A model generated the notes under the pieces. The model was not told the DNA's origin and did no database searches. It worked only from the letters and a program-made list of their open reading frames with translations. The translations under genes and the position numbers were made by a program. A DNA stretch of 64,000 bases, taken from Lichina pygmaea. Taxonomy: Eukaryota; Ascomycota; Lichinomycetes; Lichinales; Lichinaceae. Positions 1 through 64,000 of the stretch are shown here, piece by piece. Where the stretch lies: positions 1,674,001 through 1,738,000 of the forward strand of contig OY730171.1 in assembly GCA_963422465.1 (NCBI GenBank). Reading direction: 5' to 3'. Numbering within the stretch: the first letter of the stretch is position 1; each line of letters starts with the position of its first letter.

Positions 1-12
1 GCCGGTGCTCAC

Positions 13-131
13 GAGGTGGGTGACGGATATAACGTACTTTTAGTAAGCTGAGAAAATACTGAGACCCTGGCTCACCCTGGAAAATTTACGCTAGCTCTGC
101 AACCTGTAACGTTATATCCGTCACCCACCTC
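13..131. repeat. Short inverted-repeat (MITE-like) element
   Basis: A 23-bp sequence at 13-35 is repeated perfectly, in inverted orientation, at 109-131, enclosing about 73 bp. The arms begin gaggtgggtgacgg. There is no coding capacity. This architecture fits a very small non-autonomous DNA element or a recombination footprint. No target duplication is obvious, because the left flank is at the window edge. Confidence 0.6.
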
Positions 132-413
132 CTAGTCCAGCCGAGCTGGAAGCTAGCCCGGGCAGGTGTCTGTTCGAGTAGGAGCTTTGGAGCTCTTCGG
201 CTATGTACTCCGTACGTAGCTAGCTCTTCATCTTAGCTAGTCAATCAACTTATCTACAACTCCACAATTCTGATGAGTTCCGCGTAGCGCCGCCTAGGCT
301 TTTCCTAGGCCCGCTAACCACCTACGGTACCTTGTAGAAGTCTAATCAACAACAGGAATCAGCTGTTGATTAGTTTGTCCACGTCCATCTAAATGAGGTC
401 CCAGTGGGTCCTA

Positions 414-590
414 ACAAGCGACAACAAAGAAGAAAACTCTGCAACCTAGTCACATGCCACTGAGACAACCTGGCATGGCTTGAAGGGAGACTGCTTCTGC
501 CACACCCCTGCGGATCCTTCGGCGACTTGTATGTACAGGGTACAAGAGGGTACAAAAAGTTCCCAGTCAACACTAATGTACGTAAGGTAC
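414..590. repeat. Dispersed repeat, diverged copy of 24,416-24,560
   Basis: This stretch shares a clearly recognisable but diverged similarity with 24,416-24,560. Both contain a gcgacRacaaagaag block followed by gaaaactctgca, and both then run through a similar order of blocks to a GTAC-rich end. No coding sequence is supported, and the family is not identified. The remaining DNA at 132-413 holds nothing else I can name beyond a TAGCTAG-rich stretch near 170-240. Confidence 0.5.
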
Positions 591-671
591 GTACCCTCGT
601 ACTCCGTACGTACAGGCAAACTTCTCCTATTTCACATCACCTCAGCTCTAGCAGCAAGCGAGGTCTAAGGG

Positions 672-1301
672 TTAGTATCTGTGGGGCCTGAACCCATAAA
701 ATTCCTGTAGCATAGTGTGGGAATCCGGGCACAGGCCCTTCTTGTCTGGCAGGATGGCTCCACACTTTTCCGGGTTGAAAGTACAGTTCCAAGCGTCCTA
801 CTCCATATACTGACGTTAGATATGTTTCTCAGTTTGTGATGGTGGTGTTCTGACTTGCAGATAGCTTTGTTTTGTTTTCAATTGGGAGGACAAGGGGGAT
901 GTAACAACTGACCTCATCTTTGTTCCCATCAGGAAAACAATTCCTCCGGCAGTAACCATTTGATAGGCAGCTGGCAAAGATAACCATCCGTCCTCTTGGA
1001 TCTTTTCCGTTTATCCAATCCCTGGCTTTTGTCTCCCAAGTAGGCGACTTATGAGGCTTCTGGAATTGGCGTTTCTCAAGCACTGGTCCCCGTGTTCTGT
1101 CAGCTTTGATCTGACTTCTGTTTTCCTGGCCTGTGTTGAAGACTTACTGTGATGCTGTACTGTCTCCAAGTCGCCTGATGACGAAAGTCCAGCTGCGGCC
1201 ATGCCCACAGGAGTAGCACTTATCGGTGTGCTGTTGACAAGGACAAGGAGGACTGTGGCAAGGGCCGAAAACATGACGCGTGATCCCAGGACTGGCAACA
1301 T
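672..1301 (-). CDS. Small secreted cysteine-rich protein (149 aa, 3 exons)
   Basis: The model is exons 1301-1148, 1082-913 and 797-672. The introns (65 and 115 nt) have GTAAGT and GTCAGT donors, CTGAC/CTAAC branch sites and AG acceptors, and all phases agree. Residues 1-29 form a signal peptide with a hydrophobic core (ALATVLLVLV). A propeptide follows and ends in LEKR, a Kex2-type site. The predicted mature chain is about 93 residues with six cysteines, arranged CLSNGYCRRNC, then NC, KC and LC, and ending in GFRPHRY. Six cysteines and a short processed chain are typical of fungal secreted effector-like or antimicrobial peptides, but I recognise no family. An in-frame ATG at 1334 would add 11 residues and weaken the signal peptide, so I chose 1301. 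The gene sits in repeat-rich DNA and shares the LEKRQF processing motif with the giant secreted protein downstream. Confidence 0.66.
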
Positions 1302-1334
1302 GATGGAGAAGTTAGTGGAGGGAATCCTTGGCAA

Positions 1335-3225
1335 TGTGTTCTTTCAACAGTTCGAGGGGCCCGGCCGTGGTTCTTATAGATCTGACGCGTCTACGGACAT
1401 GGTAGAAAAGTATCAAACATTTCATTGTGCAAGGCTGACAGCCTTGAGGGAGTGTCAACATGAGCATGACCAGGCACGTGCGAGGCCATGCATCATCTTG
1501 CGATACGAGTACGAGGTGTTGGAGTGGTGTCTACCCGGTAGTGATTAGACAAGTGCATTGACATGTTAGAGTAATCAGTAGGTACCCGACCCGTGCCAAC
1601 CAGGGGAAGAGTACGAGATACGTCATAGGAGGCATGGAAAAGTGGGAGGATTCAATGTCAGTTTTCAGAACTCTTTGGGCATACTCCATAATTACTTCTG
1701 TATGGTACAGGAGCGCCCAACGCTCATCGATTCTCAATGTATCTGAGAATCCCTGTGAAATAGAGTAGCCGCGACAAAAAAAGCTTTTCGAGACATCATA
1801 TAACTTAGCTGGTCGCCGACCTCGTACCGGGATGTTTGAGTGCTGGGCACGTGTGGCACGCTGGGCGGGGGCTTCATGCGATTGATCGACCCTACTACAG
1901 TAGTACCCGTACTCGGCCCTACGCGCCGACTGTTGATCCTTCAGCCCTGAAAGCCCAGAGCCCCTGCACACCCTGGCAGTGCCTGGATCCCCTGACACGC
2001 TCCGGAATCCCTGGCGTGCCTGGCGTGCCGGGATCCCAACCCGGCCGCCCAGGCCCTTGCTTGCGACAGAAACAACAGTGAGAGACAAGGATAACAGTGA
2101 CAAGCTGTGCGATTGGGGCGATTGGTACCAGTACCGGTATGTGAAAGCCCTTGGTCTTGAAACTTGATGGCACCGCTACGGTGAAGCATCTGCTTTCCGC
2201 AAGACGGTCAAACAGCAGTTTTGAGGTTTGCGTACGCTCGTATGCTGCAGCTGCTAGGGAGAAGACGGATTTTGGACTACGGAGAAGACTGATACAGAAT
2301 GCATTTCTATTAGGCCTAGCGAAACGCTTATTGGAGATTGGCTTCACGGTACATACGTAAGGCTCACCAGCCACTGCCCCCCCCTCCCCGGGCCGCAGCT
2401 GCTACGAGACATGCTAACAGACGGGCTATGGGCCATGCACATACAAATAAGACGGATTTCGGCTATGGGTAAGACGGCTACAGTACGATAGTATCTGGAG
2501 TGGCGGGAGCTGTGAGCTGACCTTGATCCGGTCATAGTTATCACGAACTGCTCCTGACCCTTCCGGGCCCGAGCCTCCCGATTCTTCATACTATCGTGGG
2601 ACTCCAACAAACTTTCCTTTGACGGTCACCCTAGAGAGCCATATGAGCGTTTCTGTAGCCTAGCTACTTCCAGTAGTAGCAGTAGCCTGGTGGCACGAGT
2701 GGCTCTAGACCCGTGAAGAGGGTCGGTCGCAGACGGGCCCTCGCGACTTGTTGCGCAGCTCTTTAAAGCCGAGAAAGGAGAGCGACACAGACAACTGATG
2801 GGCAACAGACGACAAGTAGTGATGATATTCTATTGCTTTCTCGCGGGTTCAAGCTACTGAAGTACATACGCAGAGCTGCTCGACTGACTTGGACTGAATA
2901 TAGATCGACCCCAAACTCACAAGACTTCTCCCCTTTCATCCATCGACAGTCACAGCTTGGAGATTAAAAGATCCAGAGAAAGCTTTCCAGGGTCCGCCCA
3001 CTAAGTAAACCCTTCTTGGACGAGATTCCTGAGCGCTGAGGTAGAAAAACAACAATGTAGGAGAGAGAAGCAAGAAGGCGCCGGAAGGGCAGTTTCGTAA
3101 GGAAAAGATCACACACACACGTCTTTGAGATTATACCCCTTCTCTTCCGTGCAGGGGAGGAGATGGCCGGCAAGAATGGTCGGGGTGCGATAGAATAAAT
3201 TCAAAAAGAGGAGAATGTTTGCAAT
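1335..3225. other. Gene-free, repeat-bearing interval
   Basis: I find no supportable coding gene here. The interval contains the transposon-end fragment at 2,245-2,385 and a short CCTGGCGTGCCTGG-type direct repeat near 1,985-2,030. Open frames on both strands are short and have no recognisable domain or splice continuation. The part next to 3,226 is the 3' flank of the giant minus-strand gene. Confidence 0.5.
2245..2385 (+). mobile_element. Solo terminal-repeat fragment of the Mutator-like element
   Basis: The sequence closely matches the terminal inverted repeats of the element at 52,436-54,855, including gagaagacRgAtacagaRtg, the ttctattaggcctagcg block, cttattggagattgg and a C-run after gctcaccagc. 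Only one terminal repeat is present, with no transposase. It is either a remnant of a deleted copy or a terminal-repeat-only derivative. Confidence 0.65.
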
Positions 3226-6200
3226 TTAGGAGTACCCCTGGCTTTTTCCGTCTGAGACGACGGGAATCGTGATCGTCCGAGTGATGGCGCGCACTTGCAC
3301 AACTCGCACGCACACTTCAGGCTCGGTGGTGACGAAGATTGAGGTGCCGCTCGTCCGAGTCACGGTTATGTCAGTCGAGATTGTGCTGCGAGTGCTGCTG
3401 ACCACGCTTCCTTCGCCGCTGCAGCTAGCGGTATCACTGGAGCCGGTAAGAGTGCCAGAGCTGCCACTAGCAGTGGCGCCGGGGCCAGTAGAAGAGCTGC
3501 CGGTAGCAGTGTCACTGGAGCCGGTAAGAGTAGCAGAGCTGCCGCTAGCGGTGTCACTGGAGCCGGTGGGTGTGACAGAGCTGTCGCTAGCAGTTGCGCT
3601 GGAGCCAGTAGAAATGCCGGAGCTGCCGCTACCCGAGTCTGAGCTGGAAGAGGCAACGTTGCCGTCGCTAACAGAGCTCGACGAGGAGTCTCCGGTAAGT
3701 GCGGAGCTGCCGCTGGCAGTGGCGCTGGAGCCGGTAATAGTGTCAGAGCTGCCGCTAGCAGTAGTGTTGGGGCCAGTAGAAGTGCCGGAGCTGCCGCTAC
3801 CCGAGTCCGAGCTGGAAGAGGCAACATTGCCATCGCTAACAGAGCTTGACGAGGAGTCTCCGGTGACTGCGGAGCTGCTGGGCGTGGTGTCGCTGCCGCT
3901 AGTGGGAGCAGGGCTTGAGGTAGCTCCAGGGTTGGCCGAGCTTGGACTTTCTGATTCTGTGGTGGAAGCGGAGCCTGTGGTCATTGTGCTCGCCGTGGAG
4001 ACTGAGGAAGCAGCCGTCGATGAAGTGGTGCGAATGCCGTTTCTGCGTTCGAAGCACAAACAGGCGCTTGAGACGCCGATGGGCGAATAATGGGCGAGGA
4101 GAGTCGGCACCGGCGAACCAGCCGTCAAGAATGCCGAGCACAGCGGCGAGGCTTGTGATCTGATGCTCTCGAGCGTGAGTAGAAGGGCATCTTCGACACA
4201 GAACGAAGGATCCGTTGCGGTCGTGGAGGCTGTAGTCGCCGTGCCCGATACAGAAGACGAGCCGGAGCTGCCTGAGACTGTGGTGGAAATTGGCGTAATG
4301 TCACTGCTGCTTGAGGCGGTAGAACTCGACGCGTCGGAGCTTGACACTGTGGGGCTCGAGATAGTGGAGCTCGTGAAAGTCGAAGCTGTTGGATTCGACT
4401 CAGTGGAGCTTGGCGCGGTGGGGCTCGATTCTGACAAGCTTGGTTCGGAAGCCGACAGACTCGATTCCGACACACTGGATTCCGACATGCTAGACACCGA
4501 CACGCCGGATTCCGACATCGACGCTGACATGCTTGGCTCTGACGCCGATGGGCTTGATTCCGAGACACTGGATTCCGACATGGACGCTGACATGCTTGGC
4601 TCTGACGCCGATGAGCTCGTTGCCGACACACTGGAGTCTAACATGGTAGACGCCATTGTGCTTGGTTCTGACGCCGATGGGCTTGATTCCGAGACACTGG
4701 ATTCCGACATGGACGCTGACATGCTTGGCTCTGACGCCGATGAGCTCGATGCCGACACGCTGGATTCTAACATGGTAGACGCCATTGTGCTTGGTTCTGA
4801 CGCCGATGGGCTTGATTCCGAGACACTGGATTCCGACATGGACGCTGACATGCTCGGCTCTGACGCCGATGGGCTCGATGCCGACACGCTGGATTCTAAC
4901 ATGGTAGACGCCATTGCGCTTGGTTCTGACGCCGATGGGCTTGATTCCGAGACGCTGGATTCCGACATGGACACTGACATGCTCGGCTCTGACGCCGATG
5001 AGCTCGTTGTCGACATGCTTGGTTCTGACACCGATGGGCTTGATTCCGAGACGCTGGATTCCGACATGGACACTGACATGCTCGGCTCTGACGCCGATGA
5101 GCTCGATACCGGCACGCTGGACTCTGACATGCTAGACATAGATGATTCTGACGCCGGCACGCTCGATTCCCACACCGATGAGCTCGATGCCCACATGCTG
5201 GATTCTGACATGGTAGACGCCGACATGCTTGGTTCCGACATGGTAGACGGTGGCATGCTCGATTCCCAAACCGACGAGCTCGATGCCGATACGCTGGATG
5301 CCGATAAGCTCGATTCGAATGCCGAAGAGCTCGATGCCAATGAGCTCGACTCCGACGCGCTGGATGCTGACAAGCTTGACGCCAAAGAGCTTGAAGATGA
5401 CAGGCTAGATGCTGACAGGCTCGATCCAGTCTCACTCAACATAGAAGAGCTCAACAGCGTTGCTGAGCTCGACAACGTCGTATCACCTGGGATGTCGGAG
5501 GACTGCGTATTGCTGCTAGACAGAGTGCTCGACGTAGTGTCGCTAACCGATACCACGGAGCTCAAACCAGTGCTAGACAGCGCCGTCGTCCCATCACTCT
5601 CCGAAGCCGTGCTTGAAAGGATGCCGCCCGAGATGCTCATGGACGAGCTGGAGGTCGCGGCCGGAGTGAAAGTCGTCCGGATACCGTTTCTCCGTTCGAA
5701 GCAAGCACAAGCACTGTAGACGCGTTCAGGCGAGTACTGACTCAGGGACGTAGGGAGCGGCCCGCCAGACGATAAGAAAGTCGAGCAAACCGAAGACGCT
5801 TGTGGCTTGATGCTTTCCAGAGTGAGTAGCAGGGCATCCTCAATACAGAAGGCCGGGTCCGTTGGATTGAATGAGACCGTGCTCGAACTCATCAGGGTGC
5901 CTTCGGTACTGGTGATCGTCGTCATCGTCGCCGCGGTTGAACTGATAGCAACAAACGTGGAGGACGATGCCGTGCTTGCGCTCACTTCGGTACTAGCGGC
6001 ATCGCTCGAGCTCGGACCAGAAGTGGCTGTATCCGGGCTGCTCGATGAAGACAGTATCTCAGAGCTGCTTGAAGACGAGCTGACCGACGTTGTAGCCGAT
6101 TCCGTGCTACTGCTGCTGCTGGTAGTCGGCGATGCGATCGAAACATCCGACGATGAAGTAGCGGAAGGCGAAGATGTCTCTGCAATGCTGCTCAAGCTCG

Positions 6201-9200
6201 ATGCGGAAGTGGCCGATGAGGACTCGGAATTCGACGACAAGTCGCTGCTGCTCGGAGACGACGCGATAATAGTAGTTGAAGGCTCTGTGATGCTGCTGCT
6301 GCTGCTAGATCCAGACGTTATGGAGGATATCTCAGACACCGACGACGCACTGCTGCTGCTGTCAGTCGGCGCGACGATGACGCTGCTGGAAGATGAGCCG
6401 ACGGAAGACGAGGAAAAGTCAGTGCTAATGCTACTGTCCGAAATCGGAGGGTCCGCCGGCGAAGAAGAGTCAGTGCTGATGCTGCTGTCCAAGTCCGAAG
6501 GGCCCGACGCCGAGGAAGTTCCAGAGCTTGAAGAGCTACTGCTGTCTGCCACTATTGAGCTGGACGTCGAAGAGCCCGTCAAAGATGCAGTAACCGCGCT
6601 CGAGCTCGTGGACGACACGACAGCTGTGGCCGTCAAAGTGGCAGGAATCGTGGCCGTCCCTTGGAAGCAAGAGCAAGCGCTGCTAACGCTGATGGGGGCG
6701 AAGGTGCTGACGTAGCTTGGCAGTACCACGCCAACACCAGATCCTGCCAAGAAATCGGGGCAGAAGCTTATCGCTTGGGTGCTGAAGACCTCGAGAGCAC
6801 GCAGAACGTCGTCCTCGAAACATGTCGTCGGTAGAGCCGTGACAGGAGCTGTCACTGTCTTCGCGAAGCAGGAGCAAGCGCTGATAACGCTGGGCCTAGC
6901 GAACTGACTGATATAACTTGGAAGTGGCAGCGCTTCACCTTGGGGCCCCAACAACGAAGGACAGAAGAGCGATGCATCAATGGCGAATCGTTCAAGCGCT
7001 CTCAGCACGTCGTCTTCAAAGCAAATCGTCGGGAGACTTGTGGGGACGGTGGCTGTCGTGGCCGACGTGACAAGAGGAGTAACAGAGGTCGTGCTCACAA
7101 CACCAACTGTCTTCTGGAAGCACGAGCAGGCACTGCTAATGCTGGGTGTAGCAAATGAACTGACGAAGCTCGGTAGAATCGCCGATGTTCCCGCCGGCAG
7201 CGCCAAGAAGCTAGGGCAGAAGGAAATCGCTTCGCCTGTAAAGGCTTCCAGGGCCCTCAAGACGTCATCCTCAAAGCAGATGGTTGGGAGCGCCGTTGCG
7301 GTTGTTGAGACCGTGGAAGATTGCGTCGCTGAAGTGGTCGACGCCGCTGGAGTCCCAGAGGCAACAGTCTTCTGGAAACACGAGCAGGCGCTGCTGATGC
7401 TCGGAGAAGCGAACGCGCTGACATAGCTGGGCAGCACAGTAGAGACGCCAGGTGGGAGCGCAAGGAACTCTGGGCAGAAAGCCACAGCTTGTCCAGTGAA
7501 CACCTCAAGGGCCCTCAGAACATCATCTTCGAAGCAGATAGTGGGAAGCGGTGTCACTGTCGACATTGTCATCGTCATCGAAGACGCTGGCGTAGCCGAC
7601 GTGACTGGGGCTGTTGGGCTTGAAGAGCCGACAGTCTTCTGGAAGCAGGAGCAGGCGCTGCTGATGCTCGGAGAAGCAAATGCGCTGACGTAGCTGGGCA
7701 GCGCGGTAGAGACGCCGGGTGAAAGCGCCAAGAAGCCAGGGCAGAAAGTGACAGCCTGTCCAGTGAACACTTCAAGAGCCCTCAGGACATCATCTTCGAA
7801 GCAGATGGTTGGTAGTGTTGGTGCCGCTGTCGGAGTACCAGAGGCGACAGTCTTCTGGAAGCACGAACAAGCGCTGCTGATGCTCGGAGAGGCAAAAGCG
7901 CCGACATAGCTGGGCAGCACAGTGGACACGCCCGGTGGGAGGGCGAGGAATCCTGGGCAGAAATTAATAGCCTGTCCAGTAAACACCTCAAGGGCTCTCA
8001 GAACATCGTCTTCAAAGCAGATGGTGGGCAGCGGCGTTGCCGTCGCTGTCGGAGAACCAGAGGCGACAGTCTTCTGGAAGCACGAACAAGCGCTGCTGAT
8101 GCTCGGAGAAGCAAAAGCGCTGACGTAGCTGGGCAGCACAGTGGACGCGCCCGATGGGAGGGCGAGGAATCCTGGGCAGAAAGCCACAGCCTGTCCGGTG
8201 AACACCTCAAGAGCTCTAAGCACATCATCTTCAAAGCAGATAGTGGGCAGAGGTGTTGCTGTCGCTGTCGGAGTCCCAGACGTCGCTGTTTTCTGGAAGC
8301 AGGAGCAAGCGCTACTGATGCTTGCAGTGGCAAACGTGGTCAGATAGCTCGGAAGCGGTGTAGGGATGCCCGGAGCCAGAGCCAGGAAGCCAGGACAGAA
8401 GCTGATCGCCTCCGCCGAGAACGCCTCAAGTGCACGAAGCTCGTTGTCCTCGAAGCAGATGGTCGTGGTAGGTGTCGCCCCGGCCGTCTTCTGGAAGCAC
8501 GAGCAAGCGCTGCTGATGCTGGGCGTCGCGAAGGTACTGACGTAGCTGGGCAAATCTGTCGGGATGCCCGGCGGCAACGCGAGGAAGCCCGGACAGAAAG
8601 CAACCGCTTCAAGTGTGAAACGCTCGAGTGCTCTAAGAACATCGTCCTCGAAGCATTGTGTGGGCAGGGGTGTCGGAGAAACGGACGGGCCAACAGTCTT
8701 CTGGAAGCAGGAACATGCGCTGCTCACGCTAGAGCTTGCGAACGGAGTCAGGTAGCTGGGTAGCACAGCTGAATCTCCCGAAGGCAAGGCGAGGAAACCA
8801 GGGCAGAATCCGACGGCTTCTCCGCTGAAGACCTCTAGTGCCCTTAACACATCGTCTTCGTAACAAATCGTCGGAAGCGGTGAGGGCGCGCTTGTCGGTG
8901 TGGCAGTCACGACGGCAGTCTTCTGGAAGCACGAACAAGCGCTGCTGATACTCGGGGTGGAGAATCTGCTAACGAAGCTTGGTGCAACTGCCGGCGCACC
9001 TGCTAGCAACCCAGGGCAGAACGCAAGTGCTTCCACGGAGAATGCTTCCAGAGCTCGCAGGACATCATCTTCGAAGCAGATTGTCGGAAGAGGCGAAGGC
9101 GTGCCCGTCGAGGTGATCGTCGGGACGGCCGTCTTCTGGAAGCACGAACAAGCGCTGCTGATACTCGGGGTGGAGAATCTGCTGACGAAGCTTGGTGCAA

Positions 9201-12200
9201 CTGCCGGCGCACCTGCTAGCAACCCAGGGCAGAACGCACGTGCTTCCACAGAAAAAGCTTCGAGCGCTCGGAGGACGTCGTCTTCGAAGCAGATAGTTGG
9301 AAGAGGAGACGGTGTCGGTGTTGTACCCGCAGTCTTCTGGAAACAAGAACAGGCACTGCTAACGCTGGGTGTCGCGAAGTTGCTGACGAAGGTGGGAAAA
9401 ACGACTGGTATGCCTGCTAGCACACCCGGACACAACGCACTAGCTTCCACGGCGAATGCTTCGAGCGCTCGAAGGACATCATCTTCGAAGCAGATGGTGG
9501 AGAGAGGAGAAGGCGGGCTCGTCGGGTTGCTCGTCGGAACGGCTGTTTTTTGGAAGCAAGAGCAAGCGCTGCTAATCGTCGGTGTAGAGAAGCTGCTGAC
9601 GTAGCTTGGCAAGACAGTAGGAGCCCCAACAGGCAAAGCCAAGAATCCCGGGCAGAAAGTGAGTGCCTGTGGACTAAACGCCTCCAGTGCCCGCAAAGCG
9701 TCGTCTTCGAAGCAGATAGTAGGAAGTGGACTGGCAGTGCCGATAGAAGTAGGAACCACAGTCTTCTGGAAGCACGAGCAAGCGCTGGTGATGCTGGGCG
9801 TCGCGAAGCTGCTGACGTAGCTAGGCAAGACGGTTGATACACCAGCTGGTAGCGCCAAGAATCCCGGGCAGAAGAGGGCTGCCTGGTCGCTGAACACCTC
9901 CAAAGCCCGCAAAACGTCATCTTCGAAGCATTGCGTGGGAAGTGGACTTGGTGTAGCAACTCCAGTTGGCGTGACACCTCCAGTCGGCACAGCAGTCTTC
10001 TGGAAACACGAGCATGCACTGGTGATGCTGGGCGTCGCAAAGCTGCTGACGTAGCTAGGCAAGACGGTTGATACACCAGCTGGTAGCGCCAAGAAGCCCG
10101 GGCAGAAGAGGGCTGCCTGGTCGCTGAACACCTCCAAAGCCCGCAAAACGTCATCTTCGAAGCATTGCGTGGGAAGTGGACTTGGTGTAGCAACTCCAGT
10201 TGGCGTGACACCTCCAGTCGGCACAGCAGTCTTCTGGAAACACGAGCATGCACTGGTGATGCTGGGCGTCGCAAAGCTGCTGACGTAGCTAGGCAGCACT
10301 GTCGAAGCACCTGCAGGGAGTGCCAAGAAGCCTGGGCAGAAGAGAACCGCTTGGGCGCTGAACACCTCCAAAGCCCGCAGAACGTCGTCTTCGAAGCATT
10401 GTGTGGGAAGTGGACTCGGTGTAGCAACTCCAGTCGGGGTGACACCTCCAGTCGGCACAGCGGTCTTCTGGAAGCACGAGCATGCACTGGTGATGCTAGG
10501 AGTTGCAAAGCTGCTGACGTAGCTAGGCAACACCGTTGAAGCACCTGCAGGGAGTGCCAAGAAGCCCGGGCAGAACAGAACTGCCTGGGCGCTGAACACC
10601 TCCAAGGCCCGCAGAACGTCGTCTTCGAAGCATTGGGTCGGGAGCGGAGATGGAGCTGACGTGGCAACCCCGGTTGGCACAGCTGTCTTCTGGAAGCATG
10701 AGCAGGCGCTGGTGATGCTGGGCGTGGCGAAGCTGCTGACGTAGCTAGGCAACACCGTGGAACCACCAGCTGGCAACGCCAAGAAGCCCGGGCAGAACAG
10801 AACTGCCTGTGCGCTGAACACCTCCAAGGCTCGCAGAACGTCGTCTTCGAAGCATTGAGTCGGAAGCGGAGCTGGAGCTGACGTGGCAACCCCAGTTGGC
10901 ACAGCGGTCTTCTGGAAACAGGAGCAGGCACTGGTGATGCTGGGTGTAGCAAAGCTGCTGACGTAGGTAGGCAACACCGTTGAGGCACCTGCCGGCAGTG
11001 CTAAGAAGCCCGGACAGAACAGGACTGCCTCAGCGCTGAAGACTTCCAGGGCTCGCAGAACATCGTCCTCGAAGCACTGAGTTGGCAGAGAGGTTGGCGT
11101 AGCAACCCCAGTCGGCACGACAGTCTTCTGGAAGCAAGAGCAAGCGCTGGTGATGCTGGGCGAAGCAAAGCTGCTGACGTAGCTAGGTAACACCGTAGAA
11201 GCACCTGCAGGTAGTGCCAAGAAGCCTGGGCAGAACAGAACTGCTTGCCCGCTGAACACTTCCAGGGCTCGTAGAACATCATCCTCGAAGCACTGAGTTG
11301 GGAGCGGAGTCGGCGTCGCTACCGCAGTCGGCACAGCAGTCTTCTGAAAACAAGAACAGGCGCTAGTGATGCTGGGAGACGCGAAGCTGCTGACGTAGCT
11401 AGGCAACACTGTCGGTACACCAGCTGGCAGCGCCAGGAAGCCTGGGCAGAAGAGAACTGCTTGCCCGCTGAACACTTCAAGAGCTCGCAAGACATCATCT
11501 TCGAAGCACTGGGTCGGGAGTGGGGTTGGCGTGACAACTCCAGTCGGCACAGCTGTCTTCTGGAAGCATGAACAGGCGCTGGTGATGCTAGGAGTTGCAA
11601 AGCTGCTGACGTAACTAGGCAACACTGTCGGTACACCAGGAGGCAGCGCCAGAAATCCCGGGCAGAAGAGAACTGCTTGCGCGCTGAACACCTCCAGAGC
11701 TCGCAGAACATCATCCTCAAAGCATTGTGTGGGGAGTGGGGTCGGTGTAGCTACCCCAGTCGGCACGACAGTCTTCTGGAAGCACGAGCAGGCGCTGGTG
11801 ATACTAGGGGTTGCAAAGCTGCTGACGTAGCTAGGCAACACTGTCGGTACACCAGGAGGCAACGCCAGGAAGCCCGGGCAGAAGAGAACTGCTTGTGCGC
11901 TGAAGACCTCCAGAGCTCGCAGAACATCATCCTCAAAGCATTGAGTGGGGAGAGGGGTCGGCGTAGCTACCCCGGTCGGCACGACAGTCTTCTGGAAGCA
12001 TGAACAGGCGCTGGTGATGCTCGGTGTAGCAAAGCTACTGACGTAGCTAGGCAACACCGTTGGTACTCCAGGCGGCAGCGCCAGGAAGCTCGGACAGAAG
12101 AGAATTGCCTGTGCGCTGAACACCTCCAGAGCTCGCAGAACATCGTCCTCAAAGCATTGAGTGGGGAGAGGGGTTGGCGTAGCTACCCCAGTCGGCACAA

Positions 12201-15200
12201 CAGTCTTTTGGAAGCATGAGCAGGCACTGGTGATGCTAGGCGTAGCAAAGCTGCTAACGTAGCTCGGCAACTCCGTCGGCACACCAGGCGGTAGCGCCAG
12301 GAAGCCCGGGCAGAAGAGAACTGCTTGTGCGCTGAACACCTCCAGAGCTCGCAGAACATCGTCCTCAAAGCACTGAGTCGGGAGTGGGGTCGGCGTAGCT
12401 ACCCCGGTCGGCACAACCGTCTTCTGGAAGCACGAGCAGGCGCTGGTGATGCTAGGGGTGGCGAAGCTGCTGACGTAGCTAGGCAACACTGTTGGGACAC
12501 CGGGTGGCAGTGCTAGGAAGCCTGGGCAGAATAAAACCGCTTCTACACTGAATACCTCGAGGGCCCGCAGAACATCGTCCTCGAAGCATTGAGTCGGGAG
12601 TGGAGTCGGCGTAGCTACCCCAGTCGGCACAGCTGTCTTTTGAAAGCACGAGCAGGCGCTGGTGATGCTAGGAGTCGCAAAGCTACTGACATAGCTAGGA
12701 AGAACTGTCGGTACACCAGGTGGCAGCGCCAGAAAGCCCGGGCAGAAGAGAATTGCTTGCGCGCTGAACACCTCCAGGGCTCGTAGAACATCGTCTTCAA
12801 AGCATTGAGTCGGTAGCGGAGTCGGTGGGGCCGCAGTGGGCACCGCAGTCTTCTGGAAGCACGAGCAGGCGCTGGTGATGCTAGGGGTGGCGAAGCTGCT
12901 GACGTAGCTAGGCAACACCGTTGGTACACCAGGCGGTAGTGCCAGGAAGCCCGGACAGAAGAGAATTGCCTGTGCGCTGAATACCTCCAGAGCTCGCAGA
13001 ACATCATCCTCGAAGCATTGAGTCGGGAGCGGGGTCGGCGTAGCAGCTCCATTCGGCACAACCGTCTTTTGGAAGCACGAGCAGGCGCTGGTGATGCTAG
13101 GCGTAGCAAAGCTGCTAACGTAGCTAGGCAACTCCGTCGGCACACCAGGCGGCAGCGCCAGAAAGCCCGGGCAGAACAAAACCGCTTGCGCGCTGAAGAC
13201 TTCCAGGGCTCGCAGAACATCGTCCTCGAAGCATTGAGTCGGTAGTGGAGCCGGCGGGGCCGCAGTGGGTACCGCAGTCTTCTGGAAGCACGAGCAGGCG
13301 CTGGTGATGCTAGGTGTAGCAAAGCTACTGACATAGCTTGGCAGGACTGTCGGTATACCAGGTGGCAGTGCCAGGAAACCCGGGCAGAAGAGGATTGCTT
13401 GCGCGCTAAAAACTTCAAGGGCGCGCAGAACGTCGTCTTCAAAGCATTGAGTCGGCAGCGGAGCCGGTTGGACCGCCGTGGGCACCGCAGTCTTCTGGAA
13501 ACAGGAGCAAGCGCTGGTGATGCTTGGTGCGGCGAAGTTGCGGACGAAAGTGGGAACGGTAGCTGGGGCACCCGGAGGCAGCAGCAGATAGCCCGGGCAA
13601 AATGCAAGAGCCTCAACTGTGAATGCTTCCAAAGCTCGCAGAACGTCGTCCTCGAAACACTGAGTTGGGAGTGGGGTTGGTGTGACGACCCCAGTCGGCC
13701 CGGCAGTCTTCTGGAAGCACGAGCAAGCGCTGGTGATACTCGGTGCAGCGAAGTTGCTGACGAAAGTGGGTACGACTGCCGGGGCACCCGGAGGCAGCTG
13801 CAGATAGCCCGGGCAAAATGCAAGGGCCTCAACAGTGAACGCTTCCAAAGCTCGCAGAACGTCGTCTTCGAAGCATTGAGTCGGTAGCGGAGTTGGGTTG
13901 ACGACGCCAGTCGGCACCGCAGTCTTCTGGAAACAGGAGCAAGCGCTGGTGATGCTTGGGGCGGCGAAGTTGCTGACGAAAGTGGGCACGACTGCCGGGG
14001 CACCCGGAGGCAGCTGCAGATAGCCTGGGCAAAATGCAAGGGCCTCAACAGTGAACGCTTCCAAGGCTCGCAGAACGTCGTCCTCGAAACATTGTGTCGG
14101 GAGGGGCGCGGGAGGAGCTGTTGGCGCCGCTGTTGGCACCGCCGTCCTCTGGAAGCAAGAGCACGCGCTGCTGATGGTCGGAGAGTTGAATGCCGTAACG
14201 AAGCTTGGTAGCGGTACGAATCCTCCGACAGGCAGTGCCAGGTAGCTCGGGCAGAAGAGCAGGGCCTCGCCAGAGAAGGCCTCCAATGCTCGCAAGGCGT
14301 CGTCTTCGAAGCACTGGGTCGGGAGAGGCGCGGGAGGAGCCGTTTGCGCCGCTGTTGGCACCGCCGTCTTCTGGAAGCAAGAGCACGCGCTGCTGATTGT
14401 CGGAGAGCTGAATCCCGTCACAAAGCTTGGTAGCGGTATGGATCCTCCGACGGGTAATGCCAGGTAGCTCGGGCAGAAGAGCAGGGCCTCGCCAGAAAAA
14501 GCCTCCAAGGCTCGCAAGGCGTCATCCTCGAAGCATTGAGTCGGGAGAGGCTGGGGAGCTCCTGTTGGCACCGCCGTCTTTTGGAAGCAGGAGCAAGCAC
14601 TGCTCACGCTCGGCCTTTCGAACCTGCTGACGTAGGAGGGCAAATCTACTCCGATGTCGAGGGGCAGTGCGAGAAGCAAGGGGCAGAATGCGATCGCCTC
14701 GGTGGCAAAGGCTTCCAACGATCGGAGCACATCATCCTCGAAGCAGACGAGGGTTGCGGTCGGGGCAGGCGGAAGAATCGGTGGAATGGCCACGTCCGAA
14801 AGACTGACGGGGAGAGGGGGAAGGAATTGGCGCTTTTCAAGCTTGGCATCTCCAAACTCGGGCGGTGGCGTGATAATCGGGTCGGTCGGCCCTTCAGTTA
14901 CCGGAGGAGGACCTGACCCTGGCGTCCTGGGACGCAGGAGACCCAAGCGCTTCAATGCGCATCTCAGGAAGCTGTTCAAGTCGTCTGGTGCACCGCCGAG
15001 GCATTCGGAGAAGGCGGTTATCCTAGGACACCGAGACGTCAGACATCAAGCGCTCCATCGAAGCTCGGACGAACAGGAAGTGTCGTGGAATCAAGCTACT
15101 CACGTAGACTGAGTGCACCCGCGGTACGCCACTTGCTCGTCCTGGCAGGCATCGGCGTCAGACTCGCGCGCTGCGAGGCAGTCGACATGCTCAGAGTTCT

Positions 15201-15606
15201 TCTCTGCGCAGTAGCCGGATACGGATCCGAAGATTGGATCCTCCCTGTTGATGATATCAACCGCCAACGTCCTGCTTCGCGACGTGGCCCACTTACAGGA
15301 ACGACAAGCATTGGTCGTAGTCCACTCCTTTTACCTTCTCGCAGAAGGACGAAATGATCTGGAGCGATTCGCGTCAGCAGCCAGGGATGCCGTAGGAAGG
15401 CAGGGTCAGGGAAAGCCAACCTCGGTGACAGCCTCGAATTGGGCAGTAGTCAGTTGACCAGCCTGCAACACATTTTCGGTGCCTGAGCGATCGGAAAACC
15501 CTCCGCCATACTGTCTTCCACGCCGGATGGCCTTCGCGTCGCACACGATGCTGACGAGGCCAAGGATAGTGAGCAGATGCACGGTAGAGAACGTCTTGAG
15601 AAACAT
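3226..15606 (-). CDS. Giant secreted modular protein, ~4,061 aa, 39 four-Cys modules
   Basis: The exons are 15606-15421, 15358-15297, 15244-15104 and 15022-3226. Introns 2 and 3 have GTAAGT and GTGAGT donors; intron 1 uses a weaker GTTGGC donor. All phases agree and the total is 4,062 codons including the stop. Residues 1-26 are a signal peptide (hydrophobic HLLTILGLVSIV). Residues ~60-155 form a domain with eight cysteines. A KLEKRQF Kex2-like site follows. Then come 37 tandem modules of about 65-90 residues with the pattern C-x19-C-x29-C-x-C. Each module starts CFEDD.LRALE and ends SACSCFQKT, and Pro/Thr-rich linkers ending PLPT join them. Two diverged modules (near 5,674-5,860 and 4,030-4,210; FCxEDALLLTLES to ERRNGIRTT) are separated by Ser-rich stretches. 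The C-terminus shows no obvious GPI or membrane segment. I infer a secreted, mucin- or adhesin-like wall or extracellular protein with heavily O-glycosylated spacers. The SSACSC ending is a motif I know from fungal secreted proteins of unknown function. Enzymatic activity is not suggested. Confidence 0.85.
6650..14745 (-). repeat. Coding tandem array of 37 four-cysteine modules
   Basis: I counted 37 consecutive modules in the translated sequence, spaced by roughly 200-270 bp. Modules 1-6 (the 5' end of the gene, near 14,745-13,450) and 24-37 (9,720-6,650) are divergent from one another. Modules 7-23 (about 13,450-9,720) are much more alike, many differing at a handful of residues. Modules 20-22 share a longer linker with a second PTG unit. 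This pattern indicates that the array grew most recently in its middle. C-x19-C-x29-C-x-C holds in the central modules. The middle spacing shortens in modules such as 25-27, where the LALPPG loop is reduced to LLAG. Confidence 0.9.
9827..10294 (-). repeat. Near-perfect 234-bp tandem duplication inside the array
   Basis: Positions 9,827-10,060 and 10,061-10,294 are two adjacent 234-bp copies (78 codons, exactly one module plus linker). I can see a single base difference in the first part of the unit (aatcccg versus aagcccg), and possibly a few more at the edges. This is the clearest evidence of very recent unit duplication or gene conversion in the giant gene. It also marks a place where short-read assembly could miscount units. 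Confidence 0.8.
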
Positions 15607-17288
15607 GATTGGAAAAAGAGTGGCGATGCGCCGGCGAAATTCAGCCTATCGCTCGACACTTTGGCCAAGCATCGATGGATGAAGGAGAGCAACAGATTGA
15701 GGGTGAGGGTATATATACCTTGGCACTCGCGTTTGTTGTCGTCGTCGTCGACGCGCAGCAGCAATCTGAACTCAGGAATGCAGCCCCGTCAAAGGAAAAG
15801 GGACGATCCCGCCACAGCACGATCTGCGGATGAGGCTAATCTGCCTCTTTCTCGGACGGGGAAGGCGTAGCGAAGGAGAGGTCGAGGCCATCGTTGCACG
15901 GCCTCTCCTCGTCGACAGCGAATACCCCGGAGCGGATCCCCGAGCCAGACGTATCTTCAAGCATAGCTCGGCGATAGAGGGGCGGGCGAGCGAAGAAGAG
16001 TGAGAGGTTCACGCCGTCTCCTGCATTCCTGGACGGGCTCCTAGAACGAGATTGCTTGAAAACAAACCGCCCGCCAGCACGGCTAGACCAGCGGCAGCGC
16101 CCTTTCCCTTCAAGCCATCGACCAGCCCTCGACGCGACCCAGACACAAGTCCGGCACGTAGTCCCCACGTCCGTTGGCCGTGATGGCGTCTCGCGTCTCG
16201 CGTACCGTACGATCATGTCCACTCTGCTCCAACATTCCGGTCGGATGGCATTCCATGGTAACCCTTGCGCACGGAGTTGCGTCGCGGTCCAGCGACGAAG
16301 CCCACCCGATGAGCCGAGTACCGAAGATCAGAATCACGATGGTCGTCGACCGGATGTAGGGCCGAGCCAGCGGACCTTTGCCACAGCGGTTGAGTACAGT
16401 ATGCGTGGTGGTGCTGTGACACAATGGCATATGTTCTTTTGCGGCGACGTGGTTCCACAACCCTAGCACTACGCGGTAAGCCGTACGTAACGTACCCCAA
16501 GGCGCGATCTCGGGGTATGACGGGAGGGGGGCAGAAAATGGACCGGAGACCAGGTCGATGGCCAGGACCCATCGAGCTCGGTCATGAGGCAACACATTTC
16601 AAAGAAAGATTCTGCGGTTCTCGTGCGAGATGGAGCCTTTCAAGCCAGTATCAAGACAGGGACGTGACCATGTAAGGACCGGAAGCGCCAATGATTGACA
16701 TAGCCATCTGTCGAACGTAGAAGCAGCTCAAAAAACGTCCCGCCGTGAAGGTGTACCTAGCAGTACCTCGGAGACAACAAGACTGACTTCTAAGCCAGCT
16801 CGAAGAGGCGCACTTTCAACCCCACCCAGCTACGAAGGAGATGCCCCCCAAGGCTGACGTCGTTCGTGCTGAGGCCCCAGTCACGGCAAACCATCCTCAC
16901 CAATCTTAGTCCAGACGATCCATTTTGTTCAGAGAAAGGAGAGGAAAAAAAGAAAAACCCCGGACCGTCACCGTCGAAGGGACCCTGTCCGGCCGAAGCC
17001 AAGCCCAACAACAACAAGCATGTCATCCCTCAAATCAGAGACGTGTGTAACCACCGGCCCGAGAGGCGTCACGGCGGGGCCGGAGGCGTGCTTAAAGCGA
17101 AAACGTCTAGCGCGCAGCGCAGGAGCGGGGGTTGAGGGCTGGGGCCGGGGGTGTCAGCCTGACACTGACAGGTTCGACCGGCGAACGTGGGTGGGAAGCT
17201 TTACTAGCATCCGTCAGGCAACGGCTCGGTCCGGCCGCTCAGCGTCATGGTCCGCAGGCTGGAGCGGCCGGCACGGCGCTCTGGCACG
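15607..17288. other. Intergenic region upstream of the giant gene
   Basis: No gene is supported. The proximal part should hold the promoter of the giant gene (start at 15,606 on the minus strand); a TATATATA-like block lies at about 15,711-15,718, some 105 bp upstream of that start. Minus-strand frames at 15,836-16,595 look partly protein-like (a hydrophobic stretch near 16,330 and an acidic tail ending at 15,836), but I could not connect them by convincing splice sites. Confidence 0.4.
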
Positions 17289-17588
17289 TCAGACGCCGTC
17301 GGCCGGCGGCTGCCCAAAGCTGGCCCAGTACCTGTGACAAGCCGCTCGGCCGAGGTCGTCACCCTCCCACCACAGCTGGTAGAAGTTGAAGACGGCAAAC
17401 TCTTCTCTGGTGAGGAGGTAGCCATCAGGGTCGGCCCGGATGCGCTGCCAGATTTCGGCCAGCGCGTTCTCGAGGTGGTCACGCACGTTCGTCTCCAGCG
17501 TCGAGTATTCGGTGCTGCGTGCGATCTCGAGCGCCCTCTGCAACGTTGGGAGGTCGGAGAACGCGGACGGAGACGGATTGGCACTCAT
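17289..17588 (-). CDS. Small conserved fungal hypothetical protein (99 aa)
   Basis: This is a single exon beginning MSANPSPSAFSDLPTLQRA. The sequence reads as a compact helical protein: LQRALEIARSTE, an acidic helix ending in ALAEIWQRI, then DPDGYLLTREEFAVFNFYQ and a C-terminal RYWASF. I recall small ascomycete proteins with the same order of features (IARST, EIW, DEFAVFN, RFW) but with no assigned function. The frame remains open upstream to 17,807, but the ATG at 17,588 starts where the family-like sequence begins. No signal peptide or membrane segment is seen, so it is probably cytosolic. The function is unknown. Confidence 0.6.
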   Translation of the reverse strand: MSANPSPSAFSDLPTLQRALEIARSTEYSTLETNVRDHLENALAEIWQRIRADPDGYLLTREEFAVFNFYQLWWEGDDLGRAACHRYWASFGQPPADGV

Positions 17589-20500
17589 GTCGTCCCCGAC
17601 AACGAGAGCCCGGCCCAGTTGAAGGTTTGGAAGAAGAGGCTTCGCTAACGGCTTCGTATCCCTCGATTTCGTGAGAGCTTGAATCCACGACGACGCTGAA
17701 GGAGGGGGGAGAGGCGGGAGGGGAGACCCGGACGGCGGCGACCTCCTTTTAAGGCCATTGAGTTTCGTGAAGCATTCTCGATACCTCATGCGGGTCTGCC
17801 TAGTCACGGCTTTGCCTGGTACCTACCCCACGTCTGCATGTAAGTGACAGGCCATAGCTAAGGAGAACGGCGCATGACGTTCACGTGTGTGTCGATGGCT
17901 GCATGCTGGCCGGCTAGAGTCAAGAAGCACACCATCCCAACAGTCCCCTCGCGACGGAAAAATAACCCGGGCCCGAAAGGCTGTTCAGCATCAACCTTGC
18001 TCCAACTGCCAGGCCGAAAGACGTCGCTAGACCCGGCAAGAGAGCCGGCTGCATGGACTCTGCGCCACCCTAGTCGCGTCCGCGGTACATGCTGATTGTT
18101 CGAGCATGACGGCCTTCATCGGGAGCGGATGAGGGTTCATTGGTAATCTGCGAGAGTGCCCGCAAATCCGCCGTACTTTGCTCATGCCTTAGCGCCACTT
18201 CATCCGTCATCCGGCGTCCAGCGGCGGGGAACCATGGTGTTCTTGGGGACTTTGTGGCACGGCGCTCACGACCGGGCGGTGATCCGAGTTGACCTCAACT
18301 GCTGGCCTCAGCTGCGTTTGTGGCCGAAGCGCGGTATATGGGAGTTAAAAAAAGAAGGTTTGGATAACGGCACGCAGCATTTGACCTCGATTCGTCGATC
18401 GTCTGCGGTCAGGTGAGTCTTGTCTGGATAGTACGCTGGGAAGAGGCTCGCCTGGCAATCCTGGGCCCACTCCCGATGCCATCCCAGGCAGGAGCGAACT
18501 GATAGGGTGGCATGCACCCATCGAAGCATCTTCTTGGTCGTGGGAAGTCTGTAGTTCCTGCCAGAGCCGGTTCGGTTGCCAGTGTTTGCGGAGGATCCAC
18601 AAGGCAGATGATCCTTCTGTGATGATCATCACATGGCGTGGCATGATGCGAGAGACAGAGAGGGAAATATATGTATATATATATTTATAAGTATGAGAAA
18701 AGGGCATCAGGCCCCTGTGGGGTTTTTGGACGATGAAGAAATTCCGAGACATGCAATCTGCCAGCGAGCTCTGTGCAAGAGCCCTGCGTGGTTGGTGGCC
18801 TGGGATAAGCGGGCAGGCTGCGCTGTGTCAGCCCGCTCCTCGGGTGTCGACAGACAGGGGTGACACAGGAGACGCACAAACTAACTTGGCTCGTCGTGTC
18901 TGGCTTCGACACCGCTGCATGGGGTCGACGAATAAGCCATCGCCGCCGGACTTGCGAGTGTGCGTCGGTGGAGGAGCCGCATCTGATATGAGGCTGGTGG
19001 TCGAGGTTGGCTTACACCCCGAGTCGTGCCAGCGTAATGTCAACCGGACCGCGTGACCGTCAGAATCAGGCTGATCTCCCAATGGGCCAGCCAGGACGTC
19101 GACGTCGCTGTGTTATCAGCCAATCGGGACGACAGCTGTGCCGTACGAAGACGTTGATCATGTCGACGGCCCTAGGCAGCAACGCCAGTGACAGCTCGGT
19201 CTCGTGGTGGAAGTGTCTCAAGGTCCAGGCGACCGACTGGCCGTCCAAGATCAGGCCGTCTGTCTGCTTGTCGTCGAGCTTGCCCCACGGACGGGCGATC
19301 CGATGCCAGCTCCGCTACAGCCGCACAGGCCGACGGATGCGCTATCGACATCTGTGTAGAAAGCGAACATGAGATTAAGTCCAGCAGCAGCGAGATATCA
19401 CATCCCAGAGAACGGCGCGCAGGGGCCACATATCAGGCATTTTCGCGTGTGGAAGAGGTGTCGCGGGAAGCTCCAAGGCTCCGCAACGAGGTGCATGCTT
19501 TCCCAGCTCATCCGACAATCTTAACGACGCCGAGCACTTACCGGGTAAAGACAGGCCAATACACACCATGGAAGGGCAGTCCCAAGCCTTGAGGGAGTGC
19601 AGAGCTCGGTCCCTTGAAAGCACAGCTTACAAGCCAGACATGGTTGTGAGGCGCCGGCGATGTCGTGTTCGACGGTCGGGTATGGGGTTTTCGAAGTTGA
19701 CGATGTAAGCCACCGGAATGCCGGCAGACACGCACGTCGTTGACATGTTGGGCAGAGAGTGTGACGCCGAGTCCGCTGTGGCGAGCGCCATCATGAGAAG
19801 AAGGAACGATTGCGTTGATATCAGATGACCTCACCTAGGGTTCCACGTCTGTCGACTCAGTCGGACCAAACAACGCGCTTTCCGCCGGCATCGTCGCGTC
19901 TGGTCGGGTTCGAGGGTGCTGCTCACGCTCCGCCGGTGCCGCAAAATACTGCTATCTAAGGCTCAGCGGCCGAGGGATCTGCAGAAAGTCAAATCGATCT
20001 GACGAGGAGTTTGCCACATGGCAAAGACCGGGCCCGTGGCGTCGTCCTGCACCGAACGAGGCTCGACGACGCCATCGAGGGACCAAAGATGCACCCAAGC
20101 CGGCGTTCCTCTCTCCCAGGAATCGGTTTCCGACGGTGGTCGTACCCCGTGCCTCGACCACAGACGGGCTTCATCCGAGTCGACCTCCCGCAGAAAGACG
20201 GCATCGGACCTGGCAAGCTTCTGTCAGGGCTAAGGACGCGTCCTCGACCGCAGTAGCGGCGCATTTAGAATTCGACAAGGCGGCATTGGGAACGAGCAGC
20301 ATCTCCGGCATGGCCCACCGTGGCCTCGGCCCTTGATTGCGTGTCCGTCGTCCGAGTGTGAGGTGGCCGTTCACTGGTACTGTGGTAGGTTCTGGACCAG
20401 ACTTTCATCGTGCTCGGTTCTTCGTCCTTTGCCCTTCACTCCTCTCTTAGCAGGCGTCCGTCCGGGGCGAGGTTTCAGCTTGCCCCACGGCACGGTCCTC

Positions 20501-22197
20501 GAACCATGCCAGCCCATCTCGTTCGTTCCCGAAAGCTTACGGTAGCTCTGCTGCTAGTCATAGGTCACTTCCTCACCTTACGTAACCTCGCACCCTATAG
20601 CTCCAGTCCCCCGGTCTTCCAAGCGGATTCCCCGTCTTCAAAACCTATTGAATTTTTGATCTATGCTCTGACGCGTCTGTCCAGAAAGCATGTCCTGGCA
20701 GATTTACTTGCTCTAAATGCCACGCAGCTGACGTCCGAGGAGAAGCCTTTTTAACAGAGTCTTGGACTGGCTAGATTGTCCGACAGGAAGTCATGGACAT
20801 GATTGATTGTACACTGGAGGTGGGTTTATTCTCGGCCTATTCCCAGCTGGATTTGCTGAGCTCCTCGGAACAGATCATGCCCTGATGTCAGACAGACTAT
20901 CAACAACTTACGCGCGAAACTTACCATCGATGTCAACCAAAGCTCAGGATGACTCGCCACTACAGACCGATCATATGCTGCAGAGTTGGCTCCATCAAAG
21001 TGAGTTTGTGCTTGTCAGTGAATATGCCTGCCCAAGAAGATGGTACATGCTATCATCCTATGCGGATTCGAGACTCAAATGCCGTGACACGAGTGCCGCG
21101 ACCGATCATAGATATTCGACTAACAGCTACACGTGTTTGAGTGGGGAGCAGTCGAATCCTGCAGTCTTCGCCTTTGATGCTGTTCATCGAGCCTATCTAA
21201 TCACTCGGGTGCCATGGCCAGCCCTAAATGAGTTACTGCGCTGTCTACAACGGCATAAAGGAGATGGGACAAATGGCTCGTTCGGTCAACTGTGTTCAGG
21301 GGGCCACGGCAGCTGCGAGAGGTCCGACAAGATCCGAATCGAGCTCCTCAGTAGCTCCCGCCGGCTGGTTTGGACTCGTCTGGGCGGGACATGCAGTTCA
21401 TAGATAAGACAAGGCTTGTAAGTCGATGTCACTATAGATTGACGACACGCTTGGGCTATAGTCGTGTCGTGGCCACGCTGCAAAGTACTATGTACAGCCC
21501 GGCAGGCCAATCCTTCCGAGCCGTCGAGAGAGTTTCTTCCCCCGGCTTGGTTGACACGGCTTGGCCGGCTGCCAGCCATGACAACAATACATACGTACGT
21601 ACGTACGTATGTATGGGATACACCAGAGTCTGCCGCGTTTTCGTGTGTCGAGATGCGTGGCTGTTCTTTTCTACTCCGCTCTGCTCTGCCCCGCTCTGAC
21701 CTGCTCTGGTCTGATCGCCGCGATAAGAATCAAAGCCGGGCTGCATGCTGTAGCTTTGGGTTGCCCCTGTCGAAACGACCTGACAGCGAGCTTATGCAGT
21801 GAGCCTGCGCGGCAGCGGCCAGCCGTGCCGGCAATTGTTATCATAGCGTGGGTGCTTACGTACGCAAGTACGGTATGGGGTACAGGCACTGTACGACTGT
21901 ACTTCCGTACGGTACCTGGTGGTAAATCCCGTACGCAGCGCAAAGTACGTACGTACCGTACCGTACTCGGTACCGGTAGGGCCAGCTGCTTATTCAGCGT
22001 CGGCATTTGCCGTCTCTCGGCCAGGTAGCTCCGAAGAAAGTGGAAAGATGTGAGCTCGTCGCGCTCCAGCTGCGTAGAGCTCCAAGGTACGTTGTTTCCA
22101 TCTGGACGGTAGTATACGAGCACGTCGTGTCTCTAACGGCATGGGATGAACATCCAGGTAGATGCGCAAAGTGGAGATGCGGTCGCTCTTCTCAAAC
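17589..22197. other. Long gene-poor interval with GTAC-rich patches
   Basis: I see no gene I can defend in these 4.6 kb. The longest frame (20,807-21,403, plus) encodes about 198 residues with no recognisable domain and no good splice partners. The interval contains an (ACGT)n-like stretch at about 21,595-21,613 and a dense GTAC-palindrome island at about 21,858-21,976. A short TA-rich stretch lies at 18,668-18,690. It may contain decayed genes or non-coding transcripts that cannot be seen from sequence alone. Confidence 0.4.
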
Positions 22198-23001
22198 ATG
22201 AGCCTGCCGGTGATGGTGACGCGTCGGTACGGCCTGCAGAGGGCGCCACGATCGAGCTTCCTGCACCGACCACAGTCGGTCCCCTCTCGAAATGTCTGTC
22301 TGAAAGCGCTTCCTCCATCATGGAGACGTGATGCTCTTCGTGCCAATCGATCCAGCTCTTTTCGATGGCCGCGAGGCCAACGTTCCCACGGTTCGAGCTC
22401 GCAGCCGCAGCCGCAGCGCCAGCCAACACCGCCAACACCGCCAACACCACCAACCCCAAATCCCTCGTCCGCGGATGCGCCGTTGTCTCTATCCCAGAGG
22501 ATGAGAAGACTATCCAGAGAATACGGCTACAGCGCTTTGGGAATATACCTCCTGCTCTCCGCTCTCGATTTCCCATTCTGCTTCGTGGCCGTACGGACGC
22601 TTGGAACGGATCGAATAGGGCGCTGGGAGCATATGGCCATGGAGACCGTTCGAAGGGCCCTGCCGTTGCCAGCTGTACTAGGTGGCGGTGGTGGTGACGA
22701 CAGAGACCACTCGGAAGAGGGTCCCGCAGCTGAATCAAGTGTCGTCCCGAGTTTGGAGCAGGCGAGCCGGAGGAGCGCAGAACCTGATGCGAGTAAGTCT
22801 GGATCGGTGTCATGATCTCCGCGCAAGATGCTCTAACAACTGCTCCTTTTAGGTCTGTGGACACAGTTGGCGCTGGCGTACGCCATCCACAAGTCCTTTA
22901 TCGTCTTCAGGGTGCCTCTGACCGCGGCGGTGACGCCCAAGGTCGTCAAGACTCTCAGACGGTGGGGATGGGACATCGGCAAGAAGAGAAGTGAAAGGTA
23001 G
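22198..23001 (+). CDS. DUF1279 (Nat2/FAM210-like) mitochondrial membrane protein (247 aa)
   Basis: The exons are 22198-22792 and 22853-23001, joined across a 60-nt intron (GTAAGT, CTAAC branch, TTTTAG) with matching phase. The N-terminus is basic and Ser/Arg-rich, as in a mitochondrial presequence. A low-complexity Gln/Pro/Thr stretch follows. The DUF1279 core begins RLSREYGYSALGIYLLLSAL, where the hydrophobic helix YLLLSALDFPFCFVAV is membrane-like. After the intron the domain ends with LALAYAIHKSFIVFRVPL and KVVKTLRRWGWDIG, both hallmarks of the family. Between the halves is an acidic, Gly-rich insert. Members of this family in yeast (Nat2) and animals (FAM210) are mitochondrial, with roles in organelle maintenance rather than a proven enzyme activity. 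The upstream ATG at 22,162 is in frame, but 22,198 gives a cleaner presequence. Confidence 0.8.
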
Positions 23002-25020
23002 TCAGGATGCGAAGTCGATCCAGCGCACGGCTTTGCAGGCTGTTCATGTACCAATAAGAAAATTATAAACAAACACCCCCCAACAGACCCAGGCCTTGTG
23101 GGATCCTTACTTCCACCAAGCTTCAAGAATCTCGGGCCACGAACATGCTCACCTGTTTTTTGACGAGTCTAATCTTTGCGCTGACAGTACCGTACGATGC
23201 TGGAACTATACGGACCAAGTCTGTTTTCCTTCTCCGCCGCATCATCGTTTTGCCGGGACTGTCGCGAGGTAGTGGTAGAAGTAGCAGCAGCAGCAGCAGC
23301 AACAACAACAGCAGTAGTAGTAGCCCCATCAAATCCAGACCCCGCCCAGCTCGCTCCACCCGCTCCACCGTAACCTCTCATCACACACAAGCCAGAGCTC
23401 TTTTCAACAAAATGCTCGGGGACACGTAGAGTAAAGTCGTTATCATGGTAGGGCAGTCGCCCTTCAGCGCGGGCCCAACATCTCCTTCGGGGATCAAGTT
23501 GCTTCCCGTACCTACCACTCTATTGCCAACACCTGTAGTTTGTCACGCCGTATGACATCAGACCAGCCAACTAAGGTCATCGCTTCCTGACCGTACGTCT
23601 TTGACTGCAGCGTCGGGCTCGTTCCATCTGGTATAAGGCATGGGGGATTTGTCATTGGAAAGAAAGTAGTGTTTGGGTTCGCACCCTACAGTATCAGAGT
23701 CCCCGCGGTACGGTATTGATGGATGTACTGATGGATATCAGTCGGGCACTGGCATTGTACTGGCAAGGTAGTGGTAGGGTCCTGTAGGTAACTGAAGCCC
23801 GGGTGGTTCAAGGGAGGTTGAGTACGTAGTACGTAGCCAAAGGTGTCCCTGTCGAGTCCCCTACGGTGCTCTATATTATACAGGTGACTGGAAATGCTAC
23901 CCGAGCTTGCGTGATAAACTGCAGTCACTAATTAATTACTGTCTGGACTACTTCATACCCCTGACAGGAGGACTGTACCTTACGTACATAATTTTAGTAT
24001 CTATCTTGATGGACTACGAGTACTCGAGCAAAAAGTCCCCCTACGAGGGTAAGTGAGTGAGTGATAATGCGCAAGTTACGTGGGCGGTGGGCTACAGTGG
24101 CGCGAGTGGGCGACAGACTTTAGACTTTACCATATGTTTTATACCATACGGTACGTAACGTACCGTACCCTGGTAACGCAATGTACTCCCGTACTCTCGT
24201 ACAGTATGTCCGTCAGCCAAAAAAGTCTCTTGAGAGGGAGAACTTTTGGTCTGCTCACCAGCCCGTCCGCGCCTGTCAGTGAAGCGCGCGTCGCAATTAC
24301 CGTAAGTACTGTACCGTACTTGAAAGCCGACAGTCGGTCGACTTGGCGGAGAGGTGCTTTAGCTGACAACCGCCAACTGTGTAGATTCGTCTCTCTTTTC
24401 TAACTAAAATCTAGGAGCGACGACAAAGAAGGAGAAAACTCTGCACACCGTCACGTGCAGACAAACAATTTAGCCGTCGCTCAGGGGGAGGCTGATCTCT
24501 GAACCCCTGCAAGTCCTCGGGCAACTCTCCAGAGAGTCCCCGGTCAACAGTACTGTACGTACGAAGTACAGTACGTAGTGCGGTCTGCAGCGTACTTTAC
24601 TGTGGTATCACGTGACCGATGTGTCACGTGTCACCAACTGTGAACCCGCTCCTACGAGGTACACGATGGCGAGCTGGGTCATTGTGTCTTTCTTTGCCAC
24701 GCCACTTCATCCAAGGAAGAAGATACAATCTGTGTGACTGGTATCAACGACTGGCTGGAGTACAATATTTCCATCCTGACAAGCAGGGAAGCGATCGTGG
24801 CCAATTTGCGCGGACTGTAGTCCGCCGCCGGGCACTGTGGCCGACACTAAAAGTAACCCCTCGCTGCCGTTCACCGTCGCCCGCCGCAGGGATTCCAGCC
24901 ACGCCAGCAAAGAGCCCATGACCCAGACTATCCAGCACCACGACCACCACCGCTTAAAGGTGAAGAGAAGAGAAAGACCGAGACCAGCATGCGGACAGAA
25001 ACGTCAGACCAAGCCACGGT
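23002..25020. other. Intergenic region with simple repeats and a dispersed repeat
   Basis: No gene is supported. There is a trinucleotide (AGC/AAC/AGT) tract at about 23,279-23,322. A tgatggatg-type duplication lies near 23,717-23,738, and GTAC-rich patches lie near 24,150-24,200 and 24,545-24,600. The second copy of a dispersed repeat is at 24,416-24,560. Confidence 0.45.
24416..24560. repeat. Dispersed repeat, diverged copy of 414-590
   Basis: This copy shares an ordered series of blocks with 414-590 (gcgacgacaaagaag, gaaaactctgca, cacgtgc or catgcc, cccctgc, tcctcgg, gtcaaca) in the same orientation. Both copies end in GTAC-rich sequence. The family and function are unknown, and neither copy is coding. 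Confidence 0.5.
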
Positions 25021-28000
25021 TCAAAAAGAACTTCGACTGATCGACCGGCTGTCAAGGGTCAAGCTCTGACGAACCCCCGTCGCATTCTTCTGCGAGACAA
25101 TCTTGATCTTCCGCCCGCTCATTCCAGGCCTCGCGAAGAGAGAACCCGACGGAGTCGCCGCTGCTGACTTTCTCGTCTTCGTCGCCGCTCCAGCTTTCGT
25201 GCCTCTGCTATCCTCCTTCTTCGAGGGGAGAGACGGCCTCTGCTTGATCTTCGCTCTCCTAGCTGGACGAAAGGATGGCCGTTGTGGGTCTGGCTCAGAC
25301 TCTGTAGATGGTCCATCGTCGTCAACCTGATTGGAATCGGAAGAAACGTCAGTGCTGAGAGATTGCCCCTCCGCTACCCGAAGAGCATGTCGCTTCGCCG
25401 CTTCGTAGGGGTCCTCTTTCTCTCTGGGCTTATGCTGAAGGCGTAGTCTTTTGCTCGGAGGCGCCTCCGACCAAGTGGCTGACCTGCGGCGCTTGTTCAC
25501 TTCGATACCTGGATCCGATTCGTCCAAGTCGTGATTGAAGCTACTTGAGGAGTAGTCATCGGCAAACAGTACCGCCTTCTTCCGCGGTGTCTTGGTGGGA
25601 TGGTTGGCTGGAATAGCAACCTTGTCGACAATGGAGGACTTTGAAGGGTGCGGGCTTCTACGCGGGTGCGTGTCGCTTCCGCTTGGGCTCCCGATGTGAT
25701 GTCCGCGACGAGACGCAACTGAGATAACGTCCCACTCGGACTCTGACTCTGACTCGGAGCGATCCTCGTTCACATGGTCTTTACTTGAAGCAGACCGTGG
25801 TGGATAGCGACTCCCGCTTGGTCTGAGCGCCGCGGTGGGCTTTGAGGATGGGGTAGAGTTCGTTCTCCCAGCCGGACGGATCTGGACGGCCGACTTTGCC
25901 TTGGCCGGACTCTTGGTTCGCGAGAGACTCGATGCGGCGAGCTGTTCCAGCCCCATAGAGTCCGACGTCGTGCTGTGCCCAGACACGACCGAAGGGCTTG
26001 ATTGCGGGCCGTCGGTCTGCTGCGCGGTCCGCGCCGTTCGCTGCTTGCCTTGGTCCGGATGTACCGGCGACGAGACGATCTTCTCAAGGCCCAGTAGGCG
26101 TGCACGGGCGATGTTGTATCGATCATTTTCTTCGGTTTCTGCGTAAGTTTGCTGTATGTTGGCGAGGGTTCGCTCGAAGCTCGCTTCAAGGGCGCTCTGG
26201 GACAGATCTCTGAGCTCCGGCTCCTCGGCCGACTTCTCGTTGCCCAGAGACGACCTCGCGGGGCGTCGGGAAACGCGGTCGTGAGTGCTTGATCCGGGGC
26301 TAGGAACCATCCTGGCGATCGGGGCGACGTCCCTCTTAGGAGAGGCAGGCGCCTTGGGCTGAAAAGCAGAACCCAGCCCAGTAGTCGCAGTAGTCGCTCG
26401 ATGGTCACCCCTAGGAGCACAGGGCCCGCTGCCGCGGAGCGCGGGCTGATGGGAGTTACCGTGGTCTCGATAGCGACATTCCGCCTCTTCCATGACAGCG
26501 TCCACCAGTGGTGTGAGGTTGGGATCGACCGCCAATTCCCCAGAGCCCCCAGTCTCGAAAGACGGGATGGTGTCTTGGGTTGATCCACCGCCTAGCTGCG
26601 TCCGAGCTTCGTTCTGATCGGCGAGGGTGCTATCCAAAGTCACCTCCTTCGCCTTCTCGCGTTCCGCCGCTTCCTTCAATCTTCGTAGGCGCACCGTCTC
26701 GTAAGGATGCCCAACGTCGTTATCTGGCCCTTGATTGATCCAGTTGAGATTCGAGCGACTGAAGTCGACCAAGCTTTCGAAACTGCGCGGATCGGCTACC
26801 TTTTTCGTATCGTGACCGACCAAAGTTCCCATGGGCACGTACGGGCGGGTCCCTGGCGCCTTTCGGCATTGCGCGCAGGAACAGATCTTCAGACACTTGG
26901 GACATTTCCAATCTGGCTTTTCCATCACCTCGAGTGGCATCAAGTCAAAGGCGCGGAACAAGACTCCGTAGCAGTAGGCCGTTCCGCATTTGCAATGAAC
27001 GAGTTTCCCGTCAAGCTCTCGGTGTTTGCAGATGTGGCAGTTGATGATGTTCTTGCTGGCCGCCTGCGAGCGACGCTTTCGTTTGCGTGACCTCTTCCGC
27101 CTCGCGCTGTCTTCGTCGTCTCCCGAGTCCTCCGCCTCATCGGCATCGCGTCGGTGCTCTCCCATCCGGCCTTTCTGAGGCGCCTTGATGCCCTTCCAAG
27201 ACCGAATCTTCAGCTGTTCCTGGCAAACGTGGGCAAGTGTCTTCTTGCCCAGTCGTTGCCTTGCGATGTCTAGAGGCATCGGGGAGGCCTGGTCAATCTC
27301 TCCGTCCATGTCGATGATCATCCTCCTCCAGGTGTCGTGTTCGATCGCGAGCTTCTTCCACTCCCACTGCTCGACCCACTTGAATTTGGAAACGCACGCA
27401 CAGCTGCGGCCCATGGCGAAACACTCCATGCAGATGTCGTATGCATCCTCTGGTCCTAGCTCGTAGACGCAGGTCGGACACGTCAGGAATCGGTTGAAGA
27501 TGTTGCATCGGCAGTAGGCGCAGGTTACGTTGCTGTCGAAGCGCAGAAACTGCACATGCTTCTCCTTTGGGAGGCCTGGAGAGAACATCTCGGATAGCAA
27601 GATGTCGGTGAAGAGCTTGAACAGCGAACGGAAGTCCTTCTGCAATTGGAGCACTTTGCGGTCTGTCTGAGCGGCTGCCGTTGCAGCGTCGCTCCATTCT
27701 GGCTTGCGTGATCCGCTCACCTGAGTGAGAAGGTTGGCATATTTTTGCATGGTATGATAGACGATTGCCTTGTTTTTGTACTGCTCGTCGCGGCAGACCA
27801 TTCGGGCCCTCGGCAGTGCCTCGTCTAGGGCCATCTCAAGAGTCTCGATGGTTGTCCTGTTCCAGGCAACCTTCATCGTCCTGGATCCCCGATTCCAGAC
27901 TTGATGCGGTGCCAGCGGAGGAATCAGGATAAAATCTCCGGCCCTCTGATCCACCACGTACGTCGTGAAAGGGGCATGTTTCCACGCGTTGATCTGGGCA

Positions 28001-28880
28001 AAGTGAGACTCCACCTCTATGTCGTGACCCAGGATGGACATCCAGTACTCCGACACCAGGTAGCGATCTTTCGTTTCCGTCATGAACCACACAGAAGAGC
28101 CGGGCTTCTCTTGCTTGCCCCACAGATCTTGGCCATCTCCAGAAGTCTCAACCATGATGTTCTGGCCCAGGCTTGCACACATTTCCCGATGTGCAGGTGT
28201 GTAAGTCCCCTCGTGACCAATGTAGCACATCAGATTCTCTGCTCTCATAGGCGCCGGCAAAGAGCTCATAAGATCGCCTGCAGGACCAACACCCGCCCCC
28301 GATCCTCGTCGACCTGGGTCTGGTCCGTCGGCAGTGGACTCATTCAAGTAAAACACGTTCGGAGGAAGGAGGTCCCTGAGAAGCTTATGCCACTCGTCTG
28401 GACAATCGATATCTTTCAAGTACAGCCGTTGACGGGTCGTCTCTTGATAAGTGTGCGGATTGAACTGATCCGCGAGCTTCGACATGTGCTTCAGGTAATG
28501 TTGGATCGAGATGTCCATGTTTGTCTGATTCGTGAGATTGCGTGCCGTTTCGACTACGAAAACCACTGGTCAGTTCCGAGTGGAGCGAAGATCTGACCTG
28601 GACAGCGCATACATTTGGAGCCGACATTCTTCCTCAACCATGAAACCGAGAAGAGATCCGGGGGAAAGCGATTTTGAAGCCCTTCAATGACCAACGGCTT
28701 ACCGCCGAGGATGACATGAAGCAGGACTAGCTTCTCAAAGAGTTCGGGGCCTTGCACCTCGATCATGTCGTATGGAATCCGCACGGCATATTCGAAGTTG
28801 GGCGTCTCCTGAACAAGCTGGTTGAGGTCGAGATCAGGAGGAAGAGGTAAAAATGACGCTTGCGGCACTTGTGCAGGCAT
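25021..28880 (-). CDS. JmjC-domain histone demethylase-like protein with R1 zinc finger (1,271 aa)
   Basis: Exon 1 (28880-28598) and exon 2 (28553-25021) are separated by a 44-nt intron (GTCAGA, CTGACC branch, TCGTAG) with matching phase. The JmjC domain lies at about 190-330 and carries the Fe(II) motif H216-x-E218 and a distal His at 311 (PPLAPHQVWN), so catalysis by the 2-oxoglutarate oxygenase fold is plausible. A first cysteine cluster follows at ~439-481 (CAYCRCN, CPTC, CMEC). Next comes a basic NLS-like run (KRSRKRKRRS, ~581-590), then a 4CXXC-R1 zinc finger at ~600-657 (CHICKH, KCPKC, CSCAQC). The last 550 residues are disordered, Ser/Arg-rich and acidic. The JmjC plus R1 architecture is known from nuclear lysine demethylases of the KDM3-like group. 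The likely role is chromatin regulation in the nucleus; the target lysine cannot be deduced. The gene is divergently placed from COQ2. Confidence 0.87.
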
Positions 28881-29758
28881 CGTGAAGAGCCGGTACGGTC
28901 TATAACGCGTGTGTGTAAGCAGATGAAGCGTCTAAGACCCAGGATATAGCTGTCGAAACCAGGATAGCTTAGTTCGCGACCTGGTATACTACTCACGGTG
29001 TGTTGACTTTGGCACGACAAGTGAGGTGCGAATACGGTAAATTGTCAAGCTGTTGAAAGAGACTACAGCTCTATCGGTGAAGACTTTATATAGAATGGTA
29101 TTGAAGGATACCTGATGTAAAGGAGGCGGTCTTCATCATATTGGATGAATTAGAACATGCTCTGAGATGAATATCACTGGAAGACAAGTCGAGTCCTGTG
29201 CTCTTGACTTCTAGGTTTACGGAATAGCCTTTCTCCGGGAAGCAAAGCATAGCTCTACGGTACGGTATTGTATAGTCCCGCAGATACATAGTTACGTCGT
29301 ACTGGCACGTAGCGTAGGAGGTACGAAGGTACTTACTCACCGTAGGGTAGCTCTACAACGGTCAAGCTGCTTCATCCGACACAAGCGCGATGACCGCGTC
29401 GCGCTTATTTTCAAGTCATCCAAGGTCGACCTTTGGTGCGCTCTCATTGAAGTGCATTGGCTCCAATTTGGATCTGATCGACTGCCTTCGCGAGTACCGC
29501 TCGCTTGTCTGATCGAGACGTTCTCTACCGGTAGTCAGCTCATGCAGCCCAAATCTTCACTCGTCAACTGCAAGCAAATGGCCCAGAGACGCGGCATCTA
29601 CAAGGGATTTGCCTACATATATGACGTCCGCTGATTCCAGTCAATCAAGGTACCGGAGCTTCATTTCGCCTGAGCAATCACGATAGGAGCTTATCTCGTC
29701 ATTGGAGCAAGATTGGAAGTTCATTGCAGTTATCATCCGCTCGTTCCAATCACCAAAG
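28881..29758. promoter_or_regulatory. Divergent promoter region between the JmjC gene and COQ2
   Basis: This 878-bp non-coding interval separates two oppositely transcribed genes and must hold both promoters and 5' leaders. GTAC-containing palindromes occur near 29,257-29,266 and 29,320-29,335. I can assign no specific factor sites. Confidence 0.45.
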
Positions 29759-31150
29759 ATGGTTCCCTCACTTTTGAGGAGTATGGATAGGCTCACTCCA
29801 GGACCAGCGTCTCGAGCGACTTTGCAGCCGCTCTGCAGACTATCTTTGAGACCAGCTGTCATTCGATGCTCGCATCTGCGATGGCCTGTATGCAGCCGAG
29901 TGCTACCAGATACCGGACACCTGGGCTCAAGGGATCGGGATGTGTATACCCGAAGATGGAGTCGAAAAGCCGAGTCTACTCGCAGCTTCAGCTTGAGCCA
30001 CAAGGCTGAGAAGCGGACAAGGTCTACAAAAGGCGCTGGTCCGGGTCGGCCTTTTCCAAGGACAGCACCGGCCACGGTCGAAGTTTACCAGCCGCCTACA
30101 GCTGGCATTCTGTCCTACCTACCGCCGTCATGGGTTCCTTACGCGGAACTAATTCGACTTGACAAAGCCATCGGGACATACTATCTCTTCCTCCCATGCG
30201 CCTTCTCGACCCTCGTGGCGGCAACGATGGCCACGCCCATGGCTCACCCGCTCCACGTGCTAACGACATGTCTATGGTTCTTTGCCGGTGCCTTCATCAT
30301 GCGCGGGGCTGGATGCACCTTCAACGACCTTCTCGACCGAGACTTTGACAAGCACGTCGAGCGGACACGCTTCCGACCGATTGCGCGAGGAGCCATCACG
30401 CGGAAGCAGGCTCTAGTATTTGTTGGCGTACAGTGTCTTGGTGGACTGGTAGTGCTGCTTCAGTTCCCTCTCGCGTGTCTCGCCTGGGGCATTCCTTCGC
30501 TGGTCCTGGTCGGTCTCTATCCGCTGGCCAAGCGGGTGACCTTCTTTCCGCAATTCGCACTGGGTCTCACGTTCTCGTGGGGCACGATAATGGGCTTTCC
30601 GGCCATGGGCATCGATCTGCTGTCGGACAAGATGGCCGCCAGCGCAGCCATCATGCTGTACTCGAGCAACTTCTGCTGGACGGTCTTGTACGACCTGATC
30701 TACGCACACATGGACGTACTCGACGACGCGGCGGCGGGGGTCAAGAGCATGGCGGTACGGTATTCCGAGCAAACGAAAATGTTCCTCGTCGCCATGGCGC
30801 TGCCACAGGTCTCCTTTCTCGGCGCGGCAGGAATGTTCGCCGGCTCGGGACTGAGCTATCTCGTCATCGGCTGCGGGTCCGCCATCACCTCCCTCGCCGC
30901 CATGATCTGGCGCGTGAACCTCTCGAGTGTCAGCAGTTGCTGGTGGTGGTTCCGCTACGGATGCCTCTTCACCGGAGGTGGCATCACTATTGGCCTGTCA
31001 GGGGACTACCTCGCGAGATACACAGGCCTCTATCCCTCCTCGGTCAACCCGTTTGCCAAACTCGGGCAAGACTCGAGCCCTTCGACCCAAATCTCATCTC
31101 AGTCCACGTCAGACCCAGAGTCTGAACCAAAGTCCGAGGTTTCCAAGTGA
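29759..31150 (+). CDS. COQ2: COQ2-type 4-hydroxybenzoate polyprenyltransferase (463 aa)
   Basis: This intronless gene belongs to the UbiA family. The N-terminal ~95 residues are basic and rich in Ser/Arg, as expected for a mitochondrial presequence. The membrane core starts LPPSWVPYAELIRLDKAIGT. It carries the first Asp-rich motif NDLLDRDFD, preceded by MRGAGCTF and followed by RTRFRPIARGAI, and the second motif YDLIYAHMDVLDD. Together these bind the Mg-prenyl diphosphate. Several long hydrophobic helices follow, including the FFPQFALGLTFSWGTIMGFP segment. In ubiquinone biosynthesis the enzyme joins the polyprenyl tail to 4-hydroxybenzoate in the inner mitochondrial membrane. I chose the ATG at 29,759; an in-frame ATG at 29,702 adds 19 residues. 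The strict match to the COQ2 motif set argues against a meroterpenoid-type relative, and there are no biosynthetic neighbours. Confidence 0.9.
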   Translation: MVPSLLRSMDRLTPGPASRATLQPLCRLSLRPAVIRCSHLRWPVCSRVLPDTGHLGSRDRDVYTRRWSRKAESTRSFSLSHKAEKRTRSTKGAGPGRPFPRTAPATVEVYQPPTAGILSYLPPSWVPYAELIRLDKAIGTYYLFLPCAFSTLVAATMATPMAHPLHVLTTCLWFFAGAFIMRGAGCTFNDLLDRDFDKHVERTRFRPIARGAITRKQALVFVGVQCLGGLVVLLQFPLACLAWGIPSLVLVGLYPLAKRVTFFPQFALGLTFSWGTIMGFPAMGIDLLSDKMAASAAIMLYSSNFCWTVLYDLIYAHMDVLDDAAAGVKSMAVRYSEQTKMFLVAMALPQVSFLGAAGMFAGSGLSYLVIGCGSAITSLAAMIWRVNLSSVSSCWWWFRYGCLFTGGGITIGLSGDYLARYTGLYPSSVNPFAKLGQDSSPSTQISSQSTSDPESEPKSEVSK

Positions 31151-31836
31151 AGTGCCCGTGGTAAGATTTCCTGCCTCTCTCAACTCTCCAAGCTTGTTCG
31201 ACTATATCTGACATGGCGTGGGCAAGCACAGCCATTCCCATCCCTGTCCTCCGAAGACTCGCCAAAGAAATCCTTCATCGACGCTCTCACTCCTTCCTCC
31301 ATCCCCCTGTGATGTCATGAGGGCCACAGTCTCTTTCCCACCTTGAAGGAGACCTTTGTTTCGGCGTATACCTAACGACATCTAGTGGTCGCGATAGAGC
31401 ACGCGGCCCTTCCGTCTCTGTCTAGATGATCAGATTCTAATGCCTGTGAACCAGTCGGAGAAGCATTGTCTAGACTGAACTTTCTGAACCCATATAAAAC
31501 ATACTTTACAGAATCCGCGTTCCCCCTCCCCCCCTTTACTCTTTTATTCCTCTTTTACCTTCTGTCAAGAGTCTTACGGTACCCTCAGTCACGGCTGATA
31601 TCCCAACTTGCATCGCTGCCGGTGCTATTTTTTTTTTTTTTGGGGGGGGGGGGGGGGGTTTCCTTTTCGTGTTGCTCTACGGTGTCAATGGCTGTTTTTG
31701 CTAAAAGCCTATTTGGTGGTGTTTTGTCTAGCACTTGCAGTTTCCACCAAGACTTGCGTCCGACCTAACTATGTGACCCATACCTTTCTTGATTCCACTC
31801 AAGGGGGGTGAGGAAGGACGGATGACACCGCTTTCT
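31151..31836. other. Intergenic region with a T-run/G-run junction
   Basis: No gene is supported. A run of about 14 T (31,628-31,641) passes directly into a run of about 17 G (31,642-31,658). The rest is the 3' flank of COQ2 and the 3' flank of the decayed kinase-like gene on the minus strand. Confidence 0.5.
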
Positions 31837-32555
31837 TCAGAGGTTGGGATTAGCGGACAGGTTACGAGGTATGGCCTCGACTCGAGCACAATTGATACGG
31901 TCTTGGGGCCACTTTCCTTGTCCAACTGTGTCCCTGACAAAGTTGTGGATGATGTCGCCCCAGTGTTCGCTCTTGACGCCGCTTGACTTGTCGACCTCCA
32001 GCATCTTCACACCTTCATCGAGGACTGTGCTCAGCGGATATGCACCGGCGAAATCCCAGTGAATCACGGAGACAATACGGGTACCGTCGACGAGAATGTT
32101 CCGCCCGTGCAGATCACCATGAACAAGCACAAACAGTTCGCCCGGGAGGAGGCTGGAGGGGTTCGTCCAGCAGCGACTGCCGCTCGTCACGTAAGCTTTT
32201 CATAAAGTCCTCCTGGGACTCGACCTAGAAGAAGGAACAGTCGATGTCGGCATCAGGGGCGCAGGTGTAGTAGTAGATCTCCTTGTCGTACTACGCAATG
32301 GCATACCGGTACTCCTTGGTGGACTTGCACGGCCCAATGTTGTAGAAGTTATTGTCGTGGTGTCTCCACTAGTTGGTAAGGTTGTCAGCCAGGTAAAGGA
32401 GAGTATATCTAACCAATGGATAAAGCTTACCGGCCCTTGAACAGCTTGCTCCACTCCACGATGAGCCCAAGCTCGCCATCTTACAACAGGTCACCGATCT
32501 CCTCGAATGCGACTTCGCTGAGGTCGACAATGAGCTGGGCCATTTTGTGGGCCAT
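31837..32555 (-). pseudogene. Decayed APH-family (aminoglycoside phosphotransferase-like) gene
   Basis: Reading the minus strand from 32,555, several frames in order match fungal APH-like kinases. The order is AQLIVDLSEVAFEEIGDLL, GLIVEWSKLFKGR, a surviving 62-nt intron (GTAAGC, CTGAC, ACTAG), NNFYNIGPCKSTKEYRYAI, APDADIDCSFF and SQEDFMKSLRDER. The catalytic-loop segment VHGDLHGRNILV, followed by VIHWDFAGAYPLS, comes last. The reading frame is broken by in-frame stops after GDLL, after YRYAI and after CSFF, and by a frame change between the DER and VHGDLHG segments. The N-terminal lobe of a normal family member (usually some 200 or more residues) is absent upstream. It is a host-type gene remnant. 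Intact relatives are small-molecule or fructosamine-like kinases of mostly unknown substrate. Confidence 0.75.
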
Positions 32556-33461
32556 TGTACACTTCTAGTACTCTGCGTACCATTGCCATGTAGTACTGTC
32601 TTACTGGCACATCACCACTCTGCCATCCACGGCAAAAGCGGCACTACCCGTCCCCTACTGTAACAGATAGTGATTTTTGTAGTGCTCAGATATATCGCCG
32701 ACAGTACTGAGCTGTTGGCCAGAGATGTAATCTTCTTCCTTGCCGATGACATTGTTGCTCGCAGGGTTCCTGGCTGCGATCTCAAGGCTTGCATTTCGAA
32801 GGGTGCCCGCTTGAACTTGGCACGTGAAAGACGCTCTTCCTGTGGATGTTGTATCGGAGCTGGTGGTGGTCGCAGAAGCTGTTTCTTTTGCAAACTATAT
32901 GTTCGTGGGTTGTGGGCATGACGAGAACTCGAGGGTGGGGGACGATAGATAGGAAAATTCTCCAGAAAATTACTGGATTTCCCCAAGACGTGGGTGGCAC
33001 TTCAGCCTGGAAGAGGTGGATTAGGAAAGGGACGCAGATACCTTGGAGGAGGTGGATTAATCATGTACGATGCCTTGGTACAGAAGTAGCGTCATGGTAC
33101 GGTACTTTGATAGTGTCAGCGCGAGACTTTCATCATCATCCATATTTCAAGCCGCTTCTTCTACAAGTCCTGAGACTCCCAGCGATTTCGTCGTGAGACG
33201 ATATGGGTCATGCCAGAATGAGTACGTGACTTGAGATGAAATTGCGGTAGCGTCTCCATCCACAGTACAGTAAGTCCTTCAATTCTCCCAACGCTTTTCA
33301 TCTGGAAGATGATTCGTGATGCCACTGATGGCGTGGCCGAACCACCCCTGTACCACGGGCTTCACCAAGAACTTGCCGCACTGGCAGTCTGTGGAGCACG
33401 CTTTGCTCATCGGGGGGTTTTTTCTCGAGCCGTCGGAACGTACATCATCGTCACCGTCGGT
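32556..33461. other. Intergenic region, no gene seen
   Basis: No supportable gene. Short frames on both strands lack domains. This is where the missing 5' part of the APH-like remnant would have been, but no further similarity is visible. Confidence 0.4.
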
Positions 33462-34078
33462 CTAGGCTGTACCATTCCGGTAACCTTTGCCATTACCCTT
33501 TTCCTCAGCTTCGGCTTCGACTTCAACTTCGGCCCCTGCGGAGCGCGATGACGAAGACTCGACCAGGAATCTCTCGTCGAGGATGCCGCACAAGATTCCG
33601 ATCTGGTCGCGCTGACGCTTGCTGCGCGACGTCAACAAGCTGCCGCACTTGCTGCAGAATCCTTGGTAGGTACCCGGGCTAGAGCTATACTCGCGAAAAG
33701 TCGTCGTCGTCGTCGTCCTCGTTCCTGAAGAGGCTGAAGGGGACGAGTCCGAGACCTCCAGCGTTGGCCCCGACCATTTGATCTGCTCTCGCGCGAGTTT
33801 GATGGTGTGGAACGTCAACGATCCGGTCCATTTACGGCATTGTGTGCGTTGGCAAACGGATCGCTGTGATTTATTGTATTATTTTTAGCATGACCGTGTG
33901 ATACACCATCCCTGGGGAACGTGGGAAGTTGGTCATGGGGTACGTTGGATGGAGCGGCGTGGGAGGAGCCAAGTGTACGTACTAGAGGCGGCCACTTCGA
34001 ATCGGATTCTATATCTATGGTGTATCGAACGGCCCCGCAGAGATAGCCGCCTGTCAGCGTAGAAGGCCTCTCGGCCAT
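33462..34078 (-). CDS. GFA-domain (CENP-V/formaldehyde-activating-like) protein (165 aa)
   Basis: The exons are 34078-33983 and 33863-33462. The 119-nt intron begins GTACGT and ends CACAG, and both sides are in phase 0. The domain starts with the first zinc ligand region TGGYLCGAVRYTI. After splicing it gives VCQRTQCRKWTGS, the family's C-x-x-x-x-C-R-K element, then SLTFHTI. The second zinc site, SPGTYQGFCSKCGSLL, comes next, followed by GILDERFL. Proteins of this fold bind zinc through cysteines. Some are annotated as glutathione-dependent formaldehyde-activating enzymes, but substrates of fungal members are mostly unknown. The C-terminus is Glu-rich and probably disordered. The gene lies 154 bp downstream of the UTP25 stop, on the same strand. 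Confidence 0.82.
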
Positions 34079-34232
34079 CTCGAATGATGGTTGTTGCCTG
34101 CCAAGCGGGGCATCCAACGGAATCCTGCGGCCTCGTGTATCTTTTGCAGATCTGGCTATGAATGGTGTCGATTCGGTCATGCTGTGTTGCCGAGCCGCGC
34201 TCGGCGACGTTGGCAATGATATGGACAGCTCT

Positions 34233-36652
34233 TCATAGAAATTCGAATCGGTCACCATTGCCTTCTCTAAGCAGCGGTGCCATGCGTTCCGTGCCGACGA
34301 TCCTCTCGAGCTTCAGCGCATCCCACTTCGAGTAAATCGTCCTGACGGCCGCTTCCCCAACGTCCACCTTCCCATCCTGAACCGACGCGCCCAAGCATTC
34401 CTCCACAAGCTCGCGGTAGAAGGCAGGGTTGTCCGGCAGACCGTACATCATCACGTTCGTGGCTCCTTTGATCCGGTACCGTCGAAAATGATGGGCGCGT
34501 TCCGTGTACAGTAGAACGGAATAACGTCCGCTCAGAAAATGGCTGCGCGCCCGGGCAACGTCCCTGACGGACGTGTACTCCGATATTGCACCAAATGAGA
34601 CATTCTGTGTCGTGCTCGAGGATGAGAAGAAGTTTCGCAGCCGCACAAAATCAAAGTACAAGGGGATGAACACCAGAGTACCCTTCGAACTGAGCTTTGG
34701 CGCCACGGCCGTCGAGAAGTATTGGAACCGGACGTCAGGGTCGGCGGCGGGCGATGACGAGCCAAATCGTGTGAACACGTGCTTTATTCGTAGACCCAGG
34801 TTGAGTAGGGCGCCGTCGTACTTTTGCGTGAACCTGACTTTTCCGGCGATGTTCTTCATGCGATTGACGAAGATGCTGTTCAGGTCTGGGGTGTTGAAGG
34901 ACGAAAACACCAGGGTCTGACGAAGATGTTGTGCATGCCCATCAAGGCTCCAGCTCCTCACACGGCTGAAATCACAGCCGTGAGCTTCTTTCGGCTGCAG
35001 ATTGAGGTGGTCCAAAATGTATTCGACGTTGTCCCAGTTTTGCATGAGGAGCGCATCCGCATGATCGACGACGACAATCTCGATGGAGCTTAGATAATCG
35101 TGGTCGCGTTTTCTGGCACTGATACTCATATTATTCTCTGCTTCATTCCTGGAGGAGACTTTGATTCATGTCTGAGGCGAGGGGGTCTGATGGGTTCAAA
35201 GTAAACAGAAGTGGACTTACTCTTCCGGAGCCAAAGCAGTATACAGTCCCAAAGGACTGGCTAGAATGATATCAGAGCCGTAGAATGGCGAGAAGAACTT
35301 GATGGTTTTCCGGGTGAACTTCAAGCCGATTCTGAACATATCATCATCGTTCCCCTCGAAGAGGTCTCGAAAGTCGTCTGGTTTATTGGACAGCACGGCA
35401 TCGTGGGGTTGCTGCGAGAAGGAGTCTTGAAATCTCTTCCTGTTGTCTTGCTGTTCTGGCTGACATAACCTGACCACGGCGTCGACCACTCTGACACACG
35501 CTTGTCTTGTTGGAAGGAGGAAGAGGATTTTTGGTCTCGTGAACCCTTGATCTCGAAGGTCAATCTCTTCAGAGTCCGAATGGCGCAGCTTGCGTCCGTT
35601 GTTCTTAATCACTCGATCCCGGGTTCTGGAGCACAGTAAGCGATGGCTTCGTAGACATTGAGCGGAGACACACTTGAAAACATGATTCAGCACATGCAGA
35701 CAGGTCATTGTACGAAGGCGCTCGGCATTGGCCAGGGTACGATTGCAGAGCAAGACGTCGCGGTAGTTGAAGATATATGGGGTGAGAATGCCTTCGAGGA
35801 TATCGAATGATTGGTAGGTGACAGATGCGCTTGCAACAAGCCTGCGTTTGAGCTGAGAACACTTAGTGAATAGAATCATGATATCATTGCACGGTTTCAA
35901 ACCTTCAACGATTCCGGGCTTTCGTACTGCAGGGCTGCAATGTCCTCGATCCCAGCCAGAGGCTCGGGAGCCATAATAGTTGCTTTGTCTGCTTCCCCGC
36001 ACTTCTTGACGAGTGTACGCCATTTCTTCTGGCGCACAGCAGCCAGACGGCGGGAAAGTTGGTCGTCGTTTGGTTGCTCGAAGTGCGTTCGAAAAGGATC
36101 CACCACTGACTGAATCAGCGCATCTTCACTAATTGCACTTTTCTAGACTGACTGGAGACATCTTGTCCGTCATTGCTGGCTTCATCCCCGGAGACATCAT
36201 CGTCGTTGTTATTTTCTGGGGTGTCTGGGTCTCTTTCCTCGTCGAAGAATGTAACATCTTCGGCTTCAACTACTTCTGGTCTCTCCGGTTCAGCGACATC
36301 GGCTTTATTCCTTGCCCGATTGGAGCCATCTTCCCGTTCCCAGTGACCTATCCGTGCTGAATGGGCTTTGGGCCGCAGCGATTTCAGAAGCAGATCATAG
36401 GCTGCCACTTTCGACCCAGTGTTTTCCGCCTCTGGCCCAACTACTTTCCGGAAATGTGCCGGCTCCAAGTTGTCTGTGCTGCGCTAGATCAGTGAAAGTG
36501 ACATCTTAGTGCCAACGGAAACCAGAGGTTTACTTTGATATTGGAGCTTGAACTTTCGCTCTTCCCGAGTCGAGTTTCCGCTTTTTGTGCTGACCAACTT
36601 GACTTGCCCAACGACGTGCTTTTGAGTCTGTTCTGCTAGCTACGTGTGTCAT
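34233..36652 (-). CDS. UTP25: UTP25, U3 snoRNA-associated ribosome biogenesis factor (715 aa)
   Basis: Six exons: 36652-36534, 36478-36153, 36105-35903, 35852-35674, 35625-35221 and 35148-34233. The five introns are 55, 47, 50, 48 and 72 nt, all GT-AG with agreeing phase. The N-terminus is basic ([10 protein letters not shown]), followed by an acidic Asp/Glu stretch. The family core begins [13 protein letters not shown] and continues through [32 protein letters not shown] forms across intron 4. [19 protein letters not shown] and [16 protein letters not shown] follow. The C-terminus, with [17 protein letters not shown], is typical. UTP25 resembles a degenerate DEAD-box protein and acts in the nucleolar small-subunit processome in 18S rRNA maturation. 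Intron 4 (48 nt) is a multiple of three without a stop, so retention would insert 16 residues. The gene is head-to-head with eIF3f. Confidence 0.92.
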
Positions 36653-36923
36653 TGCGCCGACGAGATGTATTTTGAACGCTGACAGCGTAGTGATTTAGTC
36701 CAGTGGGCTAATCGTAACAAATCTAGGCGCTCTAAACGCCGGAAACGCTACGGTACGGTACGGTACCGGACAGTACCGTACCGGTAGTGCTAGCCGCGAT
36801 TTAGGGCTGGCGCGCTTAACGTACGGACGGCGGGCCGACGTCGACAGCCCACGAATATTACCCCGTAAACAATTATATTCATTGGCGGTGCTCTGAAGCA
36901 GACAAGGTCTGCTATCTGTAGTC
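36653..36923. promoter_or_regulatory. Short bidirectional promoter of UTP25 and eIF3f
   Basis: Only 271 bp separate the start codons of two divergent genes that both serve protein synthesis. The interval holds overlapping palindromes around 36,750-36,785 made of repeated ACGGTAC and CGGTACCG units, plus a TACGTGTG block near the UTP25 start. Shared growth-linked control is inferred from the arrangement, not shown. Confidence 0.5.
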
Positions 36924-37797
36924 ATGACCGACGCCGACTCCTTTCTGCATCTGGCAAGGCCTCTGGGTCCCGTCGTAGTTGGCAATCAGCCGGTAACGGG
37001 CCCATTAAACGTTGTTGTTCAACCCCAGGTTAGCCCTGCTGCCATTCTCATTGTCGTCAATCTCTGTTGACACAACGCCCACAGGCGCTGTTTTCCATTC
37101 TGGACCACTCGCTTCGCCGAAACGCCGACCAAGATCGAGTCATCGGCACCCTGCTTGGTGTTCGCTCCGAGGATGGCAGCGAGGTCGAGATCAGAAATTC
37201 CTTTGCGGTGCCGCACACGGAAATCCTCAATGAGCAGGTCGAGGTGGAGATGGAATATCAAAAGACCATGCTGTCGTTACACCTGAAGGCCAACCCTCGA
37301 GAAATTCTGGTCGGGTGGTACGCCACGTCGTCGGAGCTCAACCAGTTCTCGGCCCTCATCCAGAATTTTTACAGCAGCCAAGGCGACGGCACTTACCCAC
37401 ATCCCGCCGTCCACCTGACCGTCTCGACCGTGCCAGGCCAAGATATCGAGATAAGAGCCTACGTGTCGGCGCCAGTGGGTGTTACAACGGAGCGGATACA
37501 GGATAGTGCATCGTTCATTCCCATTCCGCATGAGATTCGGTACGGCGATGCAGAAAAGAGTGGCCTGGAGCTGATCTCGGCCGCCAAAGATCGAGATGAT
37601 CGAACAGTCGGCACGATGACGGACATCGAGTCGCTCGAGCGGGCCATTCAAGAGATCCTGGGGCTGATCGGACGGGTTGGGGAATACGTGAACTCGGTGC
37701 TCGACGAGGAGAGGCCGCCATCTACAGCGCTTGGCCAGTTCCTCCTTGACGCTCTCGCGTTGGCTCCTAAAGTCGAACCGGCAGACATCGAACGGGA
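36924..37797 (+). CDS. eIF3 subunit F (MPN domain), 3' part lost in the assembly gap
   Basis: Exon 1 is 36924-37028. Exon 2 starts at 37085 after a 56-nt intron (GTTAGC, CCACAG, phase 0) and runs into the N-run. The N-terminus has [19 protein letters not shown], and [20 protein letters not shown] opens the MPN domain. [16 protein letters not shown] and HPAVHLTV complete it. The catalytic JAMM histidine set of active MPN+ proteases is not present, as expected for eIF3f. The second half starts with [19 protein letters not shown], the linker seen in eIF3f and eIF3h. It is a cytosolic subunit of the translation-initiation complex. The C-terminal part, which normally ends with a helix and a charged tail, is missing. 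The few codons after the gap (37,998 on) cannot be assigned to it with confidence. Confidence 0.9.
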
Positions 37798-37997
37798 NNN
37801 NNNNNNNNNNNNNNNNNNNNNNNNNNNNNNNNNNNNNNNNNNNNNNNNNNNNNNNNNNNNNNNNNNNNNNNNNNNNNNNNNNNNNNNNNNNNNNNNNNNN
37901 NNNNNNNNNNNNNNNNNNNNNNNNNNNNNNNNNNNNNNNNNNNNNNNNNNNNNNNNNNNNNNNNNNNNNNNNNNNNNNNNNNNNNNNNNNNNNNNNN
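37798..37997. other. Assembly gap, 200 N
   Basis: Exactly 200 undetermined bases, probably a fixed-length placeholder, so the real distance is unknown. The gap removes the end of eIF3f. The decayed methyltransferase gene begins about 220 bp after it. Confidence 0.99.
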
Positions 37998-38216
37998 CGC
38001 GTGGCTTACGGCCCGAGGATGGCTTCTCCGTTCATACGCAGGCAATCCGAATGATGTAGAGGCAATCGAATAAACTGAGAAGAAAAGAAAGACGACGCCG
38101 TTCCCCAGCGCGATACATTCAACACACCAGCGGCAGGATCTTTCTACTGCTTCGTGGTCATCTTGTACCTTGGTCATGTAAGCGGCGAATACGACTCGGA
38201 AGCGCCTTGCCTGGAG

Positions 38217-39098
38217 TTACAGAAAGATGTTTTCCTTGTGGTACGCTTCACGGTCCGGGTCGTCTTCTACTTCCTGCACGAGGAATGCCTTTTGTGCGAG
38301 CTTCATGAAGCGGGCATCGGCGCGTCGTCTCCTCTTGAAGCAGAAATAGAGCATCGTTCTTGGCCCGACGAGTGCGACGAGCGTCTGGACAACGGCGGGA
38401 ACGGCGGCTCGAAGTACACACAGTCTGCAGCCAGGATGATGTCTACTGAGCTGGGTAGCTTGTCTGGCAACAGACTGCCCCACTCGAGCACCTCGGGGAC
38501 AACCTTCCGTCCAGCCCGTTGAGCTGTATGTTCTCGCGGATCAGCGGTAGCATGGCCTCCTGCTCCGTGATGTAAAGCTGTCCGGTGACGCGGCATTCCT
38601 TCGCCACGGCGAGTCTTGATCTTTCGTCTCAGCCTCGTTCCACGAATCTATGGAGATCTACGGAGCTCGCAACTACGATGGGAAGCCCGTATCTAGAGTT
38701 ACTACATACAGTACCCAGTCAGACCAGAGCCAGCCCCGAGTTCAATTCTACCCCTCCCGTCAGCTCTATCGATTACTTCTGACGGACCACCTCAAGGAAG
38801 GCCGTCGCAGCCATTATCACGAAGTTTACAAAAATCACTTTCCCTCGGAGTTCGTCCGCCGGTCTCCTTAGCATTTATCTGGCCAGCACAGCTCCCGCAG
38901 GCCATACTCGACCGCCGCATCCGGCCGCGACGTTCTCGAGGATTCGTAGTGGAGCGAAGAGGGCCCGTCGAGGTCGGTCGTCGTGAGACTGGGGGTCTCG
39001 ACCGGACGGGAATGGACTAGGGCTTCACTGACGTTCAAGTGGAACGCCGCCAAAGGTCCTGCTTCATTTTCCCATGAGTGATCCAAAGAAAGTGTCAT
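38217..39098 (-). pseudogene. EFM6-like lysine methyltransferase gene with several frame breaks
   Basis: Ordered segments of the METTL21/EFM6 family are present on the minus strand but in different frames. They are MTLSLDHSWENEAGPL to LTTTDLDG, LENVAAGCGGRVWPAGAVLA, MLRRPADELRGK, IELGAGSGLTG (SAM-binding motif I), LAVAKECRVTGQLYIT with the following EAMLPLIRENIQLNGLDG, VVPEVLEWGSLLPDKL with VDIILAADCVYFEP, and VVQTLVALVGPRTMLYFCFKRRRRAD to ENIFL. The frame changes after TTTDLDG, after NGLDG and after VYFEPPFPPL. A stop replaces the residue before MLRRPAD, and extra sequence separates RGK from IELGAG. Either the gene is dead or this gap-proximal stretch is poorly assembled. Intact EFM6 methylates a lysine of translation elongation factor eEF1A. 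Confidence 0.75.
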
Positions 39099-39488
39099 CG
39101 TGATCTTGAAAGGCCTCTCCCGGGATTGGAGATGGGATTGACGTGTAAGTTGGCAGGCAGCGCGATGCCAATGGGTGAGACGACATCATCTGATTCGAGC
39201 GCGGTGGGAAATGGCTTACAGTACTCCGTACACCGTGGGCTCTAAATCTGCTACTACAATAGTGGGGTCATTAGGTTACTGTAGGTGCCCACTGTGCCCT
39301 AACTTGGGGGCATATCCCCTCAGCGCCGGTACGATATACCCGAAGCTTGGCATGCTGCAGTGGGTACGTTTGCACAGGAGGCGTCAAAGGCCTACGAGCA
39401 CATGGTATAGGCCTACAGCTGCGACAACGTTGGTGACTCGGTTTCGTCCACGAATCCATGACGGCCACCACACACAATCTCTATAGAT
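39099..39488. other. Short intergenic region
   Basis: No gene is seen. The region should hold the promoter of the downstream acetyltransferase gene on the plus strand. Confidence 0.4.
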
Positions 39489-40016
39489 ATGGACATTCGA
39501 CTCCTGAGGTCTGAGACTGGAGATCTCTCAAAAAGACTATCCGTAAGGATCTCAAAGGCCGGCAAGGAACAGCAGGAGCTCTTGCAAGCCGCGCAAGGCA
39601 TCGAACGAAAGACCTTTCCTTCCAGCGAGCAAATGGACCTGGAAGCAGAACTGAAGCGGGCAAACACCAGTCTTCTATGCATCTGTGATCATGCCGTCCG
39701 CCAGAGGGGCGTCGTTGCCTATCTGGTGTATACACGCGCGAAGGCCACGGTGCTCCTTCACAAACTATGCGTCAGGTCGGACTGCCGCCGTCGAGGACTG
39801 GGCTCGAGTGTGCTGGGATACCTTATTGACCATGCCAGGATGAGGAACTGCAGTTCTATGCAGCTCTGGGTCGACGAAAAGCGGCATCTTGCTAGAAAGC
39901 TGTACGCGGTCAATGGATTCCGGGAAACTGGGATCGTGGAGGATTACTATGGCCCTGGACGCCGCGGATTGAGGATGGTGCTCGAGTTGGAAGTCGGTCG
40001 ACTCAACGCTTCTTGA
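39489..40016 (+). CDS. GNAT-family N-acetyltransferase (175 aa)
   Basis: This is a single exon. The acetyl-CoA binding signature is in LHKLCVRSDCRRRGLGSSVL (motif A, R-x-x-G-x-G/A form RRRGLG). Motif B follows, in MQLWVDEKRHLARKLYAVNGFRETGIVEDYYG, which gives the N-[AE]-LY-x-x-x-GF pattern of N-terminal acetyltransferase-like GNATs. The early segment IERKTFPSSEQMDLEAEL resembles the substrate-loop region of these enzymes. The length is normal for a small cytosolic GNAT. Its substrate (protein N-terminus or small molecule) cannot be told from sequence. Confidence 0.85.
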   Translation: MDIRLLRSETGDLSKRLSVRISKAGKEQQELLQAAQGIERKTFPSSEQMDLEAELKRANTSLLCICDHAVRQRGVVAYLVYTRAKATVLLHKLCVRSDCRRRGLGSSVLGYLIDHARMRNCSSMQLWVDEKRHLARKLYAVNGFRETGIVEDYYGPGRRGLRMVLELEVGRLNAS

Positions 40017-40389
40017 TTGACTCCAGTCTCTGCCAATTTCGCGTTTTCGACTATTTTAGCTCCTCTGGAATCCACCATGACGAGTTTGTCCGCAAGGGGG
40101 CCTACCCTTCGTCCATGGAACGATACGCGTGAAGGACGAGGACGACACGTCCCCCCTTCGTCGCGCTGGAGGAAAGGGAACTACATTCTTGAGCGACGCG
40201 TTCGGTTCAGCTTGGCGAATCCTTCAGGTGCTGTTACTTCAATGGCTGGCCAAGGTCCAATTCTCAGCCGTTTCATTCGGCGATGCTCTTGGTTTTCATG
40301 GAGGACGGCGCCTCCTGCTACTTTCGTCCTCCATTCTCTTCTCTCAGTATCGTTGGTGGCTCTTCATCTCTGAGAGTGGAGTCTTTTCG
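40017..40389. promoter_or_regulatory. 5' region of the AXL2-like gene
   Basis: This 373-bp stretch leads to the AXL2-like start codon. The reading frame is open upstream to 40,129, but the sequence there lacks domain character and the signal peptide starts only at 40,390, so I treat it as promoter or leader. Confidence 0.4.
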
Positions 40390-43326
40390 ATGGGTCGGCA
40401 TCGTGGCTTGCTTTTTTGCAGCTGCATAGCTGCGCACCTGATCCTAAGGGCAGGCGGTGCACCATCGATCGCATTTCCGCTGAACTCTCAAGTGCCGCCG
40501 GTGGCGCGGGTCTCGGAGGCCTTTCGATTCACGTTCTCGCCTACCTCGTTCGTGTCTGTGGCAGCAGATACCAGTTACTGTCTCTCTAGCGCACCGCCAT
40601 GGCTGCATATTGACGGCCCATCGCGGTCCTTGTCCGGAGTCCCCGGACCCAGCGACGTTGGACCCTCGGAGATAGTCCTGACGGCCAGAGATGAGAGCGG
40701 GTCGACAGACATGAACGCGACGTTGATTGTATCGGCGGAGCCAGCTCCGAAGCTGTCGAAGCAAGTCTCCGAGCAGCTGCAGGATTTTGGCTCTCTTTCC
40801 AATCCATCGAGCATCCTGTTCTATCCTTCGACTGCCTTTGACTTTGCATTCTCGCCCGAGACGTTCACGGAAAGTGGCGCTCGGCTCTATTACTATGCGG
40901 TATCGTCCGACAATACGCCGTTGCCGTCGTGGGTGGATTTCGATGCTCAAAATCTACGCTACTCAGGCACCACCCCACCGTTGTCGTCTCTCATCGAGCC
41001 ACCGCAGACGTTCGGCATCAAACTCATCTGTTCCGACGTTGCCGGATTCAGCGCGGCGTCTGCCGATTTTAAGATGGTGGTTGGCAGCCACCAGCTGGCA
41101 TCCCGGAGCCCTGTTCAGGCCTTTAGCGTGACCAGAGGGGTCCCATTTGAGGTTGAGAGCTTGAAAGACGCATTGACGCTGGACAACGCCCCAATCAGGG
41201 CGGAAGATATCGTGTCCGTGGACGCATCGCCCCCCTCTTGGCTTCAACTGGACCAGCCATCTTTGAGGCTAAGCGGTACCCCACCTGAAGACATGTCGTT
41301 CGAGAATATCACGATTACCGTCACGGACGTGTATAACAATGCCGCCAGCGTCACTTTGCTTCTTCAGACCGATACCTCGCTCTTTGCAAGTCAGCTCAGC
41401 GATATCGAGACCAAACCTGGCCACGATCTTCTGTACGCCGTTCCCCCCGCTGCGCTGAAGGATTTCAACGTGGATGCTTCCTCGGAGACTGTCCCATCGG
41501 CGGCCTGGCTTCAATTCGACGAGAGCAGAATTGAGTGGAGCGGAAGGGCGCCGACTCATGCTCCGAGCGAGATACAAGTCAGGCTCACCCTGACGTCGCA
41601 AGCCACAAATTCTTCCGAGTCGCAGACGTTCAAAGTCCGAATCGCTGACGACAGCCCAACTCTGAACACGCGGTCGCCAGGCGATGCGGGAGTCTTGCCG
41701 ACGGCAGAAGGCCGCGTCCGAGAAAGCAAGGAAAGAGATCGCCGAACAACCATTCTATGTGCGGTGCTTGTGCCGGTTGGAGTTGTGCTCTTTGGCGCCG
41801 CCATCACTTTGTGTTGCTGGTGGGGAAGAAGGAAAAGGGCAAACGGGCGGAGATATGATCGTCGCCCGAAGCTGGACATCTCCAGGCCGCTCGAGCAGCT
41901 CTGGGGGGATTCGCCGACGACAAGACACTCCAAAGAGTATCACGAAGATCCACCGCCGCGGCTACCATGGCCGGCACGGTTGAGTGGCATATGGAAGTCT
42001 TACCCAGACATACAACAGGCACAGGACAATGCTGGCCCGCATGAGGTCGACGACGACGCAATCACACTCGGCCCGATGGTCGACGACTGGGATCGATCGC
42101 GGATTGGCCTCGGAGTGGCGGGACCGGCGACTGGTGGTATGCTGGACCTGCCCCCTCTGGACAAGGCTCCAGTCCGGCCTCCTAGACCAGACTCCTCGCC
42201 ACAAAAGTCTCGAGCGCGTGCAAAGAGGCTCTCCAAGAATCTGGCCCAAGCAGTCGGCAGTATTCGCGAGGATTCTGACCACCAGCCGTTGAAATGTCGT
42301 GACGACGAAGTTTTTGATCTGTCAGGCCCCTCGGGTCCACGATCGATCGGCAAGGACGCCTCGAGGCACACATGGACCACATACGAGGATAGCCAGGGCA
42401 GCTCCGACATGCTGGCAGCCTTTCCCGAACTGGCCGAGAAGCAGCAGGCGCCGTCGGTCCCGCCGTTGAGCGTCCGAATCGTCCCGCATTCAGAATCCGG
42501 CAGCGTCTTGGCCGAGCGGACGAAGCGGTACGGCGACTCTCCCTACTTCGGATGCTCGTCCAGGGTGCCGTCACGGCCGCAGACGTGGAGGCGGCAGAAG
42601 GGCAAGTCGAGCCCGCCGGTGTCGGCCGACGAGTACACCATCGACGGCATGCTGCGGGATCTGTCGAGCAGCGGTCCACCTTCGGGCGCACGTGCGTCAC
42701 CGTCGCGAGCCGAGCTGTATCCGCGCGTCTTGTCGATCAACGGCAAACCGGTGTCACGTACGTTCGGCTCTCGGATCAGCGGGAACCTCAACCGACTCAG
42801 CAGGCCGCTCAGCAGCGTTGGGTTCGGGTTCCGGTCGCCTTCGATGCAGTCGCGCGACTCGATCTACGGCGGGGACTACGTGCAGCTCCAAGACGAGAAC
42901 GCTCATCGGCAATGGTACCGAGGAGGGCCAAGGTCACCGGGCCTCTTCTTCGAGAGCGCCATGGACGTGGACCGGCCTGAACACGTCGGCAGCGGCGGCG
43001 GTGGCGGCGGCGGCGGTGACATTGCCCTGGACCTGCCGGACACGGAGCAGCAAGACGTCGAATACGGCGTCGCGTCCATGGCGCAGCGCCCGTCGACGCC
43101 CGGGTCGATCGCGTGGCCGGCCGCGCTGCGGTCCTCGTCGGCGACGCCGCGCCTCGTCGAGTTTCGACGCAAGCGGCCCGTCAGCATGGTCGGCGGCGAC
43201 AAGCTCGAGCTCGAGCTCGAGCGGTCTATCGTCGTCGACGACAGCCGTTCGGCCTCGTTCATGTCCGTCGGTCGCAGCCAGGCCGGAACCAGTCCGCTGC
43301 ACTCGGACCACAAGGTTTTTCTCTGA
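40390..43326 (+). CDS. AXL2-like cell-polarity protein, cadherin-like type I membrane protein (978 aa)
   Basis: The protein starts with a signal peptide (LLFCSCIAAHLILRAGGA). Four cadherin/dystroglycan-like modules follow over about 30-430, showing repeated WL or WV plus LSG or YSG signatures (PPWLHIDGPSRSLSGVP, PSWVDFDAQNLRYSG, PSWLQLDQPSLRLSG, AAWLQFDESRIEWSG). A single transmembrane helix at about 452-477 (ILCAVLVPVGVVLFGAAITL) is followed by CCWWGRRKR as a stop-transfer anchor. The cytoplasmic tail of about 500 residues is Ser/Pro-rich and disordered, with a Gly run at ~872-880. The architecture matches yeast Axl2/Bud10 and its filamentous counterparts, which mark sites of polarised growth, septation or conidiation and are regulated by phosphorylation of the tail. 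The start is fixed by the signal peptide. No introns are needed. Confidence 0.86.
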   Translation: MGRHRGLLFCSCIAAHLILRAGGAPSIAFPLNSQVPPVARVSEAFRFTFSPTSFVSVAADTSYCLSSAPPWLHIDGPSRSLSGVPGPSDVGPSEIVLTARDESGSTDMNATLIVSAEPAPKLSKQVSEQLQDFGSLSNPSSILFYPSTAFDFAFSPETFTESGARLYYYAVSSDNTPLPSWVDFDAQNLRYSGTTPPLSSLIEPPQTFGIKLICSDVAGFSAASADFKMVVGSHQLASRSPVQAFSVTRGVPFEVESLKDALTLDNAPIRAEDIVSVDASPPSWLQLDQPSLRLSGTPPEDMSFENITITVTDVYNNAASVTLLLQTDTSLFASQLSDIETKPGHDLLYAVPPAALKDFNVDASSETVPSAAWLQFDESRIEWSGRAPTHAPSEIQVRLTLTSQATNSSESQTFKVRIADDSPTLNTRSPGDAGVLPTAEGRVRESKERDRRTTILCAVLVPVGVVLFGAAITLCCWWGRRKRANGRRYDRRPKLDISRPLEQLWGDSPTTRHSKEYHEDPPPRLPWPARLSGIWKSYPDIQQAQDNAGPHEVDDDAITLGPMVDDWDRSRIGLGVAGPATGGMLDLPPLDKAPVRPPRPDSSPQKSRARAKRLSKNLAQAVGSIREDSDHQPLKCRDDEVFDLSGPSGPRSIGKDASRHTWTTYEDSQGSSDMLAAFPELAEKQQAPSVPPLSVRIVPHSESGSVLAERTKRYGDSPYFGCSSRVPSRPQTWRRQKGKSSPPVSADEYTIDGMLRDLSSSGPPSGARASPSRAELYPRVLSINGKPVSRTFGSRISGNLNRLSRPLSSVGFGFRSPSMQSRDSIYGGDYVQLQDENAHRQWYRGGPRSPGLFFESAMDVDRPEHVGSGGGGGGGGDIALDLPDTEQQDVEYGVASMAQRPSTPGSIAWPAALRSSSATPRLVEFRRKRPVSMVGGDKLELELERSIVVDDSRSASFMSVGRSQAGTSPLHSDHKVFL

Positions 43327-44547
43327 TGACTATTTACACGGCCCAGCCCAGCCCAGCCCAGCTCAGCGTGATATCATCTGTACTGATACTAGGACTGGGA
43401 CTGAGACTGTGAGTTGATTGTTCTGTAGCGGCCAGTTCGGATCTGAATCCAAATTTGAATTTGAATCCGAGTCCAAATCTGAAACCGAAATCTCCTCCCG
43501 GACTTTTTTTTTTCTCCTCTCATCTTTTTTTCTTCTAGCCCCCCTCCCCACCTTCTCCCCCCTCTCTACCCCGAAAAACCCCTTCCTAGACATTACATGT
43601 TCAATATCCACATATCCACTCCAATCAGTCTATTTCCATCTCCTCTCTTTCCTCCTCTCTTTCCTTCTTCCTCTTCTTTTTCTTCTTCTTCGTCTCGTTT
43701 GCTTCGTTACTTTCATTTCGTTCCTCTTGTTTCGTTTCCTCTGTCTGTTGGCCCTTTTTTTCGTTCAGGAAACATACAGTAGAACGTGACTGTTTGAAGT
43801 GTACTTACGGACGCACAGTACGTAGGTACCGTAGCGTTGCTGCAGGATTTGCCTTTGCTACGTACTGTACGTACGTAGAGTTTGATCCAGCTTCTCTGGA
43901 GCATTGGGTTTGGATCAAAGTTTGGAGAGGGCGAAGAGAGAAGGAGAAGGGAAAAGAAAAGAAAAGAAGGAGAGAAAGAAGGAGAAAGGAAAAGAGGACA
44001 AGAGGGGAAAAAATCATGGGGCTCGTGGAGATGGAGGACGAGGTTGTGACGGAATCGAGGAGGGATGGAAGGGTGATCGAGAGGATTGCAAAGTCAAAGG
44101 GCGTATGGTAGAGGAGGAAAATCGAGTACGAGGAATGATGATTTCATCCATCAGCTCCGGGAACGAGGATACGTAGACTCAGCCCGGGCCGGCGGAGAAG
44201 AGAGAGGGAGACGACGCGCAAAGGTCTCGTGAGGAGGCTGGAAGTTTGGAAACGTGCGGGATGGACACTGGTATTAATCGGGTCACATGATAAACATCAA
44301 ATATGGCTGGCTCGTGTCGTGAGTTGAGTAGAGGGCAGAAACGGAGGGTGGCTATCGATGAGCTGAGCGGCACAAGGGTAGCGGTCCAAGGCGGGTATAG
44401 TCTGGTCTGGTGCTGTTGGTTGGAGGGACGAGAGGGTGAGGGAGCTGCTCATGTGGCAGGGAGCGCAAAATATGGGGCTCATCGTCGGAGGGAGGAGGAT
44501 GGAAGAGAGGGGACGTGTCGGAAGAGAAAATGAGATTGATGCAGGTT
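43327..44547. other. Convergent 3' region with polypyrimidine and polypurine tracts
   Basis: This lies between the ends of the AXL2-like gene and RAD6. It contains a short gcccagcccagc repeat (about 43,338-43,360), a T/C-rich tract (about 43,500-43,745) and a G/A-only tract of about 80 bp (43,925-44,010). GTAC motifs lie near 43,818-43,880. No gene is supported. Confidence 0.55.
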
Positions 44548-45241
44548 CTAATCTTCCCAGCTCTTCTCCACCGTCTCTCGGACGCGCTTGATGTACTCTC
44601 GTCGGTTGTCCTTGTAGAGGTTGGACGCTTCGACGTTGGCCGGCGAGGACGTGTTTGGATCGTTCAAGAGACTGCGATGGCGCGGGCACGTGAGTCAGCA
44701 CGGCCGCTCTGAATTCGGTCCGGGCGGAAGGTGTCGCTCACCTTTGTATGCTGGTCAGGATGGCGGCCACATCGTACGTCGGACTCCATCGATTCTGGAG
44801 AATGTCGAGACAAAGCTCGCCCGTGCCGTAGACGTTTGGGTGGAACATCTGGCTGATGAACTTGACGCCCGGTGGCCGGTTCGGGTATTGCTCCTCGAAC
44901 TGCATCACCAGCCGGAAGGTGCCGTCTTCGAAGGGAGTGTCTGCTGGGCCGATGATCACGGCATTCCTAGATGGCGACGGGAGAGGTCGTAAGATGGGAT
45001 GCCATTCAAGGCCGAACAGCGGCGCAGTGGAGTAAAGTACCACGTCATGACATTATCCGCTATCGGGGAGGCTGATATTCCGGCTGGAGGATCGGTTTGC
45101 ATGCGCTGGAAGAGGAGGTCAGCGTGTATACGGCACAGCGAGGGCTGAAAGTCGAGAGAAGATGGAGAAGGCGCAGGCTTCATCGCTTTTCGGACGTACC
45201 TTGAAGTCGCGCATCAAGCGGCGGCGCGCAGACGTAGACAT
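44548..45241 (-). CDS. RAD6: RAD6/UBC2 E2 ubiquitin-conjugating enzyme (151 aa)
   Basis: Four exons: 45241-45200, 45105-45041, 44966-44742 and 44671-44548. The introns are 94, 74 and 70 nt, all GT-AG with agreeing phase. The protein starts [20 protein letters not shown], the signature RAD6 N-terminus that contacts its ring-finger E3. The HPN motif precedes the catalytic Cys88 (GELCLDIL). The C-terminus ends EKSWED without the long acidic tail of budding yeast, which is the usual length (151) in filamentous fungi. It ubiquitinates histone H2B and PCNA with different E3 partners, in transcription and post-replication repair. The intron just after the 14th codon is a conserved position in this family as far as I recall. 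Confidence 0.95.
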
Positions 45242-46074
45242 GTTTGATATTCGACAGCCAGTACGATAGCGCAGAGCGATTTCCCTTCTGTTCCTGCCCC
45301 TCGTCGTCCTTTCTGTTATGCCGATAGGATTCTGGGGGATCAGTAGTCGTAAGTGGCGAGCCAAGCGACAGTGGACCGAGAGGTGGTGGGGCGCCCAAGA
45401 CCAGAGTTTGAGCCAGCTTTGCAGAATCGAAAGTGATAGAATTCCACTGGCGCGGCATCCTCGATTTGTGGGACGCGACGTAACTGTGATGACTAATGTT
45501 GAAGGAATGCAACTTTTGACGGGGCACTGGGTGGAGAATCTACGGAACGTAGTTCTAGCTCAGGCTAGCGTGGCATAGAAGAGCGTGGGGGGAAATCGTA
45601 TGCACGTGACTGGCCGAAACTCCATTTGAACGACGAGATGTGGTGTACGGAGTTGACATCTTTATAGTCAACGACGAATTGGAGGTACAAGGGGTCGACG
45701 TAGAAGATTTCAGTCTGGTCAGGTGCGACATGAAAAATTCACTGTAGTTGTGGCCACTCATTGGGGGGGGGGGGCTGAATTGGCCACACCTATCCTGTCC
45801 TTGGGGGAAATCTGATCGTTCACGCTGTGCTGCCCGAAGCAGAAAATGGTCACCGGAGAATCAAATTTGAAATGGTATCTAAGCAACATCTAGCCTGAAC
45901 AAACAATGCTCCCAAGTCCCGAACACAGAAGCACAAGCTGATCTTTACCAGGGCGTTTCGGTCGACTCTGTTTCCCCGAAATCGAATCTCACAGATGAAA
46001 AGATATGGCTCCGTTTGTGATGCCCAGATGATGCTCCGACGAAGATATTCGATCCGTCTCGGTATCACCAGGCT
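45242..46074. promoter_or_regulatory. RAD6 upstream region
   Basis: This 833-bp non-coding stretch holds the RAD6 promoter and leader on the minus strand and the 3' flank of the RTA1-like gene. A G-run of about 10 lies near 45,764-45,773. No gene is seen. Confidence 0.4.
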
Positions 46075-47088
46075 CTACGCCTCGGCCTTGTCCTCGACCG
46101 GGATGACTGACGTACCGTCGAAAGCAGGTCCTGGATGACCGACGTTTAAGAGAAAGACTGCGAGGATGACCATTCTGGAAAAAAGTCAGCGAGATGATGT
46201 GCAGCCGTATCTGAACCTTGGTCGAAGATCCACTGACACTCCCTCGAGCACGATGAACTTGGGCTCGTCGTGGACCAGCTCGCCCTCCCAGCCCCCAGCG
46301 AGCTCGATGACTCGATAGACGGACCGGATGAAGATGCAGAGGGTGGCAAGCAGCAGGCAGACGACGAACAGCCGGAACCTTGGAGTGATGGTCCTGAGCC
46401 GGTACGACGAGGACTGGTCGCTCGACCTTCGGGCTTTCAGATAGCGGAAGGCGTAATCGGCGCACAGCAGCATGAACAGCGTCAACGTGAAGACCTGGAA
46501 GGACAAGCCGGCGATCATAATGTCGCTCCCGAGCGAGGGGTCTTCGCCGTTCTGGGACGTGACGGACGAGATGCCGCCACCGGCGCCCTGAAGGGTCAAG
46601 GACACGATGTCGCAGGGGATGAAGATCCACAGGTACTGTCTCGGGGACAGCCGTGAGACTTCCGGACCAAGGTGGGCGACGCTGTCATCACGGCAACACC
46701 GTCAAGTCGTCTACACCACAGATTTACCGGGCCGCTCGAGCAGGACGTACATCTTCGATATGCACAGATAGATCGCGGCGGCGAAGAAGGCCGGCGCGAC
46801 GGTCAACGAGCAGATCTGGGTGAGGAAGCCGCTCTGATCGAAGGGGTTATTCCAGGAGATGATGCGCCCCACGTAGCCAGCCACCTCGCCGAAGCAGCCG
46901 ATGCTCATGATGATGCCGAAGGCGACTTGCTTCCATCGCCAGCCCTGGAAGGCGTGGATCACCATCGCGATGGCAAAGAGGACCAGCAGCGTCGTGTTGG
47001 CGCCGAGGGACGGCCGGTACCGATAGATGCTGGACTCGATGGGACATGTCGACAGGGTGCAGTCGTTTCCGTCGGCGGTTGTCGACAT
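46075..47088 (-). CDS. RTA1-family seven-helix membrane protein (293 aa)
   Basis: The exons are 47088-46728, 46658-46238 and 46174-46075. The introns are 69 nt (GTAAAT, GGAAG acceptor, less certain) and 63 nt (GTCAGT, CTGAC branch, TTCCAG), and phases agree. The family order is visible. YRYRPSLGANTTLLVLFAI opens the first helix. FGIIMSIGCFGEVAGYVGRI and TVAPAFFAAAIYLCISKM follow. After intron 1 come SPRQYLWIFIPCDIVSLTLQ, QGAGGG and IRSVYRVIELAGGWEG. After intron 2 the last helix is VMVILAVFLLNVGHPG. RTA1-like proteins are fungal plasma-membrane or ER proteins linked to lipid translocation and resistance to toxic compounds such as 7-aminocholesterol; the molecular activity is unproven. The early PIES-YRYRP and LEG-V positions fit the family well. 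Confidence 0.88.
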
Positions 47089-48955
47089 GGCGGAGAGCTT
47101 GCACGATGAACTGGGAAGCTTGTATCTTTCGAGCGGGGAGGTGCTCTCCGACGGTCGAGCGCGAGCGCGACGGAGAGAGAGGGAGAGACGGAGGATAAGG
47201 ATGTCTTCACGAAAGGATTGATGCCCACCGAGCTTCCAATGCCATTGACGACCTCTTTCTCTCTGAGAAGAGGAGGACGCGTGCCATAGCACCTTTAAAT
47301 GTCGATCCCACACGAGCCTTGCGATGGGGTCAATTGCGAGAATGTGAGCCATCTTTCAGGCCCATACTCAGGACGGAAGTTACGTTACGTACTCGTACTT
47401 CCGTACACCTTGCTATAATGAATTAACCGGACGATTACTCCGGTACCCCCCTTTATGCAAATTTCTTGCTCCAATGCCCCCCTCGCTTACCGCCGGTACT
47501 TCTAATCTCGTGATAACCCCGAGTAACAATAAGTACTATCAAACTTCTGTGGCATCAGCCCGCCGACCGAGACAGTCGCACAGCTACCGGAATCTCTATC
47601 TCCCCCAAAAACTGACATTCAGCATCAGAACTGAGATCTGAGTACACTACTGTAGGACCGGGCATCTCTTATAGCTTTTAGAAATTTGCGACTGAAGAAT
47701 ACTTGCTATATGGTTGTTTCAAGACTTATGACACTCGTAGGTTGCCCAGCTGGAAGAGATACCTAGCTCTATATGTGACAGCTCTCCAAAGAGTATGTGT
47801 CTACCTAAGCGAGGGGCCCACCGTAAGAGGGGGGTACCCGATCAAGAAATCTGCATAATGGGGGGCATGGCAGTAATTGTCCGCAGTATGTATGTACCAG
47901 TACAGCAGGCAAAGTACTTCCCGTGACTTCCCGCGACTTTCATAGATTGATGTGGTCATGACTTCGGGCAAACATCCGATGAACCTGCCGGTGCCTGCTA
48001 AATCGGAGCAATGTTAACCCAGCTATACGGTCAGTAGGGCTTGACGCTTTGCTTGGACCCTGCCGAGATCGCAACTTGCTTCTGAATTGAGTCTAGGCAG
48101 GGATGATGCTCACGATAACTATTCCTGATATGGCACTAGTCTTTGGATCTGGGGCTACGGGGACTACGGTGTGGCGTAGAGACCGGTGCAAGGTTGACCC
48201 GATCACCGCCGCATCACCATCTGACCACTGCCTGACGATATCTTGTTCGCAACGGATCAAAGAGCGTGGCTTGCATGACGTGCATAGACGGCATGAAGGA
48301 CACAGAGGGGGTGGGTGGGGCAGGGGTAATTAGGGGCAGCCGGGCCAGCGCTGGACATATACCCGCGCGAATGATGGCGCATCGCCTCGTGTCGCATCGA
48401 CCTGGCCGCCCAACCACAAAATTTGGGGAGATTCAGCATGGCTGATCTTACGCATCTGACCAATTCTCCATGACGAATGGTGTATTGAGAAGCACGTGAG
48501 AAGGCCGCCGTTACGTAGCTGATCTGCTCCTTCAGCTGCATATCATACGGTACAGCGCTGCTGGTTGATGAGGCTGAAGATGAGAGCTGTGACGGGGAGG
48601 AGGACGATGACGACAACGATAAGGGTGACGAGGAGGAGGCATTGCTCCAGCCTTGCAAAGATTCCATCCTTCTAATTGTACGATGAAGCTTGCGCGTACT
48701 GTACATGTGTCCAGGTGGCCAATTGCTCCACAACCGCCTCTTCTCCGATGTTAAACGGTGGCGCACTACATCTCCCGAGCTGTACCGTACGTCGACCGAG
48801 AGCGCTTCCATCGAAGCAGCGATTGACAGGTGTCTGGCACAGTCTGCGTATGAGTAATCCTTGCCGACTCCCGCTTGGCGTCTGCATCTGCGTCGCTCGG
48901 GCCGTATGCACATCTCACCATTGCTTCAACTCGCACGATCCTTCTCGATGCGGTC
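47089..48955. other. Intergenic region with a MITE-like element
   Basis: Apart from the inverted-repeat element at 47,428-47,883 there is no supportable gene. An acidic, GAT/GAG-rich simple stretch lies around 48,570-48,645. The last part should hold the promoter of the Zn2Cys6 gene. Confidence 0.45.
47428..47883. mobile_element. MITE-like element with imperfect terminal inverted repeats
   Basis: The left end, cggacgattactccggta, reappears in inverted form at the right end (as cggacaattactgccatg on the complementary strand). Further matching blocks lie inward: a C-run, attatgcaRatttcttg, ggtacccccct and cctcgctta. The terminal repeats span roughly 60-75 bp each in an element of about 456 bp. 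There is no coding capacity, so it is non-autonomous. I cannot name the superfamily because no clear target duplication is visible. Confidence 0.6.
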
Positions 48956-51213
48956 ATGGTTGGCGTACCTGGAATATCCAAGGGTTGCAACACCTGCAGG
49001 AGGAGAAAGATTCGGGTGAGTTGTGGACCGCGCCGTTGGCGTTGCCAGCCACTGGGCTTCGTCCTCGGCCAATGTCGTCTTCGAGGGGTCTGCTGCTGAC
49101 GTCGAGGGTTCCCATGCGTGTGACAGTGTGATCTGGGCCAACCCGAATGCGGCCAGTGCATCAAGAGCAACCGACCGTGCTTGGGCTACCACCGGGAAAC
49201 CATCTTCAAGCATTCCGGGTTCGGCGATGACGGGTCGGCTCTCGGGGCGAGCAACAAGGCCCCTGCCACGACCGCGGTCACGAGCACCACCTCGACCACG
49301 ACCACAGTTGCGCGGAGGGGCAGCCGTGAAGCCAGTATCGCGGCTCGCGATGCCAGATCGTCCAGCGCGCGTACGTCGAGGCAGTCGCGGCGGCCGATCG
49401 CTCCTCGTTCGGCGCTGAGCCTGCCCAAGGCGGTCTATCCCAAGAACGTCTACCGCGCCCAGGTCCTGAGCGTCTTCATCGACAGCTTCCTGCCAGACGC
49501 AGAGAAGACGTACGATCTGCGGAGCCGACGCTCGATATCGTGGCTGCAGGTCGTGACCAGCGTGCCCGAGCACGGTGACACCCTCTCCTCGGCCTTGACC
49601 GCGCTCGCACTGTCTCGGCTCGGCCGTCTCCGCCAGGATGCTCGTCTGGCCATGGACTCGAAGGTGCTCTACAGCACGGCCCTGTCCCAGCTCCAGAGGG
49701 CCCTGTCCACGAAGAGCGTCATGTTCCGCGAGGATACGCTCGGCGCGTGCCTGGCCCTTGAGATGTACGAGGTGAGCCTGTCTGCCGCTTTTCGGCCGGT
49801 CGCTTGTGTTGCACCCTGGCTGACCGGTCGCGAACAGATGCTCGAGTGCTCGGGTGATGGAATAGACGGCTGGATGATACACTGCAGTGGGACCGCCCAG
49901 CTCGTGCGGTCCCGGGGGCCGAGCCTGCATCAGTCGGCGCTTTCGCATGAGCTGTTCCTCGGGGTCCGCACGGCCGAGGTTCGTCCGTATCGTGTAATCC
50001 GTTTTCTGTCCCCACCGAGACCTGACCCCCGCTTCTGCAGCTCGTTCGAGCGTGCGCCTCGCGCAAGTCGACCTTCCTCGTCGAGTCCAAATGGCAGAAG
50101 ATTCCCTGGGAAAACACCAACAAGACGATCGACGACGAGCTGTACGATCTCATGGCGCACCTCCCAGCCGTGTTCGAGCAAGTAGACGACATCAAGAACA
50201 TTGACGATCGCCTCGAGATGCTGGCGGCGCGGCTGGAGCTGATCGAACGCTGCTGGAACGTCCACAAGGGACTGAAGGACTGGTACGCACGCGCGCACGA
50301 GGGTCTTTCGTCACCGCAGTACTGGCCGCAGTTCTCCACCCTGTGCAACCCTATCGACGAGGAGGATCCCAGTCTCGGCAAGGTCTTTCCGACGTCGCTG
50401 CACTATCCCAACGTACGGGTCTGCATCCGGTACCTCCACTACTGGACCTCGGTCGTACTCCTGTGCGGCAGCATCAGGTCGCTGTACATGTCGCTCAAGG
50501 GTGCTGTATGCATGGACACGGTCCAGGATCGATGCGCCGTGTGCTCGGCCACGCCCGGGCGCACGCGCTGTCGGTGCGGGAACGAAGCCAGGCTGGTTCC
50601 GTTTGACATGGACACGCTGCCACCGCAGCCGAAGCAAGCCGACTTTCACTGCTGCGCCGATGGCGTGTCGCAGTCGGTCGAGTACTGTCTTCGGCAGGAG
50701 AGCGGCCACTTTGGTTCGGTTGCCATCATCTTCCCGCTGCGCGTCGCGTCGCAGTGCTACCGATACGCGTCCGACCCACGGCGTCTGCGATGGGCTCGAG
50801 CGGCGATGGAGACGCTCTCGACGATGAAGCAGCTGCCGTTCGGTCAGCATATGGAGGCGGCCGAGTGGGGTTACTCGCCGAAGATGGCTGGCGCGCGGGA
50901 CGGCGGTTCCGTCGGCCGTCAAGCGTCAGCGGCGCCGTCCTTGACGCGCTCATCGATATTCGGGTCGTCCACACTTGCGGCATCGTCGTCCGGACGATCA
51001 ACATCGGGGTCACAGGCATCCGAGTCACAGAATGCCCATCTCCGTGTTCCATCACAGGATGCCCATCCACGTGTTCCGCCTACAACATCGTCAGCATCAT
51101 CTATGCCCATGTCAATATCGCCTTCTTCTTCCTCCTCTTCCTCGTCGTCATCACGATTGTCCTTACGACCGATCCAGCTGGGGAACTACGCCACCATCGA
51201 ACACGCGCTGTAA
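48956..51213 (+). CDS. Zn2Cys6 fungal transcription factor (672 aa)
   Basis: Exons 48956-49015, 49127-49771, 49838-49978 and 50041-51213. The introns are 111, 66 and 62 nt, all GT-AG with phase 0 throughout. Intron 1 splits the DNA-binding domain. After splicing the six zinc ligands are C11, C14, C21, C28, C31 and C38, an exact C-x2-C-x6-C-x6-C-x2-C-x6-C cluster (GCNTCRRRKIR then CDLGQPECGQCIKSNRPC). A linker rich in Ser/Thr/Arg follows. A helical regulatory region then has YRAQVLSVFIDSFLP, TALALSRLGRL, ARLELIERCWNVHKGL and LHYPNVRVCIRYLHYWTSVV. This matches the common fungal-specific DUF3468-like C-terminal region. The tail is Ser-rich and low-complexity. It is a nuclear regulator; its targets are unknown and no biosynthetic cluster flanks it. 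Confidence 0.9.
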
Positions 51214-51656
51214 ATCGGCGCCAGAACTCGACGCCGAGACCCAGCACATAGGAACAACACCAGCAGGTGCCCCTCTCGTTGGCGAAGACGACGTCAAATA
51301 CCTTCCATCGCATTCCCAACGGCATAACCATCGACATTCTCCCGACTTCATCTATCGACCTTTCCTGCTTTCTCTGAGACCAGACTGGGATCGGTCTCTG
51401 CTATAATTTTTTATTTTTTTTACCTCTCTTCTTTTATTCGGCCGGACACCTTGGCTCTTTTTGACCAAGTCCATGACCCCACATCCTAATGTTGATTTGG
51501 GATAGTTTCAGCGGAATGGAAGGTTGGTGGTGGTTTTTCTCTTTTGTGCGTGTTGCTCCGGCACATTTTGTGCGGTGGACTCTCCACAAGTGAGAATGAA
51601 CAAATGGATGTTGAGGGATTTTGGGGAATGGAATGATTTTTTTTGTACTCATCAAT
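51214..51656. other. 3' flank of the Zn2Cys6 gene
   Basis: No gene is seen. A T-rich patch at about 51,406-51,430 may be part of the 3' untranslated region or termination region. Confidence 0.4.
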
Positions 51657-51951
51657 TGTAAGGCCCCACTTGACAAAGGCCTACAATAGGGGCTTGCAAA
51701 GCGATCACCTGACTAGGCCAGGCACTTGACAAGGCCTAGGCCGGGCGCGAGCTGTCACATGCCATCATGTGCCACAGCTCTGCAAGATAAGAGCTGTACC
51801 GCAATAGCCGATTGATAGCAACAGGCCACCTATCAGGAGAAGGTGACCGACCAACAGAGAAGAGTTTCCAGCCAGGGTCGGGGACAGCAGAGCTAGGTCT
51901 ACAAGAGAGGAGTAGCTAGCCTCACTAGAACGTCAGTGAACAATTCTATCA
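51657..51951 (+). mobile_element. Old LTR of a retrotransposon (about 295 bp)
   Basis: The unit begins TGTAAGGC and ends TATCA. It is directly followed by TGGTTCTAG, which resembles a primer-binding site. Diverged pieces of the same unit recur at 55,032-55,128 (inverted) and 55,300-55,411 (direct). It is a broken element: only the terminal repeat and a scrap of internal DNA remain. The superfamily is uncertain. Age is probably not recent, given the divergence between pieces. Confidence 0.55.
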
Positions 51952-52353
51952 TGGTTCTAGTCATCACATCACACTGCTAAAGCCACGACAGCCTTCTTAC
52001 AGTTTTGTTCACTCTACTCTTATCCTAAGAAAAAGTCTGTTAAGATGACTTCAGTTACTATTAAACCGCCAGATAATGCGGGTAGATATCTAGTAGGAGT
52101 TGGACAAGTATCAGTGTTGTTATCAGCTGTATTGTTGTCAACATCTGTTTGTACTTAGCTGTGCTTACACTGATACCGACTTGTCCAGTTTCTGCTGGAT
52201 ATCCACCAGCATTATCCAGTAGTTTGGCGTCAACTGAAGTCATCTCAACAGACTACTTCTTAGGATAAGGGCAGAGTGAACAAAACTGTAAGAGGGCTGT
52301 CGTGGCTTTAGCAGTGTGATGTTATGACTGGAACCATGATAGAATTGTTCACT
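51935..52353. mobile_element. Foldback arrangement of LTR-element fragments
   Basis: Two arms of about 185 bp (51,935-52,120 and 52,167-52,353) are inverted copies of one another around a loop of roughly 46 bp. Each arm carries the end of the LTR and the start of the internal region. The arms are diverged, so the arrangement is not new. It looks like two fragments of one retrotransposon family in head-to-head orientation. It is broken, with no complete element here. Confidence 0.6.
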
Positions 52354-52435
52354 TAACTGTTACGGACTCCGCCTATCACTCGCCCTATCACGGGGCTAGG
52401 GTATCTAGCCTAGGTACCCCCCGAGGTCAGACCTA

Positions 52436-54855
52436 GCCGTGCTAGCCGCAGTGGCTACGGAGAAGACGGGTTTTCGACTACGGAGAAGACAGATACAGAG
52501 TGGATTTCTATTAGGCCTAGCGCAGCGCTTATTGGAGAATTGGAGATTGGCCTTCACGGTACGGCTCACCAGCTACTGCCCCCCCCCCCCCCTTGCCCCT
52601 ATAGCTCTGGCGCAGCAGCTCATCGGTCGCTCAGCAGCTCTCTCGTCGCCTAGCAATTCTCTTGTCGCCTAGCAGCCAGCAGCTCCCCGTCGCAACAACT
52701 CAACAGCTTCCCCGTCGCACAACAGCTCCCTCGCTCAGCAGCTCTCCAGCTCCACAGTCGCTCTTCAGCTCCCTGTCGCTCAGCAAACCCGCAGCTCCCA
52801 CAGTCGGTCACTTCAATGACCCACCAGTCCACCAGCTCCCTCATGGCTCCAATAGCCCACCGGCTCACCAATTCCGTTGAGGCGTGTACTACTCCATATG
52901 ACAAGAACGACAAGAGGGGCAACAAGTGGGCTGATGACGGCATTGAGGAGGATGATGAGTGGGTTGATGATGGCAGTGAGGAGGATGACGAGGGATTTGA
53001 TGATGGCAGCGAGAAGAACAAAAGGTGGGTCAGCAATAGTACCAAGAAGAATAAGAAGAGGGCTGACAATGGCAGTGACGATGATGATGTTGCAGATGCG
53101 ATTCCACCACCTCCGGAGAAGATTTACAGCACACTTGAGGAGCTGAAGAGCGATTTTCAGGCCTGGACTTTCAAGTACGAGTACAAGCTTGTTATTTCTG
53201 GATCATGGAAAGGAAAGAAGACGACGAAGAAGTGGGTACGCCGTGGTCGAAGTGGAAAGCCACAAAACAACTGGAGTGTCACGGGTGAGAATTGTTGTCG
53301 ACAACGCTCATCCCACAAGAGTGGATGTCCGATGGGGATCTACTACTTCTCCAATAATGATAGATCATGGTCAGTCCGGCACTACAAAGATGAGAAGAGT
53401 TTCCACCACAACCACGAGCCAGTCACAGCAAACACCACCGCAGCAAACCATCGTCGCTCTAGAAGAACCTCTGAGATGCAAGGGTTGATCCAGTCACATA
53501 TTAAGACACGGATTGATGCAAAGTCAGTCTTTTTGAACATCTTATACCATGGTGAGTCACATACTACAGACATCACTCAGCATGTCTCTACTGAGCAGCA
53601 AGAAGCTATTGTCAGCTATACCGGGGTTCTTTTTGGACAATGCCAGCGGAAATTTTTCCGTTACACTCTTCATCAGGCTGACAAGCAAGTCAAGCTTGCT
53701 GGAGACAAGATCAAGAGGATATGTCAGCAACGGAAGAATGGTGAGAGTGTTACAAAAGATCCCTGCTCAGGTGTCTACACTCGCTCCACTAGTATTCCTT
53801 ACTGTCATGTCATACAGGATCTCAAGCTTGAAGGTGGCTTCCTAAGAACAAGTTATTACAACCGACACTGGCACATCAAGCCTGATGAGGCTGAGGAGTT
53901 TGTGGAGCGGCCAATCCTTGAGCCATCAACTATTCTATCTTGTCAACAGGGAGATGATTGAGTCAAGGCGAACAAGGCTGGGACAGGACTCCGTGGCACC
54001 AGCCGTGATAAGCTCTACACTGAGCATGTCAAGAAAACTCAGTCAAAGACACAGTATCCGGGGGAATCAGTTATAGTATTTCACACACCACCGTCAAGCC
54101 AGCAAGCATCATCCTGTATACCACCGAGCCAGCAGGCATTGTTCTTTCCGCCACCGTCAAGTCAACAGCCATCGTCCTACCCACCGCCATCCTTCCACCC
54201 GCCACCGCCAAGCCAGCATGTTGTCCTTCCACCTACCGCCGTCAAGCCAGCAGTTGTCCTTCCACCCACCACCGCCCAGCCAGCAGCTCCAGTCAAATAA
54301 GCCTGACCCCAACGCAGCTGGCCTGCACGTGCTTCGATGTGTGCATCCCGGGGATCCTTCAAGACAAGGCCACACTATTATTGACAAGCCTTTACTGTCA
54401 GTCTTGTGTTTATTTGCTGTTGAGTATGGAGAATGACTTACTGTCCTTTCAATTGAACTTCTTTCACTGACAGATAAGCCAGTGAGTGACAGGAATTTGC
54501 TGAGCGACTGACAAGCTATTGAGCGGTTGTGACGGGGGCACTGGGGAGCGGCAGGGGAGCTGTTGAGTTGTTGCGACGGGGGAGCTGCTGAGTGACGAGA
54601 AAGCTGCTAGGTGACGTAAAAGCTGCTAGGTGACGGGAAAGCTGCTAGGTGACGGGAAAGCTGCTAAGCCACAAGAGAACTGCCAGGCGACGAGAGAGCT
54701 GCTGAGCGACCGGTGAGCTGCTGCGCCAGAGCTATAGGGGCGGGGGGGTGGTGAGCCGTACCGTGAAGGCCAATCTCCAATAAGCGCTGCGCTAGGCCTA
54801 ATAGAAATCCATTCTGTATCCGCCTTCTCCGTACGTAGCAGCTAGCTAGGAAGGA
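52436..54855 (+). mobile_element. Internally deleted Mutator-like element (FAR1 type)
   Basis: Long terminal inverted repeats frame the element: roughly 52,436-52,760 on the left and 54,490-54,855 on the right. They share gagaagRcRgatacagaRtg, ttctattaggcctagcgc, cttattggaga, a C/G-run, agctctggcgcagcagctc and an inner series of CAGCAGCTC(N)CGTCGCC-like subrepeats. Between them lies one open reading frame with the two ends of a FAR1-type MULE transposase but not its catalytic core. It is therefore probably a non-autonomous deletion derivative. It is inserted amid older LTR-retrotransposon pieces. A solo terminal-repeat fragment of the same family lies at 2,245-2,385. Confidence 0.72.
52816..53961 (+). 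CDS. FAR1-domain protein of the Mutator-like element, core missing (381 aa)
   Basis: The N-terminal ~95 residues are low-complexity and acidic (repeated DDG..EEDDE units). Residues ~105-202 form a FAR1 (WRKY-GCM1-like) DNA-binding domain: YSTLEELKSDFQAWTF, the cysteines in ENCCRQRSSHKSGCP, and the histidine pair in SFHHNHEP. Residues ~320-345 keep the SWIM-like zinc signature (CSG, then IPYCHVI, ending NRHWHI). The DDE/MULE catalytic domain that normally fills the roughly 250-400 residues between them is absent. The join falls near residue 240, yet the frame stays open. The product could bind element ends without catalysing transposition. Whether it is expressed is unknown. Confidence 0.65.
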   Translation: MTHQSTSSLMAPIAHRLTNSVEACTTPYDKNDKRGNKWADDGIEEDDEWVDDGSEEDDEGFDDGSEKNKRWVSNSTKKNKKRADNGSDDDDVADAIPPPPEKIYSTLEELKSDFQAWTFKYEYKLVISGSWKGKKTTKKWVRRGRSGKPQNNWSVTGENCCRQRSSHKSGCPMGIYYFSNNDRSWSVRHYKDEKSFHHNHEPVTANTTAANHRRSRRTSEMQGLIQSHIKTRIDAKSVFLNILYHGESHTTDITQHVSTEQQEAIVSYTGVLFGQCQRKFFRYTLHQADKQVKLAGDKIKRICQQRKNGESVTKDPCSGVYTRSTSIPYCHVIQDLKLEGGFLRTSYYNRHWHIKPDEAEEFVERPILEPSTILSCQQGDD

Positions 54856-55031
54856 GCTATAGAGCGAGCTCGGGTACGAAGTGTATATAGCTAGCACCGG
54901 AGATCTTAGCTGGCGAATCGATCAACTTACAATACAACACGCACTAAGCGCTCTTCTCGACTAGAAGTAGGCGCCCGATGCTTTGCAGGGTCCACGACCG
55001 TGGACCCTAGCACTAACCTTCTGGTAAGGTC

Positions 55032-55128
55032 TGCTACTTCTTTCTTATAGACCTAGCTCTGCTGTCCCTGACTCTGGCTGGAAGCTCTTCTCTATCAGTC
55101 AGCTATCTTCTCCTGATAGGTGAGTGGC
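55032..55128 (-). mobile_element. LTR fragment, inverted
   Basis: This is an inverted, diverged partial copy of the middle of the LTR at 51,657-51,951 (matching about 51,822-51,917). It is a broken fossil on the far side of the Mutator-like element. Confidence 0.55.
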
Positions 55129-55299
55129 CACCGCGCGCGTCAGAGAGGACAGACAGCCCAGCGTGATGGGTCTGCTTGCGTCGCTTCGGCGTGTCTGTGC
55201 GCAACGGCAGGAAGGTCTTGTCCACCTGTGTTCTCTTGTCCGGATGGACGATATAGTCTGTTGGCGTCCACAGACGCCGACAGGATCTTGTTCAATAGA

Positions 55300-55411
55300 G
55301 ACTTGCAAAGTGATCACCTGGAGTAGGCCAGGCACATACTAGTATATACCGTCACATGCTACAGCTCCGCAAGATAAAAGTTGTACCGTAATAGCTAATC
55401 GATAGCAACAG
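55300..55411 (+). mobile_element. LTR fragment, direct
   Basis: This is a diverged partial copy, in direct orientation, of the part of the LTR at about 51,695-51,815 (shared blocks cttgcaaagYgatcacct, taggccaggca, gctctgcaagataa or its variant, and gatagcaacag). It is a broken fossil. Confidence 0.55.
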
Positions 55412-56496
55412 CTCGAACAGGGTGAGACAGGGGTTTTTCTTTTCAACCTTTCTTTCCAGAGGCGTTCTGGTTGTAGAGCTTGCTTTCGTTGTACTGCTAT
55501 ACTGTTTTGGGCTGTTGGTGGGATATGGAGCATGGAGTGTGATAGGGTGGGACGATGGGATGGGATAGATGGGATGTAATAGAACGAAATGTAATGAGAT
55601 GGGCTATGTGGAACGGGAGGTCGAAGGAAAGCATTAGGTCAGATAAGATGTCTGTTGAGAGGGTCAGAGTCGAGGGTTAGAGTGTTTGGCAAGGGGACGG
55701 ACAACAGATGGTGTTGTTTGACGAAAGTACTGTGGCTTATTGTGCTGTCTTCTTCTTAGTCGATACTTTCTGTACTGTCTTGTTCTTGATGTATGCCCGT
55801 CTAGCAGAAATCATAAAGCAACAGACCGACAAGAGTCCACGCTTCAACATTCTAATTTCATATGTACATCCCCACATACACATCCACAACCACACATCTA
55901 TATCCGCATCCCAACTCTCAACCATAAGCAAGGAAAGAGAAGGGAACAGAAGGAATCAAAAGGAGAGGAATAACAACAAGCGAAGAGAAGCGAAGAGAAA
56001 GGATCGACGTGGCTTGACACGTCGTGCAGGTATGATCTTGCTTTGCAACGGAAGCAAGATGATGTAGTATTGTAGCTTGAAAGGATCAGACTTGGAGGAA
56101 CTAGAGTTGGAAGAATCAGATTTGGAAGGATCAGAGGGAGAAGGACCCCCGGAGTCTGGGAAAGGCCAAAAGGACAAGAGGACAAATTGTTCAAGGAGGG
56201 AGTATAGACAGCAAGATATGAAGACGGCATCGTCCTTTTCAACCCTTCCGAGGCTACAGTATAGGGAAACGGAGAAAATGAAAATGAAAATGAAAACGAA
56301 AAGAAAAGAAGCCGATTCGGGTCGCTGACAGATGAGTGCACGCAACAGAAGAGGAACAGACATTCTGGGAAAGATCACGACTGCGCAGTTCCGGTTGGCT
56401 AAGAGAAAACCAAAAATCCCTCGACCGCCCGTGTCCCCGACTTGCTATCTCCCTCGGCCTCTCTCATCTTCCCTCGGTCGTTTTCCTTCTCGCTCC
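55412..56496. other. Intergenic region between transposon nest and UBC7
   Basis: No supportable gene. The DNA is A/G-rich in places (about 55,930-56,010 and 56,270-56,310) and has degenerate ATGGGATRGGATG-like repeats around 55,540-55,600. A gga-tcaga-ttgga series of short direct repeats lies at 56,085-56,140. The right end is the 3' flank of UBC7. Confidence 0.45.
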
Positions 56497-57513
56497 CTAC
56501 ATGTCCAGGCTGTCGCGCACGCACTTGCGCACGCGTTTCTTAAACTCGGCCGAGTCGTCGCGCCAGAGCCGGGCCGCGTCGAGGTTCGCGGCCGACTCGT
56601 CGTTGGGGCTCGACAGCATGCTGATGACGCTGAGCAGGATCGACTCGGGCGTCTGCACGGGCGTCCATCGCTCCGACGCCGACTCGTACCCGTACTTGTC
56701 GTCCTCGGGCGGATGCAGAATCGAGATGCACACTTCACCGTTTGCGTATACTGTTGCTTGCGACAAAGACGGAAGCGTCGGTCGAAACCCGGGACGTCGT
56801 CCGCTCTGTACCCCCCTGGCGCAACCCGCCGGCACGGGCGGGTTCCCGGGGGGAAGGACGACGACGACATCCCGTCAGGACAGAGTTTGGTCAGCCGGGG
56901 AGATTCTTTCGGGAGGGGGAAAAGGGGGGGGGGGGGGGGGGGGGAGGTGGTAGTGGTAGTTGGTAAGGAGGTGAGAGGGGGTTAGAGTTGGAGTGGAGCG
57001 TAGGCAGAGAAGCCTCTGTGGAAAGTTGCCAGGGGAAAAAGTCAATGGCGGAGCGACGTACTATTAGGGTGGAAGATTGGAGTCTCAAACTTCATCTTGG
57101 GTGGTAAATGTGGATACTCCTTCGGGAAGCTGAGTCGCGCACGAAAGAAACCGCCTGTCCAGCACCGCCAAAAGCACAGCAGATGCAGCGCGCTTCTGGT
57201 CAGTCCGACTCCCAGGCCTGTGCACAGCACGACACATGAAACGAGTGACCGGAGAAGGAGACTTGTGATATCCAACAGCACCCCTACGACAGCCGTCCCA
57301 AGACGGGTGGACAGGAAGAGACCCGATCCCTCGCGCCCCTCTCTCTTGCCCTTCCCACTCACCACCGTAGTACTTGACGTCATCGCTGATCATGAGCATC
57401 ACCTCCCACTCGAAGATGTTGTTGTCGTCGACCAAGCCGCAGCTGATGCCCGGGATGTCTCGGTCCGACTGCATCTGCTTCAGCTGTCGGCTGAGCAGCG
57501 CTGCCGACGCCAT
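56497..57513 (-). CDS. UBC7: UBC7/UBE2G-type E2 ubiquitin-conjugating enzyme (165 aa)
   Basis: The exons are 57513-57363, 57154-57062 and 56750-56497. The introns are 208 and 311 nt (GTGAGT/ACAG and GTACGT/ACAG) and phases agree. The catalytic Cys89 lies in YANGEVCISILHPP after the HPN motif. It is followed by the acidic loop insertion EDDKYGYESASERW that is diagnostic of the Ubc7/Ube2g group. The helix QTPESILLSVISMLSSPNDES ends the fold. This E2 serves ER-associated degradation with membrane E3 ligases. Length matches yeast Ubc7 (165). Intron 2 is unusually long for this window and contains a homopolymer run of about 21 (G on the plus strand, 56,924-56,944). Start chosen at MASAALLSRQL, the family N-terminus. 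Confidence 0.93.
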
Positions 57514-59391
57514 GTCCTGCCTTCTCTCCGGGTGCGGTGCCCCAGGTCCCTGTTGCCCTTTCTCCGGCGGCCGACGAGGTTCGCGCGTGCTTGTCTCCGA
57601 CGTGAAGCTCGCTGGGCACTCGGCGCGCACGGGAGGCCGAGGCTGCGGTCGAGCGCCGGTCGAGATCGTGGTTCGGTGGTCGGAGCGAGATTCAAGACGA
57701 ACTGACTCCCGCGGTTGCGTTCAGATCGTCGCCCACGGATAATCCAGCCGACCGACGTGGAGAATGCAAGGTATGCTCCGCTAGATCGCGACTCGGCACG
57801 CTGCTGACATGTGAGCGGAGGCTTGCCACGGTCCACTAGACGTCGACAAGATGCTATCTCGAGACCACCAAGGGTGGATCGACTGAGACGTGACGCCGTA
57901 CCGTAAAGGACGGAGGATTCGACCGACGTGAGATCCTGTTGCCTGTGAAGGACCCCCGTCAGCCCGCCTGCATGAACGAGTGTCCGTGAGGGATGGTGAG
58001 AACAGCACGACCTGCGAAGGTGTGATCAAGGCCAATGCCGGCCGACCGAAGCCGGGGCTTGCCGCTCTCGAGACGGCCACTGGGCTAGGCAGGGACTAGA
58101 GGCACCAGAGCCACGAGCTTCTCCTCGCAGGGCCTCTTCATGTTGCTTCACTCACCACGGCCTTTTTCCCACGACAGCAGTAAGGAGACGGAGCACTCGG
58201 GAGCGTCTATCCCCTCTCTCGACGCGTACTGACGCTGAGCAACAAAGCCGAGGATGAGAAGCAGCTACAGGACATTGCCGTTGTCGGGTTAGCGTGTCGG
58301 TCTGTTACGTTAGTCAGCGTCTAGGCTCCTGTGGCGCTTACTGGTACGGTACGCCACAGCGCACCAAGCCGTTTCTATCGCGACGTCCGATGGAAGTGGC
58401 GCCACTCGACGAAGGTACATACGTACTGTACCTACGTACGAAGGTACGTATGAGGTCAGTGTCTAGAGATCTCTGGGCGTACGGAAGTACTGTACTCCGT
58501 ACAAGAGTGGCTAGTACTTATCGATCTTCAACAAATATGACAGGCAAAAGTTCTTGAGTATGGTCATATGACTACCAGGCCTGTCCGCCCAGAGATTTCT
58601 GATGATCAACCTGGCACATACGTACTACTTCCGTACCTCCGTACGCATGTACAAGACGCACGTGATTGCTGATACAAAACCAACGTCGCATTACTTATGC
58701 CCACTGCGACCGACAACATGTACGGAGTACTCGTAGGGGTGTACGGTACTGAAGTACACAGACTCTTGTCATGACGCTGTAATACGTACGTTACGTACCT
58801 CCGTACTTTGGAAGCGATGACTTAAAGCCTACGAGCCTCCACCGCTGCCCCTTCGGCACCTACCCAGATACTGTAGGTCCGTTCTCAATATTTTTGTCCT
58901 ACGAACTCAGGGACTGCTCGGGCTGTCCCCCGGTTCACATGCCAAAGTAGGTGGGGCTAACAGTACGGAGTATCCCGTACCTATGGAGGTACATAGCCAC
59001 ATGCGTATAAGTACAGTATCATCCTTGGGGGATACTGTACGAATGTACGGAGTACGTACGTGTACTGCTGTACCCTTGTACGGAGTACTCCGTACATCAC
59101 CTGCCTCTGCCTATCGAGAGCGCCCCTGACGCTTCTTGCGTGACAAAGCCAGGAGCTCTTGAGCTCGGAGTCGACCTTGCATTCGGACGGAGCTCCTCTA
59201 CTACAACCGATTTTGCTAACACCTCCGGAAAGGACAACCCTACGTTGAGGAAAGAACGCTTTGCAGCGCCATGATTGCTAGCACCATGAAGAAAAAGAGA
59301 AGATGATCGCTCAAGAAAGGACGACAGGATGGAGACGAGGACAGACCAACGACGTCGTCTTGAACCTGGTCGGTCAACAAAAGACAGCAAT
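57514..59391. other. Intergenic region, GTAC-rich in its right half
   Basis: No gene is supported. From about 58,410 to 59,095 the DNA is densely studded with GTAC palindromes and variants such as acgtacgt and ggagtactccgtac. The left part holds the UBC7 promoter on the minus strand. Confidence 0.5.
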
Positions 59392-60423
59392 TCAACCCCC
59401 GGCAGGAATCCTCATGGGAGCGCGAACTGGTGGAGCGCGACCTGGAACACCACCTGGAGCAGGTTGCCCGCCGCCGAAGTAACGAGATGCGGTGCCCGCG
59501 ACTTCCTTGGCCTTCTCTAACAGAGGGCCACCCTGCCGAAGAGAGGATCGTTAGCATCATCGTCCGCCAGTCTCGACTTTCAGACCCTCCCACATACCGC
59601 TGCCTCTGTCGCCGCCGCCTTCGCCTCCGCCTCCCGTGCCGCCTCCGCCTTCTCCCTCTTCTCTTCCCGCCTCAGTTTGGTGACCTTCTCGGAACGGGAT
59701 CTCTGGATGCAGTCGGCCCGAATGGCGCTCTTGTTTTCTTCAAGCCATTTGTCGTAGGCTTGTTGCTCGTTGAAGTCTTTTGGGGGAACTTCTGGCACCC
59801 ACGGCTTCGGGACTTCTCTTGCCGTATGTTCGTCCCCCCACATGCCGTCGACCAGAGGCTGGGCCAAAGCCGTGGCCTAGACTGCCGGTCAGCACTCATT
59901 CGACTAACGTGCGGCTCCCATCTCCTTTGCTGACCCTGTACTGCATGCACGCTTGAAGGCTAGCGAAGTCTTTATCATCAAGACTTTGCATGTACATATC
60001 ATCGTCCATGAGGTAAAGTCCAGCGGTCGTCCTGTCGGCCTTCGTCTGTATCCTGGGTTTCCGCCGATTCCCCGGTGTCGGTTTACTCTCCCTGCGCGAT
60101 CCGGGAAGCTTGTTCTTGACGAAGGTAGACGCCTCGCGCCGAAAGGTCGCGAGAGAGTCCTTGACGTTCCGGAGTCCCCCGCCGATCCAAGACCCACGCA
60201 ATGGATTTCGCAATCTGGGTGCGCGCCAGTTCCTGATGGAAGGCAGTTTGGTGCCCACGAGTACGCCGCCAAGGAACCCCGCCGCTGATTCTGCTTGCCC
60301 TTCGGGCTTTGTGTCCTCGGGGAATTGCTCTGCAGCTTTGGGCGTAGGACTCTGCGGGTAGGCAAGCGGGATCGCTATTGTCAGGGCAACGGGCCACAGC
60401 AGAAGAAGATGGAGCGTCCTCAT
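59392..60423 (-). CDS. Secreted protein of unknown function (302 aa, 3 exons)
   Basis: The exons are 60423-59935, 59876-59598 and 59532-59392. The introns are 58 nt (GTCAGC, CTGACC branch, CTAG) and 65 nt (GTATGT, CTAAC branch, GGCAG), all in phase 0. Residues 1-22 form a signal peptide (LHLLLLWPVALTIAIPLA). A basic, Arg/Lys-rich middle follows (residues ~65-135). Next comes MDDDMYMQSLDDKDFASLQAC, then ADCIQRSRSEKVTKLRREEK, a charged helical stretch with Ala/Glu/Lys repeats. The tail is Gly/Pro-rich (GGGQPAPGGVPGRAPPVRAP). There are only two cysteines after the signal peptide, which could pair. I do not recognise the family. The protein could be secreted or retained in the secretory pathway. 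Confidence 0.7.
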
Positions 60424-61783
60424 GGCTGCTCGGGGATGACGCTGTCGGCGGGAGCGACTGGGACGGCGTTCGTTTGCGAAGGGCGTGAGCCGGAAGGCTC
60501 TCCCATATATGTACGGACGCTACGATGCGTACTGGGCGTCTTCCTTCGCCAATGGATCTAATTGCATCAAACTTACGGGCTCGTGGGGCCGTACTCGGTC
60601 GTGCGCTGGCGTGGCCGGTTCGTAATCGTACAGGGGCATCGCCGTCGGGCCCGTATCCGCTGGCCCACACCACTCTCCACGCCCGACAGGCGGCTGACCG
60701 AGATACGCAAGACTTTCACCAAGATTCCCGGACTTGGGCTTGCTCCCGGGGTTAAAGATTTGCACAATCTCGCGTTGGTAGAACTTGACCCGCCGAGGCT
60801 TCACCTCTCGTATTGACCGCAGCTCAAGTGGTGCTGCTGCTTGGCACGCTTGGTTCTATGGTGATAACAGCATCCTAAGCGACGTCGTGCCATGGACGTG
60901 CACCGCCGATACGAGGCCAAGGTGCACAATTATCCAGACATGCCCAGATATCCAAGAACCGACAACAATGAGAGACACTGGACGTTTGATGTGGTTTCCT
61001 CTGCGAAGCCACAAGTTACCATCGAGTTCGAGGATCCCTCCGGTCCAGAGACAGGCGCCGCGGTCTTCACCTGCGGTCGCTGTTCGGGGCATTTACGATG
61101 CCCAGCAACTGATATCAGGCCATCTACGGAAGTAGACCACCTGGAAAAGGGCTGTCGTAGAGAGCTGAGGTGACCAGCGCCTACTATCAGTACTGGATAC
61201 TGTACTGCAATCTGCTGTAGATTCGTAACACCAGACACAGCTGACTCCTTGGCCGGAGACACTTGCCCGCAGCACGCATTTTGCGGCTTCTACCGGTAGC
61301 GCAAACCCAGCATGTAGCTGTTGTATTCTTCCGATGCTGCCGACAGAGTAGGAGACTTGGAGACGTACCCTTCGCATGAGTATGACTCCAATCGGGTTAC
61401 GAATACGACGAGTGAAACGCCCGTGATGTGAAACAAGATGGACACAGTCACGGTGTGTCAAGCCACGTCACGTGTTTCTCGAGCCACGACGTGTGTGGGG
61501 GTGGCGGTGCATTGGCAGCTCAAGGTGGCATTCGAGTACATATGTACGGAACGTACGTTACGTACGTTACGTACCCCCCCCGGTACGGGTACGTACCAGT
61601 ATGTACTGTACTCCCGTACCGTAGGCCCAACCCTACAGTGGCTGAAGCCCAACTCCAGGTAGCAAATTGGCAATCAACTTACGGCTCAAAGCCTACGGTG
61701 CGAGCTAGCCGCTATCGGTCCCCGGTGACGTCCGGAAGTCGAGCTTGAGCCTACTCCGTGTTCCAGGCACCACTACCATCACC
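60424..61783. other. Intergenic region with weak open frames
   Basis: Two short frames look protein-like but cannot be confirmed: minus 60,804-60,520 (94 aa, basic start MKPRRVKFYQREIVQIFNPG) and plus 60,892-61,173 (93 aa with a CGRC pair). Neither matches a family I know. A GTAC island lies at about 61,540-61,620, and CACGTGACGTG-like motifs occur near 61,462-61,500. Confidence 0.4.
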
Positions 61784-62583
61784 ATGGGCGGCAAGAAAGG
61801 CGGCGAGAACACCAAGAAGGTGGCGGGTAACGCCCGCAAGGCCGAGGCAGCAGCGGCGAAGCAAGCCGAAGCCGACGCTCGAAAGTCCAAGGTCGAAGAC
61901 GAGGAGTGGGGCAAAGGCGCGAAGACAAGCTCGAAGAAGTGCGTATCTGTCGCAGCAGACCCGGCGATCCGTCGACAAGCTTCGACTCGCTCTGACGATG
62001 CCGACCATCCTCTTGAGACTACGATAGGGATGCAGCCGAGGCGAAGAAGGCCGAGGCGGCGCGCAAGAAAGCCGAACGGGAGGCTCAGCTCGCAGAGGAA
62101 GAGCGAACGATGAAAGTGGCCAAGACGGGCAACGCCAAGAGCGCGGCCAAGAAGAATGTCAACGGCGGCGGCACGCTGGACATGACCAAGCTCGACGACG
62201 AAGCAGAAGCAGGACCGTCTTCGGCAGCCGGTCGGGCCAAGCGGGACCCCGCGCTCACGGCGTCGGGCATCGACAACGCCCTGGACGCGTTGACGTTGAC
62301 GACGACGGACCCGTCGCGCGACAAGGTCGACCGACACCCGGAGCGGCGGTTCCGGGCCGCCTACCTCGCGTACGAGGCGCGCCGCCTGCCCGAGGTCGAG
62401 CACGAGTTCAAGGGGCTGCGGCGGAACCAGCGCATCGAGATTGTGCGCCGCGAGTTCGAGCGCCACCCGGACAACCCCTTCAACCAGGCCAGCGCCCGGT
62501 TCGACTCGTCCAAGCACGAGCTCGAGGGCATCCGGCTCGACGAACGCCAGAAGATGGAGGAGAGGTTGACCAGGGAGGGGTAG
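61784..62583 (+). CDS. CCDC124/Oxs1-family ribosome-associated protein (236 aa)
   Basis: The exons are 61784-61938 and 62028-62583. The 89-nt intron begins GTGCGT and ends GATAG, and phases agree. The N-terminus MGGKKGGENTKK leads into a long Lys/Ala/Glu coiled coil (ARKAEAAAAKQAEAD, then EAKKAEAARKKAEREAQ). A Gly-rich linker with LDMTKLDDE follows. The conserved C-terminal domain has NALDALTLTT, HPERRFRAAYLAYEARRLPE and QRIEIVRREFERHPDNPFNQ. This arrangement is that of CCDC124 and its fungal relatives (S. pombe Oxs1), which associate with ribosomes and translation or stress control. The intron interrupts the coiled coil at Lys, as often seen in basic coiled coils. Cytoplasmic and nuclear localisation is inferred from the family only. 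Confidence 0.88.
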
Positions 62584-62859
62584 ACACCCGAACCGCTGCC
62601 GATGGAGAGTTTTATATCCGGAGGAGTGTCAGGGGAAAGCAACAGCAGAGCAGCAGTAGATGTACGACTAGTTGCTTCGTGCTGTTTTCGGAGCAGCTCC
62701 ATCTCATGATTACTTGTCATCCACCCTTTCCTTTCTGCTCGTACGCAACGTAGGTGCTGTGCGTACGACATTATACGTCCATATATTCAGATGAGAATCT
62801 GTGGTGGCAGCATGAGCCCGGGCATCTATTCGATCCATCTCTTGCCCGGCTGCTCGTCC

Positions 62860-63055
62860 TTTTATCTGTCTGTTCATCCGTTGATCCGTTCCTTCATTCC
62901 ACTATTCATCCAAGCATTCATTCGTTCATCTATCGATCATACGTTCATCTGTCGATCTCTTATCTGTCTACGTGTGTATCTACGTACGTATCTATTATCC
63001 CATCTATCCCATCCGTCTATCCATTCATCCATCCACTCAGTTATCTATCTGTCTC
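62860..63055. repeat. Imperfect CATT/CATC tetranucleotide tract
   Basis: The DNA is a degenerate array of ttcatt, ttcatc, atccat and atctatct units, with TACGTACGT embedded near 62,980-62,990. It is non-coding simple sequence downstream of the CCDC124-like gene. Confidence 0.7.
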
Positions 63056-63104
63056 GCCCCCTCCCCAACACCTCCCACACTCATGTTCCAAGAACCCCCC
63101 TCTG

Positions 63105-63130
63105 CCCCCCCCCCCCCCCCCCCCCCCCCC
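63105..63130. repeat. Poly-C run (26 C)
   Basis: A continuous run of 26 C on the plus strand. Run length is likely to vary between isolates and to be uncertain in sequencing. Confidence 0.9.
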
Positions 63131-63214
63131 TCTTCCACTCCCTGACCTGGGATACAACAAAACCACAGTAGAGCACGAAGAGTCTACAAGGGTGGGCCTG
63201 CCCCCATCAGTACA

Positions 63215-63360
63215 GCATGAACATGAACATGGAGTTTGATTATGAGTAGGAGTGGGACAACAACGACCATGAGCAGGACCACGACTATAAGCATGACCAT
63301 CACCATGAATTTGAGCAAGACCATGGCCATGAATACAACCATGAGCAAGAATACAAACCT
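63215..63360. repeat. Imperfect CATGAAC/GAGCAAGACCAT repeat
   Basis: Short imperfect units (catgaacatgaa, gaccatcaccatgaa, tgagcaagaccatggccatga, caaccatgagcaag) recur across this stretch. Both strands stay open in some frames only because of the repeat composition, so I do not call a gene. Confidence 0.6.
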
Positions 63361-63769
63361 CGTTCCAGCTATTGCAGAGCCGGATACAACTAGGTCATCC
63401 AAGGGGTTGTCTAGAATAGCAGTCTCCGAGGCCTTCCTCTTCCCCCCAATCTCTCTCCTCTTCTCCTTCCTTGTTTCCACCCTCGCCTGTCTTGTATCAC
63501 TTCTCCTCCATACTCTCCATAATCCAGGTCAAAATAATAGCACAGAATTCATGCTGAGTGATGATGATGATCGTTCGTACTGTAAGAAAGTACTCTACAT
63601 GTGAGTGAGTGTGTGCGTATCTGTAAAGAAGGGAAGGAGGAGGGGGGACAGAGATGGAGAAAGAGGGATGATCACATGCTCACGACAGGCATGACTGGCA
63701 CGACTGGCACGGTTGGCACGACCTTCTCGATTGCTGAGCTGGAACGAGAAACCCAGAAGCAAGAAGCAA

Positions 63770-63871
63770 GACCCAAGATCCAAGATCCAAGACCCAAGAT
63801 CCAAGATCCAAGATCCAAGATCCAAGACCCAAGATCCAAGATCCAAGATCCAAGATCCAAGATCCAAGACC
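63770..63871. repeat. Heptamer minisatellite (CCAAGAT)n
   Basis: About 14 head-to-tail copies of the 7-bp unit ccaagat or its variant ccaagac, with similar degenerate ccaaga/gaagcaa units on either side to the window end. It is not the fungal telomere repeat TTAGGG. Confidence 0.85.
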
Positions 63872-64000
63872 GAAAGACCAACGACCAAGAACCAAGATAT
63901 CAGAAGCCAAAGACCAAGAACCAGAAGCAAGAACCACAAGCAAGAGGCAAGAGGCAAGAAGCAAGAAGCAACAACCAAGAATTCAAAACCAAAGACCAAG

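Follow-up and report, generated by a model that had tools for sequence, protein, structure and literature searches.

A Long Tandem Array of a Four-Cysteine Module in a Predicted Secreted Protein of Lichina pygmaea, a Candidate Component of the Cell Wall or Extracellular Matrix

Fungal wall proteins of the Pir class have internal repeats and a Kex2 site, and CFEM repeats bind heme. An account of yeast adhesins describes better adhesion with longer repeat regions (PMC8654403), and WSC proteins have been described as beta-glucan-binding and as enriched in the soluble matrix of Serendipita indica (PMC9252488). The protein considered here is encoded on the minus strand of a 64,000-nucleotide stretch of the Lichina pygmaea genome (contig OY730171.1, positions 1,674,001 to 1,738,000, of assembly GCA_963422465.1), which is referred to as the window. 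It carries 39 copies of a four-cysteine module, 37 in tandem and 2 lone among Ser-rich tracts. The features of the gene and of its product are listed in Table 1.

Table 1 Features of the predicted gene and its product in the window
Feature	Position	Strand	Basis
Exon 1: start codon and signal peptide (residues about 1-24)	15421..15606	(-)	Gene model, hydropathy, homologous signal peptide in P0001
Exon 2	15297..15358	(-)	Phase and GT-AG borders
Exon 3, 141 bases	15104..15244	(-)	GT-AG borders; location of four of the eight cysteines
Exon 4: last part of the N-terminal domain, array of modules, tracts rich in Ser, tail, and stop codon	3226..15022	(-)	Open frame and gene model
Eight-cysteine N-terminal domain, residues 68-151, across exons 2-4	14959..15343	(-)	Cysteine positions, Pfam scan
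Putative Kex2-like dibasic site LEKR/Q (K193, R194), boundary of N-terminal domain and array	14830..14835	(-)	Sequence; cleavage inferred
37 tandem four-cysteine modules, residues 223-2915, linkers of 13-36 residues	6667..14745	(-)	Module pattern
Ser-rich tract 1, residues 2916-3188, 43% Ser	5848..6666	(-)	Composition
Lone module 38, residues 3189-3237	5701..5847	(-)	Pattern and module tree
Ser-rich tract 2, residues 3238-3737, 46% Ser	4201..5700	(-)	Composition
Lone module 39, residues 3738-3786	4054..4200	(-)	Pattern and module tree
Ser-rich tract 3, residues 3787-3990, 37% Ser	3442..4053	(-)	Composition
C-terminal tail, residues 3991-4061 (stop included), P0001-like, without a GPI-like hydrophobic end	3226..3441	(-)	Hydropathy, alignment

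An open frame of 3,939 codons on the minus strand extends between 15045 and the stop at 3226, and the four exons, when joined, encode 4,061 residues without an inner stop. The three introns (62, 52, and 81 bases) all have GT-AG borders. A reading of the sequence that preceded this analysis, here called the sequence-only reading, had proposed an 11.8-kb open exon and three small in-phase 5' exons that together encode ~4,061 residues and add a signal peptide and an eight-cysteine domain, and this model was reproduced in all of these respects. The signal peptide was recognized from hydropathy and from its similarity to that of P0001, a Watsoniomyces obsoletus protein described below. Support for joining the exons into one gene is indirect. 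It comes from the position of the next Met after the start Met, at residue 2612, which leaves the array without an ATG of its own, from the loss of frame, calculated from exon lengths, that would follow if exon 1 were spliced directly to exon 4, and from the alignment of the signal peptide with that of the relative (score 48, which none of 1000 shuffles reached). The least certain of the exons is exon 3, because the frame is kept when it alone is skipped.

An annotation or assembly artifact, in the form of two genes or of a collapsed or inflated repeat, is hardly credible and is already disfavored. Such an artifact might be suspected from a gene model built on sequence alone, from the weak donor of intron 1 (GTTGGC), and from the dispensability of exon 3 for the frame. 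Against it stand the lack of a Met in the array before residue 2612, the many silent differences between neighboring modules, and an independent genome in which most of the same order of parts is found.

Outside the modules the protein has several distinct regions. The cysteines of the N-terminal domain lie at residues 68, 79, 95, 105, 116, 126, 137, and 151, and no Pfam family scored above its cutoff in the N-terminal 222 residues. The CHCH family gave a weak, subthreshold score for this domain (16.3 bits against a cutoff of 27.2; E, 0.011), and membership in the CHCH/twin CX9C class was rejected; the domain does contain two CX9C pairs, but it belongs to a protein with a signal peptide. The sequence LEKR, at residues 191 to 194 before the repeats, is a putative Kex2-type cleavage site. 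The linkers between modules are rich in Pro and Thr and average 20.6 residues (743 in total), and the Ser-rich tracts add 977 residues. The whole protein has one N-glycosylation sequon, little Trp, and a pI of 4.1. No GPI-like tail was found in a crude test, in which the maximum 15-residue hydropathy over residues 4021 to 4060 was 1.06; the protein ends in SDGKSQGYS.

The count of 39 modules, with 37 in tandem and two between Ser-rich stretches, is the same by pattern as that first given in the sequence-only reading. The spacing put forward there, C-x19-C-x29-C-x-C, is found in 32 of the 39 modules; in the other seven the second gap is x26 (three modules), x28 (two), or x25 (two). The proposed ending, SACSCFQKT, does not apply to either lone module. 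In an alignment of 22 hand-picked modules from the window protein and 10 other proteins, from which long-loop forms were excluded, columns C6, D9, L12, C26, S54, C56, and C58 are invariant. Modules of this SSACSC type thus share the spacing Cys1-x19-Cys (through an optional second Cys), an S-A-C-x-C end, and a conserved Asp and Leu after Cys1; the exceptions to x19 are P0019 and a W. obsoletus module that has an insert of four residues. Structure prediction for a single module, as suggested at the outset, gave three helices from each of two different alignments (pLDDT, 76 and 77), and no clear fold match to the model was found. Literature searches over open-access papers brought up no named module of this kind.

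Sequence searches yielded no credible Pfam, NCBIfam, or PDB match for the module or the protein. Pfam matches of the array to Ribosomal_S10 (29.9 bits; cutoff, 21.2) and, below the cutoff, to bpX0, and of P0002, a related protein, to FlhF_N (32.1 bits; cutoff, 27) were rejected as repeat artifacts, as no stretch passes alone. In NCBIfam, P0002 was listed with an antiporter model and P0006 with one for a ketoacyl synthase, each far below the cutoff. Three PDB sequence matches, the best of which (3ult_A; E, 0.0032) lies in a Ser-rich tract, were attributed to chance, as were two matches to TRIP12 (E, about 1).

Phe, Leu, Ala, and Val are abundant in the module, which is uniform, with a mean column identity of 77% over 31 of the 37 distinct module sequences. 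These properties would suit a structural or hydrophobic coat of a sheath, spore, or thallus surface, in which the modules associate with each other and not with sugar. We consider a coat of this kind distinctly unlikely. Single modules on an enzyme core or WSC domains, as found in relatives, need no self-assembly, the linkers appear flexible, and the pI of the protein is acidic. A small helical four-cysteine unit in many copies might also bind or scavenge a small ligand, such as a metal, heme, or lipid, with one site per module. This is very unlikely, as a Pfam scan with E values up to 10 did not list CFEM, the cysteine spacing differs from that of CFEM, and the aligned modules have no invariant His, Met, or Tyr. 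A CFEM-like pattern had no match, and membership in CFEM was rejected.

The coding sequence of the array bears the mark of selection on the protein. Equal-length modules were compared in 496 pairs, of which 259 have a finite dS; in the remaining 237, silent-site divergence exceeds what the correction can handle. In all 259 of the finite pairs dN was lower than dS (mean dN, 0.102; mean dS, 1.509; median ratio, 0.05). Among adjacent equal-length tandem modules, dN ranged from 0 to 0.42 and dS from 0.15 to saturation, and the adjacent pairs 22-23, 4-5, 14-15, and 20-21 are identical in protein and differ at silent sites (dS, 0.15 to 0.40). When the 32 modules of equal length are compared, 62% of the differences fall at third codon positions. 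Silent divergence between modules is therefore far greater than replacement divergence, which demonstrates that the array is constrained at the protein level and is neither an assembly fold-over nor a product of chance. Modules 7 to 23 average 93% identity in protein versus 84% in DNA. Therefore, the copies are under selection, and copy number itself may be functional. RIP was considered as a source of the silent divergence. Compared with the window from 16001 on, the array has a mild shift of the RIP indices in the RIP direction (CpA/TpG, 1.33 versus 1.09; TpA/ApT, 0.98 versus 0.71), but its GC content stays at 0.588. RIP is not taken as shown to be the source, and it may have contributed to the silent change.

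Long relatives were sought with residues 1 to 3000 of the open frame as the query and proteins of about 2,170 to 6,900 residues as targets, and 1,786 candidates were scored. The sole protein found was P0001 (E, 5e-254), the hypothetical protein M1823_001308 of W. obsoletus (Lichinomycetes), with 2,852 amino acids. In the protein searches, proteins of very roughly 800 to 2,170 residues were outside the length limits, and the candidates scored were only those sharing most words with the query. P0001 resembles the window protein in its signal peptide, tandem four-cysteine modules, low-complexity tracts, and tail (0 of 1000 shuffles aligned as well), and in the two lone modules of its Ser-rich C-terminal part. 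Unlike the window protein, it has 23 modules by pattern (the first divergent) rather than 39, alternates two module types, has five modules with a first gap of x23, and contains a long LPTSILPS-type repeat tract. The eight-cysteine N-terminal domain was not recognized in it (56 of 1000 shuffles were as good). Against the earlier remark that no described protein with such a long array was known, the array of P0001 is a parallel; the window array is the longest of its kind among the proteins found. P0002, with 614 residues and eight modules on a 3,753-base contig, looks like a fragment.

The history of the array was examined with a tree of 80 modules over 59 columns. In this tree 34 of the 74 inner branches are open and the bootstrap is not settled, and only starred groups were relied on. 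The two lone window modules and the last two modules of P0001 form one supported group (100/98, with P0001 module 23 on a long branch). Many tandem modules cluster within their own protein, among them P0001 groups at 100/99 and 100/98, and window modules 7 to 23, 28, and 31 to 35 group with a single module of P0002 (99/94). A group that joins window modules 2, 3, and 24 to P0002 modules is not starred (92/85), and several modules of the window protein and of P0001 are left unplaced. With a cross-species group of lone modules and tandem groups within single proteins, the arrangement at the C-terminus appears to be ancestral, and the tandem block appears to have expanded, in large part, separately in each lineage.

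This separate expansion of copies, together with the length of the protein and its Ser-rich stalk, recalls the repeat regions of yeast adhesins. It is possible to picture an adhesin-like surface fiber in which the array and Ser tracts project a binding part, either the N-terminal domain or the modules, to partners such as algae, bacteria, surfaces, or other hyphae, with a reach determined by copy number. We regard this main rival as unlikely. By hydropathy the window protein is without a GPI-like tail, P0001 ends in basic residues, and Pfam gave no known adhesin domain. Furthermore, the Kex2-like site parts the N-terminal domain from the array, and no counterpart of that domain was found in P0001.

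A profile of seven modules (three from the window protein, two from P0001, and one each from P0002 and Morchella P0004) was used to look for further relatives. With 7,999 candidates scored, the search gave 19 proteins at E values no higher than 10, of which 17 were below 1e-4; they are P0002 and relatives with few copies. The best match besides P0002 and two near-identical Morchella proteins was from Tuber magnatum (1.1e-14). A single-sequence search found Morchella at E values of 0.25 and 0.29 only, and the profile that includes the Morchella row found relatives outside the profile at E values of 1e-14 to 3e-5. The family link does not depend on the profile alone, because a Gallowayella module by itself matches window modules in the L. 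pygmaea genome (E down to 9.9e-15), as does the module of P0018 (1.6e-6). Relatives with one to three modules were found in Morchella, Tuber, Choiromyces, Bisporella, Gallowayella, Calogaya, and others (P0016 has part of one), and the occurrence of the module in these six named genera bears out the earlier remark on the familiarity of SSACSC-type endings among secreted proteins of fungi. Judged from these comparisons, the module is a family for which no name was found, distributed in filamentous ascomycetes mostly in one to three copies, and the window array is a strong amplification of it.

Several relatives join the module to recognizable domains. Three of the 19 listed proteins (P0010, P0012, and P0017) have a PF11790 glycosyl hydrolase core behind the module, and one (P0007) has WSC domains in front of it. 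Pfam scans of ten relatives gave three with PF11790, one with WSC, one with a subthreshold PAN match, and five with nothing; Morchella P0004 also has a subthreshold PAN match. The window protein was not assigned to WSC, as PF01822 was not listed for it and WSC only adjoins the module in P0007. Within the L. pygmaea genome (32.5 Mb in eight contigs), no second module locus was found with window, Morchella, Gallowayella, and P0018 module queries, for which the first pass let 37 to 39 candidates through and distant or intron-split genes can escape. The genome has three WSC matches and one PF11790 gene that was found (C1 near 2796513), at which inspection by eye of stop-to-stop frames 40 residues or longer across 5 kb showed no module; a module in a shorter exon could escape such an inspection.

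The occurrence of the same kind of module in one protein with a glycosyl hydrolase core or with WSC domains suggests a role in the fungus's own wall or matrix. Our tentative preference, short of confidence, is for a secreted multivalent cell-wall or extracellular-matrix protein whose modules would bind wall polysaccharide. The protein is probably a flexible, many-handed part of the cell wall or surface slime. Of the earlier description as an extracellular fiber, adhesin, or mucin-like coat, the secreted and extended character stands, given the signal peptide, the Pro/Thr-rich linkers, about 980 Ser-tract residues, and a tail that is not GPI-like; the adhesin component is weakened by the lack of a GPI-like signal and of a known adhesin domain and by the PF11790 and WSC fusions.

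As a wall or matrix protein, it might work as follows. Each module is predicted to be a small three-helix unit, which would be closed by two disulfides, and the linkers and Ser tracts would be O-mannosylated and stretched. Kex2-type cleavage after LEKR would free the array. The modules could then bind or dock on fungal wall polysaccharide, with beta-glucan as the first candidate, and many weak contacts in a row would provide avidity, so that the protein might cross-link or line the wall or outer matrix with a reach set by copy number. At ~0.3 nm per linker or Ser-tract residue and ~2 nm per module, the stretched chain is roughly estimated at about half a micrometer, which is long enough to span a hyphal wall of typical thickness. 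Caution on sugar binding is advised by how little Trp there is and by the absence of a clear fold match.

These results provide a defined, testable family for a module in fungal proteins now labeled "hypothetical" or "uncharacterized," and the fusions to an enzyme core and to WSC suggest the wall as its site. If binding is true, it would suggest how the modules place enzymes on the wall and would offer a ready-made multivalent probe. A broader proposal, which is speculative and as a whole doubtful, is that of a new ascomycete family of small wall-polysaccharide-binding domains. Used singly, they would place enzymes and WSC/PAN proteins, and amplification in a Lichinomycetes-type lineage would turn them into half-micrometer, multivalent tethers that build the outer matrix, possibly for partner contact.

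The yeast GPI adhesins (Als, Flo, and Epa) resemble the window protein in having Ser/Thr-rich repeats, the number of which determines length (PMC8654403). However, the window protein has no GPI-like tail, and its repeats are four-cysteine modules. Pir wall proteins are like the window protein in having a signal peptide, a Kex2-like site before the repeats, and internal repeats, but the Pir repeat motif, Q[IVL]xDG[QN]xQ, occurs neither in the window protein nor in P0001, and membership in the Pir class was rejected. The SSACSC proteins with few copies (Morchella P0003 and P0004; Tuber P0005, P0008, and P0014; Choiromyces P0009; and Bisporella P0006) share with the window modules the C-x19-C start, the SACSC end, and the fixed Asp and Leu, with extra-cysteine forms starting x4-C-x14. 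They differ in having one to three copies, and some of them carry five or six cysteines or have a dibasic site within a long loop. In the Morchella and Tuber proteins, a weak Apple/PAN-like region follows the module. Gallowayella and Calogaya are lichen fungi. The proteins Gallowayella P0010, Calogaya P0012, and P0017 have a four-cysteine module that is about half identical to that of the window protein and ends in SAC-x-CFQKTA or CFEKTA, but in contrast to the long array of L. pygmaea, they have a single module followed by an enzyme domain.

In eight of the 18 modules examined, a long loop lies between Cys3 and the SACSC end and contains a dibasic pair, either KR or RR. These modules were found in relatives from Morchella (P0003), Tuber (P0005, P0008, and P0014), and Choiromyces (P0009) and in three further module-bearing relatives (P0011, P0015, and P0020). 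The dibasic site in the P0008 loop reads KREAE. As judged from sequence, the loop looks as though Kex2 would cleave the module, yielding two chains joined by disulfide bonding.

The genes identified elsewhere in the window included several ordinary neighbors. The division of UTP25 into two ORFs was probably caused by an intron. The putative He_PIG stretches are of the cadherin-like kind known from Axl2.

Features in the window outside the module gene
Feature	Position	Strand
JmjC and zf-4CXXC_R1 domain ORF	25021-28566	-
UbiA prenyltransferase, ordinary neighbor	29702-31150	
UTP25, in two ORFs, ordinary neighbor	34233-36023	-
JAB/MPN protein, ordinary neighbor	37067-38059	
1,065-aa ORF containing three stretches of putative Ig domain (He_PIG)	40129-43326	+

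The array of tandem modules (6667-14745) had a mild RIP-like shift in dinucleotide composition compared with the remainder of the window. In the Watsoniomyces obsoletus relative (P0001), blocks of modules are separated by a long tract of LPTSILPS-type repeats at about residues 1400-2070; this tract is absent from the window protein.
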